The translations under genes and the position numbers were made by a program. A DNA stretch of 64,000 nucleotides from Candidatus Bathyarchaeota archaeon A05DMB-5 (GTDB taxonomy: Archaea > Thermoproteota > Bathyarchaeia > Bathyarchaeales > Bathycorpusculaceae), in contig JABFQP010000004.1 of assembly GCA_019685655.1 (NCBI GenBank), positions 1-64,000 of the forward strand, read 5' to 3'. Position 1 is the first letter of the stretch, and every line of letters begins with the position of its first letter. Positions 1-64,000 of this stretch are shown one piece after another. Below the pieces are notes generated by a model. The model was not told the origin of the DNA. It did no database searches and was given only the letters and a program-made list of their open reading frames with translations.

Positions 1-1000
<1,000 letters not shown>

Positions 1001-1142
1001 ATTTTGAAGTGGTGAGAGAATAGTGTGGGTGTGTTGGTTGCTTGTGCATGGTGTTGTTGTGTATTTTTGTTTGGTTTTGGAGTTATGGTTTTTAATTAGG
1101 TTTAGTGATAGATTGTTCTTCGAAAGGTTGTGTGGTGCTGGT

Positions 1143-1532
1143 TTGCCGTTGCGTTATGTTGAGGCTTTGGATGTTAAGAGGTTGGTTGATGAGATTGTGG
1201 ATTGTTTGGGTTTGTTTCATGTTGTGCCGCAGTTCGTTTATTGTTATCGGAGTTTTGGTTCGGAGTCTAAGCGTGTGATTGCTCGTATTCATGGGTTGAG
1301 TAGGATTTGGCAGGAGGCGTTGAGGAAGCATGCGGCGTATGTTATTGAGGTTGTTTCTGAGCGGTATGATCAGTTGAGTGAGGAGGAGAAGGAGAAGACG
1401 GTGATTCATGAGTTGTTGCATATTCCGAAGGGGTTTTCTGGGGGTTTTCGTCCGCATAAGGGTTATGTTGAGAAGGCGGAAGTGGAACGGCTGCATCGAT
1501 TATTTGTGAAGCGGAGAGCTTTGAAAGAGTAG
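1143..1532 (+). CDS. Putative zinc metallopeptidase-like protein (HELLH motif)
   Basis: A protein of about 129 residues with HELLHIP followed some 15 residues later by a further His (GGFRPHKGY), a zincin-type HExxH...H arrangement. The core IEVVSERYDQL...EKEKTVIHELLHIP...GYV matches the archaeal/phage putative metallopeptidase family as I remember it; the substrate is unknown. The frame is open back to a GTG at 1023, but those residues look like translated non-coding sequence. I prefer TTG 1143, preceded by GGTG, because the family usually begins just before the xxDVKRLVDEIV segment. The gene follows the 23S rRNA directly and is unusually rich in TTG/GTT codons compared with the A-rich codon use elsewhere, so it may be an imported or strand-biased gene. 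Confidence 0.7.
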   Translation: MPLRYVEALDVKRLVDEIVDCLGLFHVVPQFVYCYRSFGSESKRVIARIHGLSRIWQEALRKHAAYVIEVVSERYDQLSEEEKEKTVIHELLHIPKGFSGGFRPHKGYVEKAEVERLHRLFVKRRALKE

Positions 1533-1603
1533 ATTTTGGCAAGATTGCAAAGTTTTTTCTTTCATAAGTAATGTGTTTTTGTGCTCTGCGTAGCTATACC
1601 CCC

Positions 1604-1613
1604 CTTATAAATA
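1604..1613 (+). promoter_or_regulatory. TATA-box promoter of the OsmC gene
   Basis: CTTATAAATA lies about 66 bases before the OsmC ATG in the 146-base gap after the metallopeptidase-like gene. This is a good archaeal TATA element; transcription would begin near 1635. No strong ribosome-binding site is seen before the ATG. Confidence 0.5.
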
Positions 1614-1678
1614 GGTTGAATTATGGGTTAGAATATTAGAGGGAAAATTTTAAGGCAACAAGCGATAAAGACTATTGC

Positions 1679-2116
1679 ATGCCAGAGTTCACTTTTGAAG
1701 GAACAGCCAAATGGAAAAGCGGCACAGAATGCGACCTATCCATAAAGGGCAAACACATTGTCACGGTTAGTCCGCCGCCAGAATTCGGCGGGAAACAAGG
1801 CTACTGTGTTCCAGAAGAAATTTTCGCCGCCTCATTAGCCTCATGCATGAACACGATTTTCCTATTAATCGCAAAAAACTCTCAGTTGGCTCTGAAGAAT
1901 CTGGAAACAAAAACAACCGTGAAAATGAACGTGGAGGGTCTTGAAAAGCTCATCTTCACACACGTTCACTTTGACATGGCGATTAAGCTGGAAAAGGATG
2001 ACGAATGGAACCGCAAAAAAGCGAACGCAGTCTTTAAAATGACTGAGAAAATATGTCCACTTAGGCAGTCGTGGGGAGAAAAAGTCCCAATAACGTTTAA
2101 GCTAACCTTTCAATAG
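1679..2116 (+). CDS. OsmC family peroxiredoxin-like protein
   Basis: 145 residues, the usual length for OsmC/Ohr proteins. These thiol-dependent proteins reduce organic hydroperoxides in the cytoplasm through two conserved cysteines. Both are visible: one in FAASLASCMNT (about residue 60) at the start of the long central helix, the other in EKICPLRQS (about residue 122). The order of beta-rich N-terminus, central helix and C-terminal strand fits the family. It has its own TATA promoter. Its 3' end overlaps the convergent acyl-CoA dehydrogenase gene by a few bases. Family assignment is firm; the natural substrate is unknown. Confidence 0.9.
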   Translation: MPEFTFEGTAKWKSGTECDLSIKGKHIVTVSPPPEFGGKQGYCVPEEIFAASLASCMNTIFLLIAKNSQLALKNLETKTTVKMNVEGLEKLIFTHVHFDMAIKLEKDDEWNRKKANAVFKMTEKICPLRQSWGEKVPITFKLTFQ

Positions 2117-3282
2117 GACTTAGGCAAGCCTAACACGTGCTGTCCAATGAACGCCAGAGCCATTTGATGCGTCACTGGCGCTAAGCGTATCAAGTTTACT
2201 TCGCGCCACCACCGCTCAACATCATACTCCACAGCATAACCGTAACCGCCAAAAGTCTGCATTGCATGATAAACAGCACTAATGCCCGCTTCTACAGCAG
2301 CAACCTTAGCCATGTTCGCCTCAGCACCGCATTCTTGTCCCTTATCATAAAGCCAAGCAGCCTTATAATTCAGCAAATGTGCAGCTTCAATCTTTGCCTT
2401 AGCATCAGCAAGCGGAAACTGAACAGCTTGATGCGAACCAATAGGCGCCTCAAACACTCTGCGTTCTTTCGCGTAATCAACCGCTTTCTTAATCGCCAAA
2501 AGTCCAATACCGCAAGCAGCAGCAGAAAAACTCATTCTCTCTGGATTAAGCGTGTCCAAAACAAAATACCACCCCTTATCCACCTCGCCTAAAAGGCAAT
2601 CCTTGGGCACTCTAAGGTCGCTAATATACATTTCAAAAGTCTTCGAATAGTTAATTCCATGCTTCTCTATTGGGATAATCTCCACAGCAGGATTAGGCAA
2701 ATCCACAACAAAAAGGCTTAAACCCAAAGTGCGCTTAGCAACCTTATCCACGGGCGTGGTTCTCGTCACAAGCAACATTCCTTTAGCCCGGTCAGCACCA
2801 GAAATAAACATTTTCTGACCATTAACCACATACTCTTCCCCTTCAAGTTTAGCCGTGGTGCTAATGTTTAACGTGTTCGTTCCAGCATCAGGCTCTGTTA
2901 AAGCCAAACAAAACTCCATTCCCTTAGCAATTTGCGGCAAATACTTCTGCTTCTGTGCCTCATTACCATGCTTAACTATGGATAAACCACCGAAAACAGA
3001 ACTTAAACACAAAAACCACTCACCAGCCAACCCGCAACCTTCAGAAGCCAAAGTCTCCATAGCCAAAATCATCTCAAACATGCCCATGCCACCGCCACCA
3101 TACTTTTCTGGAATCACAATGCCAGGAAAGCCCGCTTCAACCAAACTTTTCCAGAAATCCTCTGGAAACTCGTGCTTCTTATCCTTCTCACGCCAATATT
3201 CAGGACCAAAATCTCGCGCAATATCGCATGCCGCTTCAACAATCATTTTCTGCTCGGCTGTTAATTCAAAATTCAAAGTCAT
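2110..3282 (-). CDS. Acyl-CoA dehydrogenase
   Basis: 390 residues, full length for a FAD-dependent acyl-CoA dehydrogenase, which introduces an alpha-beta double bond into acyl-CoA and passes electrons to an electron-transfer flavoprotein. Visible blocks are the N-terminal helical domain (LTAEQKMIVEAACDIAR), the FAD/substrate loop LALTEPDAGTN and VNGQKMFISGADRAKG, and the C-terminal helical domain with RRVFEAPIGSHQAVQF and the terminal MQTFGGYGY signature. Start ATG 3282. No ETF genes are in the window. It is convergent with OsmC. The position near acetoacetyl-CoA synthetase and CoA-transferase suggests fatty-acid or branched acyl-CoA breakdown, but chain-length specificity cannot be read. Confidence 0.95.
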   Translation of the reverse strand: MTLNFELTAEQKMIVEAACDIARDFGPEYWREKDKKHEFPEDFWKSLVEAGFPGIVIPEKYGGGGMGMFEMILAMETLASEGCGLAGEWFLCLSSVFGGLSIVKHGNEAQKQKYLPQIAKGMEFCLALTEPDAGTNTLNISTTAKLEGEEYVVNGQKMFISGADRAKGMLLVTRTTPVDKVAKRTLGLSLFVVDLPNPAVEIIPIEKHGINYSKTFEMYISDLRVPKDCLLGEVDKGWYFVLDTLNPERMSFSAAACGIGLLAIKKAVDYAKERRVFEAPIGSHQAVQFPLADAKAKIEAAHLLNYKAAWLYDKGQECGAEANMAKVAAVEAGISAVYHAMQTFGGYGYAVEYDVERWWREVNLIRLAPVTHQMALAFIGQHVLGLPKSY

Positions 3283-3410
3283 CTCTCACCTAAATTCACT
3301 GTTAAGTATTGGCTAAAAGCTTCCATACAATTTTAAACTTTCGCCGAAAAATCGCAAGAACCAATGAAGCAGAGGGTTACAACAAAAAAAGGAGAAAGTT
3401 TGCATACGTT

Positions 3411-3780
3411 TTATCTTGCTAATGCTCCGCCTATAAGCCCACCAATAGCAGCTATTATTGCTCCAAAAATGCCGAGAAGAACCGCTGCAACCGCCACAAG
3501 TAATCCTAACAGAAAGCCTATAAACCCGCCAAGCAACCCACCCAAAAGCCCACCTAAAGCAACCAACCCGATAGCTATAAGCACAGCAATTATGAGCCCT
3601 CCCAAAATTCCAGCAAGAAAACCAGCCAAAGCACCTTTCCACAAGCCTTTAGCTATCAACCCAGCAACCAATCCGCCAATAAAATGACCAATTATCGGAA
3701 GCGCCCACCCAATAGCAACGATAACCACAAAGCCTGCAAAAGCTCAAGCCACAAACTGCCAGAGCCATTTCCCAAATCAA
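3411..3780 (-). CDS. Glycine/alanine/leucine-rich small membrane protein (DUF5518-like), probable frameshift near its 5' end
   Basis: About 105 residues in the main frame (GTG at 3728), made almost wholly of Gly, Ala, Leu and Ile with repeated GGLxxG and GGxxGG steps, predicting three to four tightly packed membrane helices. It resembles archaeal small integral membrane proteins of the DUF5518 kind; function unknown. The first helix appears cut. Upstream, a TTG at 3780 with an AGGAG site starts a second frame that reads MIWEMALAVCGL. Removing one base near 3745 would join it to AFAGFVVIVAIGW, the expected opening helix. I therefore read this as one gene with a one-base indel, real or from sequencing. 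Confidence 0.6.
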
Positions 3781-3866
3781 CATTTCTCCTCATCGCTTTC
3801 GTTAACAACTATTATCCTCATCACATATAGGCATATTCCTCGAAAAAAGAAAAAAGAGGAAAAAAC

Positions 3867-5965
3867 TTAGTCAATAAACAGTTTTTTGCTTTTCTTTGCT
3901 AGAACCGCAATTGCAATTGAAAGTGCCATGAAAATCATTAAGAGAGTAATTGTTGGAAATTCTGGAATCACTTGATATGCATAGTTTAGTCCGCTATTAT
4001 CTTTGGTGGCTGTATTGCCGACGTTATCGCTGGCAGAGATTTTGAAACTAACCCATGTGCCGTAGAACTGTTTCGGAAGCAGTGCTTCAAAAAGACCCGA
4101 TGTCGAATTATAGTTCATCTTTGTATTTGCCCATGTTGTTCCATTGTCAAAACTGTAGAGGAGGCTCACAAGATTGCTGTTTACTCCGCTTCCAGAGTCG
4201 GTCACATTTGCATAGACAGTTACCAGTTCTCCTTGGTTGATGTCTCCCGTTGGGTAATGTGTAGGCGTCTCTATCGTTGGAGAAGTCTTGTCAAGAAACA
4301 TCGTTGCCGTTTTGAAGGTTTCCTCATTTCCAAAATTGTCCACACTGTAGTATTTTATCGTGTGACTGCCATCTGCCAAGCTTGAAAGAGTGAAAGGACT
4401 TCCATAAACTTGCCATGAGCCACCATCAATTTTATAATAAGTTGCAGAAACTCCAGACTCATCATCATGGGCTGATAGAGAAATTTTAGACGTTGCAGAT
4501 AGCCAGTCTTTTCCAGCAGAGGAATATGCCGTGTAGCCTAAAGATGTTGAAGGCGGTGTCTTGTCAACAAACGCTATTGTCAACCAAACGTCATAATAAT
4601 CTGTGTTTAAATCTCTAGCCATGTCAACTATGAAAATTCTTCCATCAAGTACTGCAATCTCTGGGTTCCTGTTGGAGGAGTAGAACCACTCCTGAAAGTT
4701 GAGAGTACCGTTCATATTAGTTATTCGCGTTTCCGGAATGATTTTGTTTCCAGTTGCGTTGACCAGCGCATAATAAATGTCTGTGTAATCCCCACCTTCA
4801 AAACGGTTAATCCAAACAATGTGCGCCATATCGTGAGTGTCAACAGCTATGTTTGCCAAGAAAGATTGAACACCGTCATCTTCAGAAATTAACATTTCAT
4901 CAACGACTTTTATTACATCCGGATCAGCAGAATCTCCGCTTCTATCGTCTAAATAGGGGTTGATTTTCATGTAGAAAATATCTGTTTGCGGTTGCGTTGA
5001 GCTGTTGTGCCATGCAATGTGAATCATGTCATGGGAATCTATGTCCACAAATGGTCTAGTATGCCTCCATGTCTCGTTACTGTTTGTCAGTTGAGTGTTG
5101 TTTATCAATGTGTTTCCGGTACTTCCATCAATCATAGTATACCATACATCTCGCCAACTACCGCTGTCAGTCCAGTTTTGTGTAACGAGGAACACGTGCG
5201 CGTTGCCGTGAGAATCCACAACAATCTCAGGTTCGCTCCAATCGACGTCAATGTAAAAACCAGCAGTAACGTTAACTTCTGGAAGAACTATTACTCCATT
5301 TTTGTCCATCACAAGATAATGTAACTCGCCCATCGCAGCCCATGTGTCATTATCGAACCATACAACATGAACTCTGTCTGAAGAATCAACAGCAACGTTA
5401 GCGGCTCGCGATTTGCTGGCATCTTCTGTACTAATTATTGTTTCCGGTATAACCGTTATATTCGCGTAGTCAGCCGCACTGCCATCCATGTCGTCCAAGT
5501 ACGGGTTTATCTTCAAATATACGACTTCTTGCTGGTACAGCGTCGTGTAGTTTGTGTAGTCTGGCCAAGGATCATAAATGGATTGTGCATGAAAAACTAT
5601 GTGAACATTGTTATCTGAATCAACACCTATTGATGCTCTCCGAGCATGATATGAAGTAGCATTCATATTGGGGTCAAGGCATGTCTCGTTAATCAGCGTG
5701 TTGCCATAGCGGTCCACCATCATATAGTATAAAATAGCAGTGTCATTTCCAATCCATACGATGTGAAGGTTACCGTTATGGTCAAGGCTATTGAAGGAGC
5801 TTCTTCCTAATGCCCACTAGATATCTGCGTTAACTCTTTATAGATGACAACCGGATCGTACTCGGCACTTGTATGTGGAGCGAGAAAAGTTTGCAATGTC
5901 AAAATGAGCGACATAATTAAAAGAGTCGCCAGATACATCATCTTAACTTTAGAATTATTTTTCAT
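3867..5965 (-). CDS. Secreted, membrane-anchored repeat protein with Ig-like domains; frameshift near 5815 separates the signal peptide
   Basis: The main frame (618 codons from 5723) holds four to five repeats of the type VDSxDxVHVVWxDN, which suggest a beta-propeller or sialidase-like fold. It then has two Ig-like modules (from DKTPPSTS and from DKTSPTIETP) and a C-terminal sorting-type tail: IPEFP, a hydrophobic helix, then a lysine-rich end. This layout fits an exported surface protein held by its C-terminal helix. The main frame has no signal peptide. One lies just upstream in another frame: ATG 5965, preceded by GGAG, encodes a basic start and hydrophobic core ending APHTSAEYDPVVIYKE. 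The frames meet near 5800-5830, and a one-base correction would fuse them, adding SSFNSLDHNGNLHIVWIGND as another repeat. Ligand unknown. Confidence 0.7.
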
Positions 5966-6101
5966 CTATATTATCTCCAGATTTTGATGTTAACCACATT
6001 TTTGTGTGTAGCTATTAAATCTTTTGTATACTTCTTTTAGAGCGTTTATTCTAAGTCTTCAATAACCTTGAAACATCAATTCTTATATGGAATAACTGTC
6101 G

Positions 6102-6110
6102 AATTATATG
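6102..6110 (+). promoter_or_regulatory. TATA-like promoter element for the LeuA-family gene
   Basis: An A/T-rich TATA-like stretch (ttatatgtg) sits about 30-40 bases before the GTG/ATG start cluster at 6139-6148. No ribosome-binding site is seen before either start, so the mRNA is probably leaderless or has a very short leader. Confidence 0.4.
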
Positions 6111-6138
6111 TGTATATTTCGCTTCCCTTTATCGGAAT

Positions 6139-7458
6139 GTGCGTTGGATGAGAAAAACAATATTCAAAAAACTTGAAGCGCAAGGACTAATAGCAAACTA
6201 CAACCACTACAGAAAAAACCTGCCTCCAAAACTTCCAGAAAGAGTCTTCATCTGGGACGAAACCCTGAGAGAAGGCGTCCAAACACCCACGGTATATCTA
6301 ACATACGTTGAAAAGGTAAAACTCGCCAAAATGCTGGACGAAATGGGCGTAGCCCTCATAACTGTTGGATTTCCAGCAATCTCCGAAGAAGAAAAAAGCG
6401 ACGTTAGAAAAATCGCAAACGAAAGCTTCCAACAAGCACGCCTCGCAGCATCTGCACGCACAATAAAAAGCGACATAGACGCTTGCCTAGAATGCGGAAT
6501 AAGAGAGCTTATGATATTCACACCTTTCAACGGACTGAACCTTCAATACAGACTAAAAATGACAAAAGAACAAGTACTACAGAAAACCACCGAATCCATA
6601 GAATACGCAAAAAAACACGGCGCAACCGTAAACTTTGTTTTAGAAGACGCAACAAGGACACCAATAGAAGAGATTATACAAATCTTCGAAACCGCAATAA
6701 AAGCAGGAGCAAGTCGCTTAGTAATAGCAGACACAGTTGGCTTCCTAAGACCCTTATCAATGCGCTATTTGATTTCGCACGTAAGAGAGGAACTCCTAGA
6801 AAAAACCAAGAAGGAAATCCCACTTTCCATCCACTGCCACAACGACTTCGGCTTAGCCACAGCAAACACCCTAGCAGCAGTTGAGGAAGGCATAGCCTAC
6901 GTTCACACGTGCATTGCAGGATTTGGAGAAAGAGCCGGAGTCGCACCATTCGAAGAAGTAGTCACCGCATTAGAACTGCTCTACAACATAGACACAGGCG
7001 TAGACATGAAAAAACTTTACAGACTCTCACAGTTAGCCGAAAAAAGCTTTGCATTGCCAATACAATATCACAAGCCCATAGTAGGCGACAACACGTTTTC
7101 ATACGAAGTCGACGAATACATCCACGGCATGCTCGCTCATCCGCTAATATACGAACCCTTCCCACCCGAAATCATCGAGAGAGGAACAACATTCTTTTTC
7201 GGTAGACAAACCGGAAGACAAACAGTAGAAAGCCGTTTGGCATCCGCGGGAATTAAAGCAACACCATGGCAAATAGACGAAATAGTAAGACGAATAAGAA
7301 CAATGCAGGAAAGCATGGACAAGGGCGGAGCGCAAATGACATTCTACCAAATCAAAAAGCTAATGCGAGAACTAAGGAAAGGGTTAACAGAAGAGGAATT
7401 CTGGAGAATTACTGAGCAAGTCACGAAACAAAAACCTAAACTTCCAACACCCACTTGA
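6139..7458 (+). CDS. LeuA/homocitrate synthase-family acyltransferase (DRE-TIM metallolyase)
   Basis: 439 residues. The TIM-barrel signature WDETLREGVQTP near residue 40 carries the metal-binding Asp and catalytic Arg. HCHNDFGLATANTLAA near residue 240 carries the metal-binding HxH, and GFGERAGVAPFEE follows. This family condenses acetyl-CoA with a 2-oxoacid (isopropylmalate, citramalate, homocitrate or Re-citrate synthase). There is no LeuA-type regulatory domain of full size at the C-terminus, and no leuBCD neighbours, so the 2-oxoacid substrate cannot be assigned. Start is GTG 6139 or ATG 6148. The gene stands alone, convergent with acetoacetyl-CoA synthetase. Confidence 0.85.
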   Translation: MRWMRKTIFKKLEAQGLIANYNHYRKNLPPKLPERVFIWDETLREGVQTPTVYLTYVEKVKLAKMLDEMGVALITVGFPAISEEEKSDVRKIANESFQQARLAASARTIKSDIDACLECGIRELMIFTPFNGLNLQYRLKMTKEQVLQKTTESIEYAKKHGATVNFVLEDATRTPIEEIIQIFETAIKAGASRLVIADTVGFLRPLSMRYLISHVREELLEKTKKEIPLSIHCHNDFGLATANTLAAVEEGIAYVHTCIAGFGERAGVAPFEEVVTALELLYNIDTGVDMKKLYRLSQLAEKSFALPIQYHKPIVGDNTFSYEVDEYIHGMLAHPLIYEPFPPEIIERGTTFFFGRQTGRQTVESRLASAGIKATPWQIDEIVRRIRTMQESMDKGGAQMTFYQIKKLMRELRKGLTEEEFWRITEQVTKQKPKLPTPT

Positions 7459-7490
7459 CGCTTTTAGCTTGTTGCCTTGCAACCATTGAA

Positions 7491-9458
7491 CTAACCTTTC
7501 TGAAGTTCCGGAAGAATCTTCTCAAAATAATCAAGAGATTCCGGGTTAATCAAAGCCTCTCGATTTATGACAGGCTTACCATGAATTATGTTCCAAACGG
7601 CAATCTCAACTTTTTTCATGTTAAAAGTGTAAGGAATGTCTGGCGCTTCGATTATTAAAGCTGGCACGTGCCGTGGAGAAGCATTTTCTCGCAGAGTTTT
7701 CCTAATCTTATCTTTCAAAGCCTCTGTTAGGCTGTATCCCGGAGCAATTTTAACGAACAGGATTATGCGTTGGTCTCCCTTCCATTCTTGCCCAACTGCT
7801 AGGCTGTCAGCAATTTCCGGCAGTTTCTCCACGATGTTATAGATTTCAGCTGTGCCTATGCGCACTCCGGAAGGCTTTAAAACAGCATCAGAGCGTCCGC
7901 AATGGGTTACGCCGCCTGTGTCGCCGTGGACGATTATGAAGTCGCCGTGCCGCCACACGTTTTTGTTCGGATAAAATCTGAAGTATGCGTCTAAATACTT
8001 CTCGTTATTTGGGTCGTTCCAGAAATAAAGTGGCATTGAAGGCGCCGGTGCTTCACAAACAAGCTCTCCCTGCTTATCAACCACGGCATTGCCCTTTTCG
8101 TCATAAGCTTTAATTTTCATCCCTAACGCTGGAGCTTGCAGTTCGCCGGCGTATACTGGAAGAGTCGGGCTTCCAGCGGTGAAACAACCGTTGATGTCTG
8201 TGCCGCCGGCTATCGAATTGAAATGCAAATCCTTTTTGATTGCTTTGTAAACGTACTCGAAACCTTCCGCTGACAAGGGCGAGCCGGTCTGGGAAATTTC
8301 ACGAAGCGAAGACAAATCATAGTCTTTGCATGGCTGAACATTTTGGCTTTTTAGAAAGTTTATGTAGCTTGCGCTGCAGCCAAAAATGGTTATTTGTTCA
8401 TTTTGAACTAACCGCCACATGGCATTAGCGTCAGGATAGCATGGGTTTCCATCATACAACACTATGGTGGCTCCCACGGCTAAAGAGCTTAAAAGCCAGT
8501 TCCACATCATCCAACTACAACTTGTAATATACATGATTACGTCTTCACGTTTCAAATCCGTGTGAAGTATAAGTTCTTTTAAATGGTTGACGAGGATTCC
8601 GCCTGCTCCTTGCACCATACATTTTGGCTTGCCAGTCGTCCCAGAAGAAAACATAATGTACACGGGATGGTCAGAAGGCAACTGTTCAAACTTAATCTCT
8701 GGACGTTTCTCCTTCGACAAGAAGTCATCGTAATATGCCGCGTTAGGAATGTTGCTGACGTCTGGTTCATCTTCTGCAAACGAGGCAACAACAACCTTTT
8801 TGAGCGAAGAAATCTGCTTAGCGATTCTTTCCACATTAGACAAGATACTGAAGGTTTTTCCTTTATACCAGTACCCATCAGCCGTAAACAAAACCTTAGG
8901 CTCAATCTGACCCAAACGGTCCAGCACTGCTGAAACGCCTAATTCTGCACCGCATGAAGCCCACACTGCACCGACGCTTGTTGCAGCAAGCATTGCAGTG
9001 GCTGTTTCGATTAAATTCGGCATGTAGGCAACCACGCGGTCTCCCGGAGCAACGCCTATCTCGCGTAGTGATTTGGCAAGACGAGCAACTTTATCATATA
9101 ATTCTGCATAGGTTATTTTCGCTGTTTTTTGGTTTTCGCCTTTGAATATGAAAGCTGTGTGGTTGTCTCTGTATCTTAGAAGGTTCTCTGCAAAATTCAG
9201 TTTTGCTCCAACAAACCATTTTGCTCCTGGAAACTTGTTTAAGTCGTCAACCACTTTTTCGTATTTGCGTGAACATATAACCTTACCGAACTCCCACATG
9301 CTTGACCAAAACTTGGGTATGTTCTCGATTGACCAGTTGTAAAGTTGAAAGTAAGAACTTATCTTCAAAGAGTGCTTCTTGTTAACAAAATCAATAAACT
9401 TGGTCATATTCGCCTTTTGTGTGCGTTCCGCGGAAGGTTTCCAAAGCAGTCTTCCCAT
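7491..9458 (-). CDS. Acetoacetyl-CoA synthetase (acetoacetate-CoA ligase)
   Basis: 655 residues, the length expected for acetoacetate-CoA ligase of the ANL superfamily, which activates acetoacetate to its CoA thioester through an acyl-adenylate. The opening LLWKPSAERTQKANMTKFIDFVN and the block FPGAKWFVGAKLNFAENLLR are characteristic of this subfamily rather than acetyl-CoA synthetase. The P-loop-like YIMFSSGTTGKPKCMVQ, the adenylation motif GGTDINGCF and the hinge HCGRSDAVLKPSGVRIGT are all present. It is co-directional with, and 28 bases downstream of, the two CoA-transferase genes, which suggests one transcript handling ketoacid and acyl-CoA conversion. Confidence 0.9.
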   Translation of the reverse strand: MGRLLWKPSAERTQKANMTKFIDFVNKKHSLKISSYFQLYNWSIENIPKFWSSMWEFGKVICSRKYEKVVDDLNKFPGAKWFVGAKLNFAENLLRYRDNHTAFIFKGENQKTAKITYAELYDKVARLAKSLREIGVAPGDRVVAYMPNLIETATAMLAATSVGAVWASCGAELGVSAVLDRLGQIEPKVLFTADGYWYKGKTFSILSNVERIAKQISSLKKVVVASFAEDEPDVSNIPNAAYYDDFLSKEKRPEIKFEQLPSDHPVYIMFSSGTTGKPKCMVQGAGGILVNHLKELILHTDLKREDVIMYITSCSWMMWNWLLSSLAVGATIVLYDGNPCYPDANAMWRLVQNEQITIFGCSASYINFLKSQNVQPCKDYDLSSLREISQTGSPLSAEGFEYVYKAIKKDLHFNSIAGGTDINGCFTAGSPTLPVYAGELQAPALGMKIKAYDEKGNAVVDKQGELVCEAPAPSMPLYFWNDPNNEKYLDAYFRFYPNKNVWRHGDFIIVHGDTGGVTHCGRSDAVLKPSGVRIGTAEIYNIVEKLPEIADSLAVGQEWKGDQRIILFVKIAPGYSLTEALKDKIRKTLRENASPRHVPALIIEAPDIPYTFNMKKVEIAVWNIIHGKPVINREALINPESLDYFEKILPELQKG

Positions 9459-9486
9459 AATCTTATCCCATGCAGCAAAAACTCAA

Positions 9487-10281
9487 CTAAGCTTTGTTTC
9501 TCGGTATGTAAATGCCTTGAGGGTCTATCTCCCTAAGAAGCTTAAGCTCTTCATAAGTTGGCAATTCCGTTGTCGGCACTTCTTTTGGCACAATTAAGTC
9601 AAAGCCACTATTCTCCAACACTTGCTCCACCGCAACACCCGGATGAACCGCAGCCAATCTAACTCTTTTAGTCTGCGGTTCAAAATCCATTTGGCACAAG
9701 TTTGTAACAACAAGCGATGGACCAACGCCACGCAGTCCAGCTTTTTCTCTTGCTCCGGGTCCGTTTATGAAGCCTGGGCTTGTCATGTAATCGAGTTTTT
9801 TCACCATTTTTCTTTTTTCATGAGTCATTATGATTACTATGCGTTTGGCTGATGAGACTATGTCGTTTCCTCCGCCGCTGCCTGGCAATCTAACGTTTGG
9901 CTTTTCGAAGGGTCCTATATACGTGGTGTTTATGTTTCCGTATTCGTCGATTTGTGCTGCGCCTACGAAGCCCACGTCCACATGTCCGCCTTGCAGCATT
10001 AAGCCTAATGTTTCGATTAAGCCGATTGCGCCTGATGCGCGATAACCTAGTCTTGAGTCGGCTATTGATAGGGCGATGTCTATGGCGTTTGAGTCTATGA
10101 ATCCGGCTTCGTAAACTATTTTTGCGTTTGGCGCGTGTGTTCGTTTTGCTAGCATTGCAGCTATCATTGGCAGTCCAGTGCCTATGAAGACGACTTCGCC
10201 GTTTTTTATTGCTCTTGCTCCGCAAACAGCCATGAGCTCTAATGTGGTGAATTCGCCGAGTTGTGCGTATTTTTTCTTCAT
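9487..10281 (-). CDS. CoA-transferase, beta subunit (glutaconate CoA-transferase type)
   Basis: 264 residues of the class I CoA-transferase beta fold. Motifs include VFIGTGLPMIAAMLAKRTHAPN, the segment IVYEAGFID whose Glu is a candidate for the thioester-forming catalytic residue, and the oxyanion loop RLPGSGGGNDIVSSAKR. It pairs with the alpha subunit immediately upstream (20-base gap), and together they should form an alpha-beta enzyme that swaps CoA between carboxylic acids. The family includes glutaconate CoA-transferase and IpdAB-like enzymes; the actual acid is unknown. Neighbouring acetoacetyl-CoA synthetase suggests ketoacid metabolism. Start ATG 10281. Confidence 0.85.
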   Translation of the reverse strand: MKKKYAQLGEFTTLELMAVCGARAIKNGEVVFIGTGLPMIAAMLAKRTHAPNAKIVYEAGFIDSNAIDIALSIADSRLGYRASGAIGLIETLGLMLQGGHVDVGFVGAAQIDEYGNINTTYIGPFEKPNVRLPGSGGGNDIVSSAKRIVIIMTHEKRKMVKKLDYMTSPGFINGPGAREKAGLRGVGPSLVVTNLCQMDFEPQTKRVRLAAVHPGVAVEQVLENSGFDLIVPKEVPTTELPTYEELKLLREIDPQGIYIPRNKA

Positions 10282-10301
10282 CTTGTTTTTCTCCCCTTTT
10301 T

Positions 10302-11213
10302 CTAGTATGGAAGCGGTCTTTTGGCTTTGAGTTTCTGCAGTCTTTCGTTTCCGATTTTTCTTAGGAAATCTTTATGGTCATCTACGCTTGTTATGTATTC
10401 ACTGCAGTATTTTTGCCAGCCTTCTTCTGTTTTGCATTGCTCGTAGTACATGCGGATGTGCTCCATGTCGTAATCGTAATAATTGTAAACCATCATTGGA
10501 TACGAGCCCCATGGGCATTCTACAACATGCGTTACGTAAATGTTTGGTATGACTGTTTGGTCTGGTTGAGAGCGGATAAATTCCGTGTCAACGATTTCTT
10601 CAGCCATAACGATTAGTTTTTTGCCGGCTCTTGCGCCTTCGATGTCTTCGCCTTTTATGCCGTCTATTTGAGCGTTGCCTTCACGGTCAACGCGTGAAAC
10701 GTGGACTATGCTGAAGTCTGGGCGGACAGAAGGAACCAACACGACTTTTTCGCCAGTGAAGGGGCAAGTGATTACTTCTGCCTTTTTGGGTCTAAACTTC
10801 TTTTTCGCAAGCAAATCTGTGCCTAACATACTTTTTAAGGGCATGAACGGAACGCCTAACGCTCCGCCAAAGAAACGCAGAGCCATAGCCAAATTTGTGT
10901 AATCTTCAATTTGGATTGCACCTTCGCGGACTCTTCGCTGAATGTTTGGCGCTAAGCCTATGCCTTCAATGGCAAAAAATGCTAGTTCAAAGTGTGAAAC
11001 CACGTAGGCGCCGGATAATATGTCGATGTCCATTTCGGAACCGCACGTGTAGATTGTGAGGTTGCGTTTTTTCTGTCTCACAAGTTCATGCGCAAAAGCC
11101 ATAGGAGGACGTTGAAAGCCGAAGCCGCCCCAGAACAAATGCGCGCCGTCTGGAACAAGCTTTACTGCTTCCTTCAGCGTTATTCGTTTGTCTTCTACGG
11201 CTGCTTCCACCAA
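10302..11213 (-). CDS. CoA-transferase, alpha subunit (glutaconate CoA-transferase type)
   Basis: 303 residues with the class I CoA-transferase alpha fold. KRITLKEAVKLVPDGAHLFWGGFGFQRPP opens the CoA-binding domain, followed by LTIYTCGSEMDIDILSGA and the conserved PDFSIVHVSRVDREGNAQIDG. The start is TTG 11213, with AGGTGA six bases ahead; a GTG directly after it is the alternative. It is the first gene of a three-gene minus-strand cluster with the beta subunit and acetoacetyl-CoA synthetase. Subfamily substrate is not determinable from sequence. Confidence 0.85.
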   Translation of the reverse strand: MVEAAVEDKRITLKEAVKLVPDGAHLFWGGFGFQRPPMAFAHELVRQKKRNLTIYTCGSEMDIDILSGAYVVSHFELAFFAIEGIGLAPNIQRRVREGAIQIEDYTNLAMALRFFGGALGVPFMPLKSMLGTDLLAKKKFRPKKAEVITCPFTGEKVVLVPSVRPDFSIVHVSRVDREGNAQIDGIKGEDIEGARAGKKLIVMAEEIVDTEFIRSQPDQTVIPNIYVTHVVECPWGSYPMMVYNYYDYDMEHIRMYYEQCKTEEGWQKYCSEYITSVDDHKDFLRKIGNERLQKLKAKRPLPY

Positions 11214-11275
11214 GCTTTTTCACCTACATCGGTTTTAGAAAAGCATTAACCTTATCCTACACATAGATTTTTCGA

Positions 11276-13171
11276 CTAAAAACCCAGCCATTTTGAGATT
11301 TCCGTTTCCTTTTCTGTTTCCAATTTGATGCCCATTGGTTGAAAAGTTTGATTCAGAGCAGTTAACAAGTTTCGAATGTAATCCTCCACGTTTATTTCAT
11401 ACAAACTTCTCACAAACTCAGCCGGTTTTACAGTGAAGGTTCTTCCTTTATAATTGAATGATTTCACTTTGACAAACGAAACTGTATCCCATCTTTCCAG
11501 TTTCTTGCCAGAATCTATCAACTGCAGTGCACATTGGTATTGCTGCGCGGCAGTTTTCATGTCCGCAACTTTCTCGTTAGGGTCAAAATAAAGCCTAACA
11601 GTATAAACCAAATCTTCCAGCATAACTCGTCTACTCCTCAAATCTTCAACAGCCTTTTTAACGATATCTTTAATCACTTTCTTCGCTTGCTCAAAATCCT
11701 CAAGATTCCTAACTGTTGAAAGTGCCTTAACGCATTGCTGAAAAACTGTGTTTATGAACCTTGGAGCGTTAGACTTTATGGGCGTGACCCCTTTAATGTC
11801 GGGCGTTCCGTCTGGCAAGATTCCAAAATAGGCTTTTTTCGCTTTAGGCAAAACGCATAGGCTATAGCGTTTCTCCACAGCCAAATCCAAATTGAACCTT
11901 TCTTTTACTGCTTTGATTAGCCATTCCACCTGCTCGTTTGACGCGTTATCCAGAAATATGCTGTCTGTGTCGCCGTAAAGTGGTCTCAAACCTTTCTCTT
12001 CCGCCATTTTCCAAGTTTCCCTAAGTGAGTAACGACTATACCCAGTTATTGCATCAGCAAGTGGCGGACAAGCAACACCATGAATGCGAACTGTTACGCC
12101 ATAACTGGAAACCAAAATCAACTTCAACAGCTTCGCTGCTACACTTGCCATTTTACGCTCTTCTTCTGGTAATGAAGTGTCCTTAGCGGCTGGCTTAAAC
12201 AGTTTTATTCGCAAGTCCTTTAAAGCGCCAAAGAGAACAGAGTAAAAGCCTCTTCGCTTAGTGCACACGTGATAGTCAACTTCTGAAATCTTATTGCTTC
12301 TACATTCCATGTGTGCGCAATCCACCGTCTCATAAGATAAATTGAAACTGTCAATGCAGCTTGGATATAGACTCTCAAAATCGCAGACTACGGTGTTAAA
12401 GTAAACGCCTGGCGTAGGTGAAACAGTCAATGCTCCAATAACGCTGTGCGTGGGCTTTCCACGTCTAAGCTCCTCGGAAGTGGGAATGAGAATGCCATTC
12501 TTTCTTAAGTGCGTATAAATTATGGATTTTATCCAATCGCTCACACGCCTACTGTTTAACGCTTCGTTCAAGGGAATATTCGCTATTCTCGAAAGCATCC
12601 ACGCAGAATAAACCCTTTCTTGGTCTATTTCCTCAACGCCTAGAATCTCTGGGCTTAGGTTTGGGATTGGTTGAGAAAGAAGCGTATACCAATAGAAAAT
12701 CTGCGCATACTTCAAAGGGTCTTTCGCTTTGACCTCACTGAAAGTTTTCTCAAATTTTTCCTTCGTCTCAGCGGAAACGTCTGCAATCAGCTTCAACAGC
12801 TCTTCAGAATGTAAGGCTCCAAAAACCAAACCATTATCATAAACGTACGATTTTGAAAATTCAATTTCGCCTTCCCAAACTTGACGCATTCGCCTCGCTG
12901 CTTTCAGAGCAATCTTTGGATTCAGCCAAAAAACTTTCCCAAAAATCTTTTTTTCGCCAGTGAAGAGTTCTTTTTTTTCTGCAGTTTGGAGGTTGCCGCT
13001 AAAATATCGAATGACTTCTAAATCTTCGTTTGTTGGCGGATAAGGTATAAAGAAGTATGGTTTGTATTCGTCGTCGACGACTTCCTTGATTTTCCCATCA
13101 GCATCCACCAACTTCAGCTTTACCGCGTTTGTTTCCGTCACTGTTGCGTCGAGAAGATAAAAAGAGTTCAA
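11276..13171 (-). CDS. Family B DNA polymerase lacking a recognisable exonuclease domain
   Basis: About 631 residues, short for archaeal PolB (usually 750-900). Polymerase motifs are intact: motif A DFESLYPSCIDSFNL near residue 263, motif B region KLLKLILVSSYGVTVR (the usual NSxYG is altered to VSSYG), and motif C YGDTDSIFLD near residue 398, so both metal-binding aspartates are kept. The N-terminal domain (DDEYKPYFFIPYP...SKSYVYDNGLVFG) leads almost directly into the palm-linker region ILGVEEIDQERVYSAWMLSRIANI. The roughly 200-residue 3'-5' exonuclease domain, with its DxE and YxxxD motifs, is not seen. I chose TTG 13171 because it overlaps the upstream stop (TTGA) and has GAGG ahead; an earlier in-frame TTG at 13207 would overlap by 40 bases. 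Probably a paralogue for repair or translesion synthesis (inference). Confidence 0.85.
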   Translation of the reverse strand: MNSFYLLDATVTETNAVKLKLVDADGKIKEVVDDEYKPYFFIPYPPTNEDLEVIRYFSGNLQTAEKKELFTGEKKIFGKVFWLNPKIALKAARRMRQVWEGEIEFSKSYVYDNGLVFGALHSEELLKLIADVSAETKEKFEKTFSEVKAKDPLKYAQIFYWYTLLSQPIPNLSPEILGVEEIDQERVYSAWMLSRIANIPLNEALNSRRVSDWIKSIIYTHLRKNGILIPTSEELRRGKPTHSVIGALTVSPTPGVYFNTVVCDFESLYPSCIDSFNLSYETVDCAHMECRSNKISEVDYHVCTKRRGFYSVLFGALKDLRIKLFKPAAKDTSLPEEERKMASVAAKLLKLILVSSYGVTVRIHGVACPPLADAITGYSRYSLRETWKMAEEKGLRPLYGDTDSIFLDNASNEQVEWLIKAVKERFNLDLAVEKRYSLCVLPKAKKAYFGILPDGTPDIKGVTPIKSNAPRFINTVFQQCVKALSTVRNLEDFEQAKKVIKDIVKKAVEDLRSRRVMLEDLVYTVRLYFDPNEKVADMKTAAQQYQCALQLIDSGKKLERWDTVSFVKVKSFNYKGRTFTVKPAEFVRSLYEINVEDYIRNLLTALNQTFQPMGIKLETEKETEISKWLGF

Positions 13172-14199
13172 TATTCTTGTGCCTCGTGCAAGCCTAACTG
13201 TTTCCAAATCGTGACAAGCTCTTCTTTCGTTAAGGCATTTGGATAGTTGAATAGGGGACCGCGTGGCTTCTCATTGTAATATGGACGGTTGCAGCTTGGG
13301 CATCCAGAAGTGCGGAAAGGTTCGCCTGTTTGAGCAATCTGCCACAATGCTTTTTCATCTACACCGAAACCTTGTATGTTTCCTTCTTCGTCAAAGCGCA
13401 TTTTCTCGTATCTGGCTATCCCATGAATTATTAAGTGCCTAGCAATTTGGACTCGCCTGTATCTTTCAATGGGCGGTTGAGCCTTATTTTCTAATGCCGT
13501 TCCGCTTATTGGTGTAAAAGCAAAAAGTGCCGGCAAAACACCCATATCCACGCATGTCTGAAGCGCGTGAACCATTTCCTTTTCTGTTTCTCCCAGCCCA
13601 ACAATCAAGTGCGTGCTGACCTTACCCTTTCCAAAAACGTTAACTGCCTCATTCAACAAGCCAAACTGCTGTTTCCAATTGTAAGGTCCTCCAGCATCTA
13701 TTCCTTTAACCTTGTTAAACAATTCTTCTGTGGCGGCGTCTAAGGGAATCCCTACTCTTTCTGCTCCAGCCTTGGCTAACCGTCTCAAGTTTTCACTGTT
13801 AAGAGGCTGACAAGAAATTGAAATTGGAACGCCAACTCTTCGGTGTATCGCCTTTACAATGGCTATCAAATCATTAAAGACTTGTGGATAATTTAAGGCT
13901 TGGATGCAAACACGCTTGACCTTGCCATTTTCGACGGCGTTTTCGATTCCGTCAAGCACTTGTTCAATCGTGAACGTAGGCCATGAAACCCTAGAAAGCA
14001 TGTCAGCTCTGCCGCGGCTTTTTCGGGCTTGCGGACAAAAACCGCAATTTGCACTGCACTTTCCCTCTCGGTACGTCATCAAATAAATGGTTGTTGGCGC
14101 AGCGTCAAGCTTCCCCTTCAAAAGCCCGAGAACAATGGCTGAGCCTAACGAAACACGAATTCGGCTTGGCAGTTGTTCAGCCGTAGTCACCAGTTGCAC
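13168..14199 (-). CDS. Radical SAM protein, biotin-synthase-like (candidate LipS-type lipoyl synthase subunit)
   Basis: 343 residues with the radical SAM cluster motif CSANCGFC (CxxxCxxC) near residue 47, followed by PQARKSRGRADML and a BioB-like TIM barrel (PISISCQPLN, AERVGIPLDAATEE, STHLIVGLGETEKE). A second cysteine pair lies near the C-terminus (SGCPSCNRPYYNE) and may bind an auxiliary cluster. It is not a full BioB by context: no other biotin genes are nearby. A second, different radical SAM gene lies about 500 bases away in divergent orientation. In archaea, LipS1/LipS2 are a pair of BioB-like radical SAM proteins that insert sulfur into octanoyl chains, so that role is a reasonable hypothesis. 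It overlaps the DNA polymerase start. Confidence 0.7.
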   Translation of the reverse strand: MQLVTTAEQLPSRIRVSLGSAIVLGLLKGKLDAAPTTIYLMTYREGKCSANCGFCPQARKSRGRADMLSRVSWPTFTIEQVLDGIENAVENGKVKRVCIQALNYPQVFNDLIAIVKAIHRRVGVPISISCQPLNSENLRRLAKAGAERVGIPLDAATEELFNKVKGIDAGGPYNWKQQFGLLNEAVNVFGKGKVSTHLIVGLGETEKEMVHALQTCVDMGVLPALFAFTPISGTALENKAQPPIERYRRVQIARHLIIHGIARYEKMRFDEEGNIQGFGVDEKALWQIAQTGEPFRTSGCPSCNRPYYNEKPRGPLFNYPNALTKEELVTIWKQLGLHEAQEY

Positions 14200-14320
14200 G
14201 CTCTTTTACGAAATTAAATAGGCACGGCTTGGCTTAATATCTGTTACAATTGTTTCTTCGCTAAAGATTTTGAATTCACAAATGATTTATCCAAACCGCG
14301 TAAAACAAGGACAGTGGCGT

Positions 14321-14656
14321 ATGCAGATGCGAAAATCAAAACTTGAAACCTACGAGGATATTCTAGGCGCAATAATAAAGAAGCCCCTAACTATCGACAG
14401 CATAGCCTACGAAACCAACATGGACTGCACCATTCTCGAACAACGCTTAAACTCCCTAATCAAATATGGGCTCGTTCAAGAGCGCATTTCAGGCACAAAA
14501 ACACTGTATGCAATCACAGAAAGAGGCGCAACCGTTTTCAAAACCTTAAGCTTTCAGAAATATCTGGAAAAAGTGGCAAGCGCCATTAAAGTGATGGACG
14601 AGGCTCTGCAAGTCGTTCCAACACTTTCAAAACGGGTTGAAAACGAGGAAAAATAG
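14321..14656 (+). CDS. Winged-helix DNA-binding protein
   Basis: About 111 residues. The segment ETYEDILGAIIKKPLTIDSIAYETNMDCTILEQRLNSLIKYGLVQERI reads as a helix-turn-helix followed by a wing (TKTLYAITERG), typical of small archaeal transcription regulators. The C-terminal helix (KYLEKVASAIKVMDEAL) probably dimerises. Start ATG 14321, with AGGA nine bases before, is preferred; in-frame TTG 14270 and ATG 14282 are alternatives. It lies between the two radical SAM genes and could regulate either; no operator repeat was recognised. Confidence 0.7.
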   Translation: MQMRKSKLETYEDILGAIIKKPLTIDSIAYETNMDCTILEQRLNSLIKYGLVQERISGTKTLYAITERGATVFKTLSFQKYLEKVASAIKVMDEALQVVPTLSKRVENEEK

Positions 14657-14718
14657 AATAGGCAAGAAAAAACGAAAACTATTAAGCAGACAGCGAAGGG
14701 TTTCTTAAAAGAAGATTA

Positions 14719-15717
14719 ATGACTCAACTTTCACCTGAAACTGTTTGGCAAATGAATAAGAGCGAACTTTTGAAACTGTTAGACACGCCTAACTTCTTTT
14801 TTAAATCTAGAAAAATTCATTTTTACGCGCCAAGCTTCATGTATTACAAGACAAGCTATTACTGTTCTTCGCCGAAAGATTTTTCAACAATCTCCGTGAC
14901 GGGAAAAGGCTGTGCATTAAAATGTAAACACTGTGGCGGAATAGTTTTAGAAACTATGTATCCAGCTAACACGCCTGAGAAACTGTTTGAATTATGCGTT
15001 AAGCTCAAAAATGAAGGTGCTTTAGGCTGTTTAATAAGCGGAGGATGCTTGCCAGATGGTTCTGTGCCGTTGGAGAATTTCGTCGATGCTGTTGGAAAGA
15101 TTAAGCGTGAATTAGACATGACAGTTTTCGTTCACACTGGCATAATAAACTTTGATACAGCTAAAAAACTGAAAGATGCTAAAGTGGATGCTGCCCTTAT
15201 CGACATAATTGGCTCTGATGAGACAATAAGAGAAATCTACAACTTAAACGTGACAGTTGAGGATTACGAAAATTCCTTAAAGGCGTTACATGATGCGGGC
15301 ATTGTCTTTGTGCCTCACGTGATTGTTGGGCTTCATTATGGAGAGCTGAAAGGTGAACTTCACGCTTTAAAGATGATATCCAAACACGCGCCTTCCGCAC
15401 TAGTCATAATCGCGTTCATGCCAATACATGGAACAAAAATGGAAAAAGTAAACCCACCAGAACCCGCAGACATCGCGAAGGTCATACTAACTGCAAGGCT
15501 GATGTTTCCAGAGACGCCATTGGTTCTGGGTTGCATGAGACCGAAAGGTGCGCACCGCGAGAAAACGGATGTTCTAGCAATAAAAGCTGGGGTAGACGCC
15601 ATAGCTTTTCCCGCGGAAGAGGCAATACGACTGGCTGAAAAGTTTGGATACGAACTCGTGTTTTCTTCGCTTTGTTGTTCCCAAATTTACTCGGACATTA
15701 AGACTAGCGGTTTCTGA
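14719..15717 (+). CDS. Radical SAM protein (candidate partner of the biotin-synthase-like protein; LipS-type hypothesis)
   Basis: 332 residues with CALKCKHC (CxxxCxxC) near residue 77 in the SVTGKGCALKCKHCGG block, and barrel motifs GCLISGGCLPDGSVPL, VFVHTGIINFDTAKKL, VDAALIDIIGSDETI and FVPHVIVGLHYG. A C-terminal cysteine pair (SLCCSQIY) may hold an auxiliary cluster. It shares family-level features with the other radical SAM gene about 500 bases away but is clearly not a duplicate. Two-protein archaeal lipoyl synthases (LipS1/LipS2) are described as such pairs, so lipoate assembly is my leading hypothesis. No lipoate ligase or glycine-cleavage gene is in the window to support it. Start ATG 14719. 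Confidence 0.65.
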   Translation: MTQLSPETVWQMNKSELLKLLDTPNFFFKSRKIHFYAPSFMYYKTSYYCSSPKDFSTISVTGKGCALKCKHCGGIVLETMYPANTPEKLFELCVKLKNEGALGCLISGGCLPDGSVPLENFVDAVGKIKRELDMTVFVHTGIINFDTAKKLKDAKVDAALIDIIGSDETIREIYNLNVTVEDYENSLKALHDAGIVFVPHVIVGLHYGELKGELHALKMISKHAPSALVIIAFMPIHGTKMEKVNPPEPADIAKVILTARLMFPETPLVLGCMRPKGAHREKTDVLAIKAGVDAIAFPAEEAIRLAEKFGYELVFSSLCCSQIYSDIKTSGF

Positions 15718-15961
15718 ACATTGAACCTTTCATTGTAGTCATAATGTTGTTTTTAAGCGTTGAATAGAAAGCGCTTAATCTTTTGGCGTCTTTTTTCGCC
15801 ATTCCTTGGCGGATTAGCTGTTTTTCAAAGGCTTTTCTTGCTTTGCGCACCTTCCAGCCTAACGTAAGCCACAGGAAGAAGAGGCTTATAAGGAGGCGAA
15901 TCATGTAGAGAAAACTTACGGCTAAGCTGCTTACTTTCATGTCTGCTTCTCTCACAATCAA
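15704..15961 (-). CDS. Small membrane protein of unknown function
   Basis: 85 residues, one or two membrane helices (VSSLAVSFLYMIRLLISLFFLWLTLGW in parts), then a strongly basic amphipathic tail (RKARKAFEKQLIRQGMAKKDAKRL). No family recognised. It sits 13 bases downstream of the acidic-protein gene on the same strand and is probably co-transcribed with it. Its 3' end overlaps the end of the convergent radical SAM gene by 14 bases. Confidence 0.6.
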   Translation of the reverse strand: MIVREADMKVSSLAVSFLYMIRLLISLFFLWLTLGWKVRKARKAFEKQLIRQGMAKKDAKRLSAFYSTLKNNIMTTMKGSMFRNR

Positions 15962-15973
15962 GCCCCTTTCACT

Positions 15974-16378
15974 CTAATCTTCGTCTTCTTCCTCTTCTTC
16001 TCTTTCCCTGCGTTTTTCAGCCAACTTTTCCTTTATTTTTCTTGAAATCTCCTCGCCTATTTCTTCGTCTTTGACCTTGATGAGCATATGCTTTTCTCCG
16101 CCCATCCCGTATCTCTTCAGTATTTCTCCAAGGCTTGTGAACACAGCTACATAGTTTTCAGTCATTTTGACAGCTGTCTCTTCGGGCATACCTGCCTCTT
16201 TTAATTCTTTGTAAAACGCTGCAGCTGCTTTTCCCATGTCTCTTCCAGCTTCTTCGGAGAACACGCTTGCAACAATTCCTTTTATTAGGCTTGGAATTTC
16301 CTTTGAAACAACGCTTAGAACTTCTCTCAGTTCTTCAACGTCTTCTTTCTCTTTTCTCTTTTCTTTTTCTTCACTCAT
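15974..16378 (-). CDS. Highly charged protein of unknown function
   Basis: 134 residues with a Lys/Glu-rich start (MSEEKEKRKEKEDVEEL) and an acidic end (RREREEEEEDED). Between them are two predicted amphipathic helices: VLSVVSKEIPSLIKGIVASVFSEEAGRDMGKAAAAF, read in segments, and ETAVKMTENYVAVFTSLGEILKRYG. No cysteine, membrane helix or catalytic motif is visible. It lies between a helix-turn-helix gene upstream and a small membrane protein downstream on the same strand. Function unknown; the helical core could mediate self-association. Confidence 0.65.
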   Translation of the reverse strand: MSEEKEKRKEKEDVEELREVLSVVSKEIPSLIKGIVASVFSEEAGRDMGKAAAAFYKELKEAGMPEETAVKMTENYVAVFTSLGEILKRYGMGGEKHMLIKVKDEEIGEEISRKIKEKLAEKRREREEEEEDED

Positions 16379-16495
16379 TCGATTTCACCCCCGTCCACTT
16401 GAATACGGTTTACGCTGATGCTTTTGGAAGTTTGGAACATGTTTGTGTCACCAATTTACATGGAGAGTCTGGTCATCCTTGTTATATATTATGGG

Positions 16496-16521
16496 AAAAA
16501 GTGACCAGCGGCTCGGTCACT
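16496..16521 (-). terminator. Hairpin terminator after the HTH gene
   Basis: Perfect 7-bp inverted repeat AGTGACC / GGTCACT (arms 16500-16506 and 16515-16521) with an 8-base loop. On the minus strand it is followed directly by five T residues. It overlaps the stop codon of the HTH gene, so it looks like an intrinsic terminator; an operator role is the alternative. Confidence 0.5.
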
Positions 16522-16969
16522 CTGCGAGTTCGTAAGCGTTTCCATATCCGCTAACACGTTTGACTATGCCCTCCTTCTCCAAGCGCTTGAGTCTACTTCT
16601 GATGATTCGCCTAGACGCTTTTCCACGCATGCGTTGGACTTGACGTGTTATTGCTGACACGTTAAGCGTTTTGTGTAAAGCAAGCGCTTGAATGATGCAT
16701 CTTGAAATGTCGTCTTGGGCAATCCACGTTTTACGTATATATCTTTCTGCAGTTTTCAATCGTTTCGCAATTTCTAAAGGTTCACCATACAAGCCTACGC
16801 CTAAGCGGCTCATTCGAAGATAAGGAACTAAACCCGCATATTCTGGATTGTTAACTATGAAAGCTTCAAGAGTTTCAAGCCTCTTCATTATCAAGTCAAG
16901 TTTTCTGCTTAATTCTTCAATACTTGACCCTTCTTCACCGGTTTTTTTGTTGCTGCTTTTACGTGCCAT
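16517..16969 (-). CDS. Helix-turn-helix regulator with N-terminal coiled coil
   Basis: 150 residues: a basic start ([11 protein letters not shown]), a coiled-coil-like helix ([22 protein letters not shown]), a middle region, and a C-terminal winged helix ([14 protein letters not shown]...[28 protein letters not shown]). This suggests a dimeric transcription regulator; target unknown. A hairpin with a T run overlaps its stop codon. The downstream acidic and membrane proteins lie beyond that hairpin, so they may have their own promoter (a TATA-like ttatatatta is at 16481-16490). Confidence 0.7.
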
Positions 16970-17002
16970 TTCTTTTCACGAACTCTGCATGTCGTAACAT
17001 TA

Positions 17003-17608
17003 TTAGCTTTGGCGGGCAGTTTCTTTCAGTATTTTGTATCCAAGCACTATTGCCCATGCTGACGCTACAAGCGCAGAAACTGTTTCTGGAATTGCGACTC
17101 CCGAAACAAAATGCGTTGAGAAATATGTTATCCATATTGCTGCTGCAACTGCAGCTGTCAGAAAAGTGAACAAGTTCATCTTTGTTTGTTTCTCAAGTAA
17201 GAAATTTGCGCCAATGACAAACATAGAAATTGGATAAAGCGCGAAGAATACTACAGAAACTTGATAATGTGTTGGGGTGATATTCTCTGGAAACACGCCT
17301 ATTAAGGTTAAAGCCAAAGCGTCAAGAACAAAGATGAAAGCACCGATTTTTCCCATTAACCTATTGCTCAGTAAAACGAATAATCCACATGCAAAAATTA
17401 AAGTGAGAATTCCGCTGATGATAAGTCCATAATTGAATAGTGGAGCCGTAATACCTTCTTGAACGCCCAAATCGCTTAACGCGTTATCTGTCCAAACGAA
17501 ACTTGGAGAATAAGTTATTGCGAGTGAAATGAACGTAAACGCAACTATAGGCGTGATTATGCCGCTTATTCCAGAAATTTTTGGCAATCTGCCATTTCTT
17601 GAATTCAT
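17003..17608 (-). CDS. DUF998 family integral membrane protein
   Basis: 201 residues with six predicted membrane helices. The family pattern of the opening helix followed by WTDNALSDLGVQ...APLFNYGLIISGIL, and the later VFPENITPTHYQVSVVFFALYPI, matches DUF998. Biochemical function of the family is unknown to me. It lies 33 bases upstream of the HTH gene on the same strand and could share its transcript. Start ATG 17608. Confidence 0.85.
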   Translation of the reverse strand: MNSRNGRLPKISGISGIITPIVAFTFISLAITYSPSFVWTDNALSDLGVQEGITAPLFNYGLIISGILTLIFACGLFVLLSNRLMGKIGAFIFVLDALALTLIGVFPENITPTHYQVSVVFFALYPISMFVIGANFLLEKQTKMNLFTFLTAAVAAAIWITYFSTHFVSGVAIPETVSALVASAWAIVLGYKILKETARQS

Positions 17609-17774
17609 AAGAGTGCACCTTTCAATACAGAATATTTTAAACTATTTCTGTTTTGCTTAGAAAAACTCAAAAAAGAAGGCAACACATCGTGCCAGCAACT
17701 CTACGCCTAAGTCAAGCTTTTATTTCTAATCGCGTTTATTTTTGAAACTCAAACAATGGCTTGGCGAGTAAGAC

Positions 17775-18965
17775 GTGGAAAAACCTCTGTGGATTATCTG
17801 CATAACGCACATGTTCATCGAAGTCTATCTTCTTATGCAAGTCGCCCTAATCCCAGTGATTATACGAGAATTTCAGTTGAGCCTTCTTGAAGCTTCTCTA
17901 ATCGCTACAATTCCAAGCATCCTCACACTATTGATGAACCTTCCCTCCGGGCTCTTAACAGACAAGTTTACCACAAACCAACTTTTATCCGTTAGCATGC
18001 TAATAGAGGGACTTTCAACTTTTCTCGTAAGTCAAACAAGTAACTTCTGGACGCTGATAGTTGGCGTGTCTTTGCTGAAAATTTCTTCGCCCATATATCA
18101 CATCTCTGGACTCAGCCAACTTAGCCGACTTGCAAAACCCGAAAAGATTAGTAGATACGTAGGCTTTCATAATGCTCTTGGAAGTTTAGGCTCAGCAGCA
18201 GGGCTCATTACGCTCGCAGTTTTCTTAACCACATTTGGTTGGCGGATAACCTACCTGTTTTGGGCAGTTCCGATTCTACTTTGGGGATTCATAATCTTGA
18301 AATCTCCATATTTGAGAACTAAACCAGCCAAGAGAGAAAGTTACGAGAAAAAGAATCATAGATTCACGCGGCTTTCTCTAATCTTTTCAGCCGAGTTCAT
18401 TATTTTATTGTTGGTTATAGGAGTCAGAGAAATTGGAGCCACGGGAAGCTCAACATTCATGACAACGTTCTTCACGGACACCCGCGGCTTGCCTGATGCT
18501 ACTTCCAGCTTAATATTCAGTTTAGGACCTTTCGCTGGGATAGCTGGCTCTTTGATTGGTGGCTACTTAGGCGAGAGACTTGGCGCGAAAAAGGCACTTA
18601 GTTTAACTATTCTCTGTAGCGCATTCTCGCTCATACTGTTGCCAGTGGCTTTCGAGCTTTACCTTATCGTCCTCGCTTATCTTCTCTACTCGTTTTTCAG
18701 CAGCGCAATCTGGTCGCCCATGAACACGATTGTGGCAAATGTGACACCCGAAACAGAGAGAGGAATGAGCTACAGCGTTTACTTCCTAACAGAAGGCTTA
18801 CTAGCTTCAGTTGCGCCAACTTTAGCAGCCGGCTTCATAGAACTAACTGAAATATGGTTTGTATTCCCCTACAGCGTGGTTTTCATGATAGTCAGCGTCT
18901 TCATACTTCAATTCCTAAAACTTCCCCAACATCAACGAAACAACTTTAAACAATCCACAGAATAA
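17775..18965 (+). CDS. Major facilitator superfamily transporter
   Basis: 396 residues with twelve predicted membrane helices in two halves. The loop 2-3 motif appears as LPSGLLTDKF, and the equivalent in the second half is GGYLGERLGAKKAL, both MFS features. The substrate cannot be inferred. Start GTG 17775. It precedes an M24 peptidase by 35 bases on the same strand, so a peptide- or amino-acid-linked role is possible but only by proximity. Confidence 0.85.
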   Translation: MEKPLWIICITHMFIEVYLLMQVALIPVIIREFQLSLLEASLIATIPSILTLLMNLPSGLLTDKFTTNQLLSVSMLIEGLSTFLVSQTSNFWTLIVGVSLLKISSPIYHISGLSQLSRLAKPEKISRYVGFHNALGSLGSAAGLITLAVFLTTFGWRITYLFWAVPILLWGFIILKSPYLRTKPAKRESYEKKNHRFTRLSLIFSAEFIILLLVIGVREIGATGSSTFMTTFFTDTRGLPDATSSLIFSLGPFAGIAGSLIGGYLGERLGAKKALSLTILCSAFSLILLPVAFELYLIVLAYLLYSFFSSAIWSPMNTIVANVTPETERGMSYSVYFLTEGLLASVAPTLAAGFIELTEIWFVFPYSVVFMIVSVFILQFLKLPQHQRNNFKQSTE

Positions 18966-19000
18966 GGCGTTAACCAAGTAAAGAGGAGAGTTAAGAAAAA

Positions 19001-20146
19001 ATGAACTTTAAGAGAAGGCTTACGGGACTTCAAGAAAAAATGGCGGAAAACAATGTTGACTTGGTCATTTATGGCTCATGCCAAAACTTCCAATACTTAA
19101 CTGGGCTTTTAATTGATTGGCGTCATGGAATAGACTTGGGAAGTGAAGCAAACAACATTTTCGTGCCGCGAACAGGTGAACCAATTTTAACGTTGGCTGA
19201 AGATGTGGCTGAACAAGCGTCCAAAACATGGGTCAAAGACGTTCGCATTTTAAAAAGAGAAGAAAATTATGGAGAATTACTCAAGGAAGTGATGTATGAC
19301 TTAGACTTAAAGAAGAAAGTGAAGATTGGCTTAGGTGACCACGTGTGGGGAACAACAATAGCTGAAATTTCAAAAATCACTAAAGATGCTGAACTTTGTA
19401 AGGCTGAAGAATTTATGCACAGTTTAAGAATGATTAAAGAGGAAGAAGAAATTGAAAAACTAAGAAATGTTGCTAAGCTCACGGGCAAAGTGATGGAAGC
19501 AATTGTGCCAGAAATCAAAGAAGGCGTCACACAGCGCCAATTAGAGCTTGAGGTTGAGTTTTGCGGAAAAAGCTTAGGAGCTTCCGACGTGTCATTTCCT
19601 TCCACAGTGGGTTTTGTAAAATCTGGCTCTGAAATCTCGCCTAACCCGTTCACTTATCCAAAAGAAAAAGGGCTAGCCCGTGGCGCTTCTGTCGCTTTTG
19701 ACATAGGCTTCGTGATGGAAGGTTACTGCTCAGACTTTGGAAGAAGCTTCTACTTCGGGCGCGTTGGCACTGAAGTTAAGAAAGGTTATGAGGCGTTGCA
19801 ACAAGCGGTTATTGAAACAGTAGATAAAATGCATGATGGAAGCATGCGCGTGTGTGACCTCTTTCCATTTTTAGAAAGCATGTTAGATAGGCTTGGATAT
19901 GGAGACTATTTGCGTGCACGTTTGCCGACGAAAAATCTTGGACACAACATCGGCGTTGAAGTGCATGAGCCTCCATGGCTTAGTCCAGCTTACACAGAAA
20001 TTCTTCGTGAAGGCATGGTAATTGCTTTGGAGCCGAAACTTTGGCATGCCGGCGAATATTATCTACGCGTTGAAGAGATGGTTCTGGTGAAAAAGCGAAA
20101 AACCGAGTTCCTAACAAACTTTGACAGAAAACTCTTTCAGTTGTGA
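19001..20146 (+). CDS. M24 family Xaa-Pro peptidase
   Basis: 381 residues with the creatinase-like N-terminal domain (LQEKMAENNVDLVIYGSCQNFQYLTG) and the pita-bread catalytic domain. Metal-ligand regions are visible: AFDIGFVMEGYCSDFGRSF (the DxxxxxxxxD pattern), the His in NIGVEVHEPPWL, and the Glu residues in VIALEPKLW and LRVEEMVLV. It is a dinuclear-metal aminopeptidase or dipeptidase cleaving before proline, of the PepQ/PepP type. A small ferredoxin gene follows 56 bases later; the link is unclear. Start ATG 19001 with AGAGGAG upstream. Confidence 0.88.
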   Translation: MNFKRRLTGLQEKMAENNVDLVIYGSCQNFQYLTGLLIDWRHGIDLGSEANNIFVPRTGEPILTLAEDVAEQASKTWVKDVRILKREENYGELLKEVMYDLDLKKKVKIGLGDHVWGTTIAEISKITKDAELCKAEEFMHSLRMIKEEEEIEKLRNVAKLTGKVMEAIVPEIKEGVTQRQLELEVEFCGKSLGASDVSFPSTVGFVKSGSEISPNPFTYPKEKGLARGASVAFDIGFVMEGYCSDFGRSFYFGRVGTEVKKGYEALQQAVIETVDKMHDGSMRVCDLFPFLESMLDRLGYGDYLRARLPTKNLGHNIGVEVHEPPWLSPAYTEILREGMVIALEPKLWHAGEYYLRVEEMVLVKKRKTEFLTNFDRKLFQL

Positions 20147-20202
20147 AAATGGAAAGAATTAAAAATAAAACGAATCAGAGTTTAAGGCAAGGTTGATGTA
20201 AA

Positions 20203-20406
20203 ATGCCCAAAGTGAAAGTTGACTGGAATAAATGCAATGGCGACGGCGTTTGTACTGAAGTTTGCCCAGTGAATGTTTTTGAACTCAAAAAACTGCCAGA
20301 ATATCAAGACAGCGAGAAGTCAGTTCCAGTGCGAGAAAGCGACTGCATAGCGTGCATGGCATGCGTAACTTCATGCCCAACACAAGCAATAACTGTTGAA
20401 GAATAA
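20203..20406 (+). CDS. 2x[4Fe-4S] ferredoxin
   Basis: 67 residues with two cluster motifs: CNGDGVCTEVCP near the start and CIACMACVTSCP near the end. This is a classic bacterial-type dicluster ferredoxin, a soluble low-potential electron carrier. Start ATG 20203, with GATG/AAGG-type sites before it. It could serve the hydrogenase complex or 2-oxoacid oxidoreductases elsewhere; no partner is adjacent. Confidence 0.92.
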   Translation: MPKVKVDWNKCNGDGVCTEVCPVNVFELKKLPEYQDSEKSVPVRESDCIACMACVTSCPTQAITVEE

Positions 20407-20429
20407 CCAACTATACAGCAGAATCTTGC

Positions 20430-21566
20430 TTAATGGGTTATGTTGTCTGGAACGAACCGTCTGAGCCTTTGCAAAGACCTCATTTTCTCTTTCTCTCCCC
20501 CCTTAGCTTCTTGTATCGCCTGCTTAAGCATGCCAATCGACTCGTCCATGGCTCTGCGGTCCACTGGGTAGGGCACGCCATCCTTTCCTCCATACGCAAA
20601 AGAATACTTCACCGGGTCTTTCCAACTTGGCTTCTCACCATGAATCAACTCTGCAACTAATGCTAAACCTCTAACAGTTGCTGGTCCAACACCTCTGAAA
20701 CCTAAGAGTTCTTCGTAGTTTTTCGGTTGGAAGTCGTAAACTTGCTGGAGGAATTTCCAGTTTATGGTTCTAGGCATGGATAAGAAGTCAATTGAGTATT
20801 CCTTCCATGCTGAGTCTGCGGTTTTTGGCAGCCACTCTTGAAGCGACTTCTGACTTTCGGGTCTAACAGACATTATTAGGTGCATTAGCTTCTTAGGCGG
20901 TTCACAGGCTATGTCCACAGAAGCCTTTCTGCAGCCTTCACTTTCTTTGGCGGTCATGTCTAATGCGACTTCTCGTCGGGCATCACCAACAATCGCGGTG
21001 TGAGGTTCAACAACAAAGTCTTTCACACTATCCGAAAGCCAATGGTAGCGTCTGGCAGTGCGGTCTTGAGGGCACATTCCCTGTTGGATGACTGCCCATT
21101 TTCCATCTTCAGCAACTATAAACGCATGATGATAAAGCTGGTAACCCGCCTGAATAGCCGTATTATCAACTTTAGCGCTCATTCTGCTTGCATAACGCAT
21201 GCGCTCAATCTTCGTGTCTGAAAAGCCGAATTTTTCGCCTACATTCTCAATTTCCAGTGGCGTCTGTTTCGAAATTTTGCCTTTTCCGCCGCAAACAGCA
21301 ATGCCGTGTTCTTCAGGTGTGACTGCGTGTTTTAGAACTCCGGTGACGACTGTTGTAACACCCGAGGAGTGCCAATCATAGCCTAAAACGCATCCTAAAG
21401 CTTGAAACCAAAAGGGGTCAGATACGCGTTTAAGAAAATCGTCCGTGCCATACTCAGCGACAATTATGGTGACAATTTCCTTGGCTAGTTTACGCATTCG
21501 AATAGTAAGCCATCTGGGCGCTTTGCCGTAATGAAGTGGAAGTTTAGCAACGCCTGTTCTCTGCAT
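20430..21566 (-). CDS. DUF763 domain protein
   Basis: 378 residues matching the archaeal/bacterial DUF763 family: RTGVAKLPLHYGKAPRWL at the start, GCVLGYDWHSSGVTTVVTGVLK, and a helix-hairpin-helix-like segment LLGFRGVGPATVRGLALVAELIHG in the C-terminal part. That last segment suggests nucleic-acid binding. The family function is not established to my knowledge. It is last in a minus-strand run behind the CoA-biosynthesis genes, 37 bases after PPAT. Confidence 0.88.
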   Translation of the reverse strand: MQRTGVAKLPLHYGKAPRWLTIRMRKLAKEIVTIIVAEYGTDDFLKRVSDPFWFQALGCVLGYDWHSSGVTTVVTGVLKHAVTPEEHGIAVCGGKGKISKQTPLEIENVGEKFGFSDTKIERMRYASRMSAKVDNTAIQAGYQLYHHAFIVAEDGKWAVIQQGMCPQDRTARRYHWLSDSVKDFVVEPHTAIVGDARREVALDMTAKESEGCRKASVDIACEPPKKLMHLIMSVRPESQKSLQEWLPKTADSAWKEYSIDFLSMPRTINWKFLQQVYDFQPKNYEELLGFRGVGPATVRGLALVAELIHGEKPSWKDPVKYSFAYGGKDGVPYPVDRRAMDESIGMLKQAIQEAKGGEKEKMRSLQRLRRFVPDNITH

Positions 21567-21603
21567 ATGGGTCCTTCTGAAAGAAATATTGTTGGAAAAG
21601 AGT

Positions 21604-22092
21604 TTAACTGTTTTCTTTTGTTTTCAATAAGCGTCCTTCGCGGTCAATTTCTCCATGACGAATTCGCGTGGTAGAAATCGGAGCGTGATTTTCTGAAGGA
21701 ACCATGTCTATAACAACAATTTGCAATGGCGCCAGTCCGCGTCTCTCTCTTTCCTCATTAATCTTCACAGCCATACGTTCAGTTTCACGACTCACAACCA
21801 ACGCCTCAACACATCCTTCAGAAAGCGTTACTCCAAACGGGTCATTCAAAGGCATAATCTCCGCTCTGCTCAACAAACCTCTTTCTCGCAAAAACCTTTT
21901 CAATTCCTCAAGTCTTTGCTCGTAAGGAGCAGTTATGTGCGGTTTGCTGAGGCTTTCAACAAGCTTATCGGAGCATAAACCAATCAGAACGCGTTCTCCA
22001 ACTTCAAAAGCCTTAGTCAGTAAAGTTCGGTGTCCCTTGTGAAACTCGTCAAACGTGCCGCCGACAGCCACGGTTTTGAACTTTTCTCGCAA
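21604..22092 (-). CDS. coaD: Phosphopantetheine adenylyltransferase (archaeal PPAT)
   Basis: 162 residues, a nucleotidyltransferase of the HxGH superfamily: VAVGGTFDEFHKGHRTLL contains the FxxxHxGH-type site, here FHKGH, with RVLIGLCSDK following. The C-terminal STTRIRHGEID holds the ISSTxIR-like motif. It makes dephospho-CoA from 4'-phosphopantetheine and ATP. It lies six bases after pantoate kinase, an enzyme of the same pathway, forming a CoA-synthesis operon. Bacterial and archaeal PPATs differ; this is the archaeal/eukaryotic type. Confidence 0.92.
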   Translation of the reverse strand: MREKFKTVAVGGTFDEFHKGHRTLLTKAFEVGERVLIGLCSDKLVESLSKPHITAPYEQRLEELKRFLRERGLLSRAEIMPLNDPFGVTLSEGCVEALVVSRETERMAVKINEERERRGLAPLQIVVIDMVPSENHAPISTTRIRHGEIDREGRLLKTKENS

Positions 22093-22098
22093 CTGTTT

Positions 22099-23031
22099 TC
22101 ATCTCAATAGTCTTGCGCCTTGAATGTCAACTTGGGATACGAGAATCTTTTGTTCTGGCAAAACCTGCTTAAAAGTTTGAACTACTCTATCAACATTTTC
22201 TGATGTTGTTAATGCGTGAACTGCTTCGCCAACCATGTTTTGTGCAGCGCCTATCGCGTCTGCTTTGTCTGCAAGCTTCATTAGTGTTCTTACACGTTCT
22301 GTCACGAAACCAGTTTTTTCGGCAAACTCGCGGCAACAAGCCAAAAAGTTTTCAAGTGAAGGCTCAGCAAGAATTTTTTCCAAAGTTTTTCTACCCCATT
22401 TGTTGACAGCTAAACGTTTTTCTTGGGAAGACAAAACTTCCTTCGTTGGTATAGGTCCGAAGATGCCAGCGACAACCACGTAATCCGTGGATATTGGAAT
22501 GCGGTCTATAACGGCGATTCCAGGCGCGCCAGGCTCTAGAGTGATTATGCATCCGCCAAGCATCAACGGTCCAACAGTGCCCAAGCCAGTTTTGCATTTA
22601 ACTTCAGCAACATGCGCGATTCTGCCAAGCTGATTGTAAGTTAAGTTTAAACCCAAAGCCTTCGAAAGGGCTAAAGCAGTGGTTAAGGCTCCAGCAGCGC
22701 TTGAGCCGAAGCCCGCTCCGATTGGAATCTCCACTTTATGCTTGACAACAACATTGTAGGTGTGGTCAACTTTGTCCAAAAGCGCTTTTGCCACAGTCTT
22801 CGTGGTTTCTGCTTCTGGAGCAATTTTCTCATTAATGAAAACTTGAACGTTGTTTCTTTCTGCTTCTGAAACATCAACATAAGTTGTGACGCCTTTCTGA
22901 ATGCCAAACCCGCCACCGCGAGCCCCAATTTTCTCTACATCTGAAATTGGATTACCATTTTTTTCGCAGTCGCAGATTTCAAAGAAACTCGAAATTCCAG
23001 CAGGACTGAAGGCTTCTGCACTTTTCACCAT
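22099..23031 (-). CDS. Pantoate kinase
   Basis: 310 residues of the GHMP kinase superfamily. The ATP-binding glycine-rich motif is IPIGAGFGSSAAGALTTALALS near residue 102, and the start SAEAFSPAGISSFFEICD is typical of archaeal pantoate kinase. Archaea make phosphopantothenate by phosphorylating pantoate first and then coupling beta-alanine, instead of using bacterial PanC/PanK. Position between PPAT and an ECF S-component supports a role in CoA synthesis. Start ATG 23031. Confidence 0.9.
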   Translation of the reverse strand: MVKSAEAFSPAGISSFFEICDCEKNGNPISDVEKIGARGGGFGIQKGVTTYVDVSEAERNNVQVFINEKIAPEAETTKTVAKALLDKVDHTYNVVVKHKVEIPIGAGFGSSAAGALTTALALSKALGLNLTYNQLGRIAHVAEVKCKTGLGTVGPLMLGGCIITLEPGAPGIAVIDRIPISTDYVVVAGIFGPIPTKEVLSSQEKRLAVNKWGRKTLEKILAEPSLENFLACCREFAEKTGFVTERVRTLMKLADKADAIGAAQNMVGEAVHALTTSENVDRVVQTFKQVLPEQKILVSQVDIQGARLLR

Positions 23032-23034
23032 TAT

Positions 23035-23772
23035 CTACTCTTTTGTGTTAGGTTTCAAGCTGGGAAATGCCCTCTGGCATGCTTCAAGTATTGGCGGTCC
23101 TAGAATTATGAGAAATGGTATTTCAGTTGAAAAGGTCCAAACGAGATACCATAAGCCAGCTGACACCGTTAATGGTGTTAGTTCAGTTTTTCCAGGCATG
23201 ACGAACATTTGACTGAAGACGGGAACCATTGTTCCAATTATTGCACTGCCTACAAGCAAGCCAATCATGCAGCCTACTTCGTAGCTTCTCCATTTAGAAC
23301 TCAGCAACACAGCAATTAGCAGGACTGCATAGGTTCCTAAGATTATCCCTGAAAATATGAGCCCTTCGGTTGCTGAGAAAAATTCGGGAACCAGAATAAA
23401 TTGGGTAATTCCTGCTAATAAGGCGCTGATTATCCCAAAAATCAGCATTGGTATCTTCCATTCTACATTTCGTTTTGCAACATAACCGATTATGAAGAAA
23501 CCCGCAAAGTTCGATGTAACTCCAGCCATTAAACTCAATACTGGGTTACCATGTATGAGCATGTCATTTATGAATATGCCTATCGCAGCACCTATACCAC
23601 CGACCCATGGACCAAAAAGCGCAGCAAATGCTGCTGGAATTATTACTTGCGGCCAAAATCTGACTAAGCCAAGTCCAGGAGCTGTTAACGGTAGGATATA
23701 GTAGAAGAGGTAACCAAAAGCTGTGTATAACGCTGCATTTAAAGCGGTTGCCGCAACGTCTAGGGTTCTCAT
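23035..23772 (-). CDS. ECF transporter S-component (possibly pantothenate or a precursor)
   Basis: 245 residues with about six membrane helices. LNAALYTAFGYLFYYILP and the loop VRFWPQVIIPAAFAALFGPWVGGIGAAIGIFINDML are typical of energy-coupling-factor substrate-binding S-components. The EcfA/T partners are not in the window. It is the first gene of the operon with pantoate kinase and PPAT (3-base gap to pantoate kinase), so import of pantothenate or pantoate is a reasonable inference. Start ATG 23772. Confidence 0.75.
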   Translation of the reverse strand: MRTLDVAATALNAALYTAFGYLFYYILPLTAPGLGLVRFWPQVIIPAAFAALFGPWVGGIGAAIGIFINDMLIHGNPVLSLMAGVTSNFAGFFIIGYVAKRNVEWKIPMLIFGIISALLAGITQFILVPEFFSATEGLIFSGIILGTYAVLLIAVLLSSKWRSYEVGCMIGLLVGSAIIGTMVPVFSQMFVMPGKTELTPLTVSAGLWYLVWTFSTEIPFLIILGPPILEACQRAFPSLKPNTKE

Positions 23773-23904
23773 GTTTTGCGCCTTCTTTTGGAAACGCTAC
23801 CAATGCTGGTTTTTAAGATAAGTTTTCCGTTTGAATTGTTTAAACAAGTTTAAACTTTTCCACAGCTTGAATGTTGCTTATCGTGTTGTTGTACACGTCT
23901 ACAG

Positions 23905-23930
23905 TTATGTGTAGCTCTGTTCTACGCACA
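23905..23930 (+). promoter_or_regulatory. 26-nt inverted-repeat element upstream of the pilin gene (copy 1)
   Basis: Contains TGTGTAG, a 7-base spacer (CTCTGTT) and CTACGCACA, forming a 7-bp stem with one G-T pair. It lies 48 bases before the pilin ATG, next to an A/T-rich TATA-like stretch. A copy with only two differences lies before the next gene at 24638-24663. Likely a shared operator or activator site. Confidence 0.6.
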
Positions 23931-23978
23931 AACTAACATATTTTAACAAAGGCGATTTTGCTGCACGGAGAGAAAAAA

Positions 23979-24530
23979 ATGAAACTCTTAAAGAGTAAAA
24001 AAGCATTGAGCACAGTAGTGACTACATTGATTATTCTAGTTGTTTCAGTGCTATTGGCAACAGTTGTGACTTTCTACGCCATAAACGTGACAACCACAAG
24101 AGTACAAGAAGAAAGCCTACAAGTCTTCAAACTGCACACATGGCACAACGGCGCAGACGAAGCAATAACTGCGTTCTTGGTGATTAACACTGGTGGTCGT
24201 GATGTCGTCATAGACAAAATAGCTGTCAGAGGTCAAGAATGTGTTTGGACTACCGTGTACTACAATAAGACACAAAACACAATAAACGAGGATCTACCAT
24301 ATGCGTCATCCACGAACATAACAGCAGGAAGCGTGACAATTGGTACAACCGACTACGATGTTACCCCAGCAACTGACGACCTAATTTTGAAGTCCGGTTG
24401 GAGCATGATCGTTTACATAGTTAACCCAGACCACATTTCTGTTAACGACATTGGTGTCACAGTAGGCGTAACCATTTTCACTGCTAACGCTCAATACTAC
24501 AAAGAAGCAAACGTTGAAGCCAGCGAGTAG
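23979..24530 (+). CDS. Major archaeal type IV pilin-like protein
   Basis: 183 residues from ATG 23979, preceded by GGAGAGA. The class III signal MKLLKSKKALSTVV is followed by a single hydrophobic helix (LIILVVSVLLATVVTFYAI). The prepilin peptidase would cut after KKA. The remainder is a beta-rich secreted domain with several N-glycosylation sequons (NVT, NKT, NIT). A T-rich terminator follows. It is the first gene of the pilus operon region and probably the most abundant subunit, given its own promoter and terminator (inference). Confidence 0.8.
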   Translation: MKLLKSKKALSTVVTTLIILVVSVLLATVVTFYAINVTTTRVQEESLQVFKLHTWHNGADEAITAFLVINTGGRDVVIDKIAVRGQECVWTTVYYNKTQNTINEDLPYASSTNITAGSVTIGTTDYDVTPATDDLILKSGWSMIVYIVNPDHISVNDIGVTVGVTIFTANAQYYKEANVEASE

Positions 24531-24535
24531 CAGCA

Positions 24536-24575
24536 ACATCTTTCTCCCTTTTCTTTTTTCCCTCTGTTTTTATGT
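24536..24575 (+). terminator. T-rich intrinsic terminator after the pilin gene
   Basis: Directly after the pilin stop, the + strand has runs of T separated by C (tttctcccttttctttttt...gttttt). Archaeal RNA polymerase terminates at such tracts without a hairpin. This would make the pilin transcript separable from the genes downstream. Confidence 0.6.
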
Positions 24576-24637
24576 TCCTTCTCTAAAGAGGGCATTAATT
24601 ATAACGCATTAGATTTTGAAGTATTGATTTTGCATAC

Positions 24638-24663
24638 TTATGTGTAGTTTTGTTCTACGCACA
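24638..24663 (+). promoter_or_regulatory. 26-nt inverted-repeat element (copy 2) upstream of the second pilin-like gene
   Basis: Same as the element at 23905-23930 except that the 7-base loop is TTTTGTT instead of CTCTGTT. It is followed closely by a T/A-rich stretch (ctatcttatcttat) that may be the TATA region, and lies about 70 bases before the ATG at 24733. Confidence 0.6.
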
Positions 24664-24732
24664 CTATCTTATCTTATTACAGAATGAAAAGGTTTTGATT
24701 GCACATGCAAGAGAGGAGGCTGTAAAAAATCA

Positions 24733-25560
24733 ATGCACACCAGTAATTTCAAAAGACTCATACATTCTAAAAGAGCCTTGGCTGTGCCAGTAACCTACCT
24801 GATACTGTTCGTTTCGTTAATGGCAGTGATCTCTGCAACCTACAGTTACGCGGTAGTAAAAATAGGCTCAAGAGCGGCTTCGATTAAGGCTTTTGTGGCT
24901 AAACAAAACATGCAAGCTTTAGACAACGCGGTTCGTTCAGTTGCGTGGGGTTTCGGAGCTTCTGAAGTGGTCTACATGGATGATTGTGGAGGCGCTTTTA
25001 AGACAGCGCCTGCATCTAAAAATCTTGTTCTCAACTTTACTGATGAACAAACTTTCTCTGACATAGTGTTTAACAGTTCTGTTGGAAAAGCATCTTACCA
25101 ACTTGAGCCTTCTGAATCAAACTATCTTGGTTTATACATTAGAGGCGATAATAGGGCAGTAATAAATCAAAGCTCTTCAATTATGACTCAACTTTACGTT
25201 ACAGAAACAGAAAACGCGCAAACTATAATTCTTTGTTACCGTCCATTAGCGACAGCAGCAGTCATCGACACAAGCAATGCAAAACCAGCAAACCTCATCC
25301 GCGTAAACATCATAAACCTCAACTTTTCACAAGAGCTAACACTAAGAGAAAAATTCTACTTGAAAATAACCGCCATAAACGTCACCACAGTCTCCAACCA
25401 ATACACGTTTAACGAGTCAATCTCCTCTCTTGCATTAAAAGCCTCTTTAGACGAAAATTCAAACATTGTTTGGCTTCCGATTTCCAGCAGCACCGAAGGC
25501 GCCGTTGTAAACTTGGACATAGTCATCTGCAACGTCAAAATTGAAAAAGCAGAGGTGTAA
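24733..25560 (+). CDS. Pilin-like secreted protein
   Basis: 275 residues with a class III-type signal: HSKRALAVPVTY then a hydrophobic helix (LILFVSLMAVISATYSYAV), with cleavage likely after KRA. The long external domain has several NxS/T sequons and no cysteine pair pattern. It is preceded by GAGAGGAGG and by element copy 2, and is followed 3 bases later by another single-helix protein. Probably a minor pilin or pilus-associated subunit; no homologue recognised. Confidence 0.7.
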   Translation: MHTSNFKRLIHSKRALAVPVTYLILFVSLMAVISATYSYAVVKIGSRAASIKAFVAKQNMQALDNAVRSVAWGFGASEVVYMDDCGGAFKTAPASKNLVLNFTDEQTFSDIVFNSSVGKASYQLEPSESNYLGLYIRGDNRAVINQSSSIMTQLYVTETENAQTIILCYRPLATAAVIDTSNAKPANLIRVNIINLNFSQELTLREKFYLKITAINVTTVSNQYTFNESISSLALKASLDENSNIVWLPISSSTEGAVVNLDIVICNVKIEKAEV

Positions 25561-25563
25561 AAC

Positions 25564-26025
25564 TTGCCATCTATTACTCCAAGTTATCTTTACACGTTCG
25601 TTGCGTTAATAGCAATCAGCAGCATGCTGATTTTCTCGTTCATGGCATACGGTGACGCTTTACGCGCTCCATTAGAAGTGAAACAACTCAAAAATCTAAT
25701 GGGTTACGTAGCAGCAAAAGGCACAGAGCTATTAACGCTAGCATCTACAACAAACGCCACAACAGAAACATTCCTTCAAATGCCAACAAAAATAGGCGAT
25801 AGACAATACTGGCTTCGACTCCGCAACGACTCAGCTAAGACTTGGTTAGAAGGCGGGTTTGGAAACACGCCCACCGAAGGAAACGAGCTTCAAGTATCCC
25901 TTCCCAAAGAAGCGTTAGCAACAGGCTATTATAAGAGCGGCTACGACGCGGCTCATCTGGAATGCCGCATAAGCGATGGCATTTTGCAGCTCTTTCTTTC
26001 AAGCCAAAGCGAAGGTGATGTATAA
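25564..26025 (+). CDS. Single-helix secreted protein of the pilus operon
   Basis: 153 residues from TTG 25564, which has GAGGTG six bases before it. One N-terminal helix (LYTFVALIAISSMLIFSFMAYG) without a clear prepilin cleavage site, then an extracellular domain with an NAT sequon. Its stop is immediately followed by the ATG of the ATPase, so translation is coupled. Probably an accessory pilus component (inference from position). Confidence 0.65.
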   Translation: MPSITPSYLYTFVALIAISSMLIFSFMAYGDALRAPLEVKQLKNLMGYVAAKGTELLTLASTTNATTETFLQMPTKIGDRQYWLRLRNDSAKTWLEGGFGNTPTEGNELQVSLPKEALATGYYKSGYDAAHLECRISDGILQLFLSSQSEGDV

Positions 26026-27630
26026 ATGAAGTTTAACCTTAAACTACGTAAAAATGCATCTCAAAAAGAAGAATCCTTCCAAGAAATGATGAAAGAAGAA
26101 GGCGAAATAGTAGAATTTTTAGACGTGAAAAAATGGAGTATCCCAGAAGGCTACATAGAAGCAGAATATTACCCGCTTAAGCCGCCATTCTCTTACGCTG
26201 CAATCGTTCAAAACGAGGAAACTTTGGAATACCTTTACATTCTTGACGAACTTCCATTAACACGGGAAGAACGAGACGGCTATTTCAGGCTTAGAAACAT
26301 TCTAGAATATGAGCTTCAAGCTCCAGAGGCGGAAGAGACACTTAACGAATCTTTCAGACGACAAATGCCAATAATCCTCTCAAATCACCAGAAACAATTT
26401 GCTGGAATATCCCCAGTTGGGATGCGCAAGCTTCTCTATTATTTGGAAAGAGATGTGGTTGGCTATGGAAAAATAGACCCACTAATGTATGACGAGTACG
26501 TGGAAGACATCGGATGCGGAGGAGTTAGCAAACCAATTTTCTTGTGGCACAGAAAATACGAGAACATAAAAACTAACATAGTTTTCCGAGACGAACAAGA
26601 ACTTGACGACTTCGTGATGCGTGTAGTCCACAAAGCTGGAAAACACGTAAGCATAGCCTTCCCAATAGTTGACGTCACACTACCAGAAAAACACCGTTTA
26701 GCAATTTCTTTCGGAAAAGAAACAACACCATCAGGCACGTCATTCACCATAAGAAAGTTCCGCAAAGACCCATTCACAATAATTGACTTGATTGAGAACG
26801 AAACCATAAACGAGAGCATAGCCGCTTACCTATGGCTTCTGATGGAAAACAAAATGTCAGTTATGATTATCGGCGCCACGGGCGCTGGAAAAACAACAGC
26901 GCTAAACGCAGTTGCATGTCTCATACGTCCAAACCACAAAATAATTTCAGTAGAAGAAGTTGCAGAGATAAACCTGCCCCATGAAAACTGGACATCAAAC
27001 ATTGCCCGTTCAGGCTTCGGTGTTGAAGGCGAAGGCGAAATCACCTTATACGACCTAATCAAATCAGCCGTAAGACACCGTCCAGACTTGATTATTGTAG
27101 GCGAAATCCGCGGAGAAGAAGCCTACGTGCTGTTCCAAGCCCTTGCAACTGGACACGGTGGCTTATGCACATTACACGCTGAGGACGTTGACACTTCAAT
27201 CAAAAGGCTGACGCAACCGCCTATGAACATTCCGTCATCCATAATTCCGCTGATGAACTGCGTCATAAACGTAAAACACGTTAGAACACCAGTCTTCCTA
27301 GAATCTGGAAAACGTCTCTCAAGCAGAAAATTCATAAACATTTCAGAAATAAAAGACGCAAACACTTTCCAAGAAGTTTTCAGCTGGAACCCATCTTCGG
27401 ACACTTTCAACGAAAGACTAAACGAAAGTTACCTTCTGAAAAAGATGGCTGCAAGCCTGGACATTCCAATGGAACGATTAATAGACGAACTAGAATATCG
27501 CAAACGCGTAATCATGCACATGGTCGAGCATAACATTCGCGACTACAGAAGCGTCAACAAAGTCTTGAGCAAATACTATAACAATCCGCAGTTGTTCCAG
27601 AAAGAATTTTTAGAAAAGCCAAAGTGGTGA
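26026..27630 (+). CDS. Type IV pilus/archaellum-type assembly ATPase (GspE/ArlI family)
   Basis: 534 residues. The catalytic domain has Walker A GATGAGKTT near residue 283, an Asp-box region ISVEEVAEINLPHENW, Walker B LIIVGEIRGEEA and the His box ATGHGGLCTLHAED. These hexameric ATPases drive assembly of archaeal pili or archaella at the cytoplasmic face. The N-terminal 200 residues match the archaeal ArlI/secretion ATPase type. The neighbours, a TadC/ArlJ-like membrane protein and pilin-like proteins, support a pilus. No arlCDEFGH genes are present, so a dedicated archaellum is unlikely. Confidence 0.92.
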   Translation: MKFNLKLRKNASQKEESFQEMMKEEGEIVEFLDVKKWSIPEGYIEAEYYPLKPPFSYAAIVQNEETLEYLYILDELPLTREERDGYFRLRNILEYELQAPEAEETLNESFRRQMPIILSNHQKQFAGISPVGMRKLLYYLERDVVGYGKIDPLMYDEYVEDIGCGGVSKPIFLWHRKYENIKTNIVFRDEQELDDFVMRVVHKAGKHVSIAFPIVDVTLPEKHRLAISFGKETTPSGTSFTIRKFRKDPFTIIDLIENETINESIAAYLWLLMENKMSVMIIGATGAGKTTALNAVACLIRPNHKIISVEEVAEINLPHENWTSNIARSGFGVEGEGEITLYDLIKSAVRHRPDLIIVGEIRGEEAYVLFQALATGHGGLCTLHAEDVDTSIKRLTQPPMNIPSSIIPLMNCVINVKHVRTPVFLESGKRLSSRKFINISEIKDANTFQEVFSWNPSSDTFNERLNESYLLKKMAASLDIPMERLIDELEYRKRVIMHMVEHNIRDYRSVNKVLSKYYNNPQLFQKEFLEKPKW

Positions 27631-27635
27631 AAAAC

Positions 27636-29144
27636 TTGCAGACTCTAATTAAAAGACCAAAAATATTCGGTTGGTTGCTGAATCTTTACAGCAAAGAGAA
27701 CACAAGCGAACTTAACCGCGAATTACCTTTCGCTGCACTGCTATTCACTCTATTATCCGCCAGTGGAGTAACAATCTACGATAGCTGGAAAAAACTATGC
27801 AACGTGAACTTGTTGCCAAATTTTCAGAAAGAAGCCAAAGAAATTGTTAGACAAGTTGAAGTTCTGGGTTACGACCCCTTAACTGTAATGTATAAACGAG
27901 CACATAAAACGAAATCGAAAAGTTACCGTGAATTCTTGTTAGGCTATGTTTCGTCTGTGAGAAGCGGCGGAAGCGTTGTAAACTATTTAAAAAGCAAGTT
28001 GCGTTCAATATTCGAAGTTCAAAGCGCTTCTGCAATTCGTTCAATAGAGAGACTTGGCACCTTAGTAGAAGCCTACGCAGTAATGCTGATAGTCACATTG
28101 TGCTCCTACATACTTTTCATCGTCTTCGCAACAACTTCGGTGTTTGAACCCATGAAAATGAGTGGAACACCAGGCGTGTCTACAGAAATTGTCTGCGTTC
28201 TGATATTCTTTGTAACACCGATAATCTCAATAATTTTCATGATGATCGCGCATACGGAGAGAAAAAGCAACCTAGTGAATGTTAATCAGCCGTACTATGC
28301 GACTATAATACCGTTAATAGCGGTTTCCGCTTTTATAGCAGCACTATACTTCATGCCACAACTTGCATTCCTCACAAGTCCGGAAATATTTCCACTCGTC
28401 ACTACACTTTGTTTACTGGCAATTTCGTTACCTCCAACAATAGTCTACATGAGAATATCCAAGGTAAACAATGACGCTGAAAACTCGATGCCAAATTTCC
28501 TCAGAGACGTAACAGAAGCCAGAAAAATTGGGCTTTCACCAGAAAAAAGCATAATCCACGCAACAAAACGCTCTGGCTACGGCAAATTCTCTGAAACCCT
28601 AAGCCTAATAAGAAGTCAGATGGAATGGGGCGTGTCCTTGAGAAAAGTGTTCGTTAACATCAAAAGGAAAATTCAAACATGGCACGTGCTCGTAAACTTC
28701 TTGATACTTGTTGAGACAATCAAAATTGGCGGCGGTTCAGCAGCGGCGCTTGAAATATTGACTGATTATAGCGAAAAACAGAAGGACGTTGAAACTAACA
28801 AGAAGTCGCTTCTGAGACCTTACGTGATATTGGCGTTCATATGGAGCGTCCTCATAGCCTTAACAACAACGATGGTAGCAATGGCAGTCTACGCTTTGAC
28901 CAACATTTCACTTCCAGGTGCTACAGCATCAGTGCCGCTTGGAGTCATGCAGTTGCAAGTGAACCTTTTCTCCATTGGCATAATATTGCAGTGTTGGCTT
29001 TCAGGATTCTTTGTAGGTAAAGTGAACGAGGGCACATTTGCTGCGGGCTTCAAATATTCAGTAATGCTTGTAATTACGGCTTACGTTTCGCTTTTGCTTT
29101 CGCAGAATCTACTAGGCGGAATGTACAGCGCTGTCTCCGGTTAA
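27636..29144 (+). CDS. Type IV pilus membrane platform protein (TadC/ArlJ family)
   Basis: About 502 residues with two GspF/TadC-like repeats, each a cytoplasmic helical bundle followed by membrane helices: LPFAALLFTLLSASGVTIYDSW and later MPNFLRDVTEARKIGLSPEKSI. Some eight helices are predicted in total. It is the inner-membrane platform that works with the ATPase. The start is probably TTG 27636 with GGTGA just before it; GTG 27624/27627 are alternatives that overlap the ATPase end. Confidence 0.85.
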   Translation: MQTLIKRPKIFGWLLNLYSKENTSELNRELPFAALLFTLLSASGVTIYDSWKKLCNVNLLPNFQKEAKEIVRQVEVLGYDPLTVMYKRAHKTKSKSYREFLLGYVSSVRSGGSVVNYLKSKLRSIFEVQSASAIRSIERLGTLVEAYAVMLIVTLCSYILFIVFATTSVFEPMKMSGTPGVSTEIVCVLIFFVTPIISIIFMMIAHTERKSNLVNVNQPYYATIIPLIAVSAFIAALYFMPQLAFLTSPEIFPLVTTLCLLAISLPPTIVYMRISKVNNDAENSMPNFLRDVTEARKIGLSPEKSIIHATKRSGYGKFSETLSLIRSQMEWGVSLRKVFVNIKRKIQTWHVLVNFLILVETIKIGGGSAAALEILTDYSEKQKDVETNKKSLLRPYVILAFIWSVLIALTTTMVAMAVYALTNISLPGATASVPLGVMQLQVNLFSIGIILQCWLSGFFVGKVNEGTFAAGFKYSVMLVITAYVSLLLSQNLLGGMYSAVSG

Positions 29145-29159
29145 TAGAACAAAAATAAA

Positions 29160-30245
29160 TTGAGGATTGAAAAGAGAATGCCTGCGATTTCGATTGACAC
29201 GTTCTTTGCATGTTCGCTAATGGTTATTCTGGCGCTTTCAGCTATGGCTGGAACTTCAAAAATGTTGTATCCCTACATAAACAACGTGGGGGACCAGAAT
29301 ATTCGGGAAAGGTTCAGGGAAATCTCACGATATATACTTTTGAATGCGGGGACGCCATCAGATTGGGGACGAAATCCTCAGATGATGCCAGAAATATTTG
29401 GCTTAGCTAAAGCCAACGCAAAAGGCTCATATGAGTTAGATATAGACAAAGTTTCACGATTGAACAGTGAGAACCTTTATGCTTTTAGTTATGCGCAGAT
29501 ATTCACGGCTCTTAAAATGTCCGATGTGTCTTTTAAGATTGAGATAAAGCCAATCTTTGAAGTTTCTATTAACTTGACAGCGACTTTTAACGGGACTGAT
29601 GAGACTGTTTACCAGTTTGAGGTTTTGACTGAAGACCAAGGCGCCGCTGTTCAAGCGGATTTGAAGGGTTATGTGATTGCGAAAAATTATTTGGAAGCAA
29701 CCAACGTGTGTGCGTCTAATGGCAGAGCCAGCTTAAATGTAACTCTCTCAAACGCTGTGGAAGGACCAGCACTTTTCGTTGTTTTCGCCAAAGCCAAATG
29801 CGATAGTCAAATAGCGTCTTTCGGTGTATATGCTTTTGCGAACAACTCTTCAAAACCGAATTCTGAAGGCACTTTTCTTAGGCTTAGTCCTCTAAACTAT
29901 TTTTTGAATGCGTCATTTGTTTATCCAGAAACTGTTTTGTCAGACGCTTACGCCCTAACCTTTGATTATAACTCGACACTAACACAGATTGCAAGCGGCA
30001 ACCAATCTGCGACATTCCAAATTCCGCAATTTCGCGATTCAAGCCCAACAGTGCTCATCGTAACAGGACAGAATTTGACTGACTTCTTTGCGGAATGGGT
30101 TGCTTACCCACAAATTCCTCTTCAAATTGGTGCAAACTTTTCAAATTCGCTGGTTATCTCCAACGTTTTCGTTTACATATACACCGTCACAATAGATTCT
30201 GGGATTTACAAATGCACTTTTTGGCTTGGGGGTCCGAAAGAATGA
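29160..30245 (+). CDS. Single-helix secreted protein of the pilus operon
   Basis: 361 residues from TTG 29160 (or 355 from ATG 29178). After a short basic start comes one hydrophobic helix (TFFACSLMVILALSAMAG), then a long Ser/Thr/Asn-rich external domain with many N-glycosylation sequons. Its last bases overlap the next ATG (ATGA). No family recognised. It is likely a large minor pilin or tip-type protein. Confidence 0.65.
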   Translation: MRIEKRMPAISIDTFFACSLMVILALSAMAGTSKMLYPYINNVGDQNIRERFREISRYILLNAGTPSDWGRNPQMMPEIFGLAKANAKGSYELDIDKVSRLNSENLYAFSYAQIFTALKMSDVSFKIEIKPIFEVSINLTATFNGTDETVYQFEVLTEDQGAAVQADLKGYVIAKNYLEATNVCASNGRASLNVTLSNAVEGPALFVVFAKAKCDSQIASFGVYAFANNSSKPNSEGTFLRLSPLNYFLNASFVYPETVLSDAYALTFDYNSTLTQIASGNQSATFQIPQFRDSSPTVLIVTGQNLTDFFAEWVAYPQIPLQIGANFSNSLVISNVFVYIYTVTIDSGIYKCTFWLGGPKE

Positions 30246-30664
30246 GAAGCCAAAATAAGGGACAAATTAGAATAATCGAAGCTTTCTTGGCTGTGCTTAT
30301 AATCTTCTCTTCGTTTGCTGTTTCAGCAAATCTCACAACGATACGGAATACAACCAAACGTGATGATTTAAGCTATGCTGGATTGCAGGCGCTAATGAAG
30401 TTGGACTCTGATGGGAGCCTCGGAAAATACATAGATGACGGAAACTGGACTGCCTTGCGAGACACGCTTAACCTTGTTTTGCCAGCTGGGATATCATTTA
30501 ACTTGACAGTTTACAACTCACAGATGCAACAAGTTAATACAGCCGTCATCTCCAATGGCGCTTTCAACAGTCAAGAAATAGCTTTCGTAGAATACCTCTG
30601 TGTAAGCCAAGGGTTAGTTTTCAAATGTTACATAATTCATTTGCACTTGACGGTGGCTTCGTGA
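30242..30664 (+). CDS. Small pilin-like protein of the pilus operon
   Basis: 140 residues from ATG 30242, which overlaps the previous stop. The N-terminus MRSQNKGQIRIIEAFLAVLIIFSSFAV resembles prepilin-type helices, with a Glu after the basic segment as in bacterial pilins. The rest is a short external domain with NxT sequons (NLT, NWT). A frame running further upstream is open but lies inside the previous gene. The next gene starts one base after its stop codon. Confidence 0.65.
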   Translation: MRSQNKGQIRIIEAFLAVLIIFSSFAVSANLTTIRNTTKRDDLSYAGLQALMKLDSDGSLGKYIDDGNWTALRDTLNLVLPAGISFNLTVYNSQMQQVNTAVISNGAFNSQEIAFVEYLCVSQGLVFKCYIIHLHLTVAS

Positions 30665-30665
30665 A

Positions 30666-31436
30666 ATGAAAAGAAAAGACAGAAGATTTAGGTCAAACAG
30701 TTCGGCGCAGCTTCTCATAGTGGCAGCTCTGGCAATAGCCATACTCATCTCTGCAACTACGACTTACGTTTATGAGCTTGGCAAGGAAACAAACGGCACA
30801 TATAACTATCCAATCAGTGATTCCATTTTAGCCATAAAACAGACCACACGAAATGCACTGATAAGCTCTCTCGCGAACATTTCGAATGGTGGAGAAAAAA
30901 CGCTGCTGGTAACAAATCTAAATGAACTTTCACAGAGCTTGAGAAATCTAACACAGTTTGGAATTTGGCAATTGAGCTTCATTGTTCTCGATGATTCAAC
31001 ATATGATTCTGGTGTTTGGCTTTCGTGGGATACAAATGACGTAGGCGTTTCCAGTGCTTACACAGACTTCACATTAAGAGCCTATGATGTTGCAACGAAC
31101 TCCACTGTAAATTACGCTGTGAACGTGACGACCACTATCACTGTTAGTGGCTATTATATGGCTCTTGGGATAGAAAAAATGGTGAATCTAACCTGTAACA
31201 TGTATAATGAAGGCGAACCAGCTTTAGCCCAAAACATAACATTGTTTTATGAGAACCTTGGAATTTGGATGCCCATTGACTCATCAAACAATCTTTCTAT
31301 AACAGATTATGGTAACGGCACCTACGCAATATCTTTTAGAGTTGTAACACTCTCAGACACTGTGCAGGTTTCAACGCATTTGAAGGATTTACGAGGTATA
31401 TTTGTCCAAACAAACACGACATGTACAGAAAGATAA
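30666..31436 (+). CDS. Single-helix secreted protein of the pilus operon (last gene)
   Basis: 256 residues: a very basic start (MKRKDRRFRSNSSAQ) and one hydrophobic helix (LLIVAALAIAILISATTTYVYEL), then an external domain very rich in NxS/T sequons and beta-prone sequence. The stop lies 120 bases before TrmY. It completes an uninterrupted eight-gene run from 23979. Family not recognised; presumed pilus-associated. Confidence 0.65.
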   Translation: MKRKDRRFRSNSSAQLLIVAALAIAILISATTTYVYELGKETNGTYNYPISDSILAIKQTTRNALISSLANISNGGEKTLLVTNLNELSQSLRNLTQFGIWQLSFIVLDDSTYDSGVWLSWDTNDVGVSSAYTDFTLRAYDVATNSTVNYAVNVTTTITVSGYYMALGIEKMVNLTCNMYNEGEPALAQNITLFYENLGIWMPIDSSNNLSITDYGNGTYAISFRVVTLSDTVQVSTHLKDLRGIFVQTNTTCTER

Positions 31437-31556
31437 ATGCTCACCTTCAAACTACACAAAAACAAATTTGACATTAGACTTATCGCAGTTGCTTTATGTT
31501 TTAATGATATTTAAATCTACATCAGCAGCTAATACTTAAAGAAGAGAGGAGCCCAA

Positions 31557-32114
31557 TTGCGAGAATTCATCTTATACTCCCGTTTAGGCAGGACAGACTC
31601 AAACTGGACAAACCTGCACAGCGCTGGACGTTTAGACATAGTTTACGAATGCATAATCGCTTCTCTTTTTCTTTCTCACGCTATCCGCAAAGACACGCTC
31701 TTCCACGCTATATTAAACGGTCCGCCAAATCCGCCTCAACATCTAAAAATTGACGGCTTAACGCTGCATGATGTACGTACAGACCAGCAAACATGGACGC
31801 AAATCCTCAAAAAAGTCTTATCGGGTAAACCACATCCGGGGACAAGCCTAACAAAAGCAAGCTTCGAGACGCTACTAAAAACCAAAGCCACACAAGCACA
31901 AATTTACGTTCTCGAAGAAGGCGGCAGACCAATAGACGAAACAGAAATCAACGATAACCCGGTCTTCGTACTCGGCGACCACGTAGGCTTACCAAAAAGG
32001 GTAGAAGGTTTCGCTCTACGCTACGGAGAAAAAATCAGCCTTGGAAAAACACCCTATCTCGCAGCCTCATGCATAACAATAATAAACTACATACTCGACA
32101 AAAAACAAAAGTGA
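31557..32114 (+). CDS. trmY: tRNA (pseudouridine-54 N1)-methyltransferase TrmY
   Basis: 185 residues of the SPOUT superfamily. Matching blocks are the start REFILYSRLGRTDSNWTNLHSAGRLDIVYECI and the SAM-binding knot VFVLGDHVGLPKRVEG...LGKTPYLAASCITII. TrmY is the archaeal enzyme that makes N1-methylpseudouridine at tRNA position 54. Start TTG 31557, with AGAGAGGAG about 10 bases before it; a TATA-like atatttaaat lies near 31507. Confidence 0.9.
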   Translation: MREFILYSRLGRTDSNWTNLHSAGRLDIVYECIIASLFLSHAIRKDTLFHAILNGPPNPPQHLKIDGLTLHDVRTDQQTWTQILKKVLSGKPHPGTSLTKASFETLLKTKATQAQIYVLEEGGRPIDETEINDNPVFVLGDHVGLPKRVEGFALRYGEKISLGKTPYLAASCITIINYILDKKQK

Positions 32115-32116
32115 AA

Positions 32117-32125
32117 TTTATATCA
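32117..32125 (+). promoter_or_regulatory. TATA box of the TIP49 gene
   Basis: TTTATATCA directly after the TrmY stop, 64-72 bases before the ATG at 32189. A clear GAGGTGA ribosome-binding site follows near 32173. Confidence 0.45.
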
Positions 32126-32188
32126 GAGAAAAATTTTCAATACCATCTACAACATCAAACACAAAATAAGACGAGGTGAAACCACACC

Positions 32189-33565
32189 ATGGCTTCAATA
32201 AGAGAAATTCCTACAACACCCACAACACGATTTGAACGCATAGGTGCTCACACACACATCAAAGGCTTAGGATTAGACGAAAACCTACAAGCAATCAAAG
32301 TAAAAGACGGCATGGTCGGACAGGAAAAAGCACGAGAAGCCGCAGGACTAGTCGTAAAAATGATAAAAGAAGGCAAACTCAGCGGAAAATCCATAATCAT
32401 CGCAGGACCGCCAGGCACAGGAAAAACAGCCATAGCAGTCGCCATATCACGCGAACTAGGCGCTAACGTGCCATTCATCCAAATGAGTGGAAGCGAAGTC
32501 TACAGCAGCGAACGCAAAAAAACCGAAATCCTCATCGAAGCCATCCGCAAATGCATAGGCATAGAAATCCACGAAATGCGCAAGGTCTACGAAGGCGAAC
32601 TCACAACCGTAGATATAAAAACCGCTCCACATCCATACAACCCATACCAAAAAATTCCAGAAAGTGTACGTCTAACATTACGCACGACAGAAGAAGAAAA
32701 ATCTATCGAAGCCGGCGCCCAAATCGCTCAACAAATAATTCAAGAAGGCATAACAGAAGGCAATGTCATCCAAATAGATGCTGAAACAGGGCGAGTAGCC
32801 AATCTAGGATTAAGCATGGAAAGCACAAAAGGAAAAACCTATGACGTAGACACAACACGCAAGATTCCACGTCCCAACGGCAAAGTCCTAAAAGAAAAAG
32901 AATTCGTTTACATGCTGACATTAGCAGATTTAGACGAACTAAACGCCAGACAACGCCAAGGCGGATTCTTCTCGCTGTTCTTCGGCGGCTCGGAATCAAA
33001 AGAAATCGACACTGAAATCCGCATGGCAGTAGACCAGCAAGTCAAAGAATGGGTAGACAACGGCAAAGCCTACATCCACCCAGGCGTACTCTTCATCGAC
33101 GACTCTCACTTGCTAGATTTAGAAGCCTTCAGCTTTCTCGGAAGAGCCATGGAAAGCGAACTCGTCCCAATCATAATACTCGCAACAAACCGCGGCATAG
33201 CCAGAATTCGCGGAACAGACATAAAAAGCCCACTAGGATTCCCTGTAGACCTAATAGACCGCTCAGTCATAATCGCAACTCAACCCTACGACACAGAAAG
33301 CGTAAAAGAAATACTTCGCATACGCTCTGGGGAAGAAAAAATCAAACTTGACAAAAACGCGCTAGAAAAACTCGCAGAAGTCGGAGCCAAAAGCTCACTA
33401 CGCTATGCAGTCCAACTCCTAAGCTTAGCCGCACAAAATGCCAAAACAGCCAAAAAAGACAAAGTCACAGTTGAAGATGTGCAACGCGTAGACGACCTCT
33501 TCATGGACATGACAGAAGCCGCAGAATACCTAAGAAAATACGAGGAAAAAATGATGATACATTAA
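32189..33565 (+). CDS. TIP49 / RuvB-like AAA+ ATPase
   Basis: 458 residues, the archaeal counterpart of eukaryotic Pontin/Reptin. The start RFERIGAHTHIKGLGLDENL, Walker A IAGPPGTGKTA near residue 72, the insertion domain II (about residues 130-290), and Walker B VLFIDDSHLL are all readable. Sensor residues lie in IILATNRG, and the arginine-rich C-terminal helical domain is complete. In eukaryotes these hexamers act in chromatin remodelling and snoRNP assembly; the archaeal role is less clear. It follows TrmY on the same strand with its own TATA. Confidence 0.92.
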   Translation: MASIREIPTTPTTRFERIGAHTHIKGLGLDENLQAIKVKDGMVGQEKAREAAGLVVKMIKEGKLSGKSIIIAGPPGTGKTAIAVAISRELGANVPFIQMSGSEVYSSERKKTEILIEAIRKCIGIEIHEMRKVYEGELTTVDIKTAPHPYNPYQKIPESVRLTLRTTEEEKSIEAGAQIAQQIIQEGITEGNVIQIDAETGRVANLGLSMESTKGKTYDVDTTRKIPRPNGKVLKEKEFVYMLTLADLDELNARQRQGGFFSLFFGGSESKEIDTEIRMAVDQQVKEWVDNGKAYIHPGVLFIDDSHLLDLEAFSFLGRAMESELVPIIILATNRGIARIRGTDIKSPLGFPVDLIDRSVIIATQPYDTESVKEILRIRSGEEKIKLDKNALEKLAEVGAKSSLRYAVQLLSLAAQNAKTAKKDKVTVEDVQRVDDLFMDMTEAAEYLRKYEEKMMIH

Positions 33566-33645
33566 GTAAATATGCACAATCCATATCACAACACAACAAC
33601 CCTTTAATCTCAACACCCACCTTTTCTTAAACCGAAGTGACCCAC

Positions 33646-33954
33646 ATGGCAGAACACAAACAAAAACGCCCAACAGAAAACATAACCGAAGTTGACACAG
33701 AAGAACATGGCTTTCTCCTTGAACCAACCCAGGTCGAACTCGGCGCAGGCTACACACTCCAAGTAAAATACGACGAAAACGAAAACCCAATAGTTAGCAT
33801 AAAAACCTACGGAAACGTGAACATGAACCAACTGAAAAAGGAAATTCAAAAGGCCTATCCAAATGCCCGAATACTGCAACTAAATCAGTCACCCCAGCCA
33901 GTAATTGTATCCAAAAAACACAAAAAACCGAAAACCAAAAAGAAACACAAATAG
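33646..33954 (+). CDS. Small archaeal protein of unknown function
   Basis: About 102 residues from ATG 33646 (an in-frame GTG at 33637 is possible). The middle shows beta-strand periodicity (GYTLQVKYDENENPIVSIKTYGNVN), followed by a helix (QLKKEIQKAYPNARI) and a lysine-rich tail KKHKKPKTKKKHK that suggests RNA or DNA contact. No catalytic motif. The family name is not recognised. Confidence 0.6.
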   Translation: MAEHKQKRPTENITEVDTEEHGFLLEPTQVELGAGYTLQVKYDENENPIVSIKTYGNVNMNQLKKEIQKAYPNARILQLNQSPQPVIVSKKHKKPKTKKKHK

Positions 33955-34211
33955 AAGAAACTTCCACCCAAAATTTTGCATTCCGATACGAGATTGAAAA
34001 GGAGACAATATCTCTTTAATAAAAATTTTTCCTTGAAAAACACAAAAACCAACATAAAACATGCGGTTTTAAAGAATAATAAGTCACGAAAATCTCTGCA
34101 GCGAAACATAGTTAAAAACATAACTCTAACACAAAATGCACGATGCGCTTTTAAGCAACCACCCACGCTTAATGAAAAATCTGAACATAAACCCGCAAAC
34201 GTGAGGCACAC

Positions 34212-35456
34212 GTGGAAAACGAAAAAAGTCAGCCGGAGCAAAAAGAAGTAAGCCTCAAGCCACTTTATGCACGTTCTGTAGTGAATTCCCTCGGCGCTGG
34301 AATGGTCAACCCTTTCATGGGAGCATACGCCATAAAACTTGGCGCTTCAGAATCAGACATGGGATGGTTCCAATCAGCCTCAAACATCTCAAACAACGTA
34401 ATGCAAGTCTTCTGGGGACGCCTAAGCGACCGCATCAAACGCCGAATACCCTTCATAATCGCCGGCACCCTCATAATGTCCACCTTATGGATACCAATGA
34501 TATTCGTAACAAACGCAACCCAGCTAATTCTACTAATCGCAATACAAGCCCTAATCGGTTCGATGGCAACGCCAGCATGGACCGCCCTAATAGGCGATCT
34601 GGTGCCATCAGCCAAACTCGGAAGAGCAAACGCTTCAATAAACCTCTGGGCATCAATAGGTAGCGTAATTGCAACAGTCGCCTCTGGAATTGTAATGCTT
34701 AGCGTTGGCGGTTCTCCTCAAGAAATGATGTTTGTACCCTTGCTTATTGCAACTACCTGCGGCATAATTTCATGCGTGGCAATGCTTCGAATAAAAGAAA
34801 AGAAAAACGGCGAAAAACTGAACTTACGAAGACAATTCACGTCAGAGTTTCTTAACACTTTAAGATATACAAAGAGAAACCCGCAGTTTGTAAAATACTG
34901 CTACGTAGTAGGCGTCTTCGAATTTTTCATGTCAATCTGCTGGCCGCTAATCGCAAGAACACAGGTAGATGTTTTAAACGCCACAATGCTACACATAGCG
35001 CTGCTTTCAGTCGTGCAATCCGTAGTAACCATAGCCTTTCAAGGTTGGGCTGGAAAAGTAACAGACACTATTGGAAGAAAACCCGCCCTGCTAATATTCA
35101 GATTAACCCTCATAACAGTGCCACTTGCCTACGCTTTCGTGCCTAGCATAGAAGCATTAATAGTTGTAGGAGCCTTCTGGGGAATAACCATGGCACTTGG
35201 AAATGCTGCAGTCACCGCTTATCTTTTAGACATATCGCCGGAAGAACACCGGGGAAGCTTCACTGCAGTATTCAACCTAGTGATAGGTGTAACAACCTTT
35301 TTTGGGTCATTACTCGGCGGATACCTATCCGCGTATACAGTTAGCATTTTTGGTTTAGTCGTTGGGTTGCAAATCGTTTACATGGTCTCTATGGGCGGCA
35401 GAATCGTCGGCGCACTACTCCACTTCAGATTGAAAGAGACACTTGAAAAGTCATAA
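34212..35456 (+). CDS. Major facilitator superfamily transporter
   Basis: 414 residues with twelve predicted helices. The MFS loop motif appears as WGRLSDRIKRRIPFI in the first half and GWAGKVTDTIGRKPALL in the second. An acidic, hydrophilic start (MENEKSQPEQKEVS) precedes helix 1. Start GTG 34212. Substrate not inferable. Its end overlaps the convergent AmrS-like gene by six bases. The 257 bases before it hold only T/A-rich sequence and no other gene I can support. Confidence 0.85.
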   Translation: MENEKSQPEQKEVSLKPLYARSVVNSLGAGMVNPFMGAYAIKLGASESDMGWFQSASNISNNVMQVFWGRLSDRIKRRIPFIIAGTLIMSTLWIPMIFVTNATQLILLIAIQALIGSMATPAWTALIGDLVPSAKLGRANASINLWASIGSVIATVASGIVMLSVGGSPQEMMFVPLLIATTCGIISCVAMLRIKEKKNGEKLNLRRQFTSEFLNTLRYTKRNPQFVKYCYVVGVFEFFMSICWPLIARTQVDVLNATMLHIALLSVVQSVVTIAFQGWAGKVTDTIGRKPALLIFRLTLITVPLAYAFVPSIEALIVVGAFWGITMALGNAAVTAYLLDISPEEHRGSFTAVFNLVIGVTTFFGSLLGGYLSAYTVSIFGLVVGLQIVYMVSMGGRIVGALLHFRLKETLEKS

Positions 35457-36527
35457 AAGATACGCGGGGCGCTCTTGTTTACCGCAGTATTCCCCCGTTA
35501 TCGGAATAAAAGTTGCGCATTTGGGACATTTCTTTTCTTTGGTAATTTTGTACTGCAACACATAGTATTCATATCTCTGAATAAGCTTCTCTCCGCAGTT
35601 AGGACAATAAGTATTTTCGTACCTATGCCCACCAACATTGCCAATGTAAGGATAAAGCACGCCAGCCTTCTTCGCCAATTCATAAGCTTTCTCCAAAATC
35701 TCAACTTTTGTCGGCGGATTATCAAACTTGTAAGCAGGGAAATAACGCGTAAAATGCAAGGGTGTTTCAGCGCCAACCTCTTTTAAATGCCTCTCAATAA
35801 CCCACTGCAAACTCACGTCGTCATCATTAACGTCTCTAACAACCAAATTAACAATTTCAACATGCAACCCTAACTTTTTGGCTTCTCGCGCATTTCTCCA
35901 AATCTTATCTACTTCTGCGCCTCCGCAATATTTCTCATAAACCTTAGCATCGCCTTTTATGTCGATTTTTAGTCCATCCAACCCCGCTTCAGAAAGCGCC
36001 TTCAGAGCCTCTAGCGTCATGTAACCATTTGAAACATAACAACAATATTTTACGCCCTTTTCTTTACCATATTTAAAAAGCGGAATCATCCACTCAGAAA
36101 GAAGCGTTGGCTCTTGAAAACTTGCACACAAACCAACATCACCATTATAAATGGCTAACTCAACCATTTTCTCCGGCGAATAAAAAACCGCTTTAGCAGG
36201 GTCTGGCTCCAACTTTGACAAGTGAAAATTTTGACACCAAACACAATTCAAATTACAAGACCATGTTGAAAAAGTGAGGGCTGTCGACCCTGGCCAATAA
36301 TGAAAGAAAGGCTTGATTTCTATTGGACGGCTCTCAACTGCACTTACGTCGCCATAAACAAGCGTGAATAACTCTCCATCGATGTTCATTCGGGTTCTGC
36401 AGAAACCTTTCGAGCCGAGGCGAATCTCACACTTTCTTTCGCAGAGGCTACATCTGACAGCATCATCATGGAGTTTTTCATAAAAAAGTGCTTTGCGAAC
36501 AGTTGGGTAACTAGTTAAATCTGGCAT
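35451..36527 (-). CDS. AmmeMemoRadiSam-type radical SAM enzyme (AmrS)
   Basis: 358 residues. An N-terminal zinc- or cluster-like cysteine set (VRCSLCERKCEIRLGSKGFC) precedes the radical SAM motif CNLNCVWC (CxxxCxxC) in STWSCNLNCVWCQNFHLSK. The barrel follows, then a C-terminal rubredoxin-like pair (TYCPNCGEKL and KKCPKCATFI). This layout matches the AmmeMemoRadiSam system protein AmrS. The usual partners MEMO and AMMECR1 are not seen in the window. The reaction is not established to my knowledge. Start ATG 36527. Confidence 0.87.
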   Translation of the reverse strand: MPDLTSYPTVRKALFYEKLHDDAVRCSLCERKCEIRLGSKGFCRTRMNIDGELFTLVYGDVSAVESRPIEIKPFFHYWPGSTALTFSTWSCNLNCVWCQNFHLSKLEPDPAKAVFYSPEKMVELAIYNGDVGLCASFQEPTLLSEWMIPLFKYGKEKGVKYCCYVSNGYMTLEALKALSEAGLDGLKIDIKGDAKVYEKYCGGAEVDKIWRNAREAKKLGLHVEIVNLVVRDVNDDDVSLQWVIERHLKEVGAETPLHFTRYFPAYKFDNPPTKVEILEKAYELAKKAGVLYPYIGNVGGHRYENTYCPNCGEKLIQRYEYYVLQYKITKEKKCPKCATFIPITGEYCGKQERPAYLL

Positions 36528-36563
36528 TAGCCTTCAATTTAATTAATATGGCTTAATTCTGAC

Positions 36564-37562
36564 TTAAACATTACTTTTTCTAAAGTGCTCCCAACCTCGC
36601 GGCTCAATAACATGCCTTTTTCCGTTAATTTCCAAAATAATTCTCTTTTCAGCTGTCACCTTTCCAATTTGCAAAAGCTTTCCACCAACCTTCTCAACAG
36701 CTTTTTCTGCTCGACCCCAAAGCGTAGGCTTTACCGTCAAGACAAGCTCGTATTCTTCTCCACCGTAAAGCGTCAAATCTAACAAGTCAAGCTTGCTGGT
36801 TTCCGCAAACTTTTCCACTTCTTTGGCTACTGGAAGCTTGCTTATCAAAAAGCCAACATTGCTTGTCCTTGAAATTTCATGCAAACTCCAAGCTAAGCCG
36901 TCGCTTGAATCAATAGCCGCCGTAACCGCCCTTGTCCGACTTAACGCTAATCCTTCTTTTAATCGTGCATGCGGCATCAAAACCGCTCCAACAAGAGCCT
37001 CACGAATTTTCCTCGGTGCCGCAAGATTGTTAAGTAGAATCTTCAAACCAGCAGAAGTTTTACCGAAAAACCCAGTAACCGCCACAAGGTCTCCAGGTTC
37101 TGCTCCACTCCGCAACATAACACTTTCCTTTTCTGCAATTCCAAAAACTGAGAGACTGATTATCACGTCTGAAGCCTCGTTTGTGTCTCCTCCAATGATA
37201 AATGCGCCGTACTCGCGTGCGCCAGCATTAAGTCCAGCCCCAATTTCTTCTATGTCGTTCTCGGCAAGTTTCGGGGGCAGTCCAAGCGAAACAAGAATAA
37301 CCTTTGGTTCCACACCTTTTGCGGCGAAATCGCTAATATTCATAATAACAGCTTTTCGTGCCGCTTGCCAAAGACTCATTCCCAGCGGCACATCAGTTTT
37401 GTCTACCAGCATGTCTGTTTTCAAAATTAAGAGTTGCTCGTTGCTTAGCGGATATGCGGAGACGTCATCGCCAAAAGGAATAGGCATCTTGGGCATTTTC
37501 TCCAGCTGGTCTAGAATTAACTCGATTATTTTTCTCTCTCCAATCGCTTTTAAGTCGTCCAA
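36564..37562 (-). CDS. thiL: Thiamine-monophosphate kinase
   Basis: About 332 residues. The start LDDLKAIGERKIIELIL and the ATP-binding block FGDDVSAYPL, with LKTDMLVDKTDVP and the metal-binding NISDFAAKGVEPK, are characteristic of ThiL, which converts thiamine phosphate to thiamine diphosphate. I set the start at TTG 37562, which has AGGTG upstream and fits the family's N-terminus; the frame is open to an ATG at 37619, adding 19 unconserved residues. No other thiamine genes are adjacent. Confidence 0.88.
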   Translation of the reverse strand: MDDLKAIGERKIIELILDQLEKMPKMPIPFGDDVSAYPLSNEQLLILKTDMLVDKTDVPLGMSLWQAARKAVIMNISDFAAKGVEPKVILVSLGLPPKLAENDIEEIGAGLNAGAREYGAFIIGGDTNEASDVIISLSVFGIAEKESVMLRSGAEPGDLVAVTGFFGKTSAGLKILLNNLAAPRKIREALVGAVLMPHARLKEGLALSRTRAVTAAIDSSDGLAWSLHEISRTSNVGFLISKLPVAKEVEKFAETSKLDLLDLTLYGGEEYELVLTVKPTLWGRAEKAVEKVGGKLLQIGKVTAEKRIILEINGKRHVIEPRGWEHFRKSNV

Positions 37563-37706
37563 ACCCCTACACCTTTGTATTAGTGAATAGAAAGCTGTTG
37601 TCTTAAATATTCTCAGCAAATCTCGGAACAGCTATGAAATGCGGAACGCTTTTCTAGTCTCCATACACAAACTGATATGTACTTATGTGACACTTTTCAA
37701 AACTCC

Positions 37707-38492
37707 CTATTCTTTTATGAAGCCTTGTGCCTTAAGAAAATTCATTAACTTCTCATTCGTACTCTTCACAAATTCTTCTTTGTAATGCCTTGAATATGAT
37801 TTTCCATAGTTTCTTTCCGTAAGGAGTTTTTCAAACTCCTCTTTCGTTAACTCTTCTCCACGGCGTTTCAAGTCGTTGGACATGAACTCTCTCCAGTAAT
37901 CTGAAACATCCTTTGCATCTATATCCCTATAACTGTCCTCACAAACTATCACATCAAAACTCCATTTTCCCCTTATCCCAAGCTTTCTCACCGGATAACC
38001 CACGCACAAAATGCTAAGCGCCAAACAATGTTCTGGCAACTTCAAAATTTCCTTAACTCTCTGCGGGTGCTCAATAACTGACCCGATTATCACGCTGCCG
38101 AGACCCAAAGCTTCTGCGGCGATAACCATGTTTTCAAGCGCTAAAGCGGCGTCCAAAACTCCGAAAGTGAAGGGAAGAATGCCAGTAAAATCGTAGTTCA
38201 CTCCGGTTAGTTTTGCAGCTTTTAAATGCCGATGAAGATCAAGACATACTACAACCCACACTGGAGCATCTTTCATAAACGTTTGATTCTCGCAAAGTTC
38301 ATACAATTGTTCTCTAACTATTTCGTCTTTTACAACTATGAATGTTCTGGGTTGAATGTTTCCAGCAGACGGCGCTCGAATTCCAGCAAACAAAATCTGT
38401 TTAAGAATTTCTTCTGGAACATGCCTGTTTTTGTCAAAATTTCTAATGGAAGTTCTTGCCAAAATAGTGTTCAACAAATTGGAGCTTTTCAT
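37707..38492 (-). CDS. Nitroreductase family FMN protein
   Basis: 261 residues of the nitroreductase fold. ARTSIRNFDKNRHVPEEILKQILFAGIRAPSAGNIQPRTFIVV, read in pieces, has the FMN phosphate-binding RxS and the SAGNxQP motif. LALENMVIAAEALGLGSVIIGSV is the second conserved helix. Substrate unknown; members reduce quinones, nitroaromatics or flavins. The C-terminal ~70 residues are longer than usual and charged. It is divergent from the tRNA-Thr gene. Confidence 0.88.
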   Translation of the reverse strand: MKSSNLLNTILARTSIRNFDKNRHVPEEILKQILFAGIRAPSAGNIQPRTFIVVKDEIVREQLYELCENQTFMKDAPVWVVVCLDLHRHLKAAKLTGVNYDFTGILPFTFGVLDAALALENMVIAAEALGLGSVIIGSVIEHPQRVKEILKLPEHCLALSILCVGYPVRKLGIRGKWSFDVIVCEDSYRDIDAKDVSDYWREFMSNDLKRRGEELTKEEFEKLLTERNYGKSYSRHYKEEFVKSTNEKLMNFLKAQGFIKE

Positions 38493-38527
38493 AGGAGACC
38501 CTGCCTAGAAAAGGCTATTCCGAACAT

Positions 38528-38537
38528 CTTAAAAATA
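38528..38537 (+). promoter_or_regulatory. TATA box of the tRNA-Thr gene
   Basis: CTTAAAAATA ends 26 bases before the first base of the tRNA, the expected spacing for an archaeal promoter whose transcript begins at the tRNA. Confidence 0.6.
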
Positions 38538-38562
38538 ACAGTTTCCCTCATTAGTTGCGGAT

Positions 38563-38635
38563 GCCTCGGTAGCTCAGCTCGGTAGAGCGACGGTCTCGTA
38601 AACCGTAGGCCCCGGGATCAAAGCCCGGCCGAGGC
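38563..38635 (+). tRNA. tRNA-Thr (anticodon CGT)
   Basis: 73 bases folding into a full cloverleaf: acceptor GCCTCGG/CCGAGGC, D-stem GCTC/GAGC, anticodon stem ACGGT/ACCGT with loop CTCGTAA (anticodon CGT), and T-stem CCGGG/CCCGG. CCA is not encoded and there is no intron. Confidence 0.95.
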
Positions 38636-38734
38636 TTTTATGCTCGTGTATTTTCGTTGTGCGGTTGAACAGAAATATTTATTAAATATTAATATTAAAG
38701 ATACATTTCAGAAGAAACTCCGGAAGGATGAGTC

Positions 38735-39067
38735 ATGCCTCCATTCCACATACACGACGAAAAACTCAAATGCCCATACAAAGGATGCGGAAAAACATTC
38801 GAAAAACCAACAGTCCTAACAGACTCATCCACAATACCCAGACAAAGCTACTACGCATGCCCATACTGCAACTCAAAACTAGACATAATAGTAGAAAACA
38901 TGAAAATCGTCAGCGTCAAACCAACAGAATACCCAAAAGTCTTCGACTCACCAGCTAAATGCGCCCACTATTTTGGATTCTTAAACGCTATCCCAAAAGA
39001 CGCCTCAATCCCAGACGAATGCCTAGTGTGCCCAAAAGTCCTCCAATGCAGCATAAGAAAAAAGTAA
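38735..39067 (+). CDS. Zinc-ribbon protein of unknown function
   Basis: 110 residues with three cysteine pairs: CPYKGCGKTF and CPYCNSKLD near the N-terminus (a C4 zinc ribbon), and CLVCPKVLQC near the C-terminus plus KCAHYFG, which may bind a second metal. No known family recognised. It sits between two tRNA genes, with a TATA-like atatttatta near 38673 and GGATGA before the ATG. Such proteins often bind nucleic acid, but this is a guess. Confidence 0.7.
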   Translation: MPPFHIHDEKLKCPYKGCGKTFEKPTVLTDSSTIPRQSYYACPYCNSKLDIIVENMKIVSVKPTEYPKVFDSPAKCAHYFGFLNAIPKDASIPDECLVCPKVLQCSIRKK

Positions 39068-39150
39068 CAAAACCCCACCCACGTTTCTTTCCGAGAGAAT
39101 GTTTTAAATTTATCTTCCAGAATTCTATTTTCGCCCGCCAACCCATCCAC

Positions 39151-39254
39151 GGGGCTGTCGGCTAGCTTGGTCTAGGCTTGGAGACTCGGGCTCTCTATGC
39201 GTGTTGGCGTTTGCCATGTGCGGGAAGGACCCCGGTTCAAATCCGGGCAGCCCC
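39151..39254 (+). tRNA. tRNA-Pro (anticodon CGG) with a 34-base insertion in the variable region
   Basis: Acceptor GGGGCTG/CAGCCCC (7 bp), D-arm GGCT/GGCT (with G-T pairs), anticodon stem GGAGA/TCTCT with loop CTCGGGC (anticodon CGG, G37), T-arm CCCGG-TTCAAAT-CCGGG. All canonical parts are present, but the variable region (39197-39230) is 34 bases instead of about 5 and contains a small hairpin TGGC-GTTT-GCCA. Proline tRNAs are normally class I. Best explanations are an intron at a non-canonical site in the variable loop, leaving about five bases such as AGGAC after splicing, or an unusual long arm. CCA is not encoded. Confidence 0.75.
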
Positions 39255-39322
39255 ATTCAAGGTCCTAAACCCAAATGGGTTCGAGCACTAAATCATTCAT
39301 AGTAACAAGTATTCTTTTCACA

Positions 39323-40855
39323 CTAAACTCTTGTTCTTAAGGCGTGCATAACGTCGCTTCTTGTTACGATTCCAAGCAATAAGTGCGTGTTATTTTTATC
39401 AACAACAAGTAACCGTCCGATGTTGTGTTTATTCATTTTTTCAAAAGCTTCCGCAAGGGAGTCTTCTGGAAAAGCTGTGATCAAATTTTTTGTGCAAATT
39501 TCTCCAAGAGAAACATTGTTTCGCTTTTGTTTAGCAACTTTCATAGCATCTTGCAAAGTGACAATTCCAGCGAGTTTATTGGATTCGTTTATTATTGGAA
39601 AGCCGATGTGGTGGTGTTCAGCTATTTTGTCGAAAAGTTCGTTAACCGTCATAGCTGGTGTCAGTGTCACGACATTTTTTGTCATTATTTGTTCTACTTT
39701 CATTTCTTGAAGCATGTTGATTTCGATGGCTGTGGGTTTTATGGAAAATTCTGTGGCTGAAGGGATCGGAAGCCCCTTCTTCTTCATAGTTTTAGTTTCT
39801 TGCATGGCATTTTTTCTTTTATGAGTGGATAAATTGATTAAGTGTGCTAATGTTTCTGGTTCGGTTTCTATTTCCTTTGTTGTTATGATGCCTTTTTCGA
39901 CAGCTAATTTTAAGAATTCTTCGCCTTTTTTAGTTCTGACAATTATTATAGACCAGTCTTTCAATGGTGCTGCTCCGCCAACACTTAAGTCTGCAAGCTC
40001 AGAGGTAAAGTCTGTGCATGTTTTACAGCGGTTCATGATATGAGGTTTGACTTCTGACAGTGGAATTCGAATTGTATGGTTCTCTGTCGTTACTACATAT
40101 TTGTCTTCTATCAAATCAACATTTTGAATTTCGCTAGCTGCAATGTTATGTTCTTGCAGAAGATACTCTAACAGTCGACCTAGCGAAAAGGTCCAGAGGC
40201 AAAAAAGCCCTATGGTTATTTCTAAACTGCCAATGAGTTTATGTTGCCAAGCTTCAAGTTTTCGAAGCGCGAGAACATGGCATGGAACGCCAACAAAAGC
40301 AATGTGGAATCTGCCGTGCTCAAAAACTGCACGACCGAAAGCCTCTGCCACCGCGCTGGGTACAACTTTTGAGTCTACGACAGAAAGTGTGTCATCTGGC
40401 ACGAGGCTTACTGAAGGCTTAACTTTTATGCTTAGCCTGGGAGATACTTTTGAAACTATAGCGCTGTCAATTATTTTTTGATTAATTGCAAAGTTAAGTA
40501 AGGCGTTTATGACGCCGCCGCTTTTTGTGGCTTCTCTTATTGTTGGATTGGTAGCGTGTGCAAGTAGAATTTTCCTATAATAGCCTAGGCTTTCTCTTCT
40601 GAAAGGCGCATCTACAACGAATCTTAACGTTTCGTATAAAAGTGCGTCGGTGTGTGGGCATATATCATAACAGATTGGACAAGTATCCAAGTGTTCAGAG
40701 CAATCATAAAGTCTGTTTGGTTTGTTTTCATCCACTTTTATCGCATGAATTGGACATGCAGCTTCACATGCACCGCATAGGGTGCAGAACTCCGGTTCTA
40801 TTATCAGCCGTTCTAAGTCATTGAAAGCTATGAGTTTATTCTTATTTGTTGGCAT
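39323..40855 (-). CDS. FrhB-like F420 hydrogenase/dehydrogenase beta subunit fused to a CBS-domain pair
   Basis: 510 residues in three parts. Residues about 20-70 carry ferredoxin-type cysteines (FCTLCGACEAACP, then CPICYDICP). Residues about 85-340 are the FrhB/FpoF-type F420-binding flavoprotein: ATKSGGVINALL, FVGVPCHVLALRKLEAW, NRCKTCTDFTSELADLSVGG. Residues about 387-508 are two CBS domains (VEQIMTKNVVTLTPAMTVNELF and GEICTKNLITAFPEDSLAEAF), which usually sense adenine nucleotides. It lies 67 bases after the N subunit of the hydrogenase/complex I-like operon, same strand. By analogy with FpoF it may feed electrons from F420H2, or take them to F420, with the CBS pair as an energy-charge switch (inference). 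Confidence 0.85.
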   Translation of the reverse strand: MPTNKNKLIAFNDLERLIIEPEFCTLCGACEAACPIHAIKVDENKPNRLYDCSEHLDTCPICYDICPHTDALLYETLRFVVDAPFRRESLGYYRKILLAHATNPTIREATKSGGVINALLNFAINQKIIDSAIVSKVSPRLSIKVKPSVSLVPDDTLSVVDSKVVPSAVAEAFGRAVFEHGRFHIAFVGVPCHVLALRKLEAWQHKLIGSLEITIGLFCLWTFSLGRLLEYLLQEHNIAASEIQNVDLIEDKYVVTTENHTIRIPLSEVKPHIMNRCKTCTDFTSELADLSVGGAAPLKDWSIIIVRTKKGEEFLKLAVEKGIITTKEIETEPETLAHLINLSTHKRKNAMQETKTMKKKGLPIPSATEFSIKPTAIEINMLQEMKVEQIMTKNVVTLTPAMTVNELFDKIAEHHHIGFPIINESNKLAGIVTLQDAMKVAKQKRNNVSLGEICTKNLITAFPEDSLAEAFEKMNKHNIGRLLVVDKNNTHLLLGIVTRSDVMHALRTRV

Positions 40856-40922
40856 GATTAAGCTCTCTGTTTATACTAGTGAAAGTTGTGATTAAAATAT
40901 CTGTAGTTGTTTTTGAAAGAAG

Positions 40923-42419
40923 TCATGGCACGAACGGAAGTTGCTGTATTACCGGGTTGATAAGGTCTAAAATGATTGTTGGATATAATCCTAAAACAAT
41001 TATTGCTGCAACAAGAATGAAAATTACTGCAAGGAGTTTTTTGGGCTCTTTAATTTTTGCTTCTTCTCGCGGTTTTTTCGCGTACATGTAATTGATTAAT
41101 CTCAACAAGTATGCAGCTTGAATTACGCTGGTTAAAACACCTATCACAGCTAACCAGCTTAGATTTGCCTCTATTGCAGATGTAAAAACTAAATATTTTG
41201 CAATAAAACCAGCGAGAGGTGGGACTCCTGCAAAAGAAAAGGCGGCGAAAAGTAATGCTAAACTTGTAAGCGGCATTTTTCTCCCTATCCCTGAAAAATC
41301 GTCTAAAGTCTCATATCCCATATTGTTTAAAATTCCAACAGTCATGAAGGCAAGCGCTGTGGTTATTCCTCCGATAAGGAAGAAGTAGAGGTTACCCACT
41401 ATTCCAAGCGATGTCACGCTGGTTATTGCTACAAGATTATAGCCTACATCTGCAATGCATATATTCGCTATTAAACGCTTAACGTTTTTTTCAGTTAACG
41501 CCAGCAAGTTACCCACTATCATTGTTAACGCAGACAAAACTGCAAGCATAAGGGTCCAAGGTAGGACTGTGGAAGGCGTCAAAATGTAGATGAGGACTCT
41601 TAGCAAAACATAGTAGCTTCCTTGATCGACAAGTGCTGACAAGAAGGCTGAAGAGGATGCTGGAGCTGCAGCGTAGGCGTCTGGCAACCACATATGGAAG
41701 GGCACGACAGCAGCCTCGATTGAGTAGCCTGCTACGATGAAAATGAAGGCTATTTCAAGTAGGTGCTTATCTTCAAGAGCCATTAACGCGTTTTTCACTG
41801 CCCAGAAGTTAAGTGTGCCCGTGAGAGCGTAGACTATTGAAAGTCCATAGATTATGAAGGCTGAAGCAATTATTATCATGATCAAGTATTTTATGGTGGC
41901 ATGCAAAGACCTAGATGTTTTCCGATATAGCATTAGGAAGCTTGAGCCTGCTGCTGTGGCTTCCCAAAAAATAAAGAGTGTTAAGAGGTCGCCAGCGAAC
42001 GCTGTTCCTATTACGCAGCCGATGATTATTAGTATAATTGAATAGTAGCGTTCTGAAAGTTTTTCATCAGAATTTATGTAAAAAAGGCTGTACATGAAAA
42101 CCATGGCGCCGACTATTGTGAAGATTATTGCCATGTAAATCGATACTGCGTCTACTAGGAATGTTGTTGAAAACATGGCGAACGGTTCATCGGTTAATGT
42201 TAAGTTAAGGAATGGTTGAGGCGGTGGTTGCGCATAATATTTCAATGCCAGATTTGCTACGCTTATGACTGCAATAATGAATATCGCTGAGAACCAGCCA
42301 AGCATGAGAGTAGTTTTTCCAGTTTTTCTTTTGCGAACAGTTTTAACTACTGGTATTGTTAGAAGCGAAAACACGACGAAAACAATTATGGGTGAAGATA
42401 TGTCCAAGATTTCTATCAT
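40923..42419 (-). CDS. Complex I-like antiporter subunit N (NuoN/HyfF type)
   Basis: 498 residues, about fourteen membrane helices of the Mrp-antiporter fold. Conserved parts are the lysine/glutamate channel features and the broken-helix motif VPFHMWLPDAYAAAPASSSAFLSAL, followed by GSYYVLLR. It is a proton-translocating subunit. Third and last of three antiporter-like subunits (L, M, N order), 12 bases after M. Start ATG 42419. Confidence 0.9.
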   Translation of the reverse strand: MIEILDISSPIIVFVVFSLLTIPVVKTVRKRKTGKTTLMLGWFSAIFIIAVISVANLALKYYAQPPPQPFLNLTLTDEPFAMFSTTFLVDAVSIYMAIIFTIVGAMVFMYSLFYINSDEKLSERYYSIILIIIGCVIGTAFAGDLLTLFIFWEATAAGSSFLMLYRKTSRSLHATIKYLIMIIIASAFIIYGLSIVYALTGTLNFWAVKNALMALEDKHLLEIAFIFIVAGYSIEAAVVPFHMWLPDAYAAAPASSSAFLSALVDQGSYYVLLRVLIYILTPSTVLPWTLMLAVLSALTMIVGNLLALTEKNVKRLIANICIADVGYNLVAITSVTSLGIVGNLYFFLIGGITTALAFMTVGILNNMGYETLDDFSGIGRKMPLTSLALLFAAFSFAGVPPLAGFIAKYLVFTSAIEANLSWLAVIGVLTSVIQAAYLLRLINYMYAKKPREEAKIKEPKKLLAVIFILVAAIIVLGLYPTIILDLINPVIQQLPFVP

Positions 42420-42431
42420 TGGCTTGCCTCG

Positions 42432-43919
42432 CTAAATGAAGGTCACGCTCGTGATGAGTTGTATGAAAAATGTCGGCCATATGCCAAGAACGATGACGAA
42501 TGCCGTCAAAATAATCATGGCTAATTTCATAAAGAATGGAACGTCTGTTATTTTTTCATGTTTTGCTGAGCCGAGAAAAACGTGACCTACGAATCTTAGG
42601 GCGTAGGCTAGGGATAAAACTGTGGCTATTAGCATTAGTGCTGTTGGTATAAGGTAGAAGTTGTCGTTGTTGATTGTTTGGAATGCTCCCACAAAGATTA
42701 GAAATTCGCTGATGAAACATGCGAATGGTGGTATTCCAGCGATGCTTAATGCTGCAGTGGTTGAAGATGTAGCTGTGATTGGCATTTGCCCAGCAAGTCC
42801 ACCCATTTCGCGAATGTCTCGAATTTCGAGTTGCTTCATAACTGCTCCAGCTGACAAAAAGAGCAAGCCTTTGCTTACCGCGTGATTTATCAAATGTAAG
42901 ACTGTTCCAGTTATGGCTTCTTGGAATGGAAAAAGAGAAAGCCCGAAGAGAACGTAGCCCATGTGTGCTATGCTCGAATACGCGATTATTCGTTTTATGT
43001 CTGTTTCCACCAAAGCGATTAATGAGCCGAAGAAGGCGGATAAAATTCCGAAAATCGTTAGTCCGTGCAGGAAAAGGCTTCCGAAGTCTGTTGCCATGAC
43101 GGCTGGAAAAACTGTTCCCAATGATACACGGAGTATTGCGTAAGCGCCGGCGCTGATTATGACTCCGCTTAGAAGTGCAGACATTGGCGCTGGGGCTTCA
43201 GAGTGTGCGTCTGGCAACCACATGTGAACTGGAACAGCAGCCATTTTAACTGCAAAGCCTGCTGTGAGAGACAGTAAAATCCATTTTACAAGTTCTGGAT
43301 TAGCAGTCATTAGTGCGGTTTGTGCTTGAAACATGTCTAAGTCTCCTGTAACCATGAATATTGCGCCTATGCCTAAGAGGACGAAGACTGCGCCTGCGTG
43401 TGTGAATATGAAGAATTTGAAGGCGGCTCTGTATGGTTCTCTGTAGCCCCATCCGCCTATTATGAAGTAGGTTGGGACGAGCATTAGTTCCCAGCAGAAG
43501 TAGAAGAGCATGAGGTTTGATGTGATGAAGACGCCGACGAGACCTATGGAGAGTAATGTTAAAAGAGCATAGTATTCAGCGAGTCCTTTTCTTTCTTGCA
43601 TGTAATTTATCGAGAAAAGCGTGGCTGTTAAAATGAGTATTAGGGTTATGATTGCCATTGAGAAACTGATTCCGTCAACAAAAAGCGTGAAAGAAGAGTG
43701 GAGAACGGGAATCCAATAGTAAGATTCGACATATTTGTGGTCTGCGCCGTTGAGAATGGATGGCACGGTTGTAGAAAGCACTGCTATGTTGATTATGCAT
43801 ATTAAAGCAACCAGGAAGGCGGCTGTTTTGGAAGATTTTCTACCTAACAAATAAACGAATGGAACAGCCAAAGTTGGTAGAAGCAGTGTTAATAAAAGTG
43901 TGTTTTCCATTTGCTTCAC
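42432..43919 (-). CDS. Complex I-like antiporter subunit M (NuoM type)
   Basis: 495 residues, about fourteen membrane helices. The proton-channel signature VPVHMWLPDAHSEAPAPMSALLSGVIIS with downstream AYAILR, the glutamate-bearing YFCWELMLVPTYFIIG, and IAYSSIAHMGYVLFGL are typical of NuoM. Its start (ATG 43919) overlaps the stop of L by 4 bases, so the two are translationally coupled. Confidence 0.92.
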   Translation of the reverse strand: MKQMENTLLLTLLLPTLAVPFVYLLGRKSSKTAAFLVALICIINIAVLSTTVPSILNGADHKYVESYYWIPVLHSSFTLFVDGISFSMAIITLILILTATLFSINYMQERKGLAEYYALLTLLSIGLVGVFITSNLMLFYFCWELMLVPTYFIIGGWGYREPYRAAFKFFIFTHAGAVFVLLGIGAIFMVTGDLDMFQAQTALMTANPELVKWILLSLTAGFAVKMAAVPVHMWLPDAHSEAPAPMSALLSGVIISAGAYAILRVSLGTVFPAVMATDFGSLFLHGLTIFGILSAFFGSLIALVETDIKRIIAYSSIAHMGYVLFGLSLFPFQEAITGTVLHLINHAVSKGLLFLSAGAVMKQLEIRDIREMGGLAGQMPITATSSTTAALSIAGIPPFACFISEFLIFVGAFQTINNDNFYLIPTALMLIATVLSLAYALRFVGHVFLGSAKHEKITDVPFFMKLAMIILTAFVIVLGIWPTFFIQLITSVTFI

Positions 43920-45868
43920 CTAAGCATAGTGATTATTATTAGTATTAGAATTATTAAAAACCCAATGAGTGCAGCTGCTATGTAATGTTGTAGGGAGCCT
44001 GAACGCATTCTTTTAATTTTTGATGCCGAAGCCAAAGTCTTGTTCGTAGCCATGTAGAGTAATTCATCGGCAAAAATGTCTAAATACTTTTGAGTGTTAT
44101 GAGCCAAACTCATTACTTCACTTGCAACAAGATACGGTAGACGGTTAAAGAAAGTTGTTTCAACCCGCTTAAGACCAACAGAAATTAGTAAGACACTTCG
44201 TGCAACAACTTTTTCATAAAAAGTATCAAAGAAATAGCCATGCTCCAAAATTAAGATCAGAGGAGTCAACAGTTTACCTTTGATTTTTTCTATACTCTCT
44301 GATTTCTTGTAGTAAGTTATGTAAATGGGGAAACCTCCTGCAAAAAGAATTAGAAGAAAAATAAGAGTTGCTGAACTGAAAACTTCGCTTAGTCCCATTT
44401 CTACACCTACATGCATGAAATTACCTATCAAAGGTCCTAGAAAACCCCAAGCGAAGCACAAAACCGCGAGTATCCCAGATGCGAAAAGCATTGTTTTCGG
44501 CGGTTCATGTAGGTGAGTTTTCTTTACATGTTCAGATGGTTCACGCAGAAAAGTTAGGATGATAAAACGCAAAGTATATGCAAAAGTGACCGCTGTGGAC
44601 GCATAAATTGTAAGCACAAGTAAAACATCTCCTGTTGACCAGAGACTGCTTATAATGAAGCCCTTACTGAAGAAACTTGCAAATGGGGGCACACCAGTCC
44701 GAGCCAGCATGACAACTATGCAGAGCAAAAACGTGATTGGCATGGCTTTCCTCAGTCCGCCCATCTGACGCATATCGCGGGTTCCTAACATATGAATGAT
44801 GCCGCCAATCGTAAGGAAACCTAAGCCTTGAAAGAAAGCATGACTTAACATATGAAATAAACCAGCAAACCAGCCTAGCGAAGAAGGAGACGAGGCAGCA
44901 CCCAATGCGGCAATCATAAATCCTATCTGACTGATGGTTGAATAAGCAGGCACTCCTTTTATGTCAGGCGTATACAAAGCCAAAGTAGCCCCAATGAACG
45001 CAGTAATAGCACCGATCCAAGCAACACAAGATAACCATAATGGGATTAAAGTTATCACTGAGCCAAAAAGTATGAACAACCTAGCAATCAAGTAAACACC
45101 AGCCTTCACCATTGTTGCTCCATGCAAGAGGGCGCTAACCGAAGTTGGAGCCTCCATTGCAGTATAGAGCCAAGTGTGCAAAGGTAGCTGGGCTGATTTC
45201 GCGATTGCTCCTCCAAGCATTAGAAAGGCAACCGCAGTCAACATTGGTAAAGGTACAGTCCTAATGTTTTTAATAGTGTAGGAGAAAGAAAAAGAGCCTA
45301 AACTTGTGTAGAGAAGGGCAATCGCGGCTAACAAGCAGACATCACCTATACGGGTCATCAGAAAAACTTTCACTCCTGCGCGAACTGATTCGGGGCGTCG
45401 ATACCAGAAAGAAACCAGTGAATAAGAGCAAAGCCCTACCATTTCCCAGAAAATGAACATCTGAAGAAAATTATCTGACATGACAAGACCTATCATCGAA
45501 CCCATGAAAAGAAGCATGAAAAAGTAGTAACGGGTCAAGTTTTCTTCACCAGCCATATAGCCTATAGAATATATGATAACTACAAAACTGAAGAAAGCAA
45601 CTAAATTCGCAAATAGGACACTGAGCGAATCGACGAATACGCCTGCATCGATGCTCATGGAAGGAATCCATGGAAAAACCATGTCTGGACTCGCTAAAGC
45701 GCCAAAATAAACGTCAGGAACCATAGAAAATGCAAATATCGTAGCAACTAGGCTCACTGTTACTGCAAAATATTCTCTTGCTTTTCCGCCTAGCCGCGCA
45801 ATTATTGGAATAAACAGGCTAGAAATGGTTGGAACTATCCAAACAAGCCATGGTGCATAAGGAAGCAA
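43916..45868 (-). CDS. Complex I-like antiporter subunit L (NuoL type)
   Basis: 650 residues, the length of NuoL with its extra C-terminal segments including the long lateral-helix region. Signatures: MFIFWEMVGLCSYSLVSFWY, LPLHTWLYTAMEAPTSVSALLHGATMVKAGVYLI and STISQIGFMIAALG. It begins with TTG 45868 directly after the K stop. A long antiporter subunit of this type is a feature of complex I and Fpo rather than of the smaller Ech hydrogenases. Confidence 0.92.
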   Translation of the reverse strand: MLPYAPWLVWIVPTISSLFIPIIARLGGKAREYFAVTVSLVATIFAFSMVPDVYFGALASPDMVFPWIPSMSIDAGVFVDSLSVLFANLVAFFSFVVIIYSIGYMAGEENLTRYYFFMLLFMGSMIGLVMSDNFLQMFIFWEMVGLCSYSLVSFWYRRPESVRAGVKVFLMTRIGDVCLLAAIALLYTSLGSFSFSYTIKNIRTVPLPMLTAVAFLMLGGAIAKSAQLPLHTWLYTAMEAPTSVSALLHGATMVKAGVYLIARLFILFGSVITLIPLWLSCVAWIGAITAFIGATLALYTPDIKGVPAYSTISQIGFMIAALGAASSPSSLGWFAGLFHMLSHAFFQGLGFLTIGGIIHMLGTRDMRQMGGLRKAMPITFLLCIVVMLARTGVPPFASFFSKGFIISSLWSTGDVLLVLTIYASTAVTFAYTLRFIILTFLREPSEHVKKTHLHEPPKTMLFASGILAVLCFAWGFLGPLIGNFMHVGVEMGLSEVFSSATLIFLLILFAGGFPIYITYYKKSESIEKIKGKLLTPLILILEHGYFFDTFYEKVVARSVLLISVGLKRVETTFFNRLPYLVASEVMSLAHNTQKYLDIFADELLYMATNKTLASASKIKRMRSGSLQHYIAAALIGFLIILILIIITMLR

Positions 45869-46216
45869 TTACTCATCACCCTTACTGATTTCGCTATCAT
45901 CTTTTTCCTCATTTTCAATTGTTTTATTTTGTTCTATTTCTGTTAGCTTTCTGATGTCGCATGTTCCATACTTCTTAGAAGCGATAACAAGCAAACCCAA
46001 GACAATAGCAGTAACACAAGTGTCGGTGGAAAAAGCAAGTATCAAAAACGTTTCACCTAAAGCTCTATCCAACGAAGAAGCAAGCAAAACAAAATTCATC
46101 GAAGCCGCCACTGCAATCAATTCAATCGATATTAACACTTTTACCAATTGACGCCTAGTCAAAAGACCGTAAATACCAACTGCAAGCAATGTAACTGAAA
46201 GAATTATGTAATCCAT
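45869..46216 (-). CDS. Complex I-like subunit K (NuoK/MrpC type)
   Basis: 115 residues: three membrane helices, with KVLISIELIAVAASMNFVLLA carrying the conserved membrane Glu. The third helix has an Asp-Thr pair (FSTDTCVTAIVLGLL) where NuoK usually has Ala-Glu. A charged 30-residue C-terminal tail is extra. Its start overlaps the J stop by one base. Confidence 0.88.
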   Translation of the reverse strand: MDYIILSVTLLAVGIYGLLTRRQLVKVLISIELIAVAASMNFVLLASSLDRALGETFLILAFSTDTCVTAIVLGLLVIASKKYGTCDIRKLTEIEQNKTIENEEKDDSEISKGDE

Positions 46217-46680
46217 CAGCGTTCACCCTCCTTTCTTTCATAAAGAACTATCGCAATGCCCAAAGCAACAGTCATTATGACTAAACCCTGCAGAACAACG
46301 TCTATTGCTCTCAAATCCCAAATAGCTTGCCCAAACGAAACACTCGAAGAAACATTAGCCGGCATAACTGCAACAGACAATAAAACTGATGGAAGCGACA
46401 ACACCAAGGCAACTACAGCAACCAGAGACAGGTTTTTAAACGACTTTTTCTTGCTTGGCTTTTCGCTGAGCATTTCACCAGACAAGAAAAGAACCGCCAA
46501 AGTCCCAGCACCAACAGCTAACTGAAAAACAGCTACAAAAGTGGCATCACTTAAAGCGTACAAAATCGCCATCAAAACAAACACACAAGCCAAAGAAGCA
46601 ACAGAATAAACTGCCTCATCAAGATAGATTGCCAAACAAGCCGAAACAACCAAACCCACCGCAATCAATTCAACAATCAT
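46216..46680 (-). CDS. Complex I-like subunit J (NuoJ type)
   Basis: 154 residues, five membrane helices, with the family block LYALSDATFVAVFQLAVGAGTLAVLFLSGEML corresponding to the NuoJ pi-bulge helix that couples the quinone/proton path. It lies between I and K in canonical order. Start ATG 46680. Confidence 0.88.
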   Translation of the reverse strand: MIVELIAVGLVVSACLAIYLDEAVYSVASLACVFVLMAILYALSDATFVAVFQLAVGAGTLAVLFLSGEMLSEKPSKKKSFKNLSLVAVVALVLSLPSVLLSVAVMPANVSSSVSFGQAIWDLRAIDVVLQGLVIMTVALGIAIVLYERKEGER

Positions 46681-46683
46681 TTT

Positions 46684-47058
46684 CTACGCACCGCCAACCT
46701 TACCCGAATCTGTTTGAGGCTTTACCACCAAGTCAGATTTATCAGTTGAGGCAAGCTCAAAAATTTCCGAACTTTTAATCGCACTCCTAGGACAGCTTTC
46801 AGCACATTGATAACAGAAAACACAAAGATCCAAGTGAAACAACGGCCTCTTCTTCCCATCCACATCAACCATCTCAATAGCCTTTGCAGGGCAATCCCTA
46901 GCGCACAAGCCACAACTAACACAGAGACTTATATCAAACACGTGTTTGCCACGGAAGCCAACAGGAACTTTCGGCTTCACTTCTGGATATTTCCGTGTAG
47001 CTGGTTTTTTAAAAACATGAGAAAACACTTCCCTCAACATTGGCGACAACTTAACCAT
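46684..47058 (-). CDS. Complex I-like subunit I (2x[4Fe-4S] NuoI/HyfH type)
   Basis: About 124 residues with two cluster motifs, CVSCGLCARDCPAKAIEM and CVFCYQCAESCPRSAIK, carrying electrons between the catalytic B/CD pair and the outer donor. I place the start at ATG 47058, after a strong GAGGTGA eight bases ahead; the frame opens at ATG 47091, but that would overlap H. The C-terminus extends about 30 residues past the last cluster. Confidence 0.92.
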   Translation of the reverse strand: MVKLSPMLREVFSHVFKKPATRKYPEVKPKVPVGFRGKHVFDISLCVSCGLCARDCPAKAIEMVDVDGKKRPLFHLDLCVFCYQCAESCPRSAIKSSEIFELASTDKSDLVVKPQTDSGKVGGA

Positions 47059-47066
47059 CTGTCTCT

Positions 47067-48059
47067 TCACCTCATTAATGGATTGAACCACAAGCCCAAG
47101 GCAACTGTTACAGCAAGGGATAATAGCGACAGAGGCAACAACACTTTCCAGTTGGCAACCAACACTTGATCAATGCGCAACCTTGCAAACACACACGTCA
47201 AATATTCACTAATCACAATCACCACTAGAAGTTTAAGCACAAACCATAAAGCATACCAAAACATAGGCAAACCGAAAAATACAGGTCCATAAGGACCACC
47301 CAAAAATAGCTCAACGGCAATGGCTGCGCCTAGAACGATTTGCACATCCTTAGAAAGCTTCAAGAAAGCTAACTTTCTGCCAGTATATTCTGTCTCGTAG
47401 CCTCCAACAATCTCAGTTTCAGCATGTGGGACATCAAACGGGTCTTTCTCCAATTCTGCCTGAAGAGTAAGGATAAACAATGCAAAAACCCATGGAATTA
47501 AAAGGGCAAATGGAACATTTTGACTCAAAGCTATAGCTGAAATGCTAAGATTGCCCGTTAGAAATGCCGGAGCTAACGCAAGAATGAAAAGAGGTATGTC
47601 ATAACCAAGAAACTGTGTCAAAACCCTGGTTGCGCCCACTGCACTGTAGGGGTTTGTTGAAGACCATCCAGAAAGAAAAAGGAAAAAGTTAGCAATAGAC
47701 ACCAATGTTAGGACAAGAATTAGGTCTCCTTCAAAATTTGAATTTGGGATAACGTTTGCTCCATCAACTGGCAAAAAGAGAAAAGCAAAAACGAAAATTG
47801 AAAAAGAAAGAATAGGCGCAAGCCTGAACACAACATTTCTGGTATTAAATGGAATTATGTCCTCCTTTGTCAACAACTTGACGAAATCAGCCAGAGGTTG
47901 AAGAACACCTGCTGGACCAGTATAAGTAGGTCCCATTCTGTTTTGCATCCGAGCTTCTATTTTTCTTTCAACCCAGTCACAAAACATAGTAAACAACAAA
48001 ATAAAGGCAAAGCCAGGAAAGACCAACACGCGAAAAACAAATTCTGGATTTAGGCTCAT
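47067..48059 (-). CDS. Complex I-like subunit H (NuoH/HyfC type)
   Basis: 330 residues, eight membrane helices. ERKIEARMQNRMGPTYTGPAGVLQPLADFVKLLTKED, read in pieces, and AELEKDPFDVPHAETEIVGGYETEYTG hold the conserved acidic residues of the E-channel, where the catalytic arm meets the membrane. This subunit is shared by complex I, Fpo and group 4 hydrogenases. Start ATG 48059. Confidence 0.93.
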   Translation of the reverse strand: MSLNPEFVFRVLVFPGFAFILLFTMFCDWVERKIEARMQNRMGPTYTGPAGVLQPLADFVKLLTKEDIIPFNTRNVVFRLAPILSFSIFVFAFLFLPVDGANVIPNSNFEGDLILVLTLVSIANFFLFLSGWSSTNPYSAVGATRVLTQFLGYDIPLFILALAPAFLTGNLSISAIALSQNVPFALLIPWVFALFILTLQAELEKDPFDVPHAETEIVGGYETEYTGRKLAFLKLSKDVQIVLGAAIAVELFLGGPYGPVFFGLPMFWYALWFVLKLLVVIVISEYLTCVFARLRIDQVLVANWKVLLPLSLLSLAVTVALGLWFNPLMR

Positions 48060-48069
48060 TTTCTGCCTC

Positions 48070-49657
48070 CTATCTATCCGTGCAAGAGAAGCAAGGGTCT
48101 AAACTAACGAAACTTGCTGGCACATCCGCTATGTTGCCGCCTTCTGCAATTCGAACAAAAGAAAGAATATTGGCAAAAGTTGGAGTACGCACTTTCACAC
48201 GTTCTGGATATGCTGTCCCATTGCTTTTCACATAGTAAAACAATTCACCTCTCGGCGCTTCAACACGACTAATCGCCTCGCCAATTGGCACGATTCTTGG
48301 CACTCTAACTCTGTAAGGTCCACTCGGCAAATTGTCCAAAACATAATTTATTATGTTTATGCTTTCACTAATTTCATCCAAGCGAACCATAAGCCTCGCC
48401 CAAGAATCCCCTTCATCGTAAGTCACTATGTTAAATGGGATTTCACTATAAGCCGCATAGGGTTCATCCTTTCTAACATCCATTTTCACGCCAGAACCCC
48501 CGAGCAACTGGACCAACAACACATAGTTTCAAAGCATCTTGTTTACTCAGCACTCCAACATTTTTAGTTCTCATCTTAAAAGTCGGATCGTTCTCAAAAA
48601 TACGCTTGTAAAAGCCCATTTTTTCCTTCAAGTTCATCAATTCTGTTTTAATCTTTGGAACAGTCTCCTCTTGTAAGTCTCGCCTTACGCCACCTATTGT
48701 TATGAATGAGGCAATGACTCTGTTGCCAGTAAGCCACTCCACAATGTCCATCACTGGTTCACGGTCACGCCACATGTACTGAAACAAAGTCTCATACCCA
48801 ATCTCTAATCCAGCATGACCTAAAAGAAGCATATGACTATGAATTCGGTTCAATTCCAAAATTAATGTTCGCAGATAATTGGCTCTCGGCGGCACGCTCA
48901 CACCTAATATAGCTTCCACTGCCTGACAAAAGCATGCCGCGTGGCAAGCGTTGCAGATTCCACAGATTCTTTCAACCAAATAGATATCTTGCAGGTAAGT
49001 GCGCTTTTCCGCGGCTTTCTCAATTCCTCGATGGACATAACCAATGCGAGGCTCAACCTCTTTCACATTTTCTCCATCAACTTTTAAAGAAAACTTCTCT
49101 GGCTCTATCAAAGCAGGATGCTGAGGACCCACTATAATATTTATCAACTTCCCATCGTTCGAGAGCTGCCCTTCGCCAGAAGAAACATTAGCATTTTCCA
49201 TTCTGTTTGGAACAAAAACCTCAGCATCCTTCCTAAGTGGAAAAAGATTTTTCGGCCAATCATCCGGCAAGACTAATCTCTTGAGGTTTGGATGTCCTTC
49301 AAACTTTACGCCAAATAAATCAGCCACTTCTCTTTCATGAAAATTCGCACCTGGAATCAAATCTGTTATGCTCTTGATCTCCGCATCTTCTTTAGGCACT
49401 TCTGTCCTAATCGTAATTATGGTTCCACGACTACGGATATGGTACATCAGCTCAATAGTCTTCCCCAAATCCACACCTGTAAGCGCCGATAAACCAGCAT
49501 TTTCATCTGCCTCAAGCAAAGCTTTTAATGCATCTTTATGAAACTTAGCGTCAACGCGAACAAAGGCTCTGCCAGGCTGTAGAGTCCCAATTTGAAGGAT
49601 TTTCTCTCCAAGCTTATTGCTGAGCAGAACAGCCACGTCATTTTCAACGTTTGTCAC
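48070..49657 (-). CDS. Fused NuoC-NuoD / [NiFe]-hydrogenase large subunit, with a one-base frameshift at 48497-48501
   Basis: The N-terminal ~140 residues are NuoC-like (FHEREVADLFGVKFEGHPNLKRL). The rest is NuoD/hydrogenase large subunit. Nickel-ligand motifs are intact: ERICGICNACH near residue 230 (Cys232, Cys235, His239) and DPCFSCTDR at the very end. NuoD of true complex I lacks these, so this looks like a catalytic [NiFe] hydrogenase of the HycE/HyfG fusion type. No C-terminal extension follows DPCFSCTDR; the gene stops there, as in CooH and EchE, so protease maturation is probably not needed. The reading frame breaks in a run of five G (minus strand) after VVGPVARG; four G would restore VVGPVARGSGVKMDVRKDEPY. 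Start GTG 49657. Confidence 0.88.
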
Positions 49658-50090
49658 TTGTTTTCGCCTCGATTGATTTAAGCAGCTTTACGATTCCGTC
49701 AATCATCGCTTCAGGTTTCGGTGGACACCCGGGAATGTAGACGTTAACTGGAATAACCTTGTCAACACCTCCCAGCACATTATAGTTTCCTTCAAACACG
49801 CCACCTGAACAAGCACAGGCGCCTATTGCGACGACAAATTTTGGTTCAGGCATCTGTTCATAAATACGCTTTAGCCTACCAGCACATTGCCTCGTGACTA
49901 CACCAGTAGTTAATAGAACGTCCGCATGCCTTGGCGAAGGCTCAAGCAAGATTCCAAAGCGTTCCACATCATATTTAGGCGTTAAAAGCGCAACAACCTC
50001 AATATCGCAGCCGTTGCACGCTCCAGAGTTGAAATGAAGAACCCAAGGTGATTTCAACCTCGCCCATTTTAAAAGACGAGCAGAAGACAT
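49644..50090 (-). CDS. [NiFe]-hydrogenase small subunit / NuoB homologue with hydrogenase-type cluster motif
   Basis: 148 residues. FNSGACNGCDIEVVALLTPKYDVERFGI near residue 25 is the small-subunit proximal-cluster motif of HycG/HyfI/MbhJ type (CxxC at 25 and 28); NuoB of complex I has adjacent cysteines (CC) here. The remaining ligands are in GACACSGGVFEG and IPGCPPKPE. Together with the intact nickel site of the CD subunit this supports real H2 chemistry. The stop overlaps the start of CD by 14 bases. Start ATG 50090 adjoins the A subunit stop. Confidence 0.9.
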   Translation of the reverse strand: MSSARLLKWARLKSPWVLHFNSGACNGCDIEVVALLTPKYDVERFGILLEPSPRHADVLLTTGVVTRQCAGRLKRIYEQMPEPKFVVAIGACACSGGVFEGNYNVLGGVDKVIPVNVYIPGCPPKPEAMIDGIVKLLKSIEAKTSDKR

Positions 50091-50438
50091 TATTGATCGC
50101 CCCCTTCAAAAAGAAGGAAACTCGATATAAGCACCATGCTCAGGTAAAGCATGAATAAAAACACGCTCGTTATTTGAAGTTTTAAGGAAGCAAAAGCAAC
50201 CAGCAAAATCGAGGAATCCAAAACTACAAAATATATGAGATACTTATAAAGTGACACATTAATTCTCAATTTGCAGAAAGTTGCCTTTTCTCCACACGCA
50301 TACGTGGATTCACCTTTCCCGTCTCGCGCAGATTTTGCTGACAACCAACGACCAAACATGTAAACAAGAAAAGATGCAACCAGTATTAAAAAGAAAGCAG
50401 TAACTAACTCAACAAGCGTAGCAGGTCACCGTCACCAC
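50090..50438 (-). CDS. Complex I-like subunit A (NuoA type), 5' end probably frameshifted
   Basis: From ATG 50359 the frame gives 89 residues, but the family needs a first helix. One lies directly upstream in frame (ELVTAFFLILVASFLVYMFGRWLSAKSARDG, read in pieces) without a standard start codon after the TGA near 50428-50430. GTG codons at 50427-50438, preceded by GGAG, start a different frame; a one-base change near 50410-50418 would join them. Aligned features: the TM1 loop, TYACG for the YECG-type motif, KLRINVSLYKYLIYFVVLDSSIL for the NuoA second helix (the usual Glu is missing), and a third helix. A NuoA subunit in a hydrogenase operon is unusual. Confidence 0.65.
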
Positions 50439-50578
50439 AATCTTCTCCATAACATTTCGCACTCTTATGTTACACTCTTTTCCGCATGTTGAACTATCTA
50501 TGCTTGAAACATTAAGCAACGTTGGAAACCGCACAGTGGAATTTAAATTTTATCCATCTGTTTTTCAGTATAATTACT

Positions 50579-50812
50579 TTGAACATAATAGATGATGAAA
50601 GGCTACTTCTATTAAAAATATTAGAGTTACGTCACAAAATTATCGAATCTTCAAAATAAGAGTTAGGACTTGAACCCTTTTTTGATATGGGTAGGGACAG
50701 CCCTACCATTCTAGAACTCAACTACACCGAATGCGCTGCGGAAGAAGAATTAGATCAGCTACTATTCAAAATCGACGTCTATCTGCACACTAGAAAATTT
50801 TCTTCTATCTAA
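50579..50812 (+). pseudogene. Remnant of a small gene interrupted by a TAA codon
   Basis: Starting at TTG 50579 the frame reads MNIIDDERLLLLKILELRHKIIESSK, a TAA stop at 50657-50659, and then continues in the same frame for about 50 sense codons (ELGLEPFFDMGRDSPTILELNYTE... to ...RKFSSI, stop 50810-50812). The composition on both sides of the stop looks protein-coding. A TATA-like tttaaatttta stands about 30 bases before the TTG. Either a decayed small gene or a single-base error. The intact product would be 77 residues of unknown function. Confidence 0.4.
50687..50709. repeat. Inverted repeat (9-bp arms, one bulge) inside the pseudogene
   Basis: ATGGGTAGGG / CCCTACCAT around the 4-base loop ACAG pairs with one bulged G. 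It may be only a coding coincidence, but it is the strongest hairpin in the 450-base gap between the hydrogenase operon and malate dehydrogenase. A T7 run at 50829-50835 on the minus strand, beyond the dehydrogenase stop, and a TATA-like ctatatataa at 50845-50854 are the only other signals there. Confidence 0.4.
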
Positions 50813-50889
50813 AAACCTCTGCCCTACAAGAAAAAAAGTTGAACCTATATATAAGGGGGGATAAACTTTACAGAACAAATAACGTTCTT

Positions 50890-51801
50890 CTAACCATTCA
50901 GTTTCTTTATGGCTTCTTTAATGGTCAACACTGAGTTTTCGAAACTCTTCTTCGTCTTCGGCATTAACTTCAACTCTAGTATTCTTTCTATTCCATTTCT
51001 GCCCAAAACTACTGGCACACCGATAGAAACGTCTGAAAATCCGTATTCTCCCTGTAAGACCGTAGAAACACTCATCACTCGATTTCTACCCCTAAGAATG
51101 GCATCAGCCATAATCGCAATTGTTGCCGCTGGTGCATAAGTCGTCGACCCTTTCAATTTTATCACATCAGCACCAGAACTCACTGTCAAATTCACTATCT
51201 TCTCAATCTGCTCCTCCCTAAGCAACTTCGTTATAGGTATCCCAGAAACAGAAGCGTACTCAACAAGCGGAACCATAGAATCCCCATGCTCACCAATAAC
51301 TAAAGCACGAACATCCTCCCTAGAAACATTCAATTCCGTCGCAATATAAGACCTAAAACGCAGAGTGTCCAAAATGTTTCCCATTCCAAAAACTCGATTT
51401 CTTTCAAAACCAGATTCCTTGTAAGCCACATAAGTCATAATATCAACGGGATTTGTGACAACCATCAACTTACAATCAGGCGTATACTTCACAATTTCCT
51501 TAACCACAGATTTAACTATCGTCGCATTCCTGTTCATAAGGTCAATCCGTGTCATCCCTGGTTTTCTCGCTTCACCCGCTGTTAATATTACAATTTCTGA
51601 GTTTTTCATTGCGCTGAAATCGTTTGTTCCCACAATCTTCCCATCAAACTCAATCGCTGGCGCCGTTTGCATCATATCTAAGGCTTCGCCTTTAGCTAAA
51701 TTCTCAAAAATGTCAATTAACACAACATCGCCTATTCTGTACCTTAAGATGTTAAATGCCGCAGCGCTTCCTACTTTTCCAGCGCCAATTATAGTTATCA
51801 T
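50890..51801 (-). CDS. Malate/lactate dehydrogenase (NAD(P)-dependent)
   Basis: 303 residues from ATG 51801 (MITIIGAGKVGS); the frame is open to 51948, but the extra 49 residues have no family counterpart. The Rossmann start GAGKVGSAAA, the coenzyme-binding VVLIDIFENLAKGEALDM, the substrate Arg in ARKPGMTRIDLM and the catalytic His in IGEHGDSMVP are all present. Arg at ARKPGMTR follows the malate dehydrogenase pattern. Asp in VLIDIFEN favours NAD. It supplies or drains oxaloacetate; it stands alone. Confidence 0.9.
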   Translation of the reverse strand: MITIIGAGKVGSAAAFNILRYRIGDVVLIDIFENLAKGEALDMMQTAPAIEFDGKIVGTNDFSAMKNSEIVILTAGEARKPGMTRIDLMNRNATIVKSVVKEIVKYTPDCKLMVVTNPVDIMTYVAYKESGFERNRVFGMGNILDTLRFRSYIATELNVSREDVRALVIGEHGDSMVPLVEYASVSGIPITKLLREEQIEKIVNLTVSSGADVIKLKGSTTYAPAATIAIMADAILRGRNRVMSVSTVLQGEYGFSDVSIGVPVVLGRNGIERILELKLMPKTKKSFENSVLTIKEAIKKLNG

Positions 51802-51865
51802 ACAAAAACGATTAGCTAATTCTAAATAGATATACTTAACTGCACTTTCTAATCCAATTTTCCTT

Positions 51866-52297
51866 TCATGTTGGCGGTCCTTGCAGCGCCCACTCGGGAA
51901 CACGCGCATTCGGAAAAGAATCTGCCCTAGGAAGATAAGGTTTAACATCCACTATTGGCGAACCATCGAGAGCATCAAGTCCCTTCACGGTCAGATTGCA
52001 TTTCTCAACTTTAACCAGTTCCACAACACACAAACCTATTGGGTTTGGACGTGAAGGGCTTCTGCAAGCAAAGACACCCGTTTCCACGTTCCACGCGTGC
52101 TTTCGTGGAAAAACCAGCAATGTTTGTCTCTCCTCTTCTTTATCACGCAGATGCATCCAGTAAAGAATGATAAGGTGCGAAAAATCTTGTATGCCCTTAA
52201 GTCCCGCACGAAATTCTGGAAAAATCCGCACTACAGCTTTCTGTTCACCGGCTTTTGCAACAACTCCAATAAAGCGAAGTTCACCTTTAACACTCAT
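51866..52297 (-). CDS. tRNA t6A37 methyltransferase TrmO (TsaA/YaeB family)
   Basis: 143 residues, one beta-barrel domain of the UPF0066/TrmO family: FSHLIILYWMHLRDKEE, VGVFACRSPSRPNPIGLCVVELVKVE (seen as VFACRSPSRPNPIGL), and LDALDGSPIVDVKPYLP. TrmO uses SAM to N6-methylate threonylcarbamoyl-adenosine at position 37 of tRNA-Thr species. The archaeal member lacks the C-terminal domain found in E. coli TrmO. Start ATG 52297. Confidence 0.88.
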   Translation of the reverse strand: MSVKGELRFIGVVAKAGEQKAVVRIFPEFRAGLKGIQDFSHLIILYWMHLRDKEEERQTLLVFPRKHAWNVETGVFACRSPSRPNPIGLCVVELVKVEKCNLTVKGLDALDGSPIVDVKPYLPRADSFPNARVPEWALQGPPT

Positions 52298-52415
52298 TTG
52301 CCATACACCTTTTATCTTTCATGAAACAATTGAGAACTGTAAATCAATATTCTAAATTCATAAGTGTTTTAATATTTTTCACGGTTAAGCTATGTGATTG
52401 CAGGGTGAAATTGCC

Positions 52416-52634
52416 TTGAGCGAGCAAATCTTTCAAAGTTGCAAGGAACTAATAGACGACGCAAAAATGGGCTGCGCAGACCTCGTTTTTAAAGAAGTTT
52501 GCCTTGAAATTTTATCAAGAGCACGAAACATTTTAACAGAAAAACAGTTTAAACAGTTAGTGGCTTATGCCGCCGAAAGAATGAAAGAGAAAATTCCTTT
52601 TGAATTGCAAGAACAATTAATGGCGCACAAGTGA
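52416..52634 (+). CDS. Small helical protein of unknown function
   Basis: About 72 residues from TTG 52416, with GGTGA seven bases before; an earlier in-frame TTG at 52398 adds six residues. Entirely helical by appearance (SEQIFQSCKELIDDAKMGCADLVFKEVCLEILSRARNI, in pieces), with three cysteines. No known family. Divergent from TrmO. Confidence 0.55.
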   Translation: MSEQIFQSCKELIDDAKMGCADLVFKEVCLEILSRARNILTEKQFKQLVAYAAERMKEKIPFELQEQLMAHK

Positions 52635-52750
52635 AACATAAGACACGTTCGCAAGCTTACCATTTAATCATCAACAGTTTGCGGGGCAACGCGGCATCGA
52701 AGACAATTCTACCCTGCAACTTTCATTTTTTGACAGAATACAAATTATGC

Positions 52751-53239
52751 CTAACCAAGCTTGTAGCCAATTTTCCTCAGAAACTCTTTTCTTGCTTTAA
52801 CGTCCTCAGCCTTTTCCACGCCTTTACTCTTTACCCCGTCAACAACGCCCATGATCCCTCTTCCCTGTTCAGTTTCAACAATTAAGACTTCAAGAGGATT
52901 TGCCGTAGCAGCGTAAATGGTGCAAACTTCTGGCACTTTTTTGATCTTGTCTAAAACGTTTATTGGATAAGCATTTTTAATGAAAATTATGAAACTGTGA
53001 CCACAAGCAATTTGGAAGGCTTTTTCCGCCGCTAACCGTCTTAATTCTTCATCGTTTCCTTCATGTCTCACTAAGCATGGTCCAGAACTTTCACAAAAGC
53101 CTATTCCAAATTTTATGTTAGGCACAGCGTTAACCAACGCTTCGTATAAATCTTCAACTGTTTTGATGAAGTGTGCCATGCCTAAAATCACATTGCAGTC
53201 CTTTGGTACTTCAACTTTCACGGTTTTAAATTCCAGCAT
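52751..53239 (-). CDS. DUF355 / adenosine-specific kinase family protein
   Basis: 162 residues from ATG 53239 (an upstream in-frame ATG at 53254 adds five residues). The sequence [34 protein letters not shown] with [21 protein letters not shown] and [15 protein letters not shown] matches the archaeal PF04008 family, named adenosine-specific kinase from structural work. In-cell role is unclear. Convergent with the small helical protein. Confidence 0.85.
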
Positions 53240-53283
53240 TACACCATCTCCCAATGCTGTTTTTGTAAGCGTTAGCTTAAAAA

Positions 53284-54597
53284 TTAAGCGTTGCTTTCAA
53301 TTTTTCTCCTCGCAACCTTTATAGCAAAAATTATCATGCCCAACACCACTATAATTGATGACATGTAGAAGGCATTCACATAAGCTGCATGTCTAGGCAA
53401 CCCAAACACTTCAATTTGAAAATCTGCAACTGGCCCGCCAACCAAAAATCCGGCAGGTCCCCAGCTTAACGCCATAACCGTATTGTATCTGCTGAGCAAT
53501 CGTCCTCTTTTATGCTCTGGAATTATGTCTCCAGCAAAAGCGAAACCCACCGTATAGAGTGTCCAGAATGCTACGCCATTTAATCCATAAGTTAAAGCCA
53601 TCATTGGAACATTTAAGGGTACGCTGTAAAAGAGTGGCGTAATTGCCGCGAGAATCAAACCGACGAATAGAACTTTGCTTCGTCCAATTTTATCTGCAAG
53701 TCCTCCAGATACTACACTGGCAAGCATGCCACCTACCGTCCAAGCGCTCAGTATAAGGCTCATTTCCGCGTCGCTTGCGTTTAGTCCTTCTGGCAAGTCG
53801 ATAAAAAGAAGAAAAATCTGATTGATTGACGCAGCACCTAAAACTATGATTATGAGAGATATCAGGAACCACTTGTAGGTTTTTTCGCTTTCATTAGTGT
53901 ATTCAATGTCATTTTCGTTGTTTTCCATGTTAATTTGTTGTTTTTGTTCATGGCTTCTTGTTTTTACGCGCCTTGACGTAAACGCCATTATCACTGTTCC
54001 CGCGAACAGTAAAACAGTAACTATGTAAAATATTGTGCCATTCCTAAACCCTTCTCCACTACAATATAGGAAACCCGCGAATATTATGCCAGTCATTCTA
54101 CCTAATGACGCAATGAAGTTTAACGTTCCAACTACTTTTCCACGTATCTCGGGCGTTGTAACATCCGTAAGCAACGTTGCCCATCCAACATCTGACATCG
54201 ACCAAAAAAACTCCAATATGGATAAACCAAAAATTATCGCCAAGCCCGCAACGAAACTGCTTCCAGCATCTATTAAGGATTTGTGAGTGATAAACACGAG
54301 TATGTAACTGAATGCAGCTATTGTTTCGCCAATAATTATCAGTTTTGTTCTAAGTCTATAACGGTCACTTATTCTTCCCCACAGCAAGTTCTGGCCTAAG
54401 GCAGAAGCCACCATGTTAAGTGTTCCAAGAGCTGCAGTTAACGTGGTTTTTGGCATTAGAGTGTAAAGGTAGTTTATCATAAAAGTGTAGAAAACTCCCC
54501 TTCTCACAAATGTTAAAAACTGGAAAAGTCCCAAATTAAAAAACACATGAACACTAGATGCAAGATTAAGCGAGTTTCTTTTAATGGGATTTTCCAT
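53284..54597 (-). CDS. Major facilitator superfamily transporter
   Basis: About 437 residues from ATG 54597 ([10 protein letters not shown]); the frame is open to ATG 54651. Twelve helices with a long charged cytoplasmic loop in the middle ([32 protein letters not shown], in pieces). MFS motifs [15 protein letters not shown] and [14 protein letters not shown] are present. Substrate unknown. It lies 45 bases downstream of an M29-family gene start region on the same strand order. Confidence 0.83.
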
Positions 54598-54684
54598 TTG
54601 AAAGGTCACTTCAGTTTTTCTACTTGTTATGGTGGCATTCTTGGTTTGCATCTAAAATGAAGATAGAGGAATGGATAAAACTTG

Positions 54685-55782
54685 TTATATTAAGAACTTG
54701 CCATCCTTGTAGAATAGTTTGTCGTCCGCGTAGATTTCTCCGCCCTTCTTCATGTCTTTTAGAATGTCCCAGTGAATTGGCGACTTGTTTACGCCTCCAG
54801 ATTCTGGGTAAGAGTTTCCAAGAGCCATGTGTATTGTTCCGCCCATTTTTTCGTCGAAAAGCATGTTTTTAGTGAATTTTGTTATGGCATAGTTTGTTCC
54901 AATAGCTGCTTCTCCAATGCGTTCTGCGCCTTCAATTTTAAGGACTTGCTGCAGAAACTCATCGCCCTTTTCTGCCGACGCCTTCACAACCTTTCCGTCT
55001 TTGAACGTGAGTTTTATGTCTTCAACTTCTCTTCCGAAAACTAATCCTGGAAAAGTAAATCTTATCGTGCCGTTCACTGAGTTTTCGATTGGTGCAGTAA
55101 AGACTTCGCCGTCTGGCATGTTTTCTTTTCCACCGCAGTTTATCCATCTTCTGCCCTTTGCGTTAAAAGTTAAGTCTGTGTCTTCGCCTACTACGTGAAT
55201 TTCACTGGCTTTGTTCAAGAATTCACAGATTTTCTCTTGTTGCTTATAGATTTTCTTCCATTCTGCTATAGGATTTTCTTTATCTACAAGGCAACTGTTG
55301 TAAACGAAGTCTTCGTATTCTTCAAGTGCCATCGCTGCTTCTTGTGCTTGAGCATTTATAGGATATGGTAACGCTGTCCATTTGAGTTTGCCTTCAGCGA
55401 CGCGTTTGTAGAAGATTGCGCTTATTTCATTTCTGGCAGCGGCGAAAATTCTTGTTCGAGTTGGGTCTATGTTTGTTAACCTTTTTGGGTTTGGCTCGCA
55501 AAAGACGGAAATTCGCGTGTCTATGTTTTCGATTAGGAATTTTTCAAATGATGAAACATAAGTGAGCTGATGTTCTTTAGCGTACTTGAAGAATGTGTAA
55601 GTAGTGTCAAGCTGTGGCATTATAAATGGATAAGCATCACTTAACAAGCATTCTTTGTAGATTTCATGCATCAGCGGAAACGCTTGCACATTCCCCTGAA
55701 TAAGCACCTTCTCCTTAGATTTCACATCCACAGAATAATGAACACAAAGCTTTGCAAGCTTCTCAACCCTCGCATCAACCAT
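54685..55782 (-). CDS. M29 family aminopeptidase
   Basis: 365 residues from ATG 55782 (MVDARVEKLAKLCVHYSVDVK), the family's usual start; the frame is open to 55848. The pattern IKSxExVLIQGN, HVVGEDTDLTFNAKGRRWINCGGKENMPDGEVFTAP (in pieces) and the metal-binding Glu/His set in EGAERIGEAAIGTNYAI, MLFDEKMGGTIHMALGNSYPE and SPIHWDILKD is the M29 thermophilic aminopeptidase signature. A cytoplasmic dinuclear-metal peptidase of broad specificity. Confidence 0.9.
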   Translation of the reverse strand: MVDARVEKLAKLCVHYSVDVKSKEKVLIQGNVQAFPLMHEIYKECLLSDAYPFIMPQLDTTYTFFKYAKEHQLTYVSSFEKFLIENIDTRISVFCEPNPKRLTNIDPTRTRIFAAARNEISAIFYKRVAEGKLKWTALPYPINAQAQEAAMALEEYEDFVYNSCLVDKENPIAEWKKIYKQQEKICEFLNKASEIHVVGEDTDLTFNAKGRRWINCGGKENMPDGEVFTAPIENSVNGTIRFTFPGLVFGREVEDIKLTFKDGKVVKASAEKGDEFLQQVLKIEGAERIGEAAIGTNYAITKFTKNMLFDEKMGGTIHMALGNSYPESGGVNKSPIHWDILKDMKKGGEIYADDKLFYKDGKFLI

Positions 55783-55918
55783 TGCAAACCACCCTCTCAG
55801 AGAGAACACTAAAGAAACACAAATAGAATGTTTAAGTTTAACGGTCACACTCGCCTACGTCTCCAAAACAAAACCTAAATACTACCAAAACGTGAAAGCA
55901 AGTCGGAAAAACACTTGT

Positions 55919-55993
55919 GGGCCGGTAGTTCAGTTTGGTATGAACGCCTGACTTGCACTCAGGAGGTCGGGGGTTCAAATCCCCCCCGGTCCA
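55919..55993 (+). tRNA. tRNA-Ala (anticodon TGC)
   Basis: 75 bases including discriminator A. Acceptor GGGCCGG/CCGGTCC, D-stem GTTC/GAAC, anticodon stem CCTGA/TCAGG with loop CTTGCAC, T-stem GGGGG/CCCCC with loop TTCAAAT. The anticodon TGC reads alanine codons. No intron. A TATA-like cctaaatact lies about 36-45 bases upstream. Confidence 0.95.
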
Positions 55994-56003
55994 CATAACT
56001 TCG

Positions 56004-56726
56004 TCACGAATGTTTGCTTTGTTGTCGCCGGTAGATTTTTCTGACGGCTTCTTCAAAATCTGCTCCATGTCTCAAATAAGCAGATATTTCCTTGTTAAGA
56101 AGGTCTGTTCCCATGTCTAATCCCCAATGGTTTATATATCTTTTCAAGAGTTCGTCGTAAAGCTCCGTAGCATCAACTTCTTCCATGTCAGCAAACTCAG
56201 TTTTCATTTTCTTATGCTCCCCCCTCACATCGTTAATGGTCAATTCATGAGGCAACTCAGATCTTTTTGAAAACCCATAAATAGCCATAGCCGTTCCAAG
56301 AATTAAGAAGAGTATAGCAACGAAAATGCCACCTAGAAGACCAGTTGGAACTGTCATTAACGCGGCTATTCCGCCAAAAAGCAGAAAGAATACGCTTGCG
56401 TAGATGAAAGAGTCGGCTTCTTTGCGGTGTCGTTTTGTCAAGCATTCTAGGCATAGATGAAGCGTTGCTTCTGCATCTCTTGTTTTAAGGTCGTAGATGT
56501 AAAGGCATTCACTGCAAAAATTTCCGCCACAATCATTGCAAAGACCTATTGCTAACCTCTCACCATGATTAAAACACTTAGGTAATCCACCGCTAATTTC
56601 CGGCGGGACAAGAAATACCCCTCTGCAATACATGCACTCTAATTGTAAAGCATTCGGTGGAATAATTTTTTTGTAGGGAGCGCCACAGAATGGGCATGTT
56701 ACAGCTTTTGTTTTCTTTTCTGTCAA
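56004..56726 (-). CDS. Zinc-ribbon membrane protein of unknown function
   Basis: 240 residues. An N-terminal C4 zinc ribbon (CPFCGAPYKK...LECMYCRGVF) is followed by a second, B-box-like metal site (KCFNHGERLAIGLCNDCGGNFCSECLY, in pieces, and HLCLECLTKRH). Two membrane helices follow (SFIYASVFFLLFGGIAALM and LLGGIFVAILFLILGTAMAIYGF), then a charged C-terminal domain. No known family; both metal sites would face the cytoplasm with the C-terminus (inference). It overlaps no neighbour. Confidence 0.7.
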   Translation of the reverse strand: MTEKKTKAVTCPFCGAPYKKIIPPNALQLECMYCRGVFLVPPEISGGLPKCFNHGERLAIGLCNDCGGNFCSECLYIYDLKTRDAEATLHLCLECLTKRHRKEADSFIYASVFFLLFGGIAALMTVPTGLLGGIFVAILFLILGTAMAIYGFSKRSELPHELTINDVRGEHKKMKTEFADMEEVDATELYDELLKRYINHWGLDMGTDLLNKEISAYLRHGADFEEAVRKIYRRQQSKHS

Positions 56727-56801
56727 ATGCTCCCACTAAAGACTAAGATGACTTTCTATTGTAATTAGGTTTTTCTAAATAGGAAACCTGAAGAAACTCA
56801 C

Positions 56802-57365
56802 TTAGACTAAGTGCTCAATCAATATCTTTAATCCAATACCGATGAGGATGAGGCCACCAACAATTTCTATTTTCTTTCCAAACACTTCTCCAAGTTTATT
56901 ACCAGTAGAAGCCCCGAAGAACGACAACAAAAACGTTACAACGCCAATAATTATCGCTGGAATCGCTATTGAGGCTATTTTCAAAAATGCGAAACTTATC
57001 CCAACAGCCAAAGCATCGATGCTTGTGGCAATCGCTAAAATCAACAAAACATGAACGCTCAATGTCTTAACCTTTTTCTCTTCTTTTACTTTCCTTATTG
57101 CCTCGTAAATCATTTTGCAACCAATAAAACCCAAAAGTCCAAATGCTACCCAATGGTCAAAACCCGATATAAAATCTATTAAACCGAGACCAATTGCCCA
57201 TCCGATTATGGGCATGAACGCTTGAAAAGACCCAAAAAACGTTGCCATTTTCAAAGCGTCGCTGTTTCTTGAATGCTTCGTTGTTATCATGCCATTTGCG
57301 ACTGAAACGGCGAAAGCATCCATCGCCAACCCAAGTGCAATAATTATAATCTCAACAATTTCCAT
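56802..57365 (-). CDS. mntP: MntP-type manganese efflux pump
   Basis: 187 residues with six helices in two repeats. The first repeat has ALGLAMDAFAVSVANGM and the second ATSIDALAVGISFAF, carrying the conserved Asp pair for cation binding. This matches MntP (DUF204), which exports Mn2+ to protect against overload. It lies seven bases upstream of the aminotransferase start region on the same strand. Confidence 0.88.
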   Translation of the reverse strand: MEIVEIIIIALGLAMDAFAVSVANGMITTKHSRNSDALKMATFFGSFQAFMPIIGWAIGLGLIDFISGFDHWVAFGLLGFIGCKMIYEAIRKVKEEKKVKTLSVHVLLILAIATSIDALAVGISFAFLKIASIAIPAIIIGVVTFLLSFFGASTGNKLGEVFGKKIEIVGGLILIGIGLKILIEHLV

Positions 57366-57371
57366 TCGGCA

Positions 57372-58484
57372 TCAACTTCTGTAGGTCTCCAAGGCTTTTT
57401 CGAAAGCCTCAAATGCTTCAGCAAGGTTTGGGTTATCTGGGTTTACGTTGCCTAGACCCAATCTTACCATGTTTGATTTTACTAGTTTATAGTTGCTTTT
57501 GAAAAGAAAGAATGCGCCGGGAACTGGAGTCAAACCGTGCTTTGGTATTGCGTGCTCATTTATCCATCTATAGGTATCTTTTATCGGTAGCTCAATCCAG
57601 TAAGTCACGCCAGTCTTGTTAGGAAAATATCTAAAACCCCTTTCACTCAACCATTTCTCCGTTTCGCTTTTGATGCTTGTCCATTTTTGTTTATGTTTCT
57701 CAAGTTTGTCCATGTCTTTTTTGAGCAACTCCGCTGCAATCAATTGTACAATACTTACGCTACCGCCTATTGTGTTCACCACATCATTGTATAACTCTTC
57801 AACCAAGTCCTCTTTAGCCAAAGCTATGCCGAGTCTCAATCCGCCAAGACCATACGCTTTCGTAAAACTAGTCGTGACTATGCCTAAATTTTTGTCGATG
57901 GAAAAAAGTGTAGGAACCACGCTTCTGTCAAACTCCGCGTATATTTCATCACATAAAACATAAAAACCGTATTCGCTAGCGGCCGCCATAATCTCTTTCA
58001 ACTCGTTTGCATTGGCTATTGTGCCGCTTGGCGCATGAGGATTCGTCAACACAAGCAATCTAGTTTTTTCTGAAACCTTTTTCTGCAGTTCTTCCACATC
58101 AAGCCTATACGCTTCGCTCTTTCTTCTTTCCAATCGTTTCACACATGGAAAATGTTCCTGCACTTGCCGCAGTAATGGCTCGTACGTTGGATACTCAACT
58201 ATTGCTTCTCTTTTCTTTCCGTCCTTTTCAGCTAGATATCTAATTATTCGTGCGTTTTGGCCTGAGGCTCCCTCGCTGGAGATGAAAACATTTTCGGGCT
58301 TTACGTTGTATCTTTGAGCTAGAAGTTCTGACAAGAGTTTTGAGTAGTTGGCGTTTAAGTCAACTTCGCCCAACGTCAAGTTGTATTTGAAATAGCTGAT
58401 GCCGCTTGAGCGGAAATCATACTTTACTTGTGGCACGTGGATATACCAGTTTAGATACAAGGAGGAATGTTTCGTTATTGACAC
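57372..58484 (-). CDS. Class I/II PLP-dependent aminotransferase
   Basis: 370 residues of fold type I. The PLP-binding lysine lies in TTSFTKAYGLGGLRLG, the pyridine-binding NPHAPSGTIA and CDEIYAEFDRS motifs precede it, and the phosphate-binding Arg lies in NMVRLGLGNVNPD. The first 20 residues from ATG 58484 are atypical, so the real start could be further in. The amino donor and acceptor are unknown. Divergent from the DUF167 gene. Confidence 0.85.
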   Translation of the reverse strand: MSITKHSSLYLNWYIHVPQVKYDFRSSGISYFKYNLTLGEVDLNANYSKLLSELLAQRYNVKPENVFISSEGASGQNARIIRYLAEKDGKKREAIVEYPTYEPLLRQVQEHFPCVKRLERRKSEAYRLDVEELQKKVSEKTRLLVLTNPHAPSGTIANANELKEIMAAASEYGFYVLCDEIYAEFDRSVVPTLFSIDKNLGIVTTSFTKAYGLGGLRLGIALAKEDLVEELYNDVVNTIGGSVSIVQLIAAELLKKDMDKLEKHKQKWTSIKSETEKWLSERGFRYFPNKTGVTYWIELPIKDTYRWINEHAIPKHGLTPVPGAFFLFKSNYKLVKSNMVRLGLGNVNPDNPNLAEAFEAFEKALETYRS

Positions 58485-58592
58485 CTTGTAATTTTGGAAA
58501 TGTGCTGCTCATACTTAGGGATTTCCGCTTTTAACATCATATTTTAAATGTCTTTTTATACGATTGAGCAAGCATCCTAGTTGGTTTTCGTT

Positions 58593-58868
58593 ATGAAAAT
58601 TAGCGAAGTGAAAAACGGCTCAATCCTGGAAGTTTACGTAAAGCCTAGTTCTAAAGAATTCAAGATAACAGTTGAAGGGGATGAAGTTGTTGTTTTCTGT
58701 AAAGAAGAGCCTTTAAAAGGCAAAGTTAACAGAGAGCTTGTGAAAGAGGTTTCGCGACTTTTTGGTAAAAGAGTGAAGCTTGTTTCCGGATTTGCCTCTA
58801 AAAATAAAAAATTGCTGGTATATAGCATTGGAAAAAGTGAGATAGAACGTATTTTATCAAGCGTGTAA
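58593..58868 (+). CDS. DUF167 (YggU) family protein
   Basis: 91 residues from ATG 58593; the frame opens 12 bases earlier. The core LEVYVKPSSKEFKI, the LKGKVNRELVKEVSRLFGK segment and VKLVSGFASKNKKLLV match DUF167, a small cytoplasmic family of unknown function. It ends six bases before the convergent aRF1 gene's stop. Confidence 0.88.
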   Translation: MKISEVKNGSILEVYVKPSSKEFKITVEGDEVVVFCKEEPLKGKVNRELVKEVSRLFGKRVKLVSGFASKNKKLLVYSIGKSEIERILSSV

Positions 58869-58874
58869 GTTTTT

Positions 58875-60140
58875 CTAATCTCTTTGAAGGTTAAACCGCA
58901 ATATCGCGGCTATTCCGCCAAAAGAATTTTTGAGCATCTGTCCTTCTTCTGTTTCGCCTGATATTACTTCCACTTCCGTGTTCGTATATTCAGCTAATTG
59001 TGCAAAATTCTCTATCAACTCTTGCATTTCTGCAATAGCTAAAGATGGAGCTTTACATTTTGGACAAGGTTTTCCTACCAGGCTTTGTTCAAAGTTTGTT
59101 AGCATCTGGTTTTTGATGGTTTCTTGTTCTTCATAGCCGCACGCATTGCATTTTATTTTAACACGCACTATGTCAATTCCTTCAGAAAGCAGCAAAGTTC
59201 TTACAGCGCCTGCTTCTAATGCTTTTCTAACTTCTTCTTCGCCGTACGTTGCCATTCCAGTGTCATGTCCAATTTCGTAAAGAAATTGCTGCATTACCCT
59301 TTTTTCTTCTATATAACGTATCTTCCGCATGATTTCCGGCGCCTTATCAACAACTTCCTTAACGCCTTGTTCGTCCACGTAAGCCGTGTCAATAACATCT
59401 ATGACCTTCTCCTTCAACATGTAATTCAAATAATCACCCTTTTCAAAGTCAAATTTAGTCGGTCCTGGACCCGCAATTATCAAGCCCTTCAAGTTTTCTA
59501 TTGGCAAAAATGTTTCGTTGGCATGCTCGCCCAGTCGCCTAAAGTATTCTTGAAGCCTCATCTCTCTAAGTCGTTCATATCTTCTTGCTGATTGTCCACC
59601 AGCGCGGGTTTTTCCCGGCACACCTGATGATATTTGCCTTACTATTTCAAGTCTTCTGCCTTGGAGTGTTGCGAGCGTGGCGGCTGAAGCATCTACGAGG
59701 AGTATGCCATACGTTTCCTTTTCTCTCAGAAGCTCCTGCAAATGCTCCGTGTGAAATCGCGAATCGCACCTATACAAGTAGATGTGTATCGGTTCAGGCG
59801 GAATAATCACGTAAGTTTCGATTCTTTCGCTTCCAGCACCATTTTGTGGAATTGCACCACAAAATATTACAAGTCCATTTTCTGGCGTTTCTTTGAACAG
59901 TTTAAGACGCTGCTGAACCTTGACAATAGCTTCTTGGACATTTTTGCGTGTTGTTGTGGATTTTATGTTTGACGCTGTGCCATATTCGTCTCGGAGCATG
60001 TTCATGACTTCGCTTATCTGCTTTCCCGGTGGAACGTAGAGCGAAACGAGTTCGGTGCCGCGTCCTTCTTTGCGCGCTAGCGTGTCCAGTGTTTTTTTAA
60101 GTCTAAACAGTTCCAGCGAAGTTCTTTTTGGCGTGCTCAA
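58875..60140 (-). CDS. prf1: Peptide chain release factor aRF1
   Basis: 421 residues, full length. The stop-codon decoding NIKS motif is at residues 58-61 and the catalytic GGQ at 181-183 (KTRAGGQSARRYERLR). The C-terminal domain has a CxxC pair (IKCNACGYEE and GKPCPKCKAPS) that binds zinc in the minidomain. aRF1 recognises all three stop codons and hydrolyses peptidyl-tRNA in archaeal translation termination. Start ATG 60140. Confidence 0.97.
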   Translation of the reverse strand: MSTPKRTSLELFRLKKTLDTLARKEGRGTELVSLYVPPGKQISEVMNMLRDEYGTASNIKSTTTRKNVQEAIVKVQQRLKLFKETPENGLVIFCGAIPQNGAGSERIETYVIIPPEPIHIYLYRCDSRFHTEHLQELLREKETYGILLVDASAATLATLQGRRLEIVRQISSGVPGKTRAGGQSARRYERLREMRLQEYFRRLGEHANETFLPIENLKGLIIAGPGPTKFDFEKGDYLNYMLKEKVIDVIDTAYVDEQGVKEVVDKAPEIMRKIRYIEEKRVMQQFLYEIGHDTGMATYGEEEVRKALEAGAVRTLLLSEGIDIVRVKIKCNACGYEEQETIKNQMLTNFEQSLVGKPCPKCKAPSLAIAEMQELIENFAQLAEYTNTEVEVISGETEEGQMLKNSFGGIAAILRFNLQRD

Positions 60141-60208
60141 CGGCTTTCACTAATCTTGTCTAGCGTAAAGCTACATGACAAGCAGCAAATTAAGAGTTTG
60201 GGAGAAAT

Positions 60209-61141
60209 TTAGGGTAATCCGATAACTTCCTTCAAAAATGCCTTGTATGGACCAAGCTTTCCGCCATAGTTGCCTGCTGAAATTCTTACAACGCCTAGCA
60301 CGCTTGCTGCAGCTTTCACTCCTGCGCTCATAGCCTTTTTTACAGCATCCACTGTCAAACCATTAACAACAATTTCGTAAACGCAATTTACGCCTTCTGA
60401 AAGCTGAGAATCCGGCACAACGGTTCTTAATCCGGGACAGAATGGATGGTTAGTTGATGCTTTAAGCTTGTATTTTAAAGAACCCGCCTTAGAGCCTGAA
60501 CGGCAGATTCCACCGGGAAAAGGCATTATTACTTCACTTGCTTTGGCTTTGATTGCGTTTACTGCTTCTTCCGCCGCTTTTAGTCCACTTAGTTTGTCTT
60601 TAGCCATGATTAGGAAGTTTCCACCGGCAACGGCTTCTACGACTCCGAAAGTGTCTTCAACTATGAAGTCTCCTTCCATGACTGGAATTTTCCAAACTTT
60701 TCTGTTGCCAACCAAACCTTTTCTTTGGAAACCATCGCCGAACAATCGTATGGCTCTGCCAACTTTCAGTTTCCTTTTAGCATTAGGTAAGGCGTCAAAG
60801 GCTGAGGTGGTTGGACAAGTCATTATGCATTGTCCTATTCGCGTTATCATCTGGTTTTTCAAGTCGAACCTATTGCGGTTATATATCTGGATTAAAGCGC
60901 CTACGCGGTTGTCGGGGGTTTTGTCTGCTGAGACAACGCCTTCCAAACTTGCTTCAGCTGGTGACATGATTACGCTTGTTGCAAAGCCTGTTGCAACTGC
61001 TGCAGCTGTCAAAGCCCATTTTTCATTGTCAGCCGTTATTAATACGCGTCCAGCCCATAATGGAAACATCTCAGCAAAGGTGTCTACAATTTCGCACGTG
61101 TTTCCGTTTTCTGCTTTGTAAATGAATTTTTCTTCGGTCAT
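60209..61141 (-). CDS. mch: Methenyltetrahydromethanopterin cyclohydrolase
   Basis: About 310 residues from ATG 61141 (the frame opens at 61159). Signature segments ICRSGSKAGSLKYKLKAST (with NHPFCPGL following), KRKLKVGRAIRLFGDGFQ and the N-terminal NTCEIVDTFAEMFPLWAGRVL match Mch. It interconverts N5-formyl- and N5,N10-methenyl-H4MPT in the methyl branch of the archaeal Wood-Ljungdahl pathway. Divergent from Mtd across a 190-base gap. No Ftr or Fwd genes are in the window. Confidence 0.93.
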   Translation of the reverse strand: MTEEKFIYKAENGNTCEIVDTFAEMFPLWAGRVLITADNEKWALTAAAVATGFATSVIMSPAEASLEGVVSADKTPDNRVGALIQIYNRNRFDLKNQMITRIGQCIMTCPTTSAFDALPNAKRKLKVGRAIRLFGDGFQRKGLVGNRKVWKIPVMEGDFIVEDTFGVVEAVAGGNFLIMAKDKLSGLKAAEEAVNAIKAKASEVIMPFPGGICRSGSKAGSLKYKLKASTNHPFCPGLRTVVPDSQLSEGVNCVYEIVVNGLTVDAVKKAMSAGVKAAASVLGVVRISAGNYGGKLGPYKAFLKEVIGLP

Positions 61142-61272
61142 GCGTTTGTTCCTCTTCACGGAATTTTACTATACAGAAAAGAGGAATTGGTTTAAATTCT
61201 TTGGCATTTATGGCATTGTTAGAAGCCCATCATAAAATGGCTCTGAATCTCTTTAAACCGTAGTCGTGAAAT

Positions 61273-61282
61273 CCTTATAAAC
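61273..61282 (+). promoter_or_regulatory. TATA box of the mtd gene
   Basis: CCTTATAAAC about 45 bases before an AGGTG ribosome-binding site at 61318-61322 and the TTG start at 61329. Confidence 0.5.
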
Positions 61283-61328
61283 ATCATTTTCTAAATACGG
61301 CTTTAAGTTTGACTATTAGGTGTGTTCC

Positions 61329-62225
61329 TTGGAAAAAGTCAAAATAGGTGTTGTTAAGTGCGGCAACATCGGCACTGCTCCCTTGCTTGAGCTTCTTCTG
61401 GACGAACTTGCTGATAGAGAAGACATCAGTGTGCGTAGTGTAACGACAGGCTCGAAGATGGTTGCTGAGGATGTGGCTGAAGTGTTGCCGAAAATTTTTG
61501 ATTTCAACCCCACCTTTGTAATATTTATATCACCAAACCCCGCCGTTCAAGGACCCACAAAAGCCAGAGAAATACTTTTAGAAAAAAGAATCTCAAGTAT
61601 TTTCATATCAGATGCGCCGGGAAAACGCCTTAAAGAAGAATTTGAAAAGCATGGTTTTGGCTATATTATTGTTATGGGCGACCCACTCATTGGGGCGCGA
61701 AAGGAGTTTTTGGACCCTACTGAAATGGCAATTTTCAATTCTAACATCATTAAAGTTCTTGCGATTACTGGCGTTTACAAGATGGTATATCAAGAGATTG
61801 ATAGGCTTATACATGGCTACAAGGCTGGAGCAACTCCGGAACTTCCATGTTTAATAATAGACACCGAAAATATCAGAGATCACTCAGACTTTAGAAATCC
61901 CTATGCGAAAGCAAAAGCTATGGCGGCTTATGAGTTAACTAAAAAAATAGCTGAAGTTAACACGCGGGCTTGCTTTGCAGAAAAGGAGAAAGAAAAGTAT
62001 ATCCCACTCGTTGCTTGCGCTCACGAAATTGCTCAAGCAGCAGCCGACTTGGCTGAAGAAGCAAGAGAAATTGAAAAATACTCTGACACGTTAGTTAGAC
62101 GGCCGCACGCTAAAGATGGAAAACCAAAAATAAAGGATAAATTGTTGTTGCCGCCTTCTTTTGATGAGGAAATTTTTCAGAAATGGCTTAAAGGTTTTAG
62201 GTTATCAGCAGAAAACGTAACCTAA
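61329..62225 (+). CDS. mtd: F420-dependent methylenetetrahydromethanopterin dehydrogenase
   Basis: About 298 residues. KVKIGVVKCGNIGTAPLLELLLDELADR opens the F420-binding N-terminus and ISSIFISDAPGKR with YIIVMGDPLIGARKEFLDPTEM follow, typical of Mtd. It reduces methenyl-H4MPT to methylene-H4MPT with F420H2. I prefer TTG 61329, with AGGTG at good spacing; a GTG at 61320 is possible. Its downstream neighbour, 104 bases away, is an MtdB-type NAD(P) dehydrogenase, so the same reaction may be served by two cofactors. Confidence 0.93.
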   Translation: MEKVKIGVVKCGNIGTAPLLELLLDELADREDISVRSVTTGSKMVAEDVAEVLPKIFDFNPTFVIFISPNPAVQGPTKAREILLEKRISSIFISDAPGKRLKEEFEKHGFGYIIVMGDPLIGARKEFLDPTEMAIFNSNIIKVLAITGVYKMVYQEIDRLIHGYKAGATPELPCLIIDTENIRDHSDFRNPYAKAKAMAAYELTKKIAEVNTRACFAEKEKEKYIPLVACAHEIAQAAADLAEEAREIEKYSDTLVRRPHAKDGKPKIKDKLLLPPSFDEEIFQKWLKGFRLSAENVT

Positions 62226-62239
62226 AGATAGGAATTCGT

Positions 62240-62294
62240 TTTATATACGTTATTAGTATGTATATATGGTATTTCGATTAGGTATATATATTTT
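62240..62294 (+). promoter_or_regulatory. Promoter region with three TATA-like motifs before the MtdB-like gene
   Basis: TTTATATACG at 62240-62249, GTATATATGG at 62260-62269 and GGTATATATATTTT at 62281-62294. The last is best placed, about 35 bases before the ATG at 62329. A ribosome site AAAGGTGA at 62314-62321 follows. Three TATA-like motifs in a row could allow tuned or alternative initiation. Confidence 0.45.
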
Positions 62295-62328
62295 GCACTT
62301 AACCTATACATCCAAAGGTGACAAGTCC

Positions 62329-64000
62329 ATGAAATCACTTGAAATAACTCCATTAGAAGGAAAAACGTTAAGGGTCATAATTGTAGAAAAAGAATACAGC
62401 GAGCCCTTCTGGCTTACAGAACCACAAAACAACTGCACCCCCAAAAACCCCCTTTCATCCGTTTTTAAACCATCCATCGCCTTCACTAATTTCCTCGAAA
62501 AACTTGTTGACGAGGCAAACCCTGACATTGCAACAGAAGAACAGGGAAACCGTTCTGTCGAGAAACTGGGCCAAAATAATGTTATTGCCCAATTGTTCCA
62601 GAAAAAAAGAATCCCCTTCTCGCTGGTAGACATTGACGAAAACGCTAAAGGCTATCTAATTTCCCTAATCGAAGAAAAGAAGCAACTCAGAGACCGCATA
62701 GTCGAAGCGCTAGAATCGCTACCATCCAAAGAAACCGACACACAAAGCATTGAAGAAGAATATCTTATGGCTTATGGGCAATGTTTGCAGCAAGAAATAG
62801 ATGAAATGGAACGGGAAGCAAAGTTCTCAGTAAGGGAAAGTTGGATTGTAATGGGCATCCTTGAAAACGCTAAGAAAATCGAAAAAGAAGAAGTTACATG
62901 CCTTCACCTATCCAGTCCAGAGCACGTCAACGGCGTAAAAAAGCTGCTGGAATCAGTGGATGTGGAAGTAGAAACAATTCAGCCTACAAAAAAATTACTT
63001 TTTTCAAACAAAAAAGCACCGCCAGAAGAACTTGAAGATTTGCTAAGGTCTATGCAAATTCAAATCAAACCTGTAATCAAAAAAACTGCGGAAGAAGCGC
63101 CAAACATACTCTTCTTTCTGGACACGGACAAAAGAGCAAGCCCCTTTGACATTTGCATGGCATACGACGCAGGATTCAGTGTAGTAGTGCCCTATGAGAA
63201 CGTGACGCCAGAAGAAGCAAAAAGAATAGTGCAAGACGCCATCTTCTCCAGAGACCCAAAAGGAATCAAACACACAACATTCTTCATAGGCGGAAAAGAC
63301 ATGGAAAAAGCCGAAGAAGTCTTAAAAGTTGCTCGTGACTCAATGTTTCCACCTTTTGAGGCCAGCACGATAATCGACCCAGCCGGAGCCTACACGACAG
63401 CTGCTGCCATGATAGCGAAAGTCGAAGAAGCCTTAACGCGTTCAAAACTTGGAAACCTAAAGGACAAACGTTGCGCAATTTTTGGCACAGGCGCTATTGG
63501 AAGAGTTGCGGCTATTCTTCTGGCAAGACTTGGATGTGATGTCAAAATTGTGAGTCCGAATCCAGACCGCGCTGACGGAGAAGAATACGTTGCAAAACTG
63601 GCGAGTATGCTTCAAAGCAAGTACGGTGTAACTGTGGAAGGAGTTTTCGCGCCGACACCAGCGAAGAAAGTGGAGGTTATAGAAAAATCAGATGTAATAT
63701 TCTGCGTCTCCGTAGCGGGTGTTCGAATAATCAGTAAAGAAATGCTTAATGAAATTAAGCTTGCAAAAGTAATTGCTGACGTAAACGCTGTCCCACCATT
63801 GGGAGTTGAAGGAATAAAACTTGAAGACGACATGAGAGAAATAGCTCCGGGAATCTTCGGCATTGGCGCATTAACCATTGGCAGGTTGAAATACAAGCTG
63901 GAGCGAGAAATTCTTAAGGAAGCACGAAGAAACGGAAAAGGCACAATATACAACTATAACTATGCATTCCAGTTAGCAAGAAAAATCTTGAAAGGAGAAA
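62329..64000 (+). CDS. MtdB-like NAD(P)-dependent methylene-H4MPT dehydrogenase with a ~255-residue N-terminal extension (3' end cut by window)
   Basis: One uninterrupted frame of 557 codons from ATG 62329 with AAAGGTGA seven bases ahead. From about residue 256 it reads as MtdB: ILFFLDTDKRASPFDICMAYDAGF, IFSRDPKGIKHTTFFIGGKDM, DPAGAYTTAAAMIAKVEEAL and the Rossmann block CAIFGTGAIGRVAAILLARLGCDVKI. MtdB is usually about 290 residues, so only its last few are missing. The first ~255 residues (helical, with LVDIDENAKGYLISLIEEKKQLRD and CLHLSSPEHVNGVKKLLESVDVEV) are not an MtdB part and I do not recognise them; a faint TraB-like pattern is possible. Placed 104 bases after mtd, same strand. Confidence 0.85.
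   Translation, partial: MKSLEITPLEGKTLRVIIVEKEYSEPFWLTEPQNNCTPKNPLSSVFKPSIAFTNFLEKLVDEANPDIATEEQGNRSVEKLGQNNVIAQLFQKKRIPFSLVDIDENAKGYLISLIEEKKQLRDRIVEALESLPSKETDTQSIEEEYLMAYGQCLQQEIDEMEREAKFSVRESWIVMGILENAKKIEKEEVTCLHLSSPEHVNGVKKLLESVDVEVETIQPTKKLLFSNKKAPPEELEDLLRSMQIQIKPVIKKTAEEAPNILFFLDTDKRASPFDICMAYDAGFSVVVPYENVTPEEAKRIVQDAIFSRDPKGIKHTTFFIGGKDMEKAEEVLKVARDSMFPPFEASTIIDPAGAYTTAAAMIAKVEEALTRSKLGNLKDKRCAIFGTGAIGRVAAILLARLGCDVKIVSPNPDRADGEEYVAKLASMLQSKYGVTVEGVFAPTPAKKVEVIEKSDVIFCVSVAGVRIISKEMLNEIKLAKVIADVNAVPPLGVEGIKLEDDMREIAPGIFGIGALTIGRLKYKLEREILKEARRNGKGTIYNYNYAFQLARKILKGE

Follow-up and report, generated by a model that had tools for sequence, protein, structure and literature searches.

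What does a protein that joins a ferredoxin part, an FrhB-type flavoprotein and a pair of CBS domains do at the end of a hydrogenase operon? The gene for such a protein, which we call F-CBS, lies on the minus strand at 39323..40855 of the window, the 64,000-nucleotide stretch of a Bathyarchaeia contig that we analysed. Our best explanation assigns F-CBS to the neighboring hydrogenase as its peripheral redox subunit, with F420 as its most likely carrier, net flow toward F420, and a CBS pair that binds nucleotide and sets activity. We give this reading about an even chance. The analysis establishes gene and domain anatomy, linkage to and co-occurrence with the hydrogenase, and the cofactor cysteines, and it predicts the folds; docking to subunit I, F420 as substrate, the direction of flow and the role of the CBS pair are inferred. 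Counted against it are a changed F420-contact loop, missed family cut-offs, unlinked copies, hydrogenase genomes that lack F-CBS, rows with histidine at position 192 and four relatives without a CBS pair.

The open reading frame runs from 40855 to 39323, begins with ATG and encodes 510 amino acids with zero internal stops; the corresponding frame of the plus strand has 25 stops over the same span. Pfam, NCBIfam and an AlphaFold model together define its parts, all on the minus strand. The ferredoxin part (residues 1-85; 40601..40855) has a Fer4 match above cut-off at residues 18-40 and eight cysteines (C24, C27, C30, C34, C52, C59, C62 and C66). It is followed by an FrhB-type FAD/[4Fe-4S] domain (residues 86-350; 39806..40600), which matches FrhB_FdhB_N (PF04422) at residues 97-171 with 33.3 bits against a cut-off of 22 and FrhB_FdhB_C (PF04432) at residues 185-331 with 128.2 bits against 23.3. 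Both scores exceed the gathering score and place the protein in the FrhB/FdhB superfamily, and C192, C219, C277 and C280 correspond in alignment to the cluster ligands 104, 134, 192 and 195 of FrhB. A linker of low conservation (residues 351-384; 39704..39805) leads to the CBS pair (residues 385-508; 39332..39703), where PF00571 matches two stretches with 107.3 bits against a cut-off of 24. The ferredoxin and FrhB-cluster cysteines are conserved almost throughout the 51 rows of the family alignment, some of which begin at the preceding stop rather than at a chosen start codon. The exception is C192, which is replaced by histidine in five rows (L055, L057, L066, L108 and L007). A PADLOC match to BrxP (17.6 bits, residues 11-97) we consider to be due to chance or to the cysteine clusters.

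The AlphaFold model, built from an alignment (A2) of 39 of the 51 rows, has a pLDDT of 76 and a pTM of 0.76; residues 136-168 fall below a pLDDT of 50, and the CBS pair is the most confident part. This predicted structure matches 8riu_B, the F420-reducing zeta subunit of an ethanotroph's CODH (Z 37.5, rmsd 2.5 over 329 residues), and 8rja_E, its formylmethanofuran-dehydrogenase counterpart (Z 33.6). FrhB follows at Z about 27-28 (28.4 for 6qii_B), and the plant enzyme HCAR at Z 26.0. For the C-terminal part the matches are CBS pairs, at Z about 17-19, and many of these structures contain AMP, ADP, ATP or SAM as ligand. The first-pass annotation had described ferredoxin-like cysteines, an FrhB core and two C-terminal CBS domains in one protein, 67 bases behind subunit N on the same strand. 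The Pfam search that it proposed bears out this architecture, and the placement is exact: the N gene ends at 40923, leaving a gap at 40856-40922. Its pairing of an FrhB-type reductase with a nucleotide-type CBS pair likewise stands as a matter of fold, both in Pfam and in the predicted-structure matches.

CBS pairs often bind AMP, ADP, ATP or SAM. The threonine and aspartate typical of ligand binding are kept in CBS2 of F-CBS, where T498 and D501 occur in all 48 rows that have letters at these positions. In CBS1, T433 is kept in 47 of 49 rows, and position 436 is D in 27 and E in 20 of the 49. Since these nucleotide-binding residues are kept, gating by adenylates through the CBS pair is plausible as judged from the sequence. 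The best sequence matches of this part are the CBS pairs of MJ0922, AcuB, MJ0100 and the A. fulgidus site-2 protease, which also fold like the F-CBS tail (Z 17-18.8); to our knowledge, none of them forms a fusion with such a redox enzyme.

Could the CBS pair act only in dimerization or assembly, without ligand gating? It would then stand in place of the C-terminal dimer extension that PMC11493965 describes at the same position (residues 350-370) of the CODH zeta subunit. The CBS part is also less conserved than the FrhB part (mean pairwise identity 46% and 57%, with 33% in the linker), and the pair is lost or absent in four members of the same clade, G066-G069. However, an assembly module does not readily account for ligand-type residues that are invariant in CBS2, and we consider this alternative possible but leaning toward unlikely.

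Which hydrogenase does the gene adjoin? The window operon is an Fpo-like [NiFe] hydrogenase of the kind named Hfo by Loh et al. 2021, an 11-subunit complex of Bathyarchaeia whose large subunit is placed in HydDB subgroup 4g in the account given in PMC7886697. Read along the minus strand, it comprises A (50090..50359), B (49644..50090), CD in two parts (48473..49657 and 48070..48522), H (47067..48059), I, a dicluster ferredoxin (46684..47091), J (46216..46680), K (45869..46216), L (43916..45868), M (42432..43919) and N (40923..42419). This order, A-B-CD-H-I-J-K-L-M-N, corresponds to the eleven Fpo-type subunits of Hfo with C and D fused. Subunit A, which the first-pass annotation had left unnamed, matches PF00507 with 26.4 bits against a cut-off of 23.3. 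The first part of CD carries the L1 motif RICGICNACH and the second the L2 motif DPCFSC, and both motifs are also present in relatives. Because the large subunit retains both [NiFe] motifs, the complex is a hydrogenase of the Hfo kind and not a respiratory Fpo.

In this assembly the two parts of CD are separated by a frameshift at 48473-48522, near a run of five G, and align one after the other to the 49-kDa profile; the CD frame is open in the same-genus genome G119. Elsewhere in the window, the genes at 23958-31436 resemble a cluster for a type IV pilus or an archaellum; they include one for a secretion ATPase (PF00437; 26026-27627) and encode several small proteins whose N-termini are hydrophobic.

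We surveyed 256 Bathyarchaeia genomes with the whole F-CBS protein as query. The family is set apart by a score gap, as full-length FrhB paralogs score below 200 bits and match only the region before the CBS pair. It was found at 49 places in 48 genomes, and 44 copies in 43 genomes are full-length or nearly so and five are partial. The CBS part is present at 48 of the 49 places; at the remaining one (G164) the contig ends within the gene. The number of full-length or nearly full-length copies leads us to reject an assembly artefact or chance fusion.

F-CBS is linked to Hfo-type genes at most of these places. With the subunits around each copy assigned by phmmer using the window's proteins, 33 of the 49 places adjoin Hfo-type genes, 13 are unlinked and three are undecidable because the contig ends beside the gene (G174, G216 and G151). 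The linked copies occupy three positions: behind N at 15 places (the window, G119, G141, G140, G133, G114, G146, G161, G064, G196, G042, G051, G052, G050 and G120), behind I at nine (G197, G198, G195, G039, G147, G163, G162, G160 and G164) and before A-B-CD at nine (G139, G150, G084, G089, G097, G099, G077, G075 and G086). G147 is counted as behind I though no I was labelled there, and its F-CBS follows H. The earlier proposal that the protein belongs with the hydrogenase is upheld by these counts, and we reject the opposite view, that the fusion occurs mostly away from hydrogenases. In three of the operons (L051 of G133 at 948-3892, L048 and L052), K and L are separated by genes for a CLC-type channel and, in reverse orientation, an ArsB-type transporter; the frame of K extends into the CLC gene of G133, giving a single 526-aa open reading frame.

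F-CBS and Hfo also co-occur across genomes. A strict Hfo threshold of at least 600 bits for CD is passed by 54 of the 256 genomes, and F-CBS is present in 34 of these against 14 of the other 202 (Fisher p 1.6e-17, with relatedness left uncorrected). Moreover, in eight of those 14 genomes below the strict score F-CBS adjoins split C/D genes. The other 20 strict-Hfo genomes have no F-CBS, and it is therefore optional to the complex.

Genomes with a divided complex indicate where in it F-CBS belongs. In genus g49 (G160, G162, G163 and G164), the cluster order is B, C, D, I, F-CBS, and D and I are too close to accommodate H between them. In each of the four genomes the cluster adjoins an NUBPL-type ATPase gene and hypD, hypC, hypF and HypE-like genes, and in three also hypA (uncalled in G160); the HypE-like assignment rests on context and on an AIR-synthase fold. 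In G162 and G163 the hydrogenase is spread over two loci, with B-C-D-I-F-CBS at one and A, H, J, K, L and N on another contig (L064, L065, L131 and L132). No H was found in G160 and G164, which are 79% and 72% complete. When the two arms are encoded apart, F-CBS thus accompanies the hydrophilic one, which carries the electrons (B, C, D, I). This co-segregation, together with linkage and co-occurrence, makes a peripheral redox subunit the most likely role for F-CBS.

We also looked for CBS-bearing members beyond the class. A sample of 398 genomes of the phylum, class members included, gave one extra member, G310, from another class of Thermoproteota, where F-CBS lies behind N. An Asgard (Baldrarchaeota) locus, L007, has F-CBS behind the end of D, and its genome (G579) is the only CBS-bearing one among 227 of the Asgard phylum. 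L007 came from a non-exhaustive contig scan with six short patterns, whose remaining loci were mostly the same records as the surveyed genomes.

We placed these copies in a tree of the F part, made by a quick method with SH-aLRT support only and rooted on distant paralogs. Trimming to the F part was possible for 64 of 65 rows, and 61 entered after three below 250 aa were dropped. Copies behind N occur on several branches, those behind I form one clade, and the unlinked copies group with the before-A set. G310 stands with G042 and G196 both here and in a tree of the M subunit (22 rows), the pattern that joint movement of the whole cassette would produce.

The unlinked copies raise another alternative, that F-CBS works on its own as a soluble ferredoxin:F420 oxidoreductase that shares a ferredoxin pool with Hfo and is no stable subunit of it. 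Such a role is proposed for Archaeoglobus FqoF in a passage of PMC10667645. The 13 unlinked places (G129, G126, G073, G072, G127, G131, G130, a second copy in G084, G118, G128, G142, G094 and G122) would suit a soluble enzyme, although in 11 of these 13 genomes the Hfo large subunit has a match at another place, at E <= 1e-45. The exceptions are G073 (89% complete) and G122, and both [NiFe] motifs are present in all ten large-subunit loci fetched from the 11. The strict-Hfo genomes without F-CBS would fit as well. A free-standing enzyme is harder to reconcile with linkage in three positions and with segregation alongside B-C-D-I in two-locus complexes. Moreover, the unlinked copies nest near linked ones in the tree, so unlinking looks derived. 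We consider a separate soluble enzyme unlikely.

Two further features of the unlinked copies deserve mention. An aconitase gene directly follows F-CBS on the same strand at eight of the 13 (L072, L074, L077, L078, L081, L082, L086 and L087). G122 (L092) has a remnant in which the second half of F-CBS comes immediately after subunit A, a layout that a deletion of B to N would produce.

Is F420 the carrier? FpoF and FrhB use F420. For F-CBS it is a plausible substrate and, by fold and context rather than by sequence membership, the most likely one. The cofactor should be available, since the F420 ligase family (PF01996) is found in 247 of the 256 genomes, including that of the window; for the same reason the ligase (CofE family) is useless as a discriminating marker. 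The family cut-offs point the other way. F-CBS is not an FpoF in the strict sense: it scores 96.4 bits against 475 and 101.3 against 444 for the FpoF equivalogs NF040616 and NF006808, and 150.9 against 331.5 for the FrhB equivalog TIGR03289.

The loop that contacts F420 is also changed. In FrhB as described in PMC3591093, the F420 ring adjoins S209-V210, within the longest conserved stretch. This loop reads GSVGSPDGWS in the alignable F420 reductases 3zfs, 9r51, 6qgr and 6qii of the PDB, with the variants GSVGSPPGWS in 8rja and GSIGSEEGWN in 8riu. F-CBS has GGAAPLKDWS in the window and GGAxPLxDWS or close to it in the family and its CBS-less sisters, and P297 is invariant in all 39 rows of A2. 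F-CBS also lacks the KGK loop. We dropped this as proof against F420, since the loop is also missing from 8rja_E, an F420 reductase, and the GSVG-type loop is the better argument.

F-CBS could accordingly be an FrhB-fold flavoprotein with an acceptor other than F420, as in the plant chlorophyll enzyme HCAR. The family-wide loop change and the strong fold match to HCAR would agree with this, as would the class's other FrhB paralogs, five of six compared keeping an IKGK-type loop. One of these is the other FrhB paralog of the window's genome (G000:C2:206745-209554), which has no CBS pair, keeps the KGK loop and lies about 1.1 kb from a divergent F420 ligase gene (cofE); comparable neighbors occur in further genomes. 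However, the better fold matches are FrhB and the F420-reducing 8riu_B and 8rja_E (Z 27-37.5), the KGK loop is absent from 8rja_E as well, and the cluster cysteines of F-CBS are conserved. We judge a different acceptor to be as improbable as a separate soluble enzyme.

How would electrons move if F-CBS is an Hfo subunit that uses F420? F-CBS would most likely dock near subunit I. The electron path would join the [NiFe] site of CD, the clusters of B and I and the two [4Fe-4S] clusters of the ferredoxin part. It would also include the FrhB-type [4Fe-4S] cluster and FAD, and at the flavin a two-electron carrier, most likely F420. The potential of H2 is near -414 mV. PMC10667645 gives F420 at -340 mV and ferredoxin at -420 mV. 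These values favor F420 as the acceptor of electrons from H2 or ferredoxin. The net direction is probably from H2 (or reduced ferredoxin) to F420, which would be coupled to the ion-pumping membrane/antiporter arm and would supply F420H2. The C-terminal CBS pair may bind an adenine nucleotide (or SAM) and set activity, docking or dimer state. Taken furthest, Hfo would be an ion-pumping [NiFe] hydrogenase with an adenylate (or SAM) sensor on its electron arm, in which energy charge switches the balancing of H2, ferredoxin and F420, and would be F420-linked, not purely ferredoxin-linked. This extended picture is tentative, and we think it rather unlikely as a whole.

These observations bear on a gap in published accounts. 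FpoFO is missing from Bathyarchaeial Fpo-like complexes as PMC7886697 and PMC8407382 present them, and Loh et al. call the source of F420H2 unclear. PMC11697101 mentions one genome in which an FpoF is encoded at a distance from the Fpo genes; that protein may belong to the F-CBS family or be its paralog. F-CBS is a concrete candidate for the missing H2-ferredoxin-F420 link in abundant sediment archaea, and its built-in CBS pair, if regulatory, would be an unusual direct control over an energy-converting hydrogenase. A literature search of openly licensed PMC papers found no description of an FrhB-CBS fusion, in agreement with the earlier impression that none had been described in such an operon. 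Our data suggest that F-CBS is an FpoF-like arm with a regulatory tail on a complex I-like hydrogenase, an input or output arm unreported in earlier surveys, and that this arm may respond to the cell's energy state.

How does F-CBS compare with known systems? FpoF and FqoF partner with a complex I-like enzyme. F-CBS has their ferredoxin and FrhB layout (outlined in PMC3591093), and differs in scoring below the FpoF cut-off, in its CBS pair and in its changed F420 loop. FrhB of the F420-reducing hydrogenase, from the same source, shares the four cluster cysteines and the fold, but has neither a ferredoxin part nor CBS domains, and F-CBS falls below its cut-off. The CODH zeta subunit of Ethanoperedens (8riu_B), as depicted in PMC11493965, likewise combines a two-cluster ferredoxin part with an F420-reductase domain; unlike F-CBS, it is without a CBS pair, serves CODH and keeps the GSIGS loop. 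Finally, the Hfo of Loh et al. shares with the window operon the subunits A, B, CD and H-N, the L1 and L2 motifs and the archaeal class. That complex is described there without FpoFO, whereas in the window and at 32 other places it is adjoined by an FpoF-like protein with a CBS pair, which is no FpoF equivalog and whose use of F420 is putative.

Follow-up and report, generated by a model that had tools for sequence, protein, structure and literature searches.

We found that, in the class Bathyarchaeia, an MtdB-type dehydrogenase fused to a 255-residue N-terminal domain (N-domain) occurs almost only with the F420-dependent dehydrogenase Mtd in the same genome. This co-occurrence is our principal new finding, and it suggests that the N-domain helps both enzymes to work together. 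With moderate confidence, we read the protein jointly as an NAD(P)-dependent MtdB with a TraB/TIKI-fold N-domain, which controls or docks the dehydrogenase beside Mtd. Bathyarchaeia are abundant sediment archaea, and the wiring of their Wood–Ljungdahl branch to F420 and NAD(P) is at stake. A literature search, with most subscription journals outside it, returned no report of the N-terminal fusion, of its TraB likeness, or of its tie to F420-Mtd; nor did we find an assay on any member.

The window, i.e., the whole stretch of 64,000 nucleotides that was analysed, ends within the fusion gene. The features are collected in Table 1. The unbroken frame of 557 codons described in the original prediction was present at 62329–63999. 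Its 3' end, which was to be sought outside the window, was located by reading the host contig; the stop ends at contig position 64062, giving a protein of 577 aa in full (host locus L037:7330-9063). The host genome (G000; 1.51 Mb in total, 98.6% complete) carries the gene on contig 4.

Table 1. Features of the mtd–fusion region, in window positions.
Feature	Position	Strand	Basis or remark
Ftr, formylmethanofuran:H4MPT formyltransferase, divergent from mtd	60209..61159	-	PF01913/PF02741, TIGR03119
Mtd, F420-dependent methylene-H4MPT dehydrogenase, 301 aa	61320..62225	+	PF01993 2e-116; NF002162 above cut-off
Fusion gene, N-domain and MtdB-type methylene-H4MPT dehydrogenase	62329..64000	+	Continues beyond the window to contig position 64062
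N-domain (residues 1-255), alpha/beta, TraB/TIKI-like but divergent, carrying a long helical hairpin	62329..63093	+	Model, TraB match
E20-K-E-Y-x-E-P-F-W28 motif after strand 1, invariant except residue 24	62386..62412	+	
E71-x-G-x-R75 motif after strand 2, E/G/R invariant	62539..62553	+	
C-terminal TraB-like stretch F166-xx-RE-x-WIxM175 ... H193-xx-SP-x-HVxGVKKLLE	62821..62955	+	hhalign, rank test
MtdB/MtdA-type methylene-H4MPT dehydrogenase domain	63094..64000	+	Mpt_N (PF09176) and Rossmann NAD(P) domain (GTGAIG)

The fusion gene is genuine and intact, and no artefact. An alternative entry to its frame exists at ATG 62266, 21 codons upstream of 62329. The start at 62329 is preceded by a GGTGA Shine–Dalgarno-like motif, and the start position, this motif, and the MKxLEITPLEGK start are common to relatives. 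Twenty-four aligned Bathyarchaeia proteins share the fusion; the fifteen named relatives encoding it are all Bathyarchaeota but one, which is labelled uncultured archaeon. The search for the same fusion in related archaea, proposed as a check, found it in about 42 Bathyarchaeia genomes with conserved start site and domain order. A start near residue 250, which would have detached the N-terminal part, was not borne out, since some relatives have V, I, T, or S in place of the sole nearby Met (M242).

The N-domain is under purifying selection. Its dN/dS values were 0.03–0.09 for the pairs allowing an estimate; since dS was saturated in several pairs, the closer pairs (0.07–0.09) provide the safer figures. 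Across 24 sequences, the N-domain had 39 invariant positions out of 220, and the MtdB domain 83 out of 298. By these figures, the N-domain is a functioning protein domain, evolving somewhat faster than the dehydrogenase. That the N-terminal part is instead a gene of its own or an upstream region that is not translated, joined through a misplaced start or a faulty assembly, is hardly credible. The separate N-domain copy in G209 is all that would suit this explanation, while the same single frame recurs in about 42 genomes, its start is conserved together with the Shine–Dalgarno-like motif, no internal start is conserved near residue 250, and the dN/dS values show that the N-part is conserved as a protein. 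We rejected this explanation on account of the conserved start, the variable M242, and the purifying selection. It is also very unlikely that we are dealing with an ordinary MtdB whose extension is a relic or neutral and was inherited with a cassette. Several clade members do without the extension (L105, L106, L112, and L114), but the invariant N-domain positions and a dN/dS far below 1 argue against neutrality.

The dehydrogenase domain spans residues 256–555. MtdB signatures had been claimed from about residue 256, and similarity to MtdB indeed begins at residue 259. The MtdB identity was supported by a Mpt_N (PF09176) match at residues 272–352 (4.4e-31, 107 bits against a gathering cut-off of 27) and by alignment to solved MtdA/MtdB structures. 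Using phmmer, residues 259–552 aligned with PDB 6tge, 6tlk, and 1lu9 (E about 5e-36), full-length, including the Rossmann domain and the C-terminal LK-x-KL segment. K521 was invariant in the alignment of the 24 Bathyarchaeia proteins. These matches identify the C-terminal domain as a predicted methylene-tetrahydropterin dehydrogenase whose NAD(P) fold is of the Rossmann type. H4MPT is its most likely pterin substrate, given that the window encodes Ftr and the neighbouring F420-dependent Mtd, and that Mch is encoded elsewhere in the genome (G000:C6). The NAD(P) cofactor and the reaction direction of the fused dehydrogenase we only infer. The MtdB/MtdA enzymes of methylotrophic bacteria (1lu9, 6tge, 6tlk) resemble the C-terminal 300 residues end to end, but their chains of 287–303 aa lack the 255-residue N-domain. 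The unfused MtdB of other Bathyarchaeia belongs to the same enzyme family (in this clade, 36–43% identity to the window domain) and is often found beside Ftr; in contrast to the fusion, it has no N-domain, and its genomes are mostly without F420-Mtd. MtdB-type dehydrogenases have already been noted in Bathyarchaeia, and the unfused MtdB-type enzyme of Bathy-6 was reported to be closer to the NADH-dependent homologue (PMC7886697).

The N-domain profile matched 41 of the 257 genomes of the class Bathyarchaeia, nearly all in frames of 568–607 residues. Together with G194, where the gene is cut by a gap, these make up the fused set of 42 genomes; the frame is incomplete in G045 and in G183, where it meets a contig edge, and an assembly gap cuts it in G195. 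At two loci (L104, L060), the N-domain is broken by runs of N, and the truncated look is due to assembly gaps. Outside the class, 398 genomes drawn from the phylum yielded chance-level matches only. Among the weak matches, one inside the class falls in a TraB protein. In a tree of the MtdB domain (support from a quick search; deep branches long), the short type stood apart from the fused type, with few N-domain losses within the fused clade. Two genomes (G117 and G118; loci L105 and L106) carry two unfused mtdB genes, one per clade, which adjoin and are divergently transcribed. The deep-branching fused member G209 has a stand-alone N-domain gene (260 aa, L059:5876-6658) just upstream, overlapping the fusion start, and an NfnAB-type NAD(P)/ferredoxin flavoprotein-like pair downstream. 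This arrangement fits a pyridine nucleotide role.

Mtd is located 103 bp upstream of the fusion gene on the same strand. The two enzymes share the reaction and are neighbours and genomic partners, but Mtd (PF01993) belongs to an unrelated protein family and uses another electron carrier. Mtd was present in 39 of the 42 fused-type genomes, gap-cut cases included, as compared with 2 of the 69 genomes with unfused MtdB only. Fisher's test gave p 6e-24 for this difference; it ignores relatedness, and because the genomes are related, the value overstates the link. A stronger indication is that five genera (g8, g11, g20, g28, and g43) hold both states, and Mtd accompanies the fused form in each, so two alternative dehydrogenase modules alternate within genera: short MtdB alone, or F420-Mtd with the N-domain–MtdB fusion. 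Mtd also occurs in 83 genomes that lack MtdB altogether, and the fusion therefore looks like an accessory to Mtd. F420 ligase failed as a marker dividing the two genome types, being present in all 46.

In most relatives having both genes, Mtd adjoins the fusion, usually just upstream. The two genomes that have Mtd with unfused MtdB only are special cases. Mtd is in two pieces in G120, and in G026 it is joined in frame straight to MtdB, with the N-domain missing (L107:2439-4208, 590 aa). Either the latter protein is a dehydrogenase bifunctional for F420 and NAD(P), or this single draft genome is misassembled there. The window order aRF1–Ftr, then Mtd–fusion–PhoU, corresponds to aRF1–Ftr–MtdB in G036, and the Mtd–fusion unit thus appears to be swapped as one module. 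The co-occurrence could also reflect the inheritance of one mtd–fusion cassette instead of functional coupling. The PhoU protein (L037:9070-10086) has an AbrB/MazE-like N-terminus; its gene and the fusion gene lie tail to tail, here and in most relatives whose contig extends there.

These observations bear on the possibility that the N-domain neither senses nor catalyses but is a scaffold, tethering MtdB to Mtd or to the H4MPT enzymes at large. The tight co-occurrence and adjacency with Mtd are in line with it, as is G026, where Mtd itself replaces the N-domain, as expected if the N-domain unites the two enzymes. G026 is, however, one draft genome, and a pure scaffold does not obviously need the invariant polar residues at the strand ends described below. 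We consider a bare scaffold unlikely.

The original prediction described residues 1–255 as a distinct helical domain. Both sequence features named there, LVDIDENAKGYL and HVNGVKKLLE, are present, and the domain is distinct, but it is helical only in part: AlphaFold predicts an alpha/beta domain (mean pLDDT 79.9), with strands at 13–20, 67–71, 97–100, 188–195, and 213–224 and a long helical hairpin at 104–182, between strands 3 and 4. The full-length model reached a pTM of 0.46 and does not fix the relative arrangement of the domains. Residues 1–255 and their homologues gave chance-level matches only in Pfam and NCBIfam, e.g., RdRP and glutaredoxin. A sequence-profile search of the PDB with the N-domain gave no match, nor did tblastn searches of plasmids with the N-domain and with TraB.

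Structure comparison, which had been suggested with Foldseek on a predicted model, pointed to TraB in one of two databases. Among the viral proteins of BFVD, a single match was significant, to a Marseillevirus LCMAC201 protein of the TraB family (E 3.8e-4, probability 1.00); its TM-score was low, at 0.32. Against the PDB, the matches were RecA/GTPase-like only, with a TM of about 0.24, and not significant. For the sequence comparison, a Bathyarchaeial TraB set was gathered using PF01963 and a profile built from its matches; the N-domain HMM weakly matches the same G042 protein as PF01963. hhalign of the N-domain against the Bathyarchaeial TraB profile aligned about 45 columns around RExWIxM...HVxGVKKLLE, with a probability of 73-74%. 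When 209 proteins were ranked by hhalign, 189 of them non-TraB background, TraB proteins filled ranks 1–10 and made up 20 of the leading 28. In the front half of the N-domain, neither a sequence similarity to TraB above background nor a TraB preference was seen.

The N-domain, alpha/beta with a helical insert in its model, may share this layout with TraB/PrgY/GumN and TIKI proteins, and its C-terminal R-E-x-W-x-x-M ... H-V-x-G-V-K-K-L-L matches Bathyarchaeial TraB. From the TraB (GA)xHVxGI motif and the preceding RxxxM-type helix, H-V-x-G-V is kept, and GA is replaced by SPE. The domain differs from TraB/PrgY/GumN in its fusion to a dehydrogenase, in falling below Pfam detection (no PF01963 match in the window, in 19 homologues, or in the whole genome at E <= 10), and in lacking the N-terminal GxxH motif. 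The invariant EKEYxEPFW after strand 1, where no His is conserved, probably stands where TraB proteins have GTxH, and by eye E71-x-G-x-R75 may be compared to TraB ELDxxR. Because Pfam fails and GxxH is replaced by EKEYxEPFW, we regard the domain as TraB-like but not as a TraB family member. The earlier proposal "perhaps TraB-like" gains support for the fold and the C-terminal motif, through the profile ranking and one structural match, but not for plain family membership. TraB likeness in these two respects is supported but not proven: over about 45 C-terminal residues and one structure match of TM-score 0.32, the domain distantly resembles TraB.

In the predicted model, the invariant polar residues E20, E22, Y23, E71, D101, S196, and H199 are at the ends of strands 1–4. 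Since this is the usual site in alpha/beta proteins, the N-domain likely carries a putative ligand or active site. TIKI hydrolases have a 2His/2Glu active-site set (PMC6254334). This set is incomplete in the N-domain, with only one suitably placed His (H199), E71, and E20/E22, the first His being missing; the invariant residues may nevertheless sit where a TIKI fold would keep its active site. The N-domain might be an enzyme in its own right, similar to TIKI/Ere-type hydrolases but with a changed active site; its substrate would be a pterin, a one-carbon compound, or a compound related to a cofactor, and the fusion would serve channelling. We find this somewhat unlikely. The clustering of invariant charged residues at the modelled strand ends would agree with it, E71 and H199 are possible counterparts of the catalytic Glu and the second His of TIKI enzymes, and the domain is fused to a metabolic enzyme; in G209, the fusion also has an N-domain gene of its own next to it. 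However, the first-motif His is not kept, its place being taken by Y23 and E20/E22, and no known pathway enzyme was found missing for the N-domain to replace. Some members of the same MtdB clade have no N-domain, so it seems dispensable for that activity. The earlier idea of a partner enzyme for C1 transfer has nothing in its favour; the most obvious such role, standing in for the cyclohydrolase Mch, is unlikely, because Mch is encoded elsewhere in the genome and in nearly all fused-type genomes.

In the control or docking reading, the fused dehydrogenase would work in the archaeal H4MPT branch of the Wood–Ljungdahl pathway, catalysing methenyl-H4MPT + NAD(P)H <=> methylene-H4MPT + NAD(P)+. 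Mtd, encoded just upstream, would run the same reaction with its other electron carrier beside the fusion protein. Two carriers on one step would create a risk that F420H2 is drained into NAD(P), or would allow the deliberate use of this drain. The N-domain would control or dock the NAD(P)-linked dehydrogenase through ligand binding or contact with Mtd; it would prevent an uncontrolled F420H2/NAD(P) short circuit and let electrons be moved between the pools on demand. We favour this role because of the drain risk and because the curated model of the F420:NADP reductase NpdG (TIGR01915) was above the cut-off in none of the 20 fused-type genomes checked. Most unfused genomes lack NpdG as well, so its absence does not mark the fused type. 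The source of F420H2 in Bathyarchaeia has been noted as unclear (PMC7886697). The regulatory or ligand-binding role first proposed is plausible and gains indirect support from the co-occurrence with F420-Mtd; the role itself we infer. A more elaborate version, doubtful in our judgement, would make the N-domain a TraB-derived redox/C1 sensor gating a pterin-mediated transhydrogenase, in which Mtd and MtdB run in opposed directions and F420/NAD(P) exchange is switched on and off.

The system offers a clear test of one archaeon running two dehydrogenases with different cofactors on one step. If the TraB link is true, a fold known from signalling and proteolysis enters the control of central carbon metabolism. 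Another fusion was observed among the pathway genes. In G211 and G210 (L115:2776-4620 and L116:4075-5880; family f18), Mch is fused behind a GXGXG domain of the formylmethanofuran dehydrogenase subunit C type, and FwdA/FwdB-like genes directly adjoin.
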